A stretch of 37,941 nucleotides of DNA. Origin: Bacteroidaceae bacterium (GTDB taxonomy: Bacteria; Bacteroidota; Bacteroidia; Bacteroidales; Bacteroidaceae). The position numbers were made by a program, and so were the translations under genes. The stretch is taken from assembly GCA_024401225.1 (NCBI GenBank), contig JAKSLM010000025.1:1-37941 (forward strand), in the 5' to 3' direction. The number at the start of each line of letters is the position of its first letter. Position 1 is the first letter of the stretch. Shown here piece by piece: positions 1 through 37,941 of the stretch. A model generated the notes under the pieces. That model was not told the origin of the DNA. It saw nothing but the letters and a program-made list of their open reading frames with translations, and made no database searches.

Positions 1-70
1 CTATCAAGGCAGGCCGTGGGCAATCAGATTTTGCACCTAAATTGGTGAAGAACCGAAAAATAACGTTTTC

Positions 71-174
71 ACTCTACATACTCTACATGGTAAGCACAAA
101 CCATTATGTTTCAGTAGGCTATACTATGTTGAGTAGTATGTAGAGTCCATATATGTATGTAGAGTGACTCTACA
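71..174. repeat. Cluster of five TGTAGAGT/ACTCTACA 8-mers
   Basis: ACTCTACA occurs at 71-78, 80-87 and 167-174, and its complement TGTAGAGT at 139-146 and 158-165. The last two copies form a perfect 19-bp inverted repeat, ATGTAGAGTGACTCTACAT (157-175). Such clustering suggests binding sites (operator or iteron-like) belonging to a gene beyond the left edge, but the bound protein is unknown. Confidence 0.7.
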
Positions 175-200
175 TGCCAAATAAGGATTTAACAAGAAAA

Positions 201-255
201 TATACTATCATATTCGGTAAGATAGTATATCTTCCGCAATAAGATATTATATCTT
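201..255. repeat. Tandem AT-rich near-palindromes, 22-bp pitch
   Basis: Two 15-bp elements, AAGATAGTATATCTT (219-233) and AAGATATTATATCTT (241-255), differ by one base and start exactly 22 bp apart. The first also pairs with an upstream arm: TATACTATC (201-209) is the exact complement of GATAGTATA (221-229). This could be an operator or a hairpin; no gene is clearly controlled by it. Confidence 0.55.
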
Positions 256-389
256 ATTCTTTTTCGCCAATAAAACAAATGCTGCACGATTATAACGCCT
301 TTACGTGCATATTGCGCCCTCAAATGCTGCATTCAAGCATGATAAAGTGGGGAAAGTGCATTCTTTTAGGGCTTTTTTGAAAAAAGATT

Positions 390-692
390 TTAGATCGAAT
401 GAACAACGTCAATGCGCATGCCCAATGCATTGATCATACGAAAGAATGTACCTACACTGGGACTTACAAGCCCGTTCTCAACTCTGGAAATATAAGATTT
501 TGTAGAGGAGATTCTTCTTGCCAACTCACTTTGCGTCACTTTTGCCTCCTTGCGTGCATCGAGCAGAATCTGGCTTGTATAGAAGTTCCAAGCCTCTTCG
601 TCAAACTTTGCACGTTCTTCAGTTCCTTCGGCACCATAGAGTGCGTCCAGTTCTGCACTAATATCTGTCAACTGTTTATTGTTTGCTTGCAT
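390..692 (-). CDS. XRE-family HTH protein, HigA-like antitoxin
   Basis: A 100-residue protein with a helix-turn-helix of the XRE/Cro type in its C-terminal half (TQSELARRI, then SKSYISRVENG-like recognition helix, then LVSPSVGTFFRMINALG). The N-terminal half is acidic and probably forms the toxin-contact or dimer region. Family knowledge: in higBA-type modules of the Gp49 class the toxin gene comes first and overlaps the antitoxin start. Exactly that arrangement is seen here, because the remnant toxin frame runs 17 bases past the antitoxin ATG. The toxin is broken, so the protein is now probably a solitary DNA-binding regulator, perhaps still repressing its own promoter through the inverted repeat at 856-881. 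It is a likely antitoxin relic, but independent regulator function cannot be excluded. Confidence 0.85.
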   Translation of the reverse strand: MQANNKQLTDISAELDALYGAEGTEERAKFDEEAWNFYTSQILLDARKEAKVTQSELARRISSTKSYISRVENGLVSPSVGTFFRMINALGMRIDVVHSI

Positions 693-840
693 AATATTCT
701 TCTTTTATTTTAAGTGCTTTCTTTATTTCAATCATAGGAGTCTTTTGAGGAATGTAATGAACCTTTTGTATTTCCTTTTCATTCATACTATCCATGAACT
801 CCCGATAGTAGTTGCCAAAAGCTATTATTTTTCATTTCAT
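676..840 (-). pseudogene. Internally deleted HigB/Gp49-type toxin remnant
   Basis: Translating the minus strand from an ATG at 840 gives a start and a stop at codon 3, then a 52-residue open stretch. Its first part (KIIAFGNYYREFMDSMNEKE, then IQKVHYI) resembles the N-terminus of phage-derived Gp49-like/HigB toxins. It then jumps straight to PQKTPMIEIKKALKIKEEYY, which resembles the extreme C-terminus of the same family (QKTP...EIxxAxxIKxEYY). The expected core of roughly 60 or more residues, including the catalytic centre, is absent. The frame ends at TAA 678-676, overlapping the antitoxin start as in intact modules. Family assignment is from memory of the conserved ends; the missing core and the early stop are visible directly. 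No active toxin should be made. Confidence 0.7.
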
Positions 841-855
841 GGTGCAAAGGTGGCA

Positions 856-881
856 AAAAGTTTCAATATCATGAAACTTTT
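856..881. promoter_or_regulatory. Inverted-repeat operator upstream of toxin remnant
   Basis: Perfect 10-bp arms, AAAAGTTTCA (856-865) and TGAAACTTTT (872-881), are separated by six bases. The site lies just upstream of the toxin remnant and next to a -7-like element on the minus strand (852-844, CACCTTTGC, two mismatches to TAnnTTTGC). This is where a HigA-type repressor would be expected to bind for autoregulation. Confidence 0.55.
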
Positions 882-962
882 GCATGATAAATTTCAAAAA
901 ATATCGTAATTATTGGCATTACTAAACGCTATGTTATACTTTTTGACTGATAATTCAGAACT

Positions 963-976
963 CCCACAGAGGCACA
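963..976. repeat. CCCACAGAGGCACA dispersed element, copy 1
   Basis: This 14-mer recurs at 27749-27762. In both places a CCTTGCAAGG array lies within about 100 bp, so the two motifs seem to travel together. Here there is no obvious partner arm, whereas the second copy forms a hairpin. Confidence 0.6.
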
Positions 977-1036
977 GAGGGCATAGAACTCGAAAAAAAG
1001 ACCGTCGAGGGTGAATTATGCCTATAACGTAGAAAC

Positions 1037-1082
1037 AAAAAAAAACTCCTTGCAAGGATTTGAAGGATTCCTTGCAAGGAGT
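1037..1082 (-). terminator. Rho-independent terminator built of CCTTGCAAGG repeats
   Basis: On the minus strand a 14-bp stem, arms 1069-1082 and 1045-1058 (ACTCCTTGCAAGGA and its complement), with a 10-nt loop, is followed by nine U residues (1045-1037). It lies about 30 bp after the stop of the LRR gene and probably ends the LRR/OmpA transcript. Each arm itself contains the palindrome CCTTGCAAGG (1048-1057 and 1070-1079, 22 bp apart), which is also arrayed at 27641-27716. Confidence 0.8.
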
Positions 1083-1109
1083 GGTTGTATACGAGGGAGA
1101 AGCGAGGGG

Positions 1110-2027
1110 TTACTTACCCTGCTCTGTACCTATTTCCTTTGCTTCAAAACGCTTTGTGTACTTTGCTGCATCGTACTGTACCATGATGACGTTGAACTCA
1201 TTCCAACGTGGGGCACGACGATAGACCTGGATGGCTGCATTGTTAGGAACGTAGAGGCGCATAACCTTTGTCTCGACTCCAAATACGTCCTTGCCAAGTG
1301 TAGGTGGGTTCTGTGGATCGAATACGTTGACCTCGGTGATACTGTTGTGCGCAAATGCTTCGTCCTCAATGACTCTGAGGCTCTTTGGGAGGAAGAGCTT
1401 CTGAAGGATGGTGTTGGCAAATGCCTGATAGGCTATCTTCTCCAACTGGGTAGGGAAATGCACCTGCTTCAATCCCCAGCATCCCTTGAAGGTCTCCTCT
1501 GGGATCACCTTGACATTGTCGGAGATTGAGATCTCTGCAAGCTTCTTGCATGTAGAGAATGCTGCTGGAGCGAGCGAAAGGATGGTCTCAGGAATGGTCA
1601 ATGTTCCTACCTTTCCCGGAGGGCAGCAGATCAATGTGCTTTGGTCCTTGTTGGAAAGGATGCCCTTCCATGTAGAGAAGTTGCGGTTGTTGTCATCAAC
1701 CTTGAAGTCGGTCATTGCAAAGCAGTGGTCAACGATATGCCTTCCAACCTCCTTCACGTTCGAGCCGATGGTGATGGTTGTGATGCCGCTGCACTTGAGG
1801 AATGCTGAGTCGGCAATGGTGGTGACTACGTATCCTTCGCCAACGTTGGCTGGGATGACTACATCACCCTCTATCTCGTCGGTACACTTTACGACTGCAG
1901 CCGTCTTGTCCGATGCAGAAAGAATCCTGTATGTGATGCCCTTGTCCTCGATGGTCTGGGCAAAAAGTGTGCTTGCTGTAAACATTGCAAAGGCAGCAAG
2001 TATATATTTAATCGATTTCATATACAT
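1110..2027 (-). CDS. BspA-like leucine-rich repeat surface protein
   Basis: A 305-residue exported protein. It has a signal peptide (KSIKYILAAFAMFTASTLFA, cleavage before or near Gln24) followed by LRR_5/BspA-type repeats of the form 'aF..C..L..I.I...V..I...'. Repeats are visible in the segments around IADSAFLKCSGITTITIG, AAFSTCKKLAEISI, ETFKGCWGLKQVHF and EAFAHNSITEVNV. It ends with the usual capping segment in which a 'LYVPNNAAIQVYRRAPRWNEF' -like stretch follows the last repeat. There is no type IX sorting domain at the C-terminus, so it may remain periplasmic or associate with the envelope. It is the last gene after two OmpA-type genes on the same strand (79-bp gap) and precedes a strong terminator. 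Two Met codons (codons 1 and 3) could start it. The ligand is unknown. Confidence 0.85.
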   Translation of the reverse strand: MYMKSIKYILAAFAMFTASTLFAQTIEDKGITYRILSASDKTAAVVKCTDEIEGDVVIPANVGEGYVVTTIADSAFLKCSGITTITIGSNVKEVGRHIVDHCFAMTDFKVDDNNRNFSTWKGILSNKDQSTLICCPPGKVGTLTIPETILSLAPAAFSTCKKLAEISISDNVKVIPEETFKGCWGLKQVHFPTQLEKIAYQAFANTILQKLFLPKSLRVIEDEAFAHNSITEVNVFDPQNPPTLGKDVFGVETKVMRLYVPNNAAIQVYRRAPRWNEFNVIMVQYDAAKYTKRFEAKEIGTEQGK

Positions 2028-2106
2028 TTTTTATTTATTATAGATGAACAGACTTCACATCTGATATCTTCGAACAACAAATTTCTGTTTTTTCTCACCA
2101 AATTGA

Positions 2107-3336
2107 TTATCTTCTTTCCATGATGAAGACTACTGCACGGTTCCACTCGTTTACATCCGCATATGGCTGAACGACGTCACCCTTATAGTCTACACGGAGT
2201 CGTGATGGATCGACATTGAATTCGTTGACAAGGCAATCGTATACCGCCTTGGCACGGCGCTGTGAGAGCTTCATGTTATACTCTGGATAAGCTGTCTCCA
2301 CATCGGCGTAACCTGTGACGATAAGATTGACGTTAGGATGCGATTCAATAAACTTAGCCACACTTGCTACGTTGCGCTTCTGCACATCTGTAATATAATA
2401 ACGGTCGATATAGAATGAGATTGTGGTCTGGAGTGCCTCATTGAAGTGTACGTGCTCCACAAGTTCCTCAACAGGAAGCTGTGCAAGCTCGAGGTCCTTG
2501 CTACTACGCTCCATCAAGCGGTCGATGAGTGCCTCGAAACGAGTGTTGTCGTAGTACACATACTTGAAGCGATGGTGGTTGTCACTATTCTTGAAGCGAT
2601 AGTTGACACCGAGCATCACATTGACGTAAGCATCGTATACGCGGTCGTACTCAACACCGTTGTACTTATCGTCGGTACCATTGTACGATGCCTCAAGCGT
2701 GATGTCCCATGGTTCGCTGATCTTGTAGGCTGCCTGCAGACCTACATGGGCTGCGAGGTAGTTGCCATGCTTGGTGTCGACGTTATATACCTGTCCATTG
2801 TAAGGCACCTTCCATGTGTCCAGTCTCTTGTTGTCAAAGTAGACGGAACGGTTGTAACCGATACCGATGAAACCGATAAGGTTGAATCGGCGGTTCTCAC
2901 GATACTGGGAGATGATGTTGGTGAAGTTGAGCATACCATCAACGTAGGCTGCCATGATGCCGAAGTCATAGTTGCCGAAGTGCTCTGGCCAAATGTCACA
3001 AAGCTCCCACTCTGCACGACCTACCTGAGGATAATAGCCGACGGTGACACGTGTACCAAACGATGGATAGAACCACTTTCCGGCATTGATCTTGAAACTT
3101 GGCTTCTCGTTCTTGAAGAAGTTACCAAAACGGGTGTTCTCAGACATAGAGTGACTGATACCTACCTGAGCACTCAGGAACCAGTTGTCCCAGAACTTAT
3201 AATGATTGAGGTAAATATGCTTACCCTGTGCAGCTTCCTGATTCTCGCATACAAGCTTGACGTCCTGTGCGAAGAGTTGCTGACCTGTTAATATACAAAT
3301 ACCACAGATAATTATTTTTTTCAGAACCTTTTTCAT
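2107..3336 (-). CDS. OmpA-family outer membrane protein with peptidoglycan-binding domain
   Basis: A 409-residue protein with a signal peptide ending LTGQQLFAQ (about residue 24). A predicted beta-barrel of alternating aromatic strands spans roughly residues 45-255. A C-terminal OmpA/MotB-like domain covers roughly residues 305-409. The domain retains the features that bind diaminopimelate-containing peptidoglycan in this family: TGYAD followed by NMKLSQRRAKAVYDCL, and the late WNRAVVF segment. It probably anchors the outer membrane to the cell wall. It lies 9 bp downstream of a shorter-motif paralogue at 3346-4578, and the two are almost certainly cotranscribed. Confidence 0.88.
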   Translation of the reverse strand: MKKVLKKIIICGICILTGQQLFAQDVKLVCENQEAAQGKHIYLNHYKFWDNWFLSAQVGISHSMSENTRFGNFFKNEKPSFKINAGKWFYPSFGTRVTVGYYPQVGRAEWELCDIWPEHFGNYDFGIMAAYVDGMLNFTNIISQYRENRRFNLIGFIGIGYNRSVYFDNKRLDTWKVPYNGQVYNVDTKHGNYLAAHVGLQAAYKISEPWDITLEASYNGTDDKYNGVEYDRVYDAYVNVMLGVNYRFKNSDNHHRFKYVYYDNTRFEALIDRLMERSSKDLELAQLPVEELVEHVHFNEALQTTISFYIDRYYITDVQKRNVASVAKFIESHPNVNLIVTGYADVETAYPEYNMKLSQRRAKAVYDCLVNEFNVDPSRLRVDYKGDVVQPYADVNEWNRAVVFIMERR

Positions 3337-3345
3337 ATCTGCATT

Positions 3346-4578
3346 TTACTCATTTACGATAAATACTACATAGCTCTTGCTTGACTGAGCAAGGATTGAG
3401 GCAATCTTGCTTTCATCAGCAACAAACTTGATTCGTGAAGCAGGAACCTCATAACGCTCGATGAGAACGTCCTTGATGGCCTGGGCACGATCCTGGAACA
3501 ACTGATTGTCCTTGCTCGAACTGTTTGTGATGAAGATGTAGCCATCCTTGGCACCCATCTCCCATACCTTTGCAGTGGTATAGATATTAGTCTGCTGCAA
3601 ACGGTCAACCTCGACCGATTCTGGTTCGAACGAGATCAAAGTGTAGATACAGTTCTGATCGACTTCAACATCCTTCTTCTGGCGGTTAGGATTGTCGAGG
3701 AGTTCCTTGGTCTTTGCACGGTTCTCAGCAATCTCGCGCATACGCGATTCATATACGGTAGCATCGTTGCGCACATTCATGAATCGACGCAGATCATCTG
3801 TCTTACCAAGGCGATACTGCAAGCCGAGCATCAGGTTAAGGTGACCGTCCCATGTATGCTTAGCCTGTCCACGGTTACCGTCGAATGTATCATCAAGGAA
3901 ATGCTCCACGCCTTCCAAAGCCAAGCTGCAACGGCTTGAGAGCTTGTAGGTAGCCATGAGACCAAGATGAATGCTTACGAGATAACGAGTCTGGCGATTC
4001 CACTCCTTATCATCAGGAGAGTACGACAGACCGACCATGCTTGGAGTGAGTTCGTTAAGATCCTTGTAACTGTAACCCCACGACATATTGCCACCGATAC
4101 CTACAACACCAAGGATGTTGAACGTACGGTCCTCATGATATGTGCTAAAGAGGTTGGTGAAGTCAGGGAGCCATTCGAATGCTATGTTGGCATTGTTCCA
4201 TCCATACTTCTTGCCACGAACAGATTCTACAACATCTGTTCCTGGGTTGATGAGTCCCTTGTTGCGTGTATAACTGAGCTGAAGGCGAATATGGCTTGCT
4301 GGAGTGATTTGCTTACCTACAGAAAATCCTACAGCAGGATTGACCTTTCCGAAAAATCCAATGTTATGGGTGAAACTACCCCACGACTGTACAGCGCCAA
4401 GATGCGCTGAGATGTACCAATTGTTTCTGAGCGTGGTTGGTACAATGTAATTGCGGTCGATCTTTCTGAACTGCAAAGTATCCACAGTAAGAACCTCTGG
4501 ATCCGAGTCGTCATAATCTTGCGCAAATGTGGCCGTCATACTACACATGGCCATAAGAGCAACAACAAGTCTTTTCAT
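3346..4578 (-). CDS. OmpA-like outer membrane protein, degenerate C-terminal domain
   Basis: The chosen ATG (4578) gives 410 residues with a clean signal peptide (MKRLVVALMAMCSMTATFAQ). An in-frame GTG at 4596 would add six residues and is less likely. The middle is barrel-like and parallels the neighbour 2107-3336 (NNWYISAHLGAVQSWGSF against DNWFLSAQVGISHSMSEN). The C-terminal region keeps the OmpA-domain outline (QLFQDRAQAIKDVLIERY, then PASRIKF). It lacks both the TGYAD-type Asp region and the final N-R pair seen in the neighbour, so peptidoglycan binding may be weakened or lost. It is first of three minus-strand genes; a Bacteroidetes promoter lies at 4743-4712. Confidence 0.82.
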   Translation of the reverse strand: MKRLVVALMAMCSMTATFAQDYDDSDPEVLTVDTLQFRKIDRNYIVPTTLRNNWYISAHLGAVQSWGSFTHNIGFFGKVNPAVGFSVGKQITPASHIRLQLSYTRNKGLINPGTDVVESVRGKKYGWNNANIAFEWLPDFTNLFSTYHEDRTFNILGVVGIGGNMSWGYSYKDLNELTPSMVGLSYSPDDKEWNRQTRYLVSIHLGLMATYKLSSRCSLALEGVEHFLDDTFDGNRGQAKHTWDGHLNLMLGLQYRLGKTDDLRRFMNVRNDATVYESRMREIAENRAKTKELLDNPNRQKKDVEVDQNCIYTLISFEPESVEVDRLQQTNIYTTAKVWEMGAKDGYIFITNSSSKDNQLFQDRAQAIKDVLIERYEVPASRIKFVADESKIASILAQSSKSYVVFIVNE

Positions 4579-4711
4579 TTTGTTCTTTACGATCACTATT
4601 GTTTAATACCAAAAAATCTATCTCTAAAAACTAGCCTAAAAATACTTCTTCTTGAACACCATGTTATGGCATCCAACAATTCGTTTCATTAATTGTAAGT
4701 AAAATTTCGCG

Positions 4712-4743
4712 GCAAAATTACATCTTTTAATACAAATTGCAAA
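4712..4743 (-). promoter_or_regulatory. Promoter of the OmpA/OmpA/LRR operon
   Basis: On the minus strand, TAatTTTGC (4720-4712) matches the Bacteroidetes -7 consensus. TTTG (4743-4740) lies 19 bp upstream as the -33 element. This leaves a 5' leader of about 125 nt before the ATG at 4578. Confidence 0.6.
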
Positions 4744-4838
4744 ACAAATGCGTATATTTTTTGCATTTTTGTCGAAAATATGACCTAACTTCACCAAAAT
4801 GTCATTTTTGACACTTCGAAAAAGCAAAACAAGTGCAA

Positions 4839-5399
4839 TTAGGAATACAAATGATGCGAGTCGATATACTCTCTGACGCGATCGGAAATCATGCCCTCGG
4901 TCGATGCACCCTCGCTGATGGCGCTGCGAATCTGCGTAGAACTGATGTCGAACAAAGGGGTGTCGACACACTCCACATCGTTGGCTTCGTAGCCTGGGCG
5001 CCTGTACACAAGAATAGGATATCGTTCTTTGATCTCCTCTGCCTTGTACCACTTGTCGAACGACATCCAATTGTCAGCACCAATGACGAGCGAAAACTGA
5101 TGCTGAGGGTACGCCTTGCTCAGCGCCTCAAGCGTATGAACAGTATAGGAAGGCACGGGGAGCCGCTTCTCAAAGTCGGACACACGGACGCCCTCAATAC
5201 CCGAGGTCGCAATACGTGCCATCCGCAGGCGATGAGCATAGGACGCAATATCACCTTTCGCATTCTGTTTCAACGGATTGAGTGGAGAAACCAAAAGCCA
5301 CACTTCATCTACCAATCCCTGATGGACCAAGGATTGTGCAAGTGAAGTATGGCCTATGTGTATCGGATTGAAAGAACCTCCGTAGATACCTATTTTCAA
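4839..5399 (-). CDS. nadD: Nicotinate-nucleotide adenylyltransferase
   Basis: Transfers AMP from ATP to nicotinate mononucleotide to make deamido-NAD in NAD synthesis. With the TTG at 5399 as start the protein is 186 residues and begins KIGIYGGSFNPIHIGH. This is the family's N-terminal nucleotide-binding motif, with the adenylyltransferase H-x-G-H signature near residues 14-17. Further family motifs are WLLVSPLNPLK, FSLVIGADNW and the C-terminal ISSTQIR. Another in-frame TTG at 5438 would add 13 unconserved residues and overlap gmk, so the shorter form is preferred; no ATG is available. It is third in the yicC-gmk-nadD run. Confidence 0.93.
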   Translation of the reverse strand: MKIGIYGGSFNPIHIGHTSLAQSLVHQGLVDEVWLLVSPLNPLKQNAKGDIASYAHRLRMARIATSGIEGVRVSDFEKRLPVPSYTVHTLEALSKAYPQHQFSLVIGADNWMSFDKWYKAEEIKERYPILVYRRPGYEANDVECVDTPLFDISSTQIRSAISEGASTEGMISDRVREYIDSHHLYS

Positions 5400-5415
5400 T
5401 GGAATGAAGTGTAAT

Positions 5416-5991
5416 TTATTCTGACAAAAAGTCCTCAATCAATGCCTCTGCCTCAACCTGAGCCACCTCAAGGACATCGTTCACAACGACCTCATCAAAC
5501 TTGTCGGCAAACGACAACTCATATTCTGCCTTGGCAAGTCGCTGCTCAATGACCTCTGGGGCATCGGTGGCACGACCTTCCAAACGGCGTCTAAGTTCCT
5601 CCAGGCTTGGTGGCTGGATAAACAGGCTAAGAGCACGGTTACCGTACATCTTCTTGATGTTGACAGCACCCTTCACATCGACATCGAACAATACGTTCTC
5701 GCCTGCAGCCAACTGCTTTTCAACCTGCGACTTGAGTGTACCGTAAAACTTATCAGTATAAACTTCCTCGTACTCTACAAATTCATCGTTCGCAATCTTC
5801 TGGCGAAACTCTTCAGGCGAAAGGAAGAAGTACTCTACCCCATTTTGCTCGGTGCCTCGTGGAGCACGTGAAGTGGCAGAAATGGAGAAATGCAGATTCA
5901 GTTCCTCGTTCTGAAGCAGATAGTTGATTATTGTTGACTTGCCGCTACCGGATGGTGCAGCAAAGATGATAAGCTTTCCTTCCATACACAT
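5416..5991 (-). CDS. gmk: Guanylate kinase
   Basis: Phosphorylates GMP to GDP with ATP, in the cytoplasm. The 191-residue protein has the P-loop APSGSGKST (residues 12-20), the GMP-binding segment SATSRAPRGTEQNGVEYFF with following VEYEEVY, and DVDVKGA. All are standard for bacterial guanylate kinases of this length. Its ATG shares one base with the stop of yicC (TAATG), implying translational coupling. Met3 (MEGK) is an equally plausible start. yicC and gmk are neighbours in many bacteria. Confidence 0.96.
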   Translation of the reverse strand: MCMEGKLIIFAAPSGSGKSTIINYLLQNEELNLHFSISATSRAPRGTEQNGVEYFFLSPEEFRQKIANDEFVEYEEVYTDKFYGTLKSQVEKQLAAGENVLFDVDVKGAVNIKKMYGNRALSLFIQPPSLEELRRRLEGRATDAPEVIEQRLAKAEYELSFADKFDEVVVNDVLEVAQVEAEALIEDFLSE

Positions 5992-6875
5992 TACATTACA
6001 TTAAGTACCTGTTCCTTTATCTGCTCCAACTCGTCCTTCATCTTCACAACGATGTTCTGCATCTCTGCCTGGTTGCTCTTGGAGCCTGTGGTATTGATTT
6101 CACGTCCCATCTCCTGAGCGATAAAGCCAAGCTTCTTGCCCTGGCCGCATCCATCGCGCATCGTCTCGAGGAAGTAGTTGAGATGATTTGTCAATCGCTG
6201 CTTCTCTTCCGAGATGTCGAGTTTCTCGATGTAGTAGATCATCTCCTGCTCCAGTCGGTTCTTGTCGTAATCGACACCTACATGCTGTTCGAGAGCTTCG
6301 ATAATACGCTGGCGAATCTTCTCGGTGCGCCCCTTCTCATAAGGTTCAATGCCAGCAAGATACTGACGGATGTTCTCGATGTTCTGTGTAAACTTAACGG
6401 CCAAGGCCTCGCCTTCCTGCTTACGGAAGTCGACAAGGGCTGCGATAGCTCCATCAACTGCCGAACGAGCTGCCGCCCACTCCTCATCAGTCAGTTCCTC
6501 GACTTCTGCCCTGCTCATGATGTCTGGCATGCGAAGCAGCATTGGCATCCAGTCAGCCATATTGTCCGAGCAGATCATGCCCAGGCTTTCCGATGCCGTA
6601 CGAATCTGCTTTACGTACTCAGCCATCAGAGTACCATTGATTTGCGAGACGCTGACTGCCTCATCCTTCTCTACCCAAAGATTAAACTCCACCTTGCCAC
6701 GTTCGAGAGCAGATGAAATGGTCTGACGAATCTCCATCTCCTTTTCGCGGTACAAAGGAGCAATACGTGTGGTCAAATCAAGTGCCTTGCTGTTGAGGGA
6801 CTTGATCTCCGCATGAATCTTCTTTTGATTGAATTCGACTACGCACTTTCCGTAGCCAGTCATAGATTGTATCAT
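5991..6875 (-). CDS. yicC: YicC-family endoribonuclease
   Basis: A 294-residue member of the YicC/YloC family. It begins MIQSMTGYGK, the invariant N-terminal signature (S-M-T-G-[FY]-[GA]). It ends with the conserved C-terminal region FLETMRDGCGQGKKLGFIAQEMGREINTTGSKS (wording of the motif: G-KKLGF--QEM-RE-NT-GSK). Family knowledge: YicC proteins have been shown to act as endoribonucleases affecting sRNA turnover; the precise target here is unknown. First gene of the yicC-gmk-nadD run, driven by the divergent promoter at 6985-6952. Confidence 0.93.
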   Translation of the reverse strand: MIQSMTGYGKCVVEFNQKKIHAEIKSLNSKALDLTTRIAPLYREKEMEIRQTISSALERGKVEFNLWVEKDEAVSVSQINGTLMAEYVKQIRTASESLGMICSDNMADWMPMLLRMPDIMSRAEVEELTDEEWAAARSAVDGAIAALVDFRKQEGEALAVKFTQNIENIRQYLAGIEPYEKGRTEKIRQRIIEALEQHVGVDYDKNRLEQEMIYYIEKLDISEEKQRLTNHLNYFLETMRDGCGQGKKLGFIAQEMGREINTTGSKSNQAEMQNIVVKMKDELEQIKEQVLNVM

Positions 6876-6951
6876 TGTCGTAATAAAGAGTTAATGGTCA
6901 AAGGTTAAAGCCGATTTGTAGACTTTTTAACCCTTAAATCTTAATTTTCGT

Positions 6952-7013
6952 GCAAAAGTAGCAATTTTTATTGATAGGATTGCAATAAAATGATTGATTT
7001 GTTGTATTTTTGC
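6952..7013. promoter_or_regulatory. Symmetric divergent promoter for yicC and tsaB
   Basis: Minus strand: -7 TActTTTGC at 6960-6952. Plus strand: -7 TAttTTTGC at 7005-7013. Both share a central palindrome, ATTGCAAT (6979-6986), as their -33 TTGC (plus 6980-6983, minus 6985-6982). Each has a 21-bp spacer, inside the range known for Bacteroidetes promoters. Two polymerases could not occupy both at once. Confidence 0.65.
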
Positions 7014-7110
7014 ATGCTATTATGGGTATTATGCCCTATTTGCATATCATTGATGCACATTTAAGTGTCAAAAGACAGCACATTAAACAAAACAATTTCA
7101 TTTATTGACA

Positions 7111-7827
7111 ATGTCAGTTATCTTACATATTGAGACCGCAACAGAAGCATGTAGCGTAGCTGTAAGCGAGGATGGAGCAAACATATATTCGGTTGACAAT
7201 TTTGACGAATTGAACCAAGCTGGCAAGAAGGAGACGAACCACTCGAAGCGCCTTGGCTTATTCGTTGATGAGGCAATGTCATTTACTGACAACCATGCCA
7301 TCCCATTCGATGCCGTTGCCGTGAGTTCGGGACCTGGCAGTTATACTGGTCTGCGCATCGGAGTCTCGATGGCAAAAGGCATTTGCTATGGCCAAAACCT
7401 CAAACTCATATCCGTACCCACACTTGAACTGCTTTCCGTTCCTGTGTTGCTGAGATACGACGATCTCCCAGAGGATGCGCTCTTATGTCCGATGCTCGAT
7501 GCAAGACGAATGGAAGTCTACTGCGCCCTCTACACCCGTGCATTGAAAGCCGTGGAAGGTGTTGATGCAAGGATCATAAACGAGGATTCGTTCAAGGATT
7601 ATCTGGATAAGCACCCTGTCTACTTCTTCGGAAACGGTGCAGAGAAGTGCAAAAGCGTAATATCACACCCAAACGCCCACTGGATAGACGGCATCCAACT
7701 GAATGCAAAGTACATGGCACCAATAGCAGAAAGGAAGTTCCTGCGTGAAGAGTATGAGGATGTAGCTTACTTTGAGCCAAACTATCTCAAGGAGTTCGTT
7801 GCCATCAAGGCAAAGAAGCTATTGTAA
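7111..7827 (+). CDS. tsaB: tRNA threonylcarbamoyladenosine biosynthesis protein TsaB
   Basis: A 238-residue ASKHA-fold protein. It partners TsaD and TsaE in making N6-threonylcarbamoyladenosine at position 37 of ANN-decoding tRNAs. Visible motifs are the N-terminal ILHIETATEACSVAV (nucleotide-fold phosphate 1) and SSGPGSYTGLRIGVSMAKG, the strongest TsaB signature, near residues 71-89. The ATG at 7111 is chosen over a TTG six bases earlier. It is first gene of a long plus-strand operon running to porU, about 100 bp after its promoter. Confidence 0.94.
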   Translation: MSVILHIETATEACSVAVSEDGANIYSVDNFDELNQAGKKETNHSKRLGLFVDEAMSFTDNHAIPFDAVAVSSGPGSYTGLRIGVSMAKGICYGQNLKLISVPTLELLSVPVLLRYDDLPEDALLCPMLDARRMEVYCALYTRALKAVEGVDARIINEDSFKDYLDKHPVYFFGNGAEKCKSVISHPNAHWIDGIQLNAKYMAPIAERKFLREEYEDVAYFEPNYLKEFVAIKAKKLL

Positions 7828-7891
7828 GCGCCGTTTCACACATTACTCCGAGCCTTTGGAATACAAACAAAAATAGAATCAGACTCAATCA

Positions 7892-8488
7892 ATGGATTAT
7901 AATACACAAAGAAACAAACTTAAGATGTCCGAGTATGGACGATGCGTGCAGCAGATGGTGGATCATTGCAAGAACATTGGAGACAAAGAGCTGCGCACCG
8001 CCTGTGCCTACTCGATAATAGAGATCATGGCAAGCATGGCGAAAGCCGAGATGAACAATGAGGAGACCGAAACAAAGCTTTGGAATCATCTTGCTGCCAT
8101 TTCGAACTACGAGCTGGACATTGACTACCCTGTCGAGATACTGCCTCACGACGAGGCATCCGACAACAGGCAGCCTATCCCCTACCCTAAGAAGAATATC
8201 AAACGCCGACACTATGGCTCCATCATCGAGTCGTTTGCCGAGAAATTGCCAGAGATAACAGACAAGGAAGAGCAAGATGAGCTTCTTGAACTGGTAGCAA
8301 ACCAGATGAAGCGCAGTCTTGGCAACTGGAACCAGGATGCCATGGACGATGCAAAGATCGTTGATGACATCGACATGTACACTCAAGGCAAGGTGGCACT
8401 CGATCTGAATAAGACACATCTGGTGACAGACGGTGAAGTGCTCAGCAACCTGGTATCAACATCACTCAAGAAGAAAAAGAAGAAATAA
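7892..8488 (+). CDS. DUF4290 domain-containing protein
   Basis: A 198-residue cytoplasmic protein that I recognise as the Bacteroidota DUF4290 family (DYNTQRxKLxMSEYGRxVQxMVxHC at the N-terminus). No function is known to me. It is charged and helical with no signal peptide or membrane segment, and ends in a lysine run (residues 192-198). It sits directly before murA, sharing one base (TAATG), so the two are translationally coupled. This neighbourhood suggests a link to cell-wall synthesis, but only by association. Confidence 0.85.
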   Translation: MDYNTQRNKLKMSEYGRCVQQMVDHCKNIGDKELRTACAYSIIEIMASMAKAEMNNEETETKLWNHLAAISNYELDIDYPVEILPHDEASDNRQPIPYPKKNIKRRHYGSIIESFAEKLPEITDKEEQDELLELVANQMKRSLGNWNQDAMDDAKIVDDIDMYTQGKVALDLNKTHLVTDGEVLSNLVSTSLKKKKKK

Positions 8489-9795
8489 TGGCATCATTTA
8501 TCATTGAAGGCGGACATAAACTTCACGGAGAGATCACACCTCAGGGCGCCAAGAACGAAGCCCTTGAAGTGATCAGCGCAGTTCTTCTCACGGAAGAGAC
8601 TGTAGTGATGAAGAATGTGCCTAACATCCTTGACGTCAACAATCTGATCAATCTGCTCAGCAAGATGGGTGTCAGCGTGCATCAATCGGGCGATCACGAA
8701 TGGACCTTCAAGGCAGAGAGCCTGGACATGGACTACCTGTCAAGTCAGGAGTTTGTGCAGCGATGTGCAGCTTTGCGTGGTTCCATCCTCACCCTGGGGC
8801 CATTGCTTGGACGCTTCCATCGAGCATGCCTTGCAAAACCAGGAGGCGATCAGATAGGACGCCGCCGTCTCGACACCCATTTCCTTGGCATACAGGAACT
8901 GGGCGCAAAGTTTGAGTACAACATCGAACGAGGCGTCTACGAGATTGATGCCAACGAGCTCCAAGGCAAATACATCCTCCTCGATGAGGCATCAGTCACA
9001 GGAACGGCAAACATCATAATGACCGCAGTCCTTGCAAAAGGCACTACGACCATCTACAATGCTGCCTGCGAACCATACATACAGCAGCTGTGCAGGATGC
9101 TGAATGCGATGGGTGCCAACATCACAGGCATAGGTTCCAACCTCATAACCATCGAAGGAGTTGAGCGCCTTCATGGTACGGAGCACACCATTCTTCCTGA
9201 CATGATAGAAGTTGGCTCATTCATCGGAATGGCAGCCATGACTGGCAGCGAGATCACCATCAAGAACGTATCGTACGAGAATCTCGGCATCATCCCAAAC
9301 ATGTTCCGTCGCCTTGGCATCACCATCGAGCACATTGGTGACGACATTCACATCCCTGAGCACGACCACTATCAAGTCACATCATTCATGGATGGAAGCA
9401 TCATGTCGCTTTCCGATGCCCCTTGGCCAGGACTGACTCCTGACCTCCTGAGTGTCATGCTTGTTGTCGCTACGCAGGCTAAGGGTTCGGTACTCATCCA
9501 CCAGAAGATGTTCGAGAGCCGTCTGTTCTTTGTTGATAAGCTCATCGATATGGGTGCACAGATCATCCTGTGCGATCCTCACCGTGCCGTAGTAGTGGGC
9601 CACAACAACGAGTTCAAGCTGCACGGTGCGCGCTTATCATCACCCGACATCCGTGCCGGAATCGCCTTGCTCATCGCAGCCTTGAGCGCCAACGGAGTCA
9701 GCATGATCAGCAACATCGAACAGATAGACCGAGGATACGAAGATATAGAAGGACGTCTCACCGCACTTGGTGCAGCAATCAAGCGAATACAATGA
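8488..9795 (+). CDS. murA: UDP-N-acetylglucosamine 1-carboxyvinyltransferase (Asp-type MurA)
   Basis: Catalyses the first committed step of peptidoglycan synthesis, transfer of enolpyruvate from PEP to UDP-GlcNAc. The 435-residue length is normal. Lys22 in QGAKNEAL matches the conserved catalytic/binding lysine. The active-site loop reads KPGGDQIGRR. Where most enzymes have Cys (E. coli Cys115, in PGGCTIGAR) this one has Asp121 (codon GAT 8848-8850). The following Ile-Gly and Arg126, and the later PDLLSV Asp, are kept, so the enzyme should be active. Asp-type MurA from Mycobacterium and Chlamydia is known to be insensitive to fosfomycin, which alkylates the Cys. The stop overlaps the rimM start (ATGA). 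Confidence 0.96.
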   Translation: MASFIIEGGHKLHGEITPQGAKNEALEVISAVLLTEETVVMKNVPNILDVNNLINLLSKMGVSVHQSGDHEWTFKAESLDMDYLSSQEFVQRCAALRGSILTLGPLLGRFHRACLAKPGGDQIGRRRLDTHFLGIQELGAKFEYNIERGVYEIDANELQGKYILLDEASVTGTANIIMTAVLAKGTTTIYNAACEPYIQQLCRMLNAMGANITGIGSNLITIEGVERLHGTEHTILPDMIEVGSFIGMAAMTGSEITIKNVSYENLGIIPNMFRRLGITIEHIGDDIHIPEHDHYQVTSFMDGSIMSLSDAPWPGLTPDLLSVMLVVATQAKGSVLIHQKMFESRLFFVDKLIDMGAQIILCDPHRAVVVGHNNEFKLHGARLSSPDIRAGIALLIAALSANGVSMISNIEQIDRGYEDIEGRLTALGAAIKRIQ

Positions 9796-10316
9796 TCAGG
9801 AAGGACGACGTTTATCTTATTGGCAAACTGACCAAGACACACGGTCTGAAAGGCGAAGTCAACTTTCAGTTTACCGACGATGTATGGGACACCACCGATA
9901 GCGATTACCTCATCTGCGAGGTGGATGGCATCCTTGTCCCTTTCTTCATCGATGAATACCGCTTCCGAAGCGACACCACCGCGTTGGTAAAGTTCGAGGA
10001 CATCGATTCTGCCGATGCAGCACAGTTCCTTGTCAACAGCGATGTGTATTTTGAAAAGAAATACCAGGAAGAGCTTGATGAAGACGAGGTTTCATTGAAC
10101 TATTTCATCGGATTCACCATGATAAATGGAGACAACGATAGCATCATCGGCGAAATCGTAGACATCGATGACAACACCGAGAACTGGCTGTTCATCGTCG
10201 AACGTGCCAATGGTGACGAAGTTATGATTCCTGCACACGAGGAGTTCATATCAGAAATAAAACAGGAAGAGCGCCAGATGGTGATGGACCTTCCATTAGG
10301 ATTGTTAGATTTATGA
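9792..10316 (+). CDS. rimM: Ribosome maturation factor RimM
   Basis: A 174-residue protein that assists maturation of the 30S head (binding S19/16S rRNA in E. coli). The N-terminal RimM beta-barrel is visible (YLIGKLTKTHGLKGEVNFQF, with the family G-x-x-G-x-x-G-x-x-G-like pattern). A PRC-barrel-like C-terminal half follows (LNYFIGFTMI...IIGEIVDIDDN...WLFIVER...VMIPAHEEFI). It ends in MDLPLGLLDL, the usual family ending. The start is the ATG overlapping the murA stop; longer upstream extension of the frame lies inside murA and is not conserved. It overlaps dxr by 4 bp (ATGA). Confidence 0.93.
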   Translation: MIRKDDVYLIGKLTKTHGLKGEVNFQFTDDVWDTTDSDYLICEVDGILVPFFIDEYRFRSDTTALVKFEDIDSADAAQFLVNSDVYFEKKYQEELDEDEVSLNYFIGFTMINGDNDSIIGEIVDIDDNTENWLFIVERANGDEVMIPAHEEFISEIKQEERQMVMDLPLGLLDL

Positions 10317-11452
10317 AAAAGATTTGTATATTAGGCTCTACAGGTTCTATCGGCACACAGGCCCTTGATGTCATTTCCCAGCATCCGGACCTCTACGAAG
10401 CATACATCCTCACGGCTTACAACAATGCCGACCTTGTGATCGAGCAGGCAAGGAAATTTAAGCCGGAAGCTGTAGTAATAGCCAACGAAGCTAATTATAA
10501 TAAGGTACGCGAGGCTCTTGCCGACCTGCCTATCAAAGTATATACCGGAGCACAGGCACTGTGCGATGTTGTGCAGGACGATAATGTAGATATAGTACTT
10601 GCTTCCATGGTAGGATTTGCCGGACTGGAGCCAACCATTGCTGCCATCAAGGCAAAGAAAGCCATCGCACTCGCCAACAAGGAAACCCTCGTCGTAGCAG
10701 GCGACCTTATCACACGCCTTGCCAACGAGTATCAGGTCCCTATCCTTCCTGTCGATAGCGAGCATTCTGCCATCTTCCAGTGCCTTGAGCCAGGCAACCG
10801 CATAGACAAGATTCTCCTTACCTGTAGCGGCGGTCCGTTCCGCAAGTTTGATGCCGAGCAGATCAAGCATGTCACAAAGGACGATGCACTTGCCCATCCT
10901 ACATGGAACATGGGAGCAAAGATCACCATCGACTCTGCAACGCTGATGAACAAAGGCTTCGAAGTGATAGAGGCAAAGTGGCTCTTTGGCGTTCGTCCTG
11001 AGCAGATTCAGGTCGTAGTCCACCCTCAGTCGGTGATCCATTCCGCTGTTCAGTTTGAGGATGGTGCCGTGAAGGCTCAGCTTGGAGTGCCAGACATGCG
11101 TTTACCTATACAGTACGCCTTCAGTTATCCAAAGCGACTCACACTCAATGGCGACCGTCTGGATCTGTTCAAGATGCAGAATCTCACATTCGATGAGCCT
11201 GACACCAAGCGTTTTCCATGCCTTGCACTTGCTTACGAGGCATTGCATCAGGGAGGTAATGTGCCATGTATCGTAAATGCTGCCAACGAGATTGCCAACC
11301 GTGCATTCATCGACGATCGCATCCCTTATCTGCGCATAGCAGAGATCATCGAGCAGACAATGAAGCACATCGACTTCTGCAACGACTCATCGCTCACCAC
11401 ATATTTAGAAACAGACAAAGTAGCACGCGCATACGCGTCAACACTTATTTAA
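10313..11452 (+). CDS. dxr: 1-deoxy-D-xylulose 5-phosphate reductoisomerase
   Basis: Converts 1-deoxy-D-xylulose 5-phosphate to 2-C-methyl-D-erythritol 4-phosphate with NADPH, the first committed step of the MEP isoprenoid pathway. The 379-residue protein shows ILGSTGSIGTQALD (NADPH-binding), ANKETLV, the metal/substrate motif PVDSEHSAIFQCL and the flexible-loop/active-site segment around MGAKITIDSATLMNKGFE, including the later EAKWLF glutamate. It overlaps rimM by 4 bp and precedes rseP by 24 bp. Two further MEP genes, ispF and ispE, are in this window. Confidence 0.96.
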   Translation: MKKICILGSTGSIGTQALDVISQHPDLYEAYILTAYNNADLVIEQARKFKPEAVVIANEANYNKVREALADLPIKVYTGAQALCDVVQDDNVDIVLASMVGFAGLEPTIAAIKAKKAIALANKETLVVAGDLITRLANEYQVPILPVDSEHSAIFQCLEPGNRIDKILLTCSGGPFRKFDAEQIKHVTKDDALAHPTWNMGAKITIDSATLMNKGFEVIEAKWLFGVRPEQIQVVVHPQSVIHSAVQFEDGAVKAQLGVPDMRLPIQYAFSYPKRLTLNGDRLDLFKMQNLTFDEPDTKRFPCLALAYEALHQGGNVPCIVNAANEIANRAFIDDRIPYLRIAEIIEQTMKHIDFCNDSSLTTYLETDKVARAYASTLI

Positions 11453-11476
11453 TCTCATACAGACCACATCCGTTAA

Positions 11477-12925
11477 ATGGAAGAAGTATTAATCAAAGCT
11501 TTGCAACTCATCGTTGCACTCTCACTCCTCGTTGTTCTTCATGAAGGAGGTCACTTTTTATTTGCAAAACTATTTAAGGTAAGAGTAAAAAGATTCTATC
11601 TGTTCTTTGACTTTCCTTTCTACCCAAAGCCACAGTTCTCTATCTTAACTTTCAAGAACGGCAAGCTTAGCTTCTTCGTTCGTCGTCCAGAGCTTACGCC
11701 TGAGGAGGAAGAAGCAGAGAACAATGTTCCTGATGGTGAGTTCCACACCGAATACGGTATCGGTTACGTGCCACTCGGTGGTTATGTTGACCTCATCGGT
11801 ATGATTGATGAGAACAAGAAGGAACTTGCAGCCGAGACTCACCCATGGGAGTTCCGCACCAAGCCAGCATGGCAGCGCCTGCTCATCATGCTTGGCGGTA
11901 TCCTCATGAATTTCCTCACAGCATTCTTCATCTATGCAATGGTTCTCTTTGCATGGGGCGAATCATATGTCAAGAGTGCTGACATGGAGTATGGAATGAA
12001 GTTTAGCGAAACTGCTAAAGCCGATGGTTTCCGCGATGGCGATATCTTCCTCAAGATTGATGACGAAGTACTCGAATCGTGGACCACAGCTCGCTTGCAG
12101 GACCTCTCGAACGCCAAGACTGCCACTGTGCTTCGCGATGGCAAGGAGAAGGTCATCACCCTTCCTGCCAAGATGAGTCTGCTCGACATGATTCAGGAGC
12201 AGCCTATGTATGCAAGTCCTTTGATGCCTCATGAGATTGACAGCGTCTTCGGCGAACCAGCCATCAAGGCAGGCCTTAAGAAGGGCGATCACATTACTGC
12301 CATCAATGGCACACCAGTAGCCGATCACAACGATATTCAGTATCAGTTGCATCTCTTGTCAGAAGGTCTTAACGAACGTTCAACAGCAGTAGACAGCCTC
12401 AAGCGCCGCACCGTGTCGCTCGTGGTAAACGGAAAGGACACCGTATCGACAGTTCTCACCAGCGACTTCTTGCTCGGCTACAGAAACATCGATCTTTACG
12501 ATCTTTACAAGGACAAGATATACAACAAGGAATACGGATTCTTTGAGTCTTTCCCAGCAGGAGTCAAGCTCGGTTGGGGCACCATCACAAGCTACGTGGA
12601 CCAGTTGAAGTACCTTTTCACAAAGAAGGGAGCACGTAGCGTAGGTGGATTCATCGGCATCGGTAAGATCTTCCCTGACGTATGGGATTGGTACAAGTTC
12701 TGGATGCTCACAGCCTTCCTCTCTGTAGCTCTTGGCGTGATGAATCTGCTCCCTATCCCTGCACTCGATGGTGGCCACGCTATCATTACCATCTATGAGA
12801 TGATAACACGTCGCAAACCATCAGAGAAGTTCCTCGAACGCGTACAGATGATTGGCATGTGGTTATTGATTGGATTGATGATTCTTGCCAACGGAAATGA
12901 TATCCTCCGACTCTTCGGATTGTAA
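11477..12925 (+). CDS. rseP: RIP metalloprotease, RseP/site-2 protease family
   Basis: An intramembrane zinc protease of the inner membrane that cleaves transmembrane anchors such as anti-sigma factors and remnant signal peptides. The 482-residue protein has HEGGH at residues 22-26 in the first membrane helix (the H-E-x-x-H zinc motif). A membrane segment around RLLIMLGGILMNFLTAFFIY supplies the G-x-x-x-N motif. A PDZ-like region follows near residues 240-300 (EPAIKAGLKKGDHITAINGTPV). The third zinc ligand lies in NLLPIPALDGGH (LDGG at residues 430-433). Placement after dxr is common in bacteria. The substrate in this organism is unknown. Confidence 0.95.
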   Translation: MEEVLIKALQLIVALSLLVVLHEGGHFLFAKLFKVRVKRFYLFFDFPFYPKPQFSILTFKNGKLSFFVRRPELTPEEEEAENNVPDGEFHTEYGIGYVPLGGYVDLIGMIDENKKELAAETHPWEFRTKPAWQRLLIMLGGILMNFLTAFFIYAMVLFAWGESYVKSADMEYGMKFSETAKADGFRDGDIFLKIDDEVLESWTTARLQDLSNAKTATVLRDGKEKVITLPAKMSLLDMIQEQPMYASPLMPHEIDSVFGEPAIKAGLKKGDHITAINGTPVADHNDIQYQLHLLSEGLNERSTAVDSLKRRTVSLVVNGKDTVSTVLTSDFLLGYRNIDLYDLYKDKIYNKEYGFFESFPAGVKLGWGTITSYVDQLKYLFTKKGARSVGGFIGIGKIFPDVWDWYKFWMLTAFLSVALGVMNLLPIPALDGGHAIITIYEMITRRKPSEKFLERVQMIGMWLLIGLMILANGNDILRLFGL

Positions 12926-12942
12926 GATTATAATATTGAAGC

Positions 12943-13575
12943 ATGAAAATTCTTGCAGTTGGCATGAATTATGCCGAACATATTGACGAGTTACATAATA
13001 AAGTACTCAAAAACACGTTTAAACCTACAGAGCCTGTCATCTTCTCCAAACAGGAAAGCTCACTATTGCGCGATCATAAGCCGTTCTTCGTTCCCGACTT
13101 CGCCGAGCGATTCGATTATGAAACGGAACTCGTAGTCCGCATAGCTCATGTGGGTAAGGACATCAGCGAACGCTTTGCCCACCGCTACTACGAAGAGGTA
13201 ACGGTAGGCATCGACTTCACCGCCCGCGACCTTCAGAACCGCCTCAAGCAGCAAGGACTGCCATGGGACATCTGCAAGGGATTCGATGGCAGCGCAGCCG
13301 TAGGCGAGTTTGTCAAGATCAAGGACCTGGGAGGCGACATTCAGAACATCAACTTCCGCCTCGACAAGAACGGTCAGACCGTGCAGCAAGGATGCTCATG
13401 CGACATGCTGTTCACAGTCGATCAGATTATTGCCTACGCAAGTCGCTTCTTCACCCTCAAGACCGGTGACCTCATCTTCACAGGCACACCTGTAGGTGTT
13501 GGTCCTGTACAGGAAGGCGATATCCTTGACGGATACATAGGCGAAAGGCATCTGCTTCATCAAAAAATAAAATAA
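12943..13575 (+). CDS. Fumarylacetoacetate hydrolase-family protein
   Basis: A 210-residue single-domain FAH-family protein. It has the metal-binding acidic pair in FDYETELVVRI, the GIDFTARDLQ segment with Asp, the lysine in DICKGFDGSA and the C-terminal glycine-rich loop GDLIFTGTPVGVGPVQEGD. Members act on beta-keto or 2-keto acids (for example acylpyruvate hydrolysis or oxaloacetate decarboxylation); the substrate cannot be told from sequence. It lies 17 bp after rseP and shares its last base with the start of porU (TAATG), so its translation is coupled to porU, although no functional link is obvious. Confidence 0.88.
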   Translation: MKILAVGMNYAEHIDELHNKVLKNTFKPTEPVIFSKQESSLLRDHKPFFVPDFAERFDYETELVVRIAHVGKDISERFAHRYYEEVTVGIDFTARDLQNRLKQQGLPWDICKGFDGSAAVGEFVKIKDLGGDIQNINFRLDKNGQTVQQGCSCDMLFTVDQIIAYASRFFTLKTGDLIFTGTPVGVGPVQEGDILDGYIGERHLLHQKIK

Positions 13576-16500
13576 TGATCACGTACATCCGAACATTAAC
13601 CACCATCATTCTCCTCATGCTCTCTGCATCATTCACTTATGCAGGGAAATGGCGCGACGGCTCATTGCTCAGCAATGGTCGTTGGGTAAAGGTCCGTGTG
13701 GCTAATGAAGGAGTATACCAGTTGTCCAAGTCCTACCTTTCCAGCGTAGGATTCTCCAATCCCGACAATGTGCGCCTCTACGGCTACAACCTTCCGTTAT
13801 TGCCTGAGGCAAACGATGCCAACACACTCGATGACCTTGTTGAGATTCCACTCTACAAGCGTGCTTCCGATGGCGCATTGCTCTTCTATTCCAAGGGACT
13901 GATCGACTGGAAGCGCAGTTCACAGAGCAGCACCTTCACCCACACGGTCAACCCTTACAGCAAGTACGTATATTACTTTCTGACTGAAGATACCAATGCT
14001 GCACCTCGTATGCAGAAGGCACAAGCTGCTGCCCCTTCGCGCAACGTTCAATCCACCTACCTTGCCCACACGCTCATCGATCCCGATGAGTTTTCGTTCA
14101 TAAATGCCGGACGCACCTTCTTCGAGCGTTACGACTACGCAAGCGGCTATCGCAAGGTGTACAACATGCAGCTCGAAGGCACACCGATAGGCGATGTACG
14201 CCTTGCTGTGCAGTTTGCTGCTGCAGGAAAATCGATGTCCTCGCTCACCGTACGCAGCGACTCCAATGCCATCGGCACAATCAACTTCTCGCCTTTGGCC
14301 GAGTTTGAATATGCTAATGTCAATAGTGCAACATACAGCATTGCCAACATTCTGACTGACAAGCTGCGCATCACGTTGCAGCACAATCGCACCGATGGCA
14401 TTTCAGGTCATCTCGACTATCTGCGTGCATCCTACATGACCTCGCTCTCCATCACAGACAAGACCTACCTTGCCTTCACGCCGAATTCATCCGGTAACAC
14501 AACATTCCAACTGAAGCATAAGGATAAAGTGTCAGTATGGAAGGTCACATCTCCTCTTTCAACCTCTGAGATGGAGACCACCGATGCTGATGGCACGTTG
14601 TCGTTCAATACCAATGCTACGACCATCAATGATCAGTTTGTTGCCGTGCGTACCGATGCCGACTTCCCTACTCCGGAGAAGGTAGGCAAAATTGACAATC
14701 AGAACCTGCACGCACTTCACGACATTGACCTCCTTATCATCATTCCATCCAACGGACGCCTACTCGAACAAGCACAGCGACTTGGTGAGGCACATGCTGT
14801 TTACGACAACATGACCTATGCCGTCGTTCGTGCTGATCAGGTCTACAACGAGTTCTCATCCGGCACACCCGATGCGACTGCATATCGTCGCATCATGAAG
14901 ATGCTCTACGACAAGGCATCAGCAAGTTCTGCCCCCGATGCACGCTTCCCTCGCAACCTTCTCCTCTTCGGCGGTTGCAACTGGGACCACCGACTCGTCA
15001 CTTCAGGCATGTCATCCCGTTCAACCGACGACTACCTCCTCTGTTACGAGTCCTATAATTCGTGGAGCCATACCGACAGCTATGTAAGTGAGGAGTACTT
15101 CTGCGTACTCGATGATGGTGAAGGCGTTTCTCCTCTTAAGGAAAAGCCTGATGCTGGTGTAGGCCGCATACCAGTCACTACTCCTGCCGAAGCGAAAAGC
15201 GTAGTCGACAAACTCATCGCATACATCGAGAACCGTAAGGCAGGAGCATGGAAGAACACCATCTGCTTCATGGCTGATGATGGCAACAACAACACTCACA
15301 TGAAGGATGCCGAAGCCGTCATCACCAACACCCGAACTCTCTACCCAGACTTCTACTATAAGCGCATCTATTGGGACAGCTATGAACGTAAGCAGAGCGC
15401 TACAGGATTCAGCTATCCTGATGCCTATAACGCTATCAATAAGATTATGGATGATGGCGCTCTCGTCATGAACTATACTGGTCATGGCGCAGCCTACTGT
15501 CTCTCGCACGAGCAGACACTCAAGACTGCCGACTTCCAGCGCTGGTCATCACCTCGTCTTCCGTTATGGATCACGGCTGGCTGCGACATTTGTCCATTCG
15601 ACATGAACGAGGAGAACCTCGCCTGCGAAGCGCTCCTCAACAGCAAGGGAGCTGCCATGGGCATCATCTCTACTGCTCGCACCGTCTATTCAAGTCCTAA
15701 CCGCGTCATCAACCGCTACCTAATGCGCCACCTCTTTGAAACAACTGAGAGTGGTACCCGCTACACCATCGGCGAGGCACTTGCTATGGCAAAGTGCGAC
15801 ATTGTCCAGCCTTACATCTCGCGTCAAGACTCTATCAACAAGGCACAGTTCGTACTCATGGGTGACCCAGCCATCACCATGCTTGCTCCTACTTATAAGG
15901 TGCGCATCGACTCCATCAACGGTGAAGCTGTGTCGTCCTCGTCTTCCCCACTCTTCAAGGCTGGAGACATAGTAAAGATGACAGGCCACATAGTCGATGA
16001 GCGCGGACTTACCGTACCTACATTCAACGGCACTATCACTCCTACCATTCTGGATGCCGAGCAGGACATCGTCTGCAAGAACAATGCGGGCGATGATATA
16101 GACAATTTCGTATATCAAGATCATCCGCAGACCATCTATTCTGGTTCGTCACTCATCAAGGGAGGCAAATTCAGCCTTTCCTTCCCTGTGCCACTTGACA
16201 TCCTTTATTCCGACAGTAAGGGGCTCATGTACCTATATGCCATCAACGACTCGTGCACTATCGAAGCCAATGGTACGTTCGACCGTTTCACAGTAGGAGG
16301 CACCAACACCGAACTTGCTACCGACACCATAGGTCCGTCCATCATCATCGGGTTCCTTACCGACCATTATGGAGCACCTGTCTTCGATGAGTCGCCTACC
16401 ATCATGGTCAGCATCAGCGATGCAAGCGGTATCAATACCACAGGCAACGGCATAGGCCACGATATTGTTGCCATCGTTGACAACGATGAGAGCCTCACCT

Positions 16501-16841
16501 TCTCGCTCAACTCTTACTACAACCAGACACTTGGCGATTTCACTTCGGGCAGCATCCGCTACACCCTCTCATCGCTCCCTACGGGCAAGCATACCCTTAT
16601 GGTACGTGCGTTCGACTCCTATAACAATCCAGGCATGGCAACCATAGAATTTGAGGTTGTGGAAGGTTTGCAGAAGCGCATCGAGATCTTCGACACAGCT
16701 GGTCGTCTCTATACTGACAATCCTTCAAACCCTCTGCCTCCGGGCATCTACATCCGCCGCATCACCTATTCGTCCGATGCTACTGGATACGAAAACCGCA
16801 AGTCGGAGAAGTTTATTGTCAAAGGCTATCCTAAGCGATAA
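13575..16841 (+). CDS. porU: Type IX secretion signal peptidase PorU-like
   Basis: A gingipain-fold (C25-family) cysteine protease. In Porphyromonas it sits on the cell surface, removes the C-terminal sorting domain of type IX cargo and transfers the cargo to A-LPS. The 1088-residue protein has a signal peptide (TIILLMLSASFTYA). A PorU N-terminal region (KWRDGSLLSNGRWVKVRV) follows. The C25 catalytic domain comes next with His637 in NYTGHGAAYC and Cys670 in WITAGCDICPFD, both in the expected spacing. Ig-like C-terminal domains end in a T9SS-like segment (IEIFDTAGRLYTDN...GIYIRRI). The final domain is typical of PorU itself. It is last in the tsaB-porU run and followed by porV. The two proteins form the attachment complex in species studied. 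Confidence 0.93.
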   Translation: MITYIRTLTTIILLMLSASFTYAGKWRDGSLLSNGRWVKVRVANEGVYQLSKSYLSSVGFSNPDNVRLYGYNLPLLPEANDANTLDDLVEIPLYKRASDGALLFYSKGLIDWKRSSQSSTFTHTVNPYSKYVYYFLTEDTNAAPRMQKAQAAAPSRNVQSTYLAHTLIDPDEFSFINAGRTFFERYDYASGYRKVYNMQLEGTPIGDVRLAVQFAAAGKSMSSLTVRSDSNAIGTINFSPLAEFEYANVNSATYSIANILTDKLRITLQHNRTDGISGHLDYLRASYMTSLSITDKTYLAFTPNSSGNTTFQLKHKDKVSVWKVTSPLSTSEMETTDADGTLSFNTNATTINDQFVAVRTDADFPTPEKVGKIDNQNLHALHDIDLLIIIPSNGRLLEQAQRLGEAHAVYDNMTYAVVRADQVYNEFSSGTPDATAYRRIMKMLYDKASASSAPDARFPRNLLLFGGCNWDHRLVTSGMSSRSTDDYLLCYESYNSWSHTDSYVSEEYFCVLDDGEGVSPLKEKPDAGVGRIPVTTPAEAKSVVDKLIAYIENRKAGAWKNTICFMADDGNNNTHMKDAEAVITNTRTLYPDFYYKRIYWDSYERKQSATGFSYPDAYNAINKIMDDGALVMNYTGHGAAYCLSHEQTLKTADFQRWSSPRLPLWITAGCDICPFDMNEENLACEALLNSKGAAMGIISTARTVYSSPNRVINRYLMRHLFETTESGTRYTIGEALAMAKCDIVQPYISRQDSINKAQFVLMGDPAITMLAPTYKVRIDSINGEAVSSSSSPLFKAGDIVKMTGHIVDERGLTVPTFNGTITPTILDAEQDIVCKNNAGDDIDNFVYQDHPQTIYSGSSLIKGGKFSLSFPVPLDILYSDSKGLMYLYAINDSCTIEANGTFDRFTVGGTNTELATDTIGPSIIIGFLTDHYGAPVFDESPTIMVSISDASGINTTGNGIGHDIVAIVDNDESLTFSLNSYYNQTLGDFTSGSIRYTLSSLPTGKHTLMVRAFDSYNNPGMATIEFEVVEGLQKRIEIFDTAGRLYTDNPSNPLPPGIYIRRITYSSDATGYENRKSEKFIVKGYPKR

Positions 16842-16853
16842 TAGAGTCGTATT

Positions 16854-16919
16854 TGCACATCAATAGAGTTTATTCTGTGCATCAACAGAGTCTATTCTGC
16901 ACATCAATAAACTTTATTT
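16854..16919. repeat. Three tandem 22-bp repeats between porU and porV
   Basis: Units at 16854-16875, 16876-16897 and 16898-16919 share the pattern TG[CT][GA]CATCAA[TC]A[GA]A[GC]T[TC]TATT[CT]. A partial unit (16838-16853) overlaps the porU stop. They fill more than half of the 124-bp gap before porV. They contain no clear hairpin or promoter; a protein-binding or RNA-level role is possible. Confidence 0.75.
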
Positions 16920-16965
16920 AACGTACGCAACACAATAAAAACGCCAAAAGCGAGTTTATATTTAT

Positions 16966-18183
16966 ATGAACAAAAAATATATCATACTCATCATCGCACT
17001 CCTCACACAGTGCTGCCTCAATCTTCAGGCACAGGATGTGAAGAATCAGTACAACCCAATCTACTACGGAGTGACATCCCTTGGCATTGCACCTGATGCA
17101 CGTGCCGGAGGTATGGGCGACATCGGTGCAGCCACCGACCCTGATGTCAACTCTCAGTTCTGGAATCCTGCAAAGTATCCATTCTGCATTTCGCGTTCGG
17201 GTATTGCACTCAACTATACTCCTTGGCTCCGCAGCCTCGTGAGCGACATCGACCTTGCCAACATCACCGGCTACTACCGTCTTGGCGACTACGATGCACT
17301 TGCAGGTTCGCTGCGTTACTTCTCGCTTGGTGAAGTAACGACTGAGGATGAGATGATGACTATCCGACCTTATGAAATGGCAGTCGACCTCTCCTACTCG
17401 CGTATGCTTTCCGAGACCTTCTCAGCTGCAGTAGGTTTGCGATTCATCTATTCCGACCTTGCATGGAAGGACGACGACACCTTCCCAGGATCCGCCTTTG
17501 CTGCCGACATTGCGCTCTACCACAATGGTTACCTCATGATGGGTGGACGCGAGTGTCAGCTTGGATGGGGTCTGAACATTAACAATATCGGTTCTAAGAT
17601 TTCATACGACAAGGGCAACACCAGCGAGTTTATCCCAACCAACATGCGTCTCGGTCTGTCATACATGATCCCTGTAGATGAGTACAACACCTTCAGCATC
17701 TCGGCCGATGCCAACAAGCTCCTCGTACCTACACGCCCTACAATGGAACAGTACGTTCAGCACATGGTTGAGACCGAGGGAGGCGACCCATCCATGTATG
17801 AATATGACTTCGGCGGCTATAGTGCATACCTTCAGGACGAAGGCTACTACAACAAGTCGTCCATCTCGGGTATGTTCAGCAGTTTCTCCGATGCTCCAGG
17901 CGGATTCAAGGAGGAGCTTCAGGAGATTCAGTGGTCCATCGGTGCCGAGTATTCATACAACAATCAGTTCTTCGTACGTGCCGGCTACCACCATCAGGCA
18001 GAGAACAAGGGTAACCTTAAGTACTTCACCGTTGGTGCAGGATTCAAGATGTCCGTATTCTCAATCGATGCAGGCTATGTCATCGCTGCAGCACAGAACA
18101 ACCCACTCGACCAGACTCTCCGCTTCACCCTTGCCTTCGATATGGACGGCATTGGAGATCTCCTCGGTCGCAAGCGCCGTTAA
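16966..18183 (+). CDS. porV: Type IX secretion outer membrane protein PorV
   Basis: A 405-residue FadL-like 14-stranded barrel protein (PorV, also LptO). It shuttles type IX cargo from the SprA translocon to the PorU attachment complex. It has a signal peptide (IILIIALLTQCCLNLQAQ). The family signature near residues 30-70 reads GVTSLGIAPDARAGGMGDIGAATDPDVNSQFWNPAKY (G-I-x-P-D-A-R-x-G-G-M-G-x-x-G-x-A). The C-terminal barrel strand ends FTLAFDM and continues to a short basic tail (GRKRR). It lies 124 bp downstream of porU and 38 bp upstream of ispF. Confidence 0.95.
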   Translation: MNKKYIILIIALLTQCCLNLQAQDVKNQYNPIYYGVTSLGIAPDARAGGMGDIGAATDPDVNSQFWNPAKYPFCISRSGIALNYTPWLRSLVSDIDLANITGYYRLGDYDALAGSLRYFSLGEVTTEDEMMTIRPYEMAVDLSYSRMLSETFSAAVGLRFIYSDLAWKDDDTFPGSAFAADIALYHNGYLMMGGRECQLGWGLNINNIGSKISYDKGNTSEFIPTNMRLGLSYMIPVDEYNTFSISADANKLLVPTRPTMEQYVQHMVETEGGDPSMYEYDFGGYSAYLQDEGYYNKSSISGMFSSFSDAPGGFKEELQEIQWSIGAEYSYNNQFFVRAGYHHQAENKGNLKYFTVGAGFKMSVFSIDAGYVIAAAQNNPLDQTLRFTLAFDMDGIGDLLGRKRR

Positions 18184-18221
18184 TCGCACTCATCGTTCAC
18201 GACTATCACACCTTATTATAT

Positions 18222-18704
18222 ATGAAAGTAAGAGTAGGTATGGGCTTCGATGTCCACCAGCTTGTTGAGGGACGCGACCTCTGGCTTGGAGGCGTGAAGA
18301 TCGAGCACACGCTCGGACTCCTGGGCCACAGCGATGCCGATGTGCTCATCCATGCCATCTGCGACGCTATACTCGGTGCTGCCAACATGCGTGACATCGG
18401 CTATCATTTCCCTCCCAAAAAGGGTAATGAATTCGAGAACATCGATTCCAAAATTCTCCTGCGCCGTACGGTCGACATCGTGGCTCAGCGTGGATACCGC
18501 ATAGGCAACGTCGATGCTACCGTATGTGCCGAACGCCCAAAGATCAATCCTCACGTACCAGCCATGAAGCAGGTACTTGCCGACTGCATGCAAATCTCGG
18601 AGGACGATGTGAGCATCAAGGCCACCACCACCGAGCATCTTGGATTCACTGGTCGTGAAGAGGGCATGAGCGCCTACGCCGTTGTGCTCCTTGAGAAGGA
18701 ATAA
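18222..18704 (+). CDS. ispF: 2-C-methyl-D-erythritol 2,4-cyclodiphosphate synthase
   Basis: Cyclises CDP-methylerythritol 2-phosphate to the cyclodiphosphate in the MEP pathway. The 160-residue protein is of normal length. It has the zinc ligands in GFDVHQL (Asp/His) and GLLGHSDADVLIHAICDA. The C-terminal ATTTEHLGFTGREEGMSAYAVVLL segment is fully typical. The last 26 bp of the coding sequence (18675-18700) recur perfectly at 21852-21877, downstream of a 3-kb AT-rich block. The gene seems intact; it has probably had its original 3' end replaced or duplicated. Located 38 bp after porV. Confidence 0.96.
   Translation: MKVRVGMGFDVHQLVEGRDLWLGGVKIEHTLGLLGHSDADVLIHAICDAILGAANMRDIGYHFPPKKGNEFENIDSKILLRRTVDIVAQRGYRIGNVDATVCAERPKINPHVPAMKQVLADCMQISEDDVSIKATTTEHLGFTGREEGMSAYAVVLLEKE
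18675..18700 (+). repeat. 26-bp direct repeat, left copy (ispF 3' end)
   Basis: Identical over 26 bp to 21852-21877 with no similarity outside on either side. This copy encodes YAVVLLEK plus part of the last codon, ending in GAA TAA. It marks the left edge of the AT-rich islet that carries the type IX cargo gene. Confidence 0.85.
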
Positions 18705-18729
18705 ATGTTTTATTATTATATAAAATAAA

Positions 18730-18756
18730 GGCTGAAACCAAATTACGGTTTCAGCC
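18730..18756. terminator. Bidirectional-looking hairpin after ispF
   Basis: Perfect 10-bp stem, GGCTGAAACC (18730-18739) and GGTTTCAGCC (18747-18756), with a 7-nt loop. It is followed by ATTTTC on the plus strand and by a TTTATTTTA-like tract on the minus strand. It could end ispF transcription from the left and the peptide/cargo operon from the right. Confidence 0.75.
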
Positions 18757-18812
18757 ATTTTCATATAGTGAATATATACAAGAAATAGTTCTTTAGAAAA
18801 TCTAGATTTTAT

Positions 18813-19025
18813 TCAAAACTCAAGATCCTCGATGAAGTCACCGATTGCCTTGGCACCTGCACCTTCAGCATCAAAATCAACACCAGAGACTCCGCCACTG
18901 ATTGGATGATCAGAATCGGCAGAACTACCACCCACATCCCATAATGCAGAACCAGAATCAGCAATGACACTTTCTTCTTCAATAGCTATTACAAGTACAG
19001 TTGGTTTAATATAATTCTTTTTCAT
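18813..19025 (-). CDS. Small acidic peptide of MKKxYxxP type, unknown function
   Basis: A 70-residue protein with no signal peptide or membrane helix, strongly acidic and Gly/Ser/Asp-rich after residue 22. Its first part (MKKNYIKPTVLVIAIEEESV, then IADSGS) follows a pattern I have often seen in short Bacteroidales proteins: MKK-x-Y-x-x-P, a hydrophobic strand, an E-rich stretch, then a small-residue run with Ser. No function is established to my knowledge. The leader-then-variable-core look resembles a precursor peptide, but no modification enzyme is nearby. It begins 10 bp after the stop of the type IX cargo gene, so the two are cotranscribed. The ORF is supported by its good start, its place and its distinct composition. 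Confidence 0.7.
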   Translation of the reverse strand: MKKNYIKPTVLVIAIEEESVIADSGSALWDVGGSSADSDHPISGGVSGVDFDAEGAGAKAIGDFIEDLEF

Positions 19026-19035
19026 AACATATTAA

Positions 19036-21618
19036 TTATCGAACAACACATTTTTTTCCGTTCACAATATATATACCCTTTGTAAGACCTTCAAGGCTAT
19101 TTCCTACCTTTTGTCCACGAAGATTATATACTATACCATCAGCAACATTCTTATTATTATCAATCTCAATTGAAACATTCTTAATAGCGGTTGCGTCATC
19201 TTCAGAACCCATGATAGAAGTAATTAATTTAGCATTGTTTGAAGGAGTTTCCAAACCACCCATATAATCAAGATTATCCTGCTGGCCTTCTGGCACGAGA
19301 ACTACTGCTGCATAAGGATTCCATGGTGAATTCTTGTCACCTTTCATAAAACGGAAGCACTGATTTGAGAAGCTGAAGTAATAGCTGTACTGTGGAATTC
19401 CCATTTTAACATGTTCCTGCTGAGGACCCAAGTCTTCACTATACGTCTTATAGTTACCAATAAAGCGATATTCACCTTGAGGAGTATCAGAATCGTCTGT
19501 ACAATGTGACATTACCTTTGTTACTACAGGGTCACCAGGAACAATTGCATAATCCGTGAAATCTGCATGTTCAGTAAGTGTTCTATCTGCATCAGCCCAA
19601 ATCATATAAGATACATGAGCCTTGAGAACGATGTCATCATCTGAGGTTGCACTTTCAAATTTTTCATCATTAAACTGAAGTGTAATATTATCAGCATTAC
19701 GTACAACACCACTAAACTCACAAAGGCGAATGTCATAAATAGGATTACCAACTGCATCAACAGACTTCTTTCCAAAAGTCTTCTTCATATCACCTTTAGT
19801 CATATTAAATGGTACACATATTGAATGCCACTTTCCATCAGCATATTTGTCAAGGTTCCACTTCTTGGTATCCTTCTGCAGACTTTCGCCAGAAGCAAAT
19901 ACAAACTGGTGAAGTCCAATAAACTCACTACCGTCTCCTTCATATGATCCACCATTATTTTTAATCAGATCGCCAATGCTTGTTACTCCATCCCATGTAA
20001 CACCATTTTGAGCTACGATAGTAGCACGCTGAGCCATACCCATTGAAGGCCAAGTGTACTGACTTCCGAGAGCATAATCATAATAAGCACCACTATAATC
20101 ACCACCGAAATATCCATTCACATAATTACCTCCTAGTGCACCATACTCTGTAACGTAATCATAATTACCATCCTCATCTAACAATGGTTCATTTCTTTGT
20201 GTTGATTCATTGAAATACATCTTTGGATTATATTCCTGTCCGAATGATTTTGGTGCATCCATGCCAGTTCCTGTACTACTAGCTAAAGGTCCATTTAATG
20301 GTGAGGTTTCCTGACCTGGATTATAATTAACATAAGCATCCGAATCACCGGCTTCTTGTTCAGCTAATAATTCCTCGAAATTCCAATCTATTCGCTTATA
20401 ATTACGTGATGTATCTGTATACTTTGCAGCCTGAGCTGGAGTACACTCAGCAGGATAATGCAGCATACACATATATCCATTAGTAGACTTGTAATTATCG
20501 CGAGCAGCATATCCTTCATCCAATCTTACCGTAACCTTTTCTGAACCTGTTCCAATTGCTGCAGTTTCAAGAGAAAGGGTATTGTTGCTGACATACGCAT
20601 TATTGCCCCAAGCAAATTTTGCAACTCTAGGAGCTTCAAGTCCTAAGAAATACACATCTTTTGGACATGTGCCGTCGAATGCACCTGTTTCAATATCTTC
20701 AAGACTAGCAGGAAAGACAAGAGTTTGAATATAAGAAATTTCGTTACCGTCCAAATCTTTGTTAGGAGCGGAGTTGCTATAATGCATGGCTACAGCCCCA
20801 CTTTTTATAGTCTTGAGTGTATTCGGGAATGTAATCGTTGAGAGCATAAATGGTGCTCCATTTGCAGAAATTGCATCTTTTTCAAGAACCTCTACACCAT
20901 CAGAAATATGAAGATATCTAAGATTTTTTATAAGATCAAATGAATGATTATATAAAACACTACCATTTGGTACTAGAGGTGTATAAAGAGTTTCTATTGT
21001 TGTATTTGGTGTTTGTGTATATTGATTTGCTTTACAGAATGTACCATTATTATTGTAAGTAGTAGGAGCATTCGCTTCATAATCATAATATGGTGACGTA
21101 ATCTCATCCATGTACACTCCAGAAAGATTAAGCACTCTCATGCTCAAATCCATAAGTGAGTGTACAACGGTATTATTTACACTCGCAGGATGCGATTCAT
21201 CCGAGCTTTTGAAAATAAGTGTGTTATTGTACGAACTGAGATCTGTGAGCAACTCATGCCAAATGTCGGTAGATCCATCTTTAAGTACCAATGCGAAAGT
21301 TCCCCATCCGCTCATTTTAGTCATTTGAGTGAAAGTCACTTCTGTTCCGCCAATTGAATAATGTCCACCAGGGATCCATTCTTCACCTGCTACAACTGGA
21401 GAATCACCATTTTTGATATTCTCACTTGCTCCGAAACCAGTAAATACGTACTTTTCGTTTGAGCCAAAAACCTGTGAAAGGTCACCATGAGCAACGATTG
21501 TAACATCTGAACCTACATTCTTTTCAATGGTAAATCCATTAGTGGCATCACCATAGTCGTCCTGTGCCATAGCACATATGCTAAAGCACCATGCAATTAA
21601 GATTAACATTCTTTTCAT
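19036..21618 (-). CDS. Type IX-secreted leucine-rich repeat surface protein
   Basis: An 860-residue exported protein. It has a signal peptide (MLILIAWCFSICAMAQ). Roughly residues 230-330 contain LRR_5/BspA-like repeats (LRYLHISDGVEVLEKDAI, STITFPNTLKTIKSGAV, TLVFPASLEDIETGAF), followed by a long unidentified middle. The C-terminus is a type A sorting domain of the Prevotella style: IVYNLRGQKVG...LTKGIYIVNGKKCVVR. Such cargo is cleaved and surface-attached by PorU/PorV, both encoded just upstream. The coding sequence is visibly richer in A/T and in ATA, TTA and AAT codons than the flanking genes, consistent with foreign origin. Its own promoter lies about 130 bp upstream, leaving a long leader. 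Confidence 0.85.
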   Translation of the reverse strand: MKRMLILIAWCFSICAMAQDDYGDATNGFTIEKNVGSDVTIVAHGDLSQVFGSNEKYVFTGFGASENIKNGDSPVVAGEEWIPGGHYSIGGTEVTFTQMTKMSGWGTFALVLKDGSTDIWHELLTDLSSYNNTLIFKSSDESHPASVNNTVVHSLMDLSMRVLNLSGVYMDEITSPYYDYEANAPTTYNNNGTFCKANQYTQTPNTTIETLYTPLVPNGSVLYNHSFDLIKNLRYLHISDGVEVLEKDAISANGAPFMLSTITFPNTLKTIKSGAVAMHYSNSAPNKDLDGNEISYIQTLVFPASLEDIETGAFDGTCPKDVYFLGLEAPRVAKFAWGNNAYVSNNTLSLETAAIGTGSEKVTVRLDEGYAARDNYKSTNGYMCMLHYPAECTPAQAAKYTDTSRNYKRIDWNFEELLAEQEAGDSDAYVNYNPGQETSPLNGPLASSTGTGMDAPKSFGQEYNPKMYFNESTQRNEPLLDEDGNYDYVTEYGALGGNYVNGYFGGDYSGAYYDYALGSQYTWPSMGMAQRATIVAQNGVTWDGVTSIGDLIKNNGGSYEGDGSEFIGLHQFVFASGESLQKDTKKWNLDKYADGKWHSICVPFNMTKGDMKKTFGKKSVDAVGNPIYDIRLCEFSGVVRNADNITLQFNDEKFESATSDDDIVLKAHVSYMIWADADRTLTEHADFTDYAIVPGDPVVTKVMSHCTDDSDTPQGEYRFIGNYKTYSEDLGPQQEHVKMGIPQYSYYFSFSNQCFRFMKGDKNSPWNPYAAVVLVPEGQQDNLDYMGGLETPSNNAKLITSIMGSEDDATAIKNVSIEIDNNKNVADGIVYNLRGQKVGNSLEGLTKGIYIVNGKKCVVR

Positions 21619-21744
21619 AATAAATTGTACTCGCAGCCTTTAGGTTTTAATCAGTGTATTTTTTTTTAGTTGATAGTTTAGTCCATAAAATCTAGGTACA
21701 CAATGGAGCTGCGTTACCAAAGACACCTTTGATTATTTGACGCG

Positions 21745-21753
21745 GCAAATATA
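21745..21753 (-). promoter_or_regulatory. -7 promoter element of cargo/peptide operon
   Basis: TAtaTTTGC on the minus strand (21753-21745) is an exact match to the Bacteroidetes -7 consensus. Transcription would begin about 120 nt before the cargo ATG at 21618, an unusually long leader. Confidence 0.6.
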
Positions 21754-21851
21754 CATATTAATTTGCACAATCAACATCTTTTTTTGTTTTTTTTTGTAAT
21801 TATCCTTCAATTTCTTCCTAATTTGTACTATTTACCTCCCAAATAATTCAA

Positions 21852-21877
21852 TACGCCGTTGTGCTCCTTGAGAAGGA
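21852..21877 (+). repeat. 26-bp direct repeat, right copy (orphan ispF 3' fragment)
   Basis: Identical to 18675-18700. Read in the ispF frame it gives YAVVLLEKD followed by TGA (21878-21880), that is, an in-frame C-terminus of IspF with its own stop and an Asp instead of Glu as last residue. A terminator follows at 21919. This looks like the original or displaced ispF tail at the right edge of an inserted block. Confidence 0.85.
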
Positions 21878-21918
21878 CTGATACACCTTTAGCCTACCGT
21901 TTTTTTACATATTGGATA

Positions 21919-21957
21919 GAAAACTTACATTTTTTCGTAGGTTTTCTTCTTTTTTTT
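21919..21957 (+). terminator. Terminator after orphan ispF fragment
   Basis: Arms GAAAACTTAC (21919-21928) and GTAGGTTTTC (21937-21946) pair with one G-U, and a T-rich tract of 11 follows (21947-21957). Its place, 40 bp after the orphan ispF tail and before the esterase promoter, fits an ancestral ispF terminator. Confidence 0.65.
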
Positions 21958-21969
21958 AAAAACAATATC

Positions 21970-21978
21970 TATCTTTGC
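21970..21978 (+). promoter_or_regulatory. -7 promoter element of carboxylesterase gene
   Basis: TAtcTTTGC matches the Bacteroidetes -7 consensus exactly, about 50 bp before the ATG at 22031. Confidence 0.6.
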
Positions 21979-22030
21979 AGCGAATACCTGAAACAAAATT
22001 ACTATTTATTTTCAATTAATTTATCCTATT

Positions 22031-23518
22031 ATGAAGAAACTATTGTGTCTCGTGTCACTCGTACTGGCACTTGTGGGTTGTAATCAGCAGCAGACCGCAG
22101 ACAACCCTGTACTGACCATCGAAGGCGGTCAGATTCAAGGCGTTATTGCCGACGATCATCCAGACGTATTCATCTACAAAGGCATTCCTTACGCAGCACC
22201 ACCTATCGGCGACCTCCGTTGGAAGGCACCTCAGCCAGTTGTTGCATGGGAAGGCGTTAAGATTGCCGACCAGTTCGGTCACCCTGGCTATCAGGCAGTT
22301 CACTACCCTGGCGGCTACGCTACTGAATGGGGCTATGGTGCAGAAGCACCTTACAGCGAGGACTGTCTCTATCTCAACGTATGGACCAAGGCTCCAGGCC
22401 AGGTGGACAAGAAGCTTCCTGTAGCACTCTGGATTCATGGTGGTGGCTACCGCGAGGGATGGGGCACAGAACCTGAGTTCGACGGACAGGAATGGGCAAA
22501 CAAGGACGTGGTGCTCGTGAGCATCAACTATCGCCTTGGTGTGTTCGGATTCCTCACTCACCCAGAGCTCTCAGCCGAGAGTCCTAACCACGTATCGGGC
22601 AACTACGGTATCCTCGACCAGATCGAGTCGCTCAAGTGGATCAAGAAGAACATAGCACAGTTCGGTGGCGACCCTGACAACGTGACCATCTTCGGTCAGA
22701 GTGCAGGTGCCGGTAGCGTAAAGACCATCTGTGAGTCACCACTTGCACGTGGTCTCTTCCACAAGGCTGTCATCATGAGTGGTGGCGGTATTGCACTTCC
22801 ACAGACTGATGAGGAAGCAAGCACAAAGGCCAACCCTGCACGCCGCTTCTTCCGTTCTTACCCAAGCCTTCAGGCATCCGAGGAAGCATCGAAGAAGGTT
22901 ATGGACTGGGCAGGCTTCACTGACCTCGAGAAGATGCGCGCAGCATCGACCGAGATGATGTACACAGTAGGTAATTTCTATAACATCAAGAATCAGGAGC
23001 AGATATGGCTCACAGGCTTCCCTATCGTTGACAAGTACGTAAGCATGGAGTCGTTCGACGATGCTACACGCGACGGTTCGCTTGCCGATGTGCCATACAT
23101 GATTGGTTACACACTCAACGACATGGGCGACATGGCTGAAGGTATTGCTGAGTTCTGCCGTGTTCGTGAGAGCAAGGGAGGTAAGGCTTGGGCTTACGAG
23201 TTTGCACGTCCATTGCCTGACGATGGTTCACATCCTGAGGTTACTGCACGCCTCAAGGGTGCATTCCACTCATCTGATCTCTGGTTCGTATTCAAGTCGC
23301 TCAAGCATTGCTGGCGTCCATGGACACAGGGCGACTGGGATCTTTCAGAGAAGATGCTCACAGCTTGGACCAACTTTGCCAAGTACAGCAACCCTAACGG
23401 TGCTGAGGATGGCGAATGGACACCATGCACAAAGGACAATCCAAACTTCATGCTCTTCAAGCTCGATGCCAACGATGCCGAGAAGTCGGAGATGGGTCAG
23501 CCTATTAAGCCAGAATAA
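22031..23518 (+). CDS. Type B carboxylesterase, predicted lipoprotein
   Basis: A 495-residue alpha/beta hydrolase of the type B carboxylesterase/lipase family. The signal peptide ends in the lipobox LVGC (Cys17), followed by Asn-Gln-Gln-Gln, so it is probably lipid-anchored and periplasmic or surface-exposed. Family motifs are YKGIPYAAPPIGDLRWKAP, EDCLYLNVW, the oxyanion region WIHGGGY, the nucleophile elbow GQSAGAG with Ser224, and a candidate catalytic His413 in GAFHSSD. The elbow has Gln in place of the more common Glu (GESAGG). It acts on a carboxylic ester; the substrate (for example acylated sugars or feruloyl esters) is not determinable. Its last 14 bp overlap the menA 3' end on the other strand. 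Confidence 0.93.
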   Translation: MKKLLCLVSLVLALVGCNQQQTADNPVLTIEGGQIQGVIADDHPDVFIYKGIPYAAPPIGDLRWKAPQPVVAWEGVKIADQFGHPGYQAVHYPGGYATEWGYGAEAPYSEDCLYLNVWTKAPGQVDKKLPVALWIHGGGYREGWGTEPEFDGQEWANKDVVLVSINYRLGVFGFLTHPELSAESPNHVSGNYGILDQIESLKWIKKNIAQFGGDPDNVTIFGQSAGAGSVKTICESPLARGLFHKAVIMSGGGIALPQTDEEASTKANPARRFFRSYPSLQASEEASKKVMDWAGFTDLEKMRAASTEMMYTVGNFYNIKNQEQIWLTGFPIVDKYVSMESFDDATRDGSLADVPYMIGYTLNDMGDMAEGIAEFCRVRESKGGKAWAYEFARPLPDDGSHPEVTARLKGAFHSSDLWFVFKSLKHCWRPWTQGDWDLSEKMLTAWTNFAKYSNPNGAEDGEWTPCTKDNPNFMLFKLDANDAEKSEMGQPIKPE

Positions 23519-24389
23519 CAATCAGCGCAGCCAATACTGATCCAAACAGGAAAATATAGAGTGCCGTCTTGCCAAGGAGCCGATTAAGTTCACGCCCTGC
23601 AAGATGGCACATTTCTTTATATAGGAACCACGCAAGAACAGGAAACACTAACAGCCCAGGGAAGCGAACCACGCCAATCATTGCCAGCACAGGACCTGCG
23701 ATGGCGCAACACAAATAGGCAATGCGTCCAAACCCCTTTCCAAACTTTACGACCACGGTACGCTTGCCGCTCACTCGATCCTGATCGACATCCCTATAAT
23801 TATTAACCAGCAGCAGGCAGTCCGTAACAAGACCTACGGAAAGTCCCGCTATAGTGGTGGTGGCAGACCACTCACCGCCTGTCATCACATAGTATGTAAA
23901 ACCTACTGGCACAATGCCAAAAAATACGAGTACCATCACATCGCCCCACCCCATGTACGACAGACAGGTGGTGTAGAGAAAACACCCCACGATGCATGCA
24001 GCACCAACAATCAGCAGTTCCCACTGCATGTTCCACACCAATATGCACAAACCAACGAGCGCCGACAACACAGTACACACTGCTATGCCAACCTTCATTG
24101 CATCCGGAGTGATCCAGCCTTGAGCACATGCACGCAACGGTCCCAATCGGTCCTCACGATCCGTACCTTTCTTAAAGTCAAAATAATCATTGACAAAATT
24201 AGCATCTATCTGCATAAGAAATGCAAACAGCAGACACATGGCGAACGGAAAGAGGCACGCAACGTCATGCATCGCATTCCATCCCAATGCTCCACCCACC
24301 AGCACAGGAGCTGCAGCCCCCGTAAGTGTCTTTGGTCGCGAAGCCAACAACCAAGCCTTCAAACCGTTAGTCGGTATCATTGTACTCAT
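23505..24389 (-). CDS. menA: 1,4-dihydroxy-2-naphthoate polyprenyltransferase
   Basis: Prenylates 1,4-dihydroxy-2-naphthoate to demethylmenaquinone in the inner membrane. The 294-residue protein is an UbiA-superfamily member with about eight to nine hydrophobic segments. The first Asp-rich motif is NDYFDFKKGTDREDR (prenyl diphosphate/Mg binding). The second is NNYRDVDQDRVSGKRT. The start region LLASRPKTLTGAAAPVLVG is typical of MenA. Met1 or Met4 could start. It is convergent with the esterase gene and divergent from the TonB-type receptor. The -7 element is at 24438-24430. Confidence 0.94.
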   Translation of the reverse strand: MSTMIPTNGLKAWLLASRPKTLTGAAAPVLVGGALGWNAMHDVACLFPFAMCLLFAFLMQIDANFVNDYFDFKKGTDREDRLGPLRACAQGWITPDAMKVGIAVCTVLSALVGLCILVWNMQWELLIVGAACIVGCFLYTTCLSYMGWGDVMVLVFFGIVPVGFTYYVMTGGEWSATTTIAGLSVGLVTDCLLLVNNYRDVDQDRVSGKRTVVVKFGKGFGRIAYLCCAIAGPVLAMIGVVRFPGLLVFPVLAWFLYKEMCHLAGRELNRLLGKTALYIFLFGSVLAALIVILA

Positions 24390-24429
24390 AGTCTATGTCG
24401 ATTTATCTTATATGTATTCAAAATCCACT

Positions 24430-24438
24430 GCAAAAGTA
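24430..24438 (-). promoter_or_regulatory. -7 promoter element of menA
   Basis: TActTTTGC on the minus strand (24438-24430) exactly fits TAnnTTTGC, about 40 bp before the menA start. For the opposite gene a weaker AAacTTTGC lies at 24484-24492 on the plus strand. Confidence 0.6.
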
Positions 24439-24554
24439 AGAATTATTCTTTAAAACTCCAAAGAAAACATTAAACCATTTCAAAACTTTGCAGTCAATGA
24501 GATTGTGAACCAAATACACAGCAGATAACAACAATATAAAATATAAGGTAAAAA

Positions 24555-27500
24555 ATGAAAAAACTATTCTCGACCCTTTTGCTCGCGCTCGTAGCCACTG
24601 CAGTAATGGCACAGAGCAAATTCACAGTAAAAGGTGTAATCATTGAAAAAGGTACAAACGAAGCGATTCCAAGCGCAACAGTACGTATCCTCAACCTTCC
24701 AGACAGTTCCATGGTCGACGGTGCAGCAACATCGCTCAACGGTTCCTTCACCATCAAAGACGTGAAGAAGGGCAAGTACGCCATCAAGGTGACCTACATC
24801 GGCTACACCGACCACGTACTCCCACTCGACCTCACGAAGGCAAAGGACAAGACCTTTGATATAGGATACATCACCCTCACCGAGGATTCAAAGATGCTCA
24901 AGGATGCAGTCGTTACAGCAGCTGCTGCTCAGGTGCAGGTAGTAGGCGACTCAGTAGTGTTCAACGCTGCTGCCTACCGCACTCCAGAAGGCTCAATGCT
25001 TGAGGACCTCGTGAAGAAGCTCCCTGGAGCAACAATGGAAGACGACGGTACTATCAAGATCAATGGTAAGACTGTCAACAAGATTCTCGTAGACGGAAAG
25101 GAATTCTTCCTCAACGACCGCGAGATGGCACTCAAGAACATTCCAACCAACATCATCGACAAGCTCAAGACCTACGACCGCAAGTCTGACCTTGCACGTG
25201 TGACTGGTATCGACGACGGTGAGGAAGAGACAGTCCTCGACCTCTCCCTCAAGAAGGGTATGAACCAGGGATGGTTCGGCAACCTCGATGCAGCAGCAGG
25301 TACACAGCACCGCTATTCAGGTCGTGCTAACCTCAACCGCTTCCTTGATGGTCAGCAGTACTCACTCGTTGCTAACGCCAACAACGTAGGCGGCCGTGGA
25401 TTCGGTGGCGGCGGTGGCCGTGGATTCGGTGGATTCGGTGGTTTCGGCGGCGGTGGTCTCCGCAGCAACAAGGACATCGGTTTCAACTTCGCTACTGGTA
25501 ACGACATCATCGAGGTAGGTGGTAACGTACGCTACCGTTACAATGGTTCCGACTCGCAGACTGAGACCAACTCAGAAAACTACTACTCTACAAGCACAAA
25601 CTACTCTACAAGCAAGAGCAACAGCTGGGGCAGTAACTACGGTGTAAATGCAGACTTCCGCATGGAATGGAAGCCAGACTCAATGACCAACATCATCTTC
25701 CGCCCATCAGGAAGCATCAGCCGCAATCGCTCACGCAGCAAGAGCAGCAATGCTACATACAACGCAAACCCTTATGAGAACGAGTACGGAACATTTGCCG
25801 ATCCACTCAGCATGCTCGACCGTATCACAGTTCTCGACAGCATCCTTGTCAACAGCAACGTAAGCAGTTCGCAGTCTTACAGCCTTAGCAAGAACCTCAA
25901 CGGAGAACTCCAGATCAACCGCAAGCTCAACAACCAGGGCCGCAACATCACTCTCCGTGCCACAGGAGCCATCTCATCGAGCGAGAGCAACAACCTCTCA
26001 GCAGCAAGCGTGAAGTATAGAACAGGTGCAGCACAGGACAAGAACAACAACCGTTACTCTACTACTCCTAACAGCAGCCACAACTACTCACTCCAGGCAA
26101 CATACTCAGAGCCAATCGCAAATCGCACATACCTTCAGTTCTCTTATCGCTTCAACTACAGCTACAATAAGAGCGACCGCGCTACAGGTATCTTTGACTC
26201 TTACAACCCTGTAGTATATACATCAATCAGTGAGGCTCTCGAGCGCAATCGATACAACGTAGCAGGAGCTATCGACGAACTCATCCAGAAGGGCTATCAG
26301 CCAGACTATACCGATCCAGAAGCTATCAAGCTCGCACAGTTCCAGGAGTATCGCAACTTCGACCACACAGCTACTATCAGCTTCCGCAAGGTAACTGACG
26401 ACTACAACTTCAGCGTAGGTCTCGATTTCCTCCCACAGCACTCTACACTCAACTATCGCTACATGGGACAGAACTACCCAGAGATCACACGTACAGTCTA
26501 CAACTTTGCGCCATCGATCGACTTCCGCTACAACTTCGACAAGCAGACACAGTTCCGCATCAACTACCGCAGCCGTACAAGCCAGCCATCGATGACAAAC
26601 CTCCTCGACATCACAGATGACTCTAACCCACTCAACATCACAAAGGGTAACCCAGGCTTGAAGCCATCGCTCAACCATAACTTCAACCTCAATTACAACA
26701 CATTCCAGATGGAGTCAATGCGCAGCGTCTTCGTATTCGGAGGTGGAGGTTTCACACAGAACAGCATCTCAAACCGTGTATACTACAACGAGGAAACCGG
26801 TGTACGCACCACAAAGCCTGAGAACATCAACGGCAACTGGAACGCTAATCTCGGCTTCGGTTTCAACCAGAGCTTTGGCCCTGAGAACCTCTTCTCTGTC
26901 AACTCAATGACTAACGGAAGCTTCAACCACCAGGTACAGTATGTTGATGAGACAAAGTATGCTAACGACAAGTCATCAACCAACAACCTCACTCTCGGTC
27001 AGCGCCTCTCATTCAGCTACCGCAAGGACTGGTTTGATGCAAGCATCAACGGTAACGTCAACTACTCACACGCTCGCAACAGCATGGTAGAGGCTAACAA
27101 CCGCGACACATGGAACTTCTCATACGGAGCAGAATTCAACTTCTTCTTCGATTGGGGTACAAGCCTCTCGACCGACATCTCTGAGAGCTCACGCCGTGGT
27201 TACTCTTCAGCCGACATGAACACCAACGAACTCCTTTGGAACATCCAGGTCAGCCAGTCATTCCTCAAGGGTAAGGCGCTTACAGTCAGCCTCCAGTGGA
27301 ACGATATCCTCGGTCAGCAGTCAAACATCAGCCGTACCATCTCAGCTATGTCATCATCTGACTCTCGTAGCAATGCAATCTACTCATACGGTATGATCCA
27401 CGTCATCTACAAGCTCAACATCTTCGGCAAGCGCGGCGGTGGTCAGGACAACCCATGGGGGCAGTTCGGTGGCCAGTTCCCAGGCGGTCAGTTCCCAGGT

Positions 27501-27617
27501 GGTGGTCGTCCAGGCGGTAACGGTGGCGGACGTCCAGCAGGTAACGGCGGTGGCCGACCAGCAGGTGGATTTGGTGGTGGCTTCGGTGGAGGCTTCGGCG
27601 GTGGTCGTATGCGATAA
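24555..27617 (+). CDS. TonB-type outer membrane beta-barrel receptor, glycine-rich
   Basis: A 1020-residue outer membrane protein. It has a signal peptide (LFSTLLLALVATAVMAQ). A CarboxypepD-regulatory-like domain spans about residues 24-110 (FTVKGVIIEKGTNEAIPSATV...LPL). A plug-like region with LEDLVKKLPGATMEDDG...VNKILVDGKEFF follows. The rest is a large barrel of the Outer membrane beta-barrel (OMP_b-brl_3) class rather than a classical SusC. Two glycine-rich tracts stand out: GGRGFGGGGGRGFGGFGG near residue 280, and a Gly/Pro/Arg-rich C-terminal tail over about the last 55 residues after the barrel. It is paralogous to 34770-37862 across the whole length. Transported ligand and TonB dependence are unknown; no SusD neighbour is present. 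Confidence 0.88.
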   Translation: MKKLFSTLLLALVATAVMAQSKFTVKGVIIEKGTNEAIPSATVRILNLPDSSMVDGAATSLNGSFTIKDVKKGKYAIKVTYIGYTDHVLPLDLTKAKDKTFDIGYITLTEDSKMLKDAVVTAAAAQVQVVGDSVVFNAAAYRTPEGSMLEDLVKKLPGATMEDDGTIKINGKTVNKILVDGKEFFLNDREMALKNIPTNIIDKLKTYDRKSDLARVTGIDDGEEETVLDLSLKKGMNQGWFGNLDAAAGTQHRYSGRANLNRFLDGQQYSLVANANNVGGRGFGGGGGRGFGGFGGFGGGGLRSNKDIGFNFATGNDIIEVGGNVRYRYNGSDSQTETNSENYYSTSTNYSTSKSNSWGSNYGVNADFRMEWKPDSMTNIIFRPSGSISRNRSRSKSSNATYNANPYENEYGTFADPLSMLDRITVLDSILVNSNVSSSQSYSLSKNLNGELQINRKLNNQGRNITLRATGAISSSESNNLSAASVKYRTGAAQDKNNNRYSTTPNSSHNYSLQATYSEPIANRTYLQFSYRFNYSYNKSDRATGIFDSYNPVVYTSISEALERNRYNVAGAIDELIQKGYQPDYTDPEAIKLAQFQEYRNFDHTATISFRKVTDDYNFSVGLDFLPQHSTLNYRYMGQNYPEITRTVYNFAPSIDFRYNFDKQTQFRINYRSRTSQPSMTNLLDITDDSNPLNITKGNPGLKPSLNHNFNLNYNTFQMESMRSVFVFGGGGFTQNSISNRVYYNEETGVRTTKPENINGNWNANLGFGFNQSFGPENLFSVNSMTNGSFNHQVQYVDETKYANDKSSTNNLTLGQRLSFSYRKDWFDASINGNVNYSHARNSMVEANNRDTWNFSYGAEFNFFFDWGTSLSTDISESSRRGYSSADMNTNELLWNIQVSQSFLKGKALTVSLQWNDILGQQSNISRTISAMSSSDSRSNAIYSYGMIHVIYKLNIFGKRGGGQDNPWGQFGGQFPGGQFPGGGRPGGNGGGRPAGNGGGRPAGGFGGGFGGGFGGGRMR

Positions 27618-27640
27618 CCAAAGCACACTATTAAAAACAG

Positions 27641-27716
27641 CCTTGCAAGGAGTCGATCAACTCCTTGCAAGGATTAAAGCAACTCCTTGCAAGGATTCAG
27701 TCAAGTCCTTGCAAGG
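27641..27716. repeat. Four CCTTGCAAGG palindromes at 22-bp pitch
   Basis: The 10-bp palindrome starts at 27641, 27663, 27685 and 27707, exactly 22 bp apart, with differing 12-bp spacers (flanking bases often ACT/AGT or GATT). The same element in two copies, also 22 bp apart, forms the terminator at 1045-1082. The last copy is followed by a T run (27719-27723), so adjacent copies could fold as a terminator for the receptor gene upstream. Confidence 0.85.
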
Positions 27717-27748
27717 AGTTTTTCTATGTAGTGGTATTAGTATGATTT

Positions 27749-27798
27749 CCCACAGAGGCACAAAGTACAACATGAAGCTAAGTGTGTGTCTCTGTGGG
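27749..27798. repeat. CCCACAGAGGCACA hairpin, copy 2
   Basis: CCCACAGAGGCACA (27749-27762) pairs with TGTGTCTCTGTGGG (27785-27798), one G-U wobble, across a 22-nt loop. The left arm repeats the 14-mer at 963-976. Confidence 0.7.
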
Positions 27799-27808
27799 GA
27801 TGCAAAAT

Positions 27809-27843
27809 AAGACTCCCGGCACCGGAAGCGATGCGGGAGTCTT
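27809..27843 (-). terminator. Terminator of glnN
   Basis: Perfect 10-bp stem, AAGACTCCCG (27809-27818) and CGGGAGTCTT (27834-27843), 15-nt loop, about 30 bp beyond the glnN stop. On the minus strand it is followed by TTATTTT. Confidence 0.75.
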
Positions 27844-27873
27844 TGATATTGTTTATGAAATGTATGTGTGCGA

Positions 27874-30063
27874 TTAGCGGATGAAAAGAAGCTCGCGATA
27901 CTTTGGAAGTGGCCAAGCCTCATCGTCAACGATAGTCTCGAGCTTGTCGACATGGTAGCGGATCTCTTCGAGGAGTGGAGCAACTGTGTCGTGATAAGCG
28001 ATAGCCTTCTCGCGCTCGCTCTCGAGCTTGTTGGCAACCTTGCGAGCCTCTACCATCTTCTCCACGTTCTCGATGATGAATGACTCATGGTCAGAGATCT
28101 TTTCGATGATGTAGAGGTTCTCCTTTGAGATGGCGTGTGCCTTCCCGCCTGAGAAGATGCCCATTACCTTGTGTACATTGTCGATAAGCATTGACTGGTA
28201 CTTGGTAACGACTGGGATGATATGGTTGAGACAGAGATCGCCGAAGATGCGCGATTCGATCTGAATCTTCTTTGTGTAAGTCTCCCACTTGATTTCGTTG
28301 CGGGCTTCGAGCTCGAACTTGGTCATAACCTTTGTCTTCTCGAACATCTTGATGCTTGACTCCTTGAGGTAGTTGTCGAAGATGAGCGGTGCGCTTGTCT
28401 CGCAGTCGAGTCCACGCTTAGCAGCTTCAGCCTTCCACTCGTCACCGTATCCGTTGCCGTTGAAGATGATTGGCTTGATGTACTTGATATCCTCGCGAAC
28501 AATCTTAAGGATAGCAGCCTCCTGCGACTCACCCTTAGCGATGAGTGCATCTACACGTGCCTTGAAGTCGATGAGTGCTTCAGCTACTGCAGAGTTGAGT
28601 GTGAGCATTGCGCTGGCACAGTTAGCCTCCGAACCTACAGCACGGAACTCGAAACGGTTACCGGTGAATGCGAATGGCGATGTACGGTTACGGTCGGTAT
28701 TATCGATGAGGAGTTCTGGGATTGAAGGGAGGTCGAGCTGGAATGCTGTCTTACCTGCTACCGAGAGTGCATCCTCGTCTGCCTTCTCAACGTGCTCGAG
28801 AAGTTCTGTGACTGTCTTGCCAAGGAATGATGAAATAATTGCTGGAGGAGCCTCGTTGGCACCAAGACGATGAGCGTTGGTAGCCGACATGATAGATGCC
28901 TTGAGGAGTCCGTTGTGATCGTATACTGCCTTGAGTGTCTCAACTGTGAATGTCACGAAGCGAAGGTTGTCGAGTGGAGTCTTGCCTGGTGCGTGAAGGA
29001 GAATACCAGTATCGGTAGAGAGCGACCAGTTGTTGTGCTTACCTGATCCGTTGATACCCTTGAATGGCTTCTCGTGGAGGAGGCAACGGAAACCGTGCTT
29101 GCGAGCTACGCGCTTCATGATTGACATCATGAGCATGTTGTGATCGACAGCGAGGTTAGTCTCCTCGAAGATTGGTGCAAGCTCGAACTGGTTAGGAGCA
29201 ACCTCGTTGTGGCGAGTCTTGCATGGGATGCCGAGCTCAAGTGCATGGATCTCGATGTCCTTCATGAATTCCTCGACACGAGCAGGGATAGATCCGAAGT
29301 AGTGGTCATCCATCTGCTGGTTCTTAGCCGAGTCGTGACCCATGAGTGTACGACCTGTCATAACGAGGTCAGGACGTGCAGCGTAGAGTGCTTCATCAAC
29401 GAGGAAGTATTCCTGCTCCCAACCGAGGTTGGAAACAACCTTCTTTACTTCTGGGTTGAAGTACTGTACAACTGCTGTTGCAGCCTTGTCGACTGCGTAG
29501 AGTGCCTTCTTGAGTGGCACCTTATAGTCAAGTGCTTCACCTGTATAAGAGATGAAGATGGTAGGAATCATGAGTGTGTCGCCGATGATGAATACTGGCG
29601 ATGTAGGATCCCATGCTGAGTAGCCGCGTGCCTCAAATGTAGAGCGGATACCACCGTTAGGGAATGAAGATGCGTCAGGTTCCTGCTGTACGAGGAGCTT
29701 ACCTTCAAACTCTTCAACCATACCGCCCTTCCAGTCGTGCTCAACAAATCCGTCATGCTTCTCGGCAGTACCTTCTGTAAGTGGCTGGAACCAGTGTGTG
29801 TAGTGTGTCACACCGTTCTCGATAGCCCAAGTCTTGATACCTTCTGCTACAGCATCAGCAATGGCACGATCGAATGGCGCACCGTTATCGATGACGTCAC
29901 ACATCTTCTTATATACCTTGGCAGGAAGATACTTGAACATCTTCTGCTTGTTGAAGACATACTTACCGAAATACTCACTTGGACGCTCCTTTGGGAGTTC
30001 CACTGCGACTGGACCACGCTTGAAAGCCTCGTCAACAACTTTGAATCTGAGATTTGCAGCCAT
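27874..30063 (-). CDS. glnN: Glutamine synthetase, type III
   Basis: Makes glutamine from glutamate, ammonia and ATP. At 729 residues it has the length of the GSIII (GlnN) class, distinct from the roughly 470-residue GSI, and the class is typical of Bacteroidota. Visible GSIII features are the N-terminal RPSEYFGKYVFNKQKM, the catalytic-domain stretch GGIRSTFEARGYSAWD, and KTRHNEVAPNQFELAPIFE. ATP/glutamate-site segments are LLHEKPFKGINGSGKHNNWSL, NAHRLGANEAPP and RTSPFAFTGNRFEFRAVGS. The C-terminal helical region is normal. Single gene, divergent from the CMD-family gene across 423 bp, with its promoter at 30157-30149 and a terminator at 27809-27843. Cellular nitrogen assimilation in the cytoplasm. 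Confidence 0.97.
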   Translation of the reverse strand: MAANLRFKVVDEAFKRGPVAVELPKERPSEYFGKYVFNKQKMFKYLPAKVYKKMCDVIDNGAPFDRAIADAVAEGIKTWAIENGVTHYTHWFQPLTEGTAEKHDGFVEHDWKGGMVEEFEGKLLVQQEPDASSFPNGGIRSTFEARGYSAWDPTSPVFIIGDTLMIPTIFISYTGEALDYKVPLKKALYAVDKAATAVVQYFNPEVKKVVSNLGWEQEYFLVDEALYAARPDLVMTGRTLMGHDSAKNQQMDDHYFGSIPARVEEFMKDIEIHALELGIPCKTRHNEVAPNQFELAPIFEETNLAVDHNMLMMSIMKRVARKHGFRCLLHEKPFKGINGSGKHNNWSLSTDTGILLHAPGKTPLDNLRFVTFTVETLKAVYDHNGLLKASIMSATNAHRLGANEAPPAIISSFLGKTVTELLEHVEKADEDALSVAGKTAFQLDLPSIPELLIDNTDRNRTSPFAFTGNRFEFRAVGSEANCASAMLTLNSAVAEALIDFKARVDALIAKGESQEAAILKIVREDIKYIKPIIFNGNGYGDEWKAEAAKRGLDCETSAPLIFDNYLKESSIKMFEKTKVMTKFELEARNEIKWETYTKKIQIESRIFGDLCLNHIIPVVTKYQSMLIDNVHKVMGIFSGGKAHAISKENLYIIEKISDHESFIIENVEKMVEARKVANKLESEREKAIAYHDTVAPLLEEIRYHVDKLETIVDDEAWPLPKYRELLFIR

Positions 30064-30148
30064 AATCTTTTTACTTTTTTGTAATTTTAATGTTACTTGT
30101 TTTTAATATATTTGTGTTTGCTATTAGCCTAACTTTTCCTTAGACGCT

Positions 30149-30157
30149 GCAAAGTTA
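30149..30157 (-). promoter_or_regulatory. -7 promoter element of glnN
   Basis: TAacTTTGC on the minus strand (30157-30149) is an exact consensus match. A TTGC lies about 19 bp upstream as a possible -33. Transcription would start about 80 nt before the glnN ATG. Confidence 0.6.
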
Positions 30158-30415
30158 TAACATTTTGCAATAATGGCAATAGATTTTTTGACTTTTTTTT
30201 ATCAAAACCTAAAAAAAGTATTATTTTTGTAAATAAATTTACGAATTTACCTATACAAATAGTAAGTGAATAAGGAAGAATACTGCATTTTTTGTCACAA
30301 GTCGATGTGAAGGGATGGCAAAAAGAAAGAAAAGGCGGTCGATTGACTTGAATAAGCACGGTTTTTGTATAAAAGATGCAAATAAGTAAAAAAAGGAGTG
30401 AAATTTCTTTGTTTT

Positions 30416-30449
30416 TTTGCTTGCTAATAATTTTATTTTGTATATTTGC
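30416..30449 (+). promoter_or_regulatory. Promoter of CMD-family gene
   Basis: TTTG (30416-30419), a 21-bp spacer and TAtaTTTGC (30441-30449) fit the Bacteroidetes promoter consensus in both boxes and spacing, 37 bp before the ATG. Confidence 0.7.
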
Positions 30450-30486
30450 AAAACGAAATAACAAACTATAACTCTATAAACAGACC

Positions 30487-31263
30487 ATGAAAGTAATCAA
30501 TATCACAGAAAGAGCTAAGAAAGAGATACGCCGAATCTTCTCGCAGCGTAACATTGTCAGCACACTCAAGAACGATCCTGAACTGACTGAGATCGTGGAT
30601 AACTTCGCATTTGACGAGACTCTCGGAGTCAGCGATGAGGGACCAGTAAAGGAGACTACACGTATCCTCTGCATCATGGCATCAACAATGGCACAGTATT
30701 CGAAGAATGAGTTTAAGATGTACGTAGACGCTGCGCTCAACGTGGGCGTGAAGCCAAGCGACATTCGTGAAGTGGTGTATCAGGCTGTACCTTACCTCGG
30801 CTACTCGTCAGTACTCTGCTTCATCCAGATCATGAACGAGGTGTTTGCCAACAATGATATCCGTACCCCACTCCACGATCACGCTACCGTGACTCGCGAG
30901 AATCGCCGCGAAGAGGGTCGCAAGATTATGGACGAGGTGTTCGGCAAGGAATATATGGACCTTATGATTGCTGAATGCCCTAAGGGCCAGGAGCACATCA
31001 TCGAATACCTTGAGGGCTACTGCTTCGGTGACTTCTACACTCGCCGCGGTCTCACTCTCCAGCTCCGCGAACTGATGACATTCTGCTTCCTCGCAAGTAT
31101 GGGTGGATGCGACAGCCAGATGCTTGCTCACGCTAAGGGCAACAAGCGTGTAGGCACTTCAAAGCAGGAGATGGTGGGCGCTGTGACCGCTATGCTTCCA
31201 TACATCGGTTTCCCTCGCGCTCTCAATGCTCTGAATGCTATCAATGATGCTTACGGAGAGTAA
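30487..31263 (+). CDS. Carboxymuconolactone decarboxylase-family protein, two domains
   Basis: A 258-residue cytoplasmic protein with two tandem CMD (AhpD-like) helical domains. The first (about residues 40-115) includes ETTRILCIMASTMAQYSKNEF...ALNVGVKPSDIREVVYQAVPYLGYSSVLCF. The second (about residues 165-255) includes LQLRELMTFCFLASMGGCDSQMLAHAKGNKRVGTSKQEMVGAVTAMLPYIGFPRALNAL. Catalytic AhpD-type CxxC pairs are not evident, so a peroxidase-coupling role is doubtful; the domain family also includes gamma-carboxymuconolactone decarboxylase. The precise reaction is unknown. Single gene with a strong promoter and a strong terminator. Confidence 0.85.
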   Translation: MKVINITERAKKEIRRIFSQRNIVSTLKNDPELTEIVDNFAFDETLGVSDEGPVKETTRILCIMASTMAQYSKNEFKMYVDAALNVGVKPSDIREVVYQAVPYLGYSSVLCFIQIMNEVFANNDIRTPLHDHATVTRENRREEGRKIMDEVFGKEYMDLMIAECPKGQEHIIEYLEGYCFGDFYTRRGLTLQLRELMTFCFLASMGGCDSQMLAHAKGNKRVGTSKQEMVGAVTAMLPYIGFPRALNALNAINDAYGE

Positions 31264-31272
31264 TGTGAGTAA

Positions 31273-31300
31273 GTAAGAAGTAAGAAGTAAAAAGTAAGAA
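31273..31300. repeat. Heptamer tract GTAAGAA, four units
   Basis: Four consecutive 7-nt units (GTAAGAA, GTAAGAA, GTAAAAA, GTAAGAA) begin ten bases after the CMD gene stop. They are partly complementary to the heptamer tract at 31392-31440. Confidence 0.7.
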
Positions 31301-31310
31301 AATAAAAAAT

Positions 31311-31351
31311 ATCGGCGCAGTAGATTGTAACCTACTGCGCCGATTGTTTTT
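31311..31351. terminator. Strong bidirectional terminator between convergent genes
   Basis: A perfect 13-bp stem, ATCGGCGCAGTAG (31311-31323) and CTACTGCGCCGAT (31332-31344), 8-nt loop, is followed by TGTTTTT on the plus strand. On the minus strand it is followed by ATTTTTTATTTT. It should stop both the CMD-family gene and ispE. Confidence 0.9.
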
Positions 31352-31391
31352 GTGTTTACTTATATTGGAAATGAAAGTAATCAGGATTTTC

Positions 31392-31440
31392 CACTCTTCA
31401 CTCTTCACTTTTCACTCTTCACTTTCACTTTTCACTTTCA
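31392..31440. repeat. Heptamer tract CACTCTT/CACTTTT, seven units
   Basis: Seven consecutive units (CACTCTT, CACTCTT, CACTTTT, CACTCTT, CACTTT, CACTTTT, CACTTT) lie just after the ispE stop (minus strand). On the minus strand they read as AGTGAAG/AGTGAAA, similar to the AGTAAGA units at 31273-31300 on the plus strand, so the two tracts form loose inverted arms around the terminator. Confidence 0.75.
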
Positions 31441-31445
31441 AATCT

Positions 31446-32276
31446 TCATTCCAACTCCCTCTGTCGGCAGAAATATCCGCTGAACACTTCATCAACAAAC
31501 TCCACAGGCTTGTCGAAGATGCCGTAGACGCTGCTTCCGCTGCCTGACATCGAGGCATACTGGGCTCCTATGTCGTAGAGTTTATCCTTTATGGCTGCTA
31601 TCTCTGGGTACTTAGGGAATACGCTACGCTCGAAATCGTTGACCACGGTGTCCTTCCAAGTCTCTATAGGTTGTGAGAGGAGGTCGGTGAGTAGTCGTTC
31701 CGGGCGCTGAGGAGTGACGAGTGCGTAGGCATCCTTTGTGCTGACATGAATGTCGGGCTTGATGAGCACCACCATCTTACCCTTGAGCGAGAGTGGACAC
31801 TCATGGAATTCGTTGCCGATGCCTGTAGCAAATACAGGGGCGTTCTTTACGAAGAAGGCGCAGTCGGCACCAAGGCGCGCTGAATATTCCTCCATCTTTT
31901 CGGTGGAGAGTCCGAGGTGGTAGCGGTCGTTGAGCGACTTGATCATGAATGCAGCATCGCTCGAGCCTCCTCCCAGTCCTGCCCCAGTAGGGATGTGCTT
32001 ATACAAGTATATGTTGACCGGTGGAAGGTCGAAGTCCTGCTTGAGGAGGCGGTAGGCCTTGACTACGAGGTTATCCTCTGGACGGCCATCGAGTACAGCA
32101 CCGACCACCTTGAGGCGACAGCCCATCTCAGGCACTTCTCCCTCTACATCCTCAATCTCCAGAGCGTCCTGAAGGGGGATTGGGTAGAATACTGTTTCCA
32201 GATTGTGGTAACCGTCTGGGCGGCGCTCAACAACGTTAAGGCCGATGTTTATCTTAGCGTTTGGATATACTATCAT
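31446..32276 (-). CDS. ispE: 4-diphosphocytidyl-2-C-methyl-D-erythritol kinase
   Basis: Phosphorylates CDP-methylerythritol at the 2-hydroxyl with ATP in the MEP pathway. The 276-residue GHMP-family kinase starts [15 protein letters not shown] (substrate-binding Lys/Asn). It has the ATP-binding [14 protein letters not shown], and the C-terminal GHMP motif [14 protein letters not shown]. It makes the substrate of IspF encoded at 18222-18704. Single minus-strand gene between the terminator at 31311 and dnaB, with a promoter at 32351. Confidence 0.95.
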
Positions 32277-32343
32277 TTTCTTATGTATGCTTAAAGTTTG
32301 GATTTCGTTTATTTAAAGTGCGGAATGTTCATTTGTTTGGCTA

Positions 32344-32351
32344 CAAAGATA
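32344..32351 (-). promoter_or_regulatory. -7 promoter element of ispE
   Basis: TAtcTTTG on the minus strand (32351-32344) fits the consensus, followed by a leader of about 68 nt to the ATG. Confidence 0.5.
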
Positions 32352-32425
32352 AGACAAATCTTCGTAAGCGAAAAACTTTTGCTCCATTTTCTATCCTTTG
32401 CGAGGTGAAATAATGCAAAAACATT

Positions 32426-32460
32426 GCGGGCACAAACGTCTTCACGACCTTTGTACCCGC
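32426..32460 (-). terminator. Probable terminator downstream of dnaB
   Basis: GCGGGcACAAA (32426-32436) pairs with TTTGTaCCCGC (32450-32460), one mismatch, 13-nt loop. On the minus strand it is followed by AATGTTTTTGC. The distance from the dnaB stop is about 290 bp, so the 61-bp repeats would be in the transcript. Confidence 0.6.
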
Positions 32461-32533
32461 TCTTCTAATTGATAAAGTGAGAAAATGTACCTTTTCAGAT
32501 ATTATAAATCATTCAATTCTACAATAGAGTATT

Positions 32534-32655
32534 CCATTCAATTCAACATACATACATTCCAACTTTTTGCAAGTTTTCTGACTTGTATTTATATCCCATT
32601 CAATTCAATATACATACATTCCAACTTTTGCAAGTTTTCTGACTTGTATTTATAT
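32534..32655. repeat. Two tandem 60/61-bp repeats
   Basis: 32534-32594 and 32596-32655 are near-identical (one substitution and a one-base T-run difference). Each begins CCATTCAATTCAA and ends GACTTGTATTTATAT. Partial units (CATTCAATCC) follow at 32658 and 32688. GCAAG, a six-base AACTTT and other features do not fold strongly; origin unknown. Confidence 0.85.
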
Positions 32656-32749
32656 TCCATTCAATCCAGGTACATAACTAGTATTTTCATTCAATCCGAT
32701 AATTAGATTAATATTGTAAGGTTATAGTTGTTCTGTCATTCTTGATTCC

Positions 32750-34318
32750 TTAGAACGGTACCGTATCGGCAGGAGCCATATCAGCAGTAAGTCCGCTGAA
32801 CGGATCGTCGTCGGCTGCAGCAGGTGCTGCAGACTGACTTGCCTGATTGGTGCGTGATGCTGTTACCACCTCCTCGCCTGGCATTGGGACTGCCTGATCG
32901 TCGCCGATGTTGGCAAATCGTGCAAACTCGCCCTTGAAGCGGAGTCGCACATCACCTACGGCACCATTACGATGCTTGGCAATGATGATCTCAGCCAGAC
33001 CGCGAAGGTCATTGCCATACTGATCCTTATATATCTTGTAGTACTCAGGGCGGTGGATGAAGCACACCATGTCGGCATCCTGCTCGATGGCTCCCGATTC
33101 ACGAAGGTCTGAGAGCTGCGGGCGCTTGCTGTCCGGACTGTCGTTGGTTCCTACGCGCTGCTCGACCGAACGGTTGAGCTGTGAGAGGGCTATGATAGGA
33201 ATATTGAGTTCCTTGGCAAGTCCCTTGAGCGAACGTGATATGGTCGACACCTCTTCCTGTCGCGAATTGTACGACATTCCGCTCGCATTCATGAGCTGGA
33301 GGTAGTCGATGATGATTATCTTCACGCCGTAGTCCTTTACGAGGCGGCGAGCCTTGGTACGAAGTTCGAATACGGAGAGCGATGGAGTGTCGTCGACATA
33401 AAGCGGAGCATCGTAAAGGCTGCGTATCTTGTAGTCGAGCTGTGCCCACTCGTACTGTACGAGCTGACCGCTCTTGATCTTCTCACCCGGTATCTCACAC
33501 ACATTGACGATGAGACGGTTGACAAGCTGCACGTTCGACATTTCAAGCGAGAACATGGCTACCGGAATCTTGTGGTCCACACACATGTTCTTTGCCATCG
33601 AAAGCACGAAGGCTGTCTTACCCATCGCAGGGCGGGCAGCAATGATGACGAGGTCGCTGTTCTGCCATCCGCTGGTCATCGCATCGAGGGCATCGAAGCC
33701 AGAGGTAAGTCCGGAGAGTCCGTCGGTGTTGGCTGCAGCCTTCTGGAGAAGCTTGTATGCCTCGTTGATGACTGGATTGATCTGAGTGAAGTCCTTCTTC
33801 ATGTTGCTTCGTGACAACTCGAAGAGCTCACCCTCAGCAGCCTGCATCAGTTCGCCGATGTCCTGACTATCGTCGAATGCCGACTTCTGTATGCGGCTTG
33901 AATATGATATAAGTTCGCGCGCAAGGGCTTTCTGTGCAATGATGTTGGCATGATATTCGATATGTGCCGAACTGAGCACCTTGCCGCTGAGTTCCGTAAC
34001 GTAGAATGGACCGCCAGCCTGGTCGATGTCGCCCGATCGGCGCAGTTCCTCAGTCACGGTGAGGATGTCGACCGGCTTGTTCTCGCCTGCCAGGCGTTTG
34101 ATGGCGGAGAATATCAATCGATGCTTGGTGTCGTAGAACGATTCCGGCTTCAGGATGTCGACCACCTGGGCAAAAGCATCCTTCTCGATGAGGCACGCAC
34201 CTATCACAGCCTCTTCAAGCTCGGTGGCCTGAGGCTGCAGACGTCCCAGTTCGCTGACCTGTGGGACATCGTTTGCCGTACTGCGTCGGCGTGAGTTGCG
34301 GTTGCCGGTTTCTGCCAT
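32750..34318 (-). CDS. dnaB: Replicative DNA helicase DnaB
   Basis: The hexameric helicase that unwinds DNA at the replication fork and is loaded at oriC. The 522-residue protein has an N-terminal DnaB domain (about residues 29-135, PQATELEEAVIGACLIEKDAF). Walker A is ARPAMGKTA (residues 228-236) and Walker B is in KIIIIDYLQLM. The C-terminal RecA core continues through ALSQLNRSVEQR, DLRESGAIEQDAD and KHRNGAVGDVRLRF. The long C-terminal low-complexity tail, rich in Ala and Pro, is not conserved. It is the only gene of its transcript. Its promoter region carries five phased DnaA-box-like sites. Confidence 0.97.
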   Translation of the reverse strand: MAETGNRNSRRRSTANDVPQVSELGRLQPQATELEEAVIGACLIEKDAFAQVVDILKPESFYDTKHRLIFSAIKRLAGENKPVDILTVTEELRRSGDIDQAGGPFYVTELSGKVLSSAHIEYHANIIAQKALARELISYSSRIQKSAFDDSQDIGELMQAAEGELFELSRSNMKKDFTQINPVINEAYKLLQKAAANTDGLSGLTSGFDALDAMTSGWQNSDLVIIAARPAMGKTAFVLSMAKNMCVDHKIPVAMFSLEMSNVQLVNRLIVNVCEIPGEKIKSGQLVQYEWAQLDYKIRSLYDAPLYVDDTPSLSVFELRTKARRLVKDYGVKIIIIDYLQLMNASGMSYNSRQEEVSTISRSLKGLAKELNIPIIALSQLNRSVEQRVGTNDSPDSKRPQLSDLRESGAIEQDADMVCFIHRPEYYKIYKDQYGNDLRGLAEIIIAKHRNGAVGDVRLRFKGEFARFANIGDDQAVPMPGEEVVTASRTNQASQSAAPAAADDDPFSGLTADMAPADTVPF

Positions 34319-34415
34319 TATTCTCTACTTTATCGATTAATATTATAATAAGGTGAAAGCGCTGTCAGACAGCATCTGAATGCCTGTGTTGGGGCTTCAC
34401 CTGTACATTTCCTCT

Positions 34416-34424
34416 GCAAAAATA
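34416..34424 (-). promoter_or_regulatory. -7 promoter element of dnaB
   Basis: TAttTTTGC on the minus strand (34424-34416) is an exact consensus match, about 100 bp before the dnaB ATG. No convincing -33 element accompanies it. Confidence 0.55.
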
Positions 34425-34486
34425 CGGCGTTTTTCCGTAACTAAGAAATTTTTTGGCAACAAGATATAAACACAACCTCCCGTCGT

Positions 34487-34537
34487 TGTTGATAACTTGT
34501 TGACAACTGTTGATAACTTGTTGATAACTGTTGATAA
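34487..34537. promoter_or_regulatory. Array of five DnaA-box-like 9-mers, helically phased
   Basis: TGTTGATAA (complement TTATCAACA) starts at 34487, 34508, 34519 and 34529. A variant, TGTTGACAA, starts at 34498. TTATCAACA differs by one base from the E. coli DnaA box TTATNCACA. All are in the same orientation, and successive starts are 11, 10, 11 and 10 bp apart, so the array sits on one face of the helix. It lies about 65-120 bp upstream of the dnaB -7 element. It could be a DnaA-regulated promoter site or part of an origin. Confidence 0.7.
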
Positions 34538-34769
34538 CTTCCCCCTTCGTCTGTTGAAAACCCACGTCTGGCGAAAGAAAATCACTTTATTTTTCAGTCG
34601 ATTAAACCTTTTCCTATTCATGCAGTCAATAAAAAAGTTGAATGTGTGCACAAAAACCGACATCTTTCATCCGCTTACGCCCCAGTAAGCTACACGACAA
34701 CGCTAACTAACGACCCAGATTATTAACCCTCATTCTCTTAAAAACAGAACTGATAACCCCCATCCCCCC

Positions 34770-37700
34770 ATGAAGCGACTCCTGATCATCTCACTACTTC
34801 TGATGACCACCATCATCTCATTTGCACAGACAAGAAACAGAGACAGAAACACAAACCAAACCACTCCTACCACAGGAAAGGCAAGCATCACCGGTAAGGT
34901 CTTTGACTCGGAAGAGGGTCAGCCTCTCGTACATTGTACGGTAATGGTCATGACGGCCGACACCACCAAGATGGTCACAGGTGGAGTGACTACCGACAAG
35001 GGAGCATTCACACTCAAGAACGTAGCCGACGGCACATACATCCTCAAGATATCGTACGTAGGTTTCCACAACTGGTACCGCCCTGTAGTGGTAAAGTACA
35101 ACACCCTCGCCGTGCAGAACGTGGGTACCATCATGCTCGTGCCCAACAGCGTAGAGCTGCAGGCAGCCACCGTAACAGCCCAGTTGCCTGAGGTGGAGGT
35201 GAAGGACGACACGCTCATGTTCAACGCTGCGGCATTCAAGGTGCCTGAAGGAAGCGTGCTCGAGGACCTCGTGAAGAAGCTTCCTGGCGTGGAGGTAGAT
35301 GAGAACGGAGGAATCACCGTCAACGGAAAAACGGTGCGTCGCATCCTCGTGGACGGAAAGGAATTCTTCGGCAACGATCGCGACATGGCGATGAAGAACA
35401 TACCTACCGAGATCATCAACAAGATCAAGACCTACGAGCGCAAGAGCGACCAGGCACGACTCACCGGTATCGATGACGGTAACGACGAGACCGTGCTCGA
35501 CCTTACTATTAAGAAAGGTATGAAGAACAGCTGGGTGGGCAACGTGGGCGGAGGCTACGGTACGCACGACCGCTACTCAGCCCGAGGCCAGATCAACCGA
35601 TTCCAGGACGACATACAGGCTAACGTGATGACCAACTACGGCAACGTGGGAGGCGGTCGCGGTGGCGGCGGTGGCGGCAACGGTAACAACGTGAGCGGAC
35701 AGACCGGTGGACGCATCATGTACAACATTCCCGACAAGCTCGAGATTGGAGGTAACTTCCGCTACAACTACCGATGGTCGGAATCATGGACCAAGACAGC
35801 ATCGGAGAACTATACCAACGTCAATGCATCGTTCTCAAACCGATACTCCGAGAATGCCAACAAGAGCAACAGCTTCAGCGGCGACTTCAAGGCAGAATGG
35901 AAGATCGACTCCGTCACTACCCTCGTCGTTACGCCAAACTTCTCGTTCGGCAACAGCTCAAGCAACAGTTCGAACAAGAACGCATCCTTCAAGCGCGACC
36001 CATTCGACTACCGAGGCGTCATCGACCCTCTCGAGCACAGCGACGCAGCCTACATACCTGACAGCGTGAAGGTGAACGAGAGCACATCAGCCAACTGGAA
36101 CGAGGGCAACAACCACAGCTTCAGCACCAACATCCAGCTCGTGCGCCGCATCAAGGGCAACCCACTCTTCGGCGAGAGCACCCCTACAGGTCATAATGGA
36201 CGTAACGTCAGCATCCGTGCCAACTTCTCCACAAGCGGCAACGGCAGCGATGCATGGAACAATTCATTCACCACCTACCATCAGCTCAACGACTCCACCG
36301 ACCTGCAGTTCCGACTCCGCAAGAACCCATCGTGGAACCGCACCATCTCGGCAGGTATGACCTACGCCGAGCCAGTGCTCCGCAACTACATCTACGCCCT
36401 CAGCGAGGAGCGCGACGTGTTCGGCACACTCTTTGCTCAGATCAACTACGGCTACAACTACAACAAGCGCCACAGCGACGGAAGCACATACGACTTTGCC
36501 GAGGACGACAACATAGGCGAGAAGATATGGGACTACTACGAGCTCAGCGGCGAGCTGCCTGACACACTCCAGCTGCAGCACTTCCTCAGCTCGCGCCTCT
36601 CGCGATTCTCCGACAACTCCAACAGCACCCACAACCTTGAGGTATCGCTCCGCTACAACATACCGCGTAAGATAAACTTCAACGTCGGCGTCCAGATGGA
36701 GAACCAGACACAGTCCGTGCATCAGATATACATGGGCAAGGACCTCGCAGGCTCACGCAACTTCACCCGCGTATCCCCTACCCTCAACGCACAGTACTAC
36801 TTCACTCCACAGCACACACTCCGTGCCACCTACCGTGGAAACAGCCAGCAGCCTAACCTCACCGACTTGTTTGACGTTGAGGACGACAGCAACCCGCTCA
36901 ACATACGTCGCGGTAACCCAGACCTTACACCATCGTTCCGCAACAACATGAGCCTCGAGTACAACAACTACTTCCAGGAGACACGCCGTTCGTACAACCT
37001 CAACCTCCAGTACTCCAACACCCTCAACGGCATCGAGACCATGACCGAGTACAACGACCAGACAGGTGGACGCATCTCCACACCAGTCAACATCGACGAG
37101 GCCGACTGGAACGCATCCGTCAATGCTGGCTTCAACACCCCACTGGGATGGGAGAAGCTCACAGCCAACCTGCGCGGTAACTACTCGTTCAATCACAACG
37201 TGGGCTACATCTACCAGAACAAGCAGACACTCAAGAACTACGTAGGCAGTCACCGTGTAGGCGCCAACCTCACACTCACCATGCGCCTTAGCAACATCGA
37301 CGTCCGTGCCAACGGAAGCTTCAACTGGAACAAATCCGAGAGCGAGCTCGTAGCATCGTCCAACCAGTCGAACTACAACTTCAACTACGGACTCTCATCT
37401 ACCGGAAACTTCGACAACGGATTCGGCTACTCTACCGACATCAGCGTGCGCAGCCGCCGCGGACTCTCATCAGCAGCCATGAACACCAACGAAGTCATCT
37501 GGAACGCACAGGTCAGCTACCGCTTCCTCCAGCGCAAGGCTACCATAACCCTTCAGGCCAACGATATCCTCAACAAGCGCAGCAACATCAACCGTAACAT
37601 CAGCGCCAACGGACGTACCGATACCGAGAACAATGGTATCTACTCCTACATCCTCGCCACCTTCCAGTACCGTTTCAACATCTTCGGCACTCGCGAGGCA

Positions 37701-37862
37701 CGTCGCCAACTCCGTCAGGAGCAGCAGGACGTACGCGAAAGCTACCGCCCAATGGGTGGTGAAGGCGGACGAGGCGAAGGCTTCGGCGGCGGCAATCGTG
37801 GCGGAGGTGGCAACCGTGGTGGCGGCTTCGGCGGCGGCTTCGGTGGCGGACGAGGAATGTAA
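34770..37862 (+). CDS. TonB-type outer membrane beta-barrel receptor, glycine-rich
   Basis: A 1030-residue paralogue of 24555-27617. It has a signal peptide (LLIISLLLMTTIISFAQ). A CarboxypepD-regulatory-like domain covers about residues 38-120 (ASITGKVFDSEEGQPLVHCTV). A plug-like part follows with LEDLVKKLPGVEVDENG...VRRILVDGKEFFGND. Then comes the large barrel. The shared segments YERKSDQARLTGIDDGNDETVLDLTIKKGM and DSNPLNIRRGNPDLTPS match the other receptor closely. Glycine-rich tracts lie at the same two places: GGGRGGGGGGNGNN near residue 290, and the C-terminal tail after the last barrel strand. Codon use is strongly C-ended. Ligand unknown; no SusD partner. Only 79 bp of the window remain after it. 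Confidence 0.88.
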   Translation: MKRLLIISLLLMTTIISFAQTRNRDRNTNQTTPTTGKASITGKVFDSEEGQPLVHCTVMVMTADTTKMVTGGVTTDKGAFTLKNVADGTYILKISYVGFHNWYRPVVVKYNTLAVQNVGTIMLVPNSVELQAATVTAQLPEVEVKDDTLMFNAAAFKVPEGSVLEDLVKKLPGVEVDENGGITVNGKTVRRILVDGKEFFGNDRDMAMKNIPTEIINKIKTYERKSDQARLTGIDDGNDETVLDLTIKKGMKNSWVGNVGGGYGTHDRYSARGQINRFQDDIQANVMTNYGNVGGGRGGGGGGNGNNVSGQTGGRIMYNIPDKLEIGGNFRYNYRWSESWTKTASENYTNVNASFSNRYSENANKSNSFSGDFKAEWKIDSVTTLVVTPNFSFGNSSSNSSNKNASFKRDPFDYRGVIDPLEHSDAAYIPDSVKVNESTSANWNEGNNHSFSTNIQLVRRIKGNPLFGESTPTGHNGRNVSIRANFSTSGNGSDAWNNSFTTYHQLNDSTDLQFRLRKNPSWNRTISAGMTYAEPVLRNYIYALSEERDVFGTLFAQINYGYNYNKRHSDGSTYDFAEDDNIGEKIWDYYELSGELPDTLQLQHFLSSRLSRFSDNSNSTHNLEVSLRYNIPRKINFNVGVQMENQTQSVHQIYMGKDLAGSRNFTRVSPTLNAQYYFTPQHTLRATYRGNSQQPNLTDLFDVEDDSNPLNIRRGNPDLTPSFRNNMSLEYNNYFQETRRSYNLNLQYSNTLNGIETMTEYNDQTGGRISTPVNIDEADWNASVNAGFNTPLGWEKLTANLRGNYSFNHNVGYIYQNKQTLKNYVGSHRVGANLTLTMRLSNIDVRANGSFNWNKSESELVASSNQSNYNFNYGLSSTGNFDNGFGYSTDISVRSRRGLSSAAMNTNEVIWNAQVSYRFLQRKATITLQANDILNKRSNINRNISANGRTDTENNGIYSYILATFQYRFNIFGTREARRQLRQEQQDVRESYRPMGGEGGRGEGFGGGNRGGGGNRGGGFGGGFGGGRGM

Positions 37863-37941
37863 CCCACACAATCCCTACGACATTCATGCGCATCCTTTCT
37901 ATCATACTGAACTGAATGACCAGCTCATCGGGTAAAAAGGG

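Follow-up and report, generated by a model that had tools for sequence, protein, structure and literature searches.

An AT-rich cassette for a predicted surface protein behind ispF in a Bacteroidaceae bacterium, bracketed by a 26-bp repeat of the gene's tail

How does a predicted surface-protein gene come to lie between two copies of the end of the core gene ispF? The question is raised by a 37,941-nt stretch of a Bacteroidaceae genome (contig JAKSLM010000025.1, positions 1 to 37,941; hereafter the window). An earlier note, made from the letters alone, described an AT-rich islet bracketed by a repeat of the ispF 3' end and read it as an insertion whose incoming DNA had restored the tail of the gene. 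The observation as a whole is confirmed by our analysis. The interpretation finds partial support. The evidence favours insertion at the ispF 3' end, and of the options that the note had listed, movement by recombination is the one we prefer; the reading as an integrative element is not supported. The features on which the argument depends are the following.

13575 to 16841, plus strand: porU, type IX secretion sortase (NCBIfam NF033707, E 3e-276)
16966 to 18183, plus strand: porV, type IX secretion outer-membrane protein (NCBIfam NF033710, E 4e-149)
18222 to 18704, plus strand: ispF, complete, left border of the slot (TIGR00151, E 7.5e-63)
18675 to 18700, plus strand: first copy of the 26-bp direct repeat (exact, assembly-wide search)
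18730 to 18756, no strand assigned: two-way terminator-like hairpin separating ispF from the peptide gene that converges on it (pattern scan; hairpin number in the region not clearly above shuffles)
18813 to 19025, minus strand: pep70, gene for a 70-aa peptide of the YxxP family (profile A2, E 1e-20, pep70 being a seed)
19036 to 21618, minus strand: gene for an 860-aa predicted surface protein, BspA-LRR-like (LRR_5, E 0.003, below the Pfam cut-off)
19039 to 19146, minus strand: T9SS-like C-terminal sorting domain (CTD) of that protein (our own profile A1, E 9e-17, the protein itself being a seed)
21830 to 21843, plus strand: possible relic of a longer, earlier ispF tail (13 of 14 nt match at about nt 185 of ispF)
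21852 to 21877, plus strand: second copy of the repeat, a truncated ispF tail reading YAVVLLEKD-TGA (stop at 21879 to 21881)
21918 to 21947, plus strand: terminator-like hairpin 3' of the second copy (pattern scan)
22031 to 23518, plus strand: carboxylesterase gene, within the ispF-menA slot (COesterase, E 3e-97)
23505 to 24389, minus strand: menA, right border of the slot (TIGR00751, E 8e-47)
24555 to 27617, plus strand: outer-membrane beta-barrel gene after menA (domain match; order shared by some relatives)

The repeat is exact, but the claim that it forms the very end of ispF needs a small correction: in ispF it ends in GGA, 4 nt short of the gene end, and the gene then continues with A-TAA, the second copy with C-TGA. 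The second copy does keep the ispF frame and has its own stop. The sequence occurs at only two sites in the 3.0-Mb assembly, in a search that allowed up to 3 mismatches. When the last 200 nt of ispF were compared with up to 14 kb downstream at 66 loci, the longest exact match was 26 nt in the window, 51 nt at locus L033 and at most 13 nt at the remaining 64, with a maximum of 14 nt in a reversed-sequence control. The 26-bp repeat thus exceeds chance, because a comparable match reaches no more than 13 nt at 64 of 66 loci, and duplication of the tail is rare (2 of 66 loci). Genome G287 also has two ispF matches, and the contig retrieved from it (L120) is without a tail repeat. A terminator was also said to follow the second copy. 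A terminator-like hairpin is indeed there, but the pattern scan found 3 hairpins in 18600 to 22100 against 1.9 (sd 1.5) expected; Rfam at gathering scores gave no match in the same interval.

The block between the repeats is AT-rich, with a GC content of 0.32 to 0.44 per 500-nt window against 0.42 to 0.56 in its surroundings, and both of its genes lie on the minus strand, as originally described. Among 203 ORFs of at least 150 aa sampled from 335 kb of its own genome, the 860-aa gene has the lowest GC3 (0.258; next lowest 0.370, mean 0.609, sd 0.080) and, narrowly, the lowest GC (0.380; next 0.382). The composition check proposed in the earlier note gave an extreme value for GC3 and the lowest for GC, but the codon score of the gene was only the 14th lowest in this sample. 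A search of 44 genus relatives at E 1e-10 returned no match for the gene. In genome_contigs it likewise had no match, and among the matches listed in 398 other genomes of the family (at most two candidates scored per listed genome) there was one relative, covering the C-terminal half only.

We also carried out the comparison of intervals that had been suggested. ispF was found in 97 of 101 genomes (the window's own included). Among 41 genus relatives, 16 had menA behind ispF in the expected orientation, which allowed the slot to be followed; in the other 25 menA was not found so placed. Measured between the edges of tblastn matches, the ispF-menA distance runs from 52 to 8879 nt in these 16 and exceeds 2 kb in six, with 4801 nt in the window. 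By comparison, the control interval porV-ispF spans 3 to 183 nt in 39 relatives, MORN-OMP exceeds 2 kb in 0 of 7 and menA-MORN in 1 of 13, so that with this one exception the controls are short and the slot shows the conserved flanks and highly variable interval of a hotspot. Seven slots are empty (52 to 454 nt; L034, L045, L054, L058, L061, L064 and L073), all in other species. Others hold BspA LRR genes (L033, L037, L050 and L055), a C10 peptidase (L052), an O-antigen ligase (L037), type I restriction-modification and Fic genes (L065) or a YoeB/ParE toxin (L055); the contents compared or scanned belong to different families, except for the LRR gene common to L033 and L037. At E 1e-60 the carboxylesterase turns up in 27 of the 45 genus genomes (own included), and there is no esterase hit at the 45 ispF loci examined. 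Empty and differently filled intervals in relatives, together with the unmatched gene and its extreme GC3, support insertion at the ispF 3' end, but no empty site from the same species was found. Indeed, no other genome of the window's species was found, the best ispF match having 86% amino acid identity, and a junction of the ispF tail with the sequence behind the second copy had no match in genome_contigs, where records very near the window are possibly absent.

The second case of a duplicated tail suggests how such a layout may be put together. Locus L033, in genome G018, has the same order as the window: ispF, an antisense BspA-LRR gene and a duplicated ispF tail. This tail is about 308 bp long and starts at a different place from that of the window. 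It is identical at 305 of 308 positions to the ispF of locus L037 in genome G035, and the first ispF copy of L033 is identical at 262 of 308 to both. The LRR genes of the two loci are about 100% identical over about 1.1 kb and 85 to 94% over the other 0.4 kb, and stretches of about 100% and of about 80% identity follow one another along the pair; mosaic identity in porV-ispF was seen in this one pair. At the far junction both loci run to TTTACGGCTAC, after which L037 continues with GACACTG and L033 with ispF, a microhomology of 7 bp. In G018, then, one homologous and one microhomology junction are seen, in genomes that are fragmented and incomplete (completeness 77% for G018 and 84% for the window's own).

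On balance, we think it probable that the islet is cargo in a variable ispF-menA slot, brought in by recombination anchored in ispF and joined imprecisely at its far end. The slot is flanked by the core genes ispF and menA, which point towards each other, and DNA from related bacteria would enter it by homologous recombination whose anchor lies on the ispF (and porV) side. Where the far end lacks homology, it would be joined imprecisely within the resident ispF, at a handful of matching bases, and the truncated tail of that gene would then remain behind the incoming cargo. For the window, this scar would be the second 26-bp copy, perhaps the shrunken remainder of a longer tail. It is tempting to see a relic of that tail in positions 21830 to 21843, although this is suggestive only, as the match was spotted post hoc and an equally good one occurs in 0.39% of 40-nt windows sampled from the genome. 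Since no empty site from the same species was found, we infer from G018 that the window arose in the same way. The two copies in the window are identical at 26 of 26 positions, and the best of 65 other ispF genes reaches 22 of 26; donor and recipient would therefore have to be conspecific or very close, unlike in G018.

Integrases classically insert at the 3' ends of genes, and a small integrative element (a satellite) could have done so here, the 26 bp being its att core, the incoming copy restoring the gene end and the integrase acting in trans or having been lost. The exact direct repeats at both ends, the restored gene end and the second copy with its own stop and hairpin all fit such an event. 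However, as the earlier note had seen, there is no integrase among the window ORFs scanned, and a Pfam scan (E 1e-5) of 35 slot ORFs of at least 90 aa from 9 loci shows neither integrase nor transposase in the 25 families displayed out of 28. The slot contents belong to different families, the LRR gene of L033 and L037 apart, and a constant att core is not what the loci show: against 26 bp in the window, the repeat of L033 measures about 308 bp and begins elsewhere, and the 64 other loci have none. We dropped site-specific integration as first choice, since its sole other case has another length and a microhomology junction, with no integrase seen, and the same points speak against a gene tail restored by incoming att DNA. 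We regard this explanation as unlikely.

A single crossover with circular DNA, either a plasmid or an excised circle that chanced to share 26 bp with ispF, would yield exactly the observed layout by ordinary recombination, with no dedicated recombinase, and would account for the 26/26 identity. Yet 26 bp would be a short stretch to cross over in, the circle would leave the microhomology junction of L033 unexplained, and no islet gene was recognised as being of phage or plasmid type. In further searches, PHROGs and PADLOC gave no match for pep70, the 860-aa protein or the esterase, and megablast of 22031 to 25000 against plasmids gave none. We consider the circle quite improbable. Slightly poorer still are the prospects of an older local duplication or rearrangement at ispF, with islet genes inherited vertically in the lineage and the repeat as a leftover. 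A longer old copy could have left the 26-bp copy and the possible 14-nt relic behind, and the esterase and menA neighbours are likewise shuffled, but the perfect match argues against great age, and the 860-aa gene is extreme in GC3 and unmatched in the genus. Finally, a false join of two ispF strain variants is hardly credible, even in a fragmented assembly (105 contigs, completeness 84) that we guess to be a metagenome assembly, since the second copy follows AT-rich non-ispF sequence, so that the assembler would still need a real junction, and the L033 junction shares only 7 bases, presumably too few for a k-mer join.

If recombination anchored in ispF delivered the islet, what did it deliver? 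The 860-aa protein had been called a type IX-exported LRR protein, a description that the evidence supports only in part. Its C-terminus matches a profile built from CTD proteins, itself among them, and its N-terminus resembles a Sec signal by eye, but no sorting-domain model of Pfam or NCBIfam matches it, including type A (PF18962 / TIGR04183). It also misses the cut-off for BspA-type LRRs (PF13306; 17.9 against 27.7 bits), but the relative in genome G239, which matches residues 510 to 860, reaches LRR_5 with E 3.5e-21 and 75.9 bits. Export through the T9SS is a prediction from sequence features. The protein had no match among PDB sequences, and a structure predicted from the single sequence was useless (mean pLDDT 29).

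The pep70 gene lies 11 nt behind the 860-aa gene and carries the Y, P and S of the YxxP family (MKKxYxxP...S), an uncharacterised family defined in the present analysis, with pep70 as one of six profile seeds. Members occur in 231 of the 399 genomes sampled across the bacterial family, and in 23 of 25 genus loci the peptide gene lies 7 to 58 nt behind a gene with a T9SS-like CTD. This recurrent pairing identifies the islet as a two-gene cassette, a predicted surface cargo with a T9SS-like CTD and a small acidic YxxP peptide gene, and we consider it the newest part of the islet. The peptide may work with the cargo. It is possible, although we put this forward tentatively, that a class of T9SS-like surface proteins has dedicated partners in the YxxP peptides, which might be export helpers, ligands or processed products, both genes travelling together as a cassette across species and sites, with the ispF-menA slot as one entry port.

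That the cassette lies beside its own export genes is true by position, but our profile finds 31 such CTDs in this genome and 13 to 82 per genome, and enrichment at ispF consists of few cases: of the 39 ORFs that come first after ispF, 4 carry the CTD motif, compared with 1 of 371 others at the same loci, and dockerin-like ends occur in 3 of 39 against 1 of 371, both motifs having been chosen post hoc. With motifs picked after the cases were seen and CTDs this frequent, a special tie to porU-porV is weak, and the position beside them is probably incidental.

Related arrangements have been described. Horizontal-transfer hotspots are flanked by core genes and can lack mobility genes and integrases, lying at recombining core genes (Oliveira et al. 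2017, PMC5635113). Like those hotspots, the ispF-menA slot varies in content while its core-gene borders stay fixed, and neither integrase nor transposase was seen in the ORFs scanned; in one species pair the flank also shows tracts that suggest recombination. In contrast, its variation is across species rather than strains of one species, its flank is the end of the porV-ispF run and a gene-tail scar is visible. For the displacement of T6SS effector-immunity modules in Vibrio cholerae, homology-facilitated illegitimate recombination has been proposed (PMC5361080). That account shares with ours a homology anchor on one side, a non-homologous join on the other, a resident remnant behind the module and adjoining secretion genes. 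However, what remains here is a scrap of a housekeeping gene, where the T6SS case leaves an orphan immunity gene. Nor is the cargo known to be a toxin, and genes for T9SS-type cargo also occur at many other sites in the genome. Similarly, cargo genes with type B CTDs cluster with PorP/SprF partners (PMC10202324); here too a T9SS cargo gene adjoins a partner, but this partner is a short acidic peptide where those are outer-membrane barrels, and the CTD is short and of a different type, for which no public model gave a match in the proteins tested. Our literature searches returned no paper joining ispF, integration site and genomic island, none joining PorU, PorV and ispF, and none joining type IX secretion, C-terminal domain and recombination hotspot.

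The locus offers a base-level view of how surface genes can enter Bacteroidota-type chromosomes without a recognisable mobile element, and it provides a scar that can be searched for, a truncated core-gene tail behind new cargo. Moreover, with pep70 the islet brings into view an uncharacterised family of peptides linked with surface proteins that are predicted to be secreted.

The 26-bp repeat bracketing the AT-rich islet is a real observation: 18675-18700 and 21852-21877 are identical without a mismatch, and a search allowing 3 mismatches found this sequence at two places only in the whole assembly. The earlier note had taken it for the literal last 26 bp of ispF; it lies near the end of the gene but stops 4 nt short of it. 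The reading proposed for the second copy, YAVVLLEKD followed by TGA, is present, and the terminator expected behind it corresponds to a terminator-like hairpin, in a scan that found 3 hairpins against 1.9 expected. The features are as follows.

18222-18704, forward strand: ispF
18675-18700: first copy of the repeat
18730-18756: two-way hairpin (pattern match only)
18813-19025, reverse strand: gene for a 70-residue peptide
19036-21618, reverse strand: gene for an 860-residue protein
21852-21877: second copy of the repeat, a truncated ispF tail
21918-21947: terminator-like hairpin (pattern match only)
22031-23518, forward strand: esterase
23505-24389, reverse strand: menA

To assess the chance of such a repeat, the final 200 nt of ispF were compared with the downstream sequence (up to 14 kb) at 66 loci, comprising the window, 41 genus relatives (44 in all, 3 having no ispF match) and 24 other family members, with at least 2 kb downstream in 60 of the 66. 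The longest exact match was 26 in the window and 51 in L033, a locus of genome G018, vs at most 13 in the remaining 64 loci and at most 14 in a reversed control. In addition, the GC and codon comparison proposed earlier sets the islet apart: GC falls to about 0.37 from about 0.51 around it, and among 203 ORFs of at least 150 aa from 335 kb of the same genome, the 860-residue gene has the lowest GC3 (0.258; next 0.370) and, by a narrow margin, the lowest GC (0.380; next 0.382), while its codon score is less extreme, the 14th lowest of 203. At a threshold of E 1e-10, nothing matches this gene among the 44 genus relatives; thus the observation that the earlier note had named as evidence against insertion, a block carried by all close relatives, was not made. 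One partial match was found in 398 other family genomes, with few candidates scored per genome.

The position of the islet is itself variable. Upstream, porV lies 3-183 nt from ispF in 39 of 41 relatives, the exceptions being L045, cut by a contig end, and L054, which is rearranged; the latter (G022) has menA, porV and porU behind ispF, the three of them on the opposite strand, showing that this block is subject to rearrangement too. Downstream, menA stands on the opposite strand, in the expected orientation behind ispF in 16 of the 41 relatives, the other 25 having a contig end or a different order (inverted in L069). The ispF-menA gap spans 52-8879 nt in those 16, exceeding 2 kb in 6, and is 4801 nt in the window. 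Past menA, several relatives carry a MORN-repeat gene, an outer-membrane barrel gene and rsmD; as controls, gaps above 2 kb occurred in 1 of 13 menA-MORN and 0 of 7 MORN-barrel intervals. The contents of this slot vary by species:

L033, L037, L050 and L055: BspA LRR genes
L037: O-antigen ligase
L052: C10 peptidase with a CTD-like end (CTD, T9SS-like C-terminal sorting domain)
L053: methyltransferase
L055: YoeB/ParE-type toxin
L065 (G011): type I restriction-modification and Fic

No integrase or transposase appears among 25 of the 28 families of the 35 slot ORFs. The slot of L063 (G010) holds a nine-ORF run with secretion-signal-like starts, judged by eye; one ORF is a DUF6175 protein and three others have no Pfam match. 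The esterase of the window is also inside the slot; 27 of 45 genus genomes, its own included, have a relative of it, and the 45 ispF loci gave no esterase match. Since ispF and menA converge, the slot is bordered by gene ends on both sides, a setting in which, we infer, incoming DNA harms least. The slot belongs to an already known kind of hotspot. Hotspots that lack mobility genes and sit at core genes undergoing recombination have been amply documented (PMC5635113).

Elsewhere in the window, a second BspA-type LRR gene lies near the left end (1110-2027; LRR_5 E 5e-28), and DXP reductoisomerase (10313-11452), IspF (18222-18704) and a GHMP kinase (31446-32276), which resembles IspE, fall within 22 kb.

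A second case is provided by two other species. L033 has, behind a complete ispF, an antisense 498-aa BspA LRR gene (LRR_5 E 5e-57) and then an additional ispF tail (about 308 nt); L037 (G035) shares this LRR gene (LRR_5 E 5e-58) without an additional tail. Identity between the LRR genes is about 100% over about 1.1 kb and 85-94% over the other 0.4 kb, and along porV-ispF-islet stretches at about 100% alternate with stretches at about 80%. This shared gene and mosaic point to a recent exchange. The L033 tail matches L037 ispF at 305/308 positions, vs 262/308 for the first L033 ispF copy against either. At the far end, a 338-nt piece is 99.4% identical; the common run ...TTTACGGCTAC then continues as GACACTG in L037 and as ispF (CACTTCCC) in L033, and the seven bases CGGCTAC at the L033 junction are common to both partners. 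The simplest reading of these alignments is that, in G018, the left side would have been exchanged by homologous recombination and the right side joined through microhomology, with the resident ispF tail left behind. Such exchange is named homology-facilitated illegitimate recombination, to which we liken G018; it was proposed for Vibrio cholerae T6SS modules (PMC5361080).

How does the islet of the window compare? A single crossover at the 26 bp is one reading that fits, and is consistent with the identity of both copies. This identity (26/26, vs a best of 22/26 and a median of 18 among 65 other ispF genes) indicates that the two tails are of conspecific or very closely related origin, and speaks against a foreign donor. 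No same-species genome was found for comparison, and the genomes compared are fragmented and partly incomplete; the genus looks Prevotella-like. A 14-mer at 21830-21843, ending eight bases before the second copy, matches ispF around nt 185 at 13/14 positions, a level reached by 0 of 400 random 40-nt islet stretches and by 0.39% of 40-nt windows of the sampled genome. As the L033 tail starts around nt 177 of ispF, this match, noticed post hoc, is suggestive of the second copy being what an internal deletion may have left of a longer tail. Insertion at the ispF end stands in outline. As its mechanism, recombination in a variable slot is favoured as the most likely over a mobile element, with the repeat as the scar.

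As for the cargo, the 860-residue protein is predicted to be exported via the T9SS, from a home-made CTD profile and a signal peptide recognized by eye; it matched none of the public CTD models. The one relative found, from another genus, has LRR_5 repeats (E 3.5e-21), a CTD of the same kind and a YxxP peptide (MKKxYxxP...S family) 14 nt behind its gene, in a genome where ispF is located elsewhere. The 70-residue gene is no stray ORF; a pattern search of short ORFs placed it and similar peptides directly behind short-CTD genes. The short acidic YxxP peptides noted are:

18813-19025: the window
12844-13014 and 15588-15752: L137
L101
L172-L219

In the genome of the window, a YxxP peptide starts within 20 nt at 4 of 30 CTD loci read (31 CTD matches). 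A profile with six seeds, five of them CTD-linked, detected family members in 43 of the 45 genus genomes (E 0.01), and at 23 of 25 genus loci a same-strand CTD gene terminates 7-58 nt ahead of the peptide match (those with at least 250 nt upstream among 30 returned; 2 of the 25 are profile seeds). In other genera this holds at 11 of 17 loci, an eighteenth being left out because too little sequence was available upstream. By way of comparison, a whole genome has 13-82 CTD matches. Across 49 peptides, Y, P and S do not vary, helped by profile selection; 32 of the 49 carry W among their final four residues, and the net charge of the 49 has a median of -6. Among 308 genomes with PorU, 207 contain the family, vs 24 of 91 without PorU, so the T9SS link is strong, not exclusive. 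Pfam matched none of four peptides and NCBIfam none of three of them; in the fourth, the first 17 residues matched a radical-SAM RiPP precursor model below threshold (13.4 bits vs 45), no more than a faint hint. We read the islet as a two-gene cargo and peptide cassette, and it is the YxxP partner family that deserves further attention.
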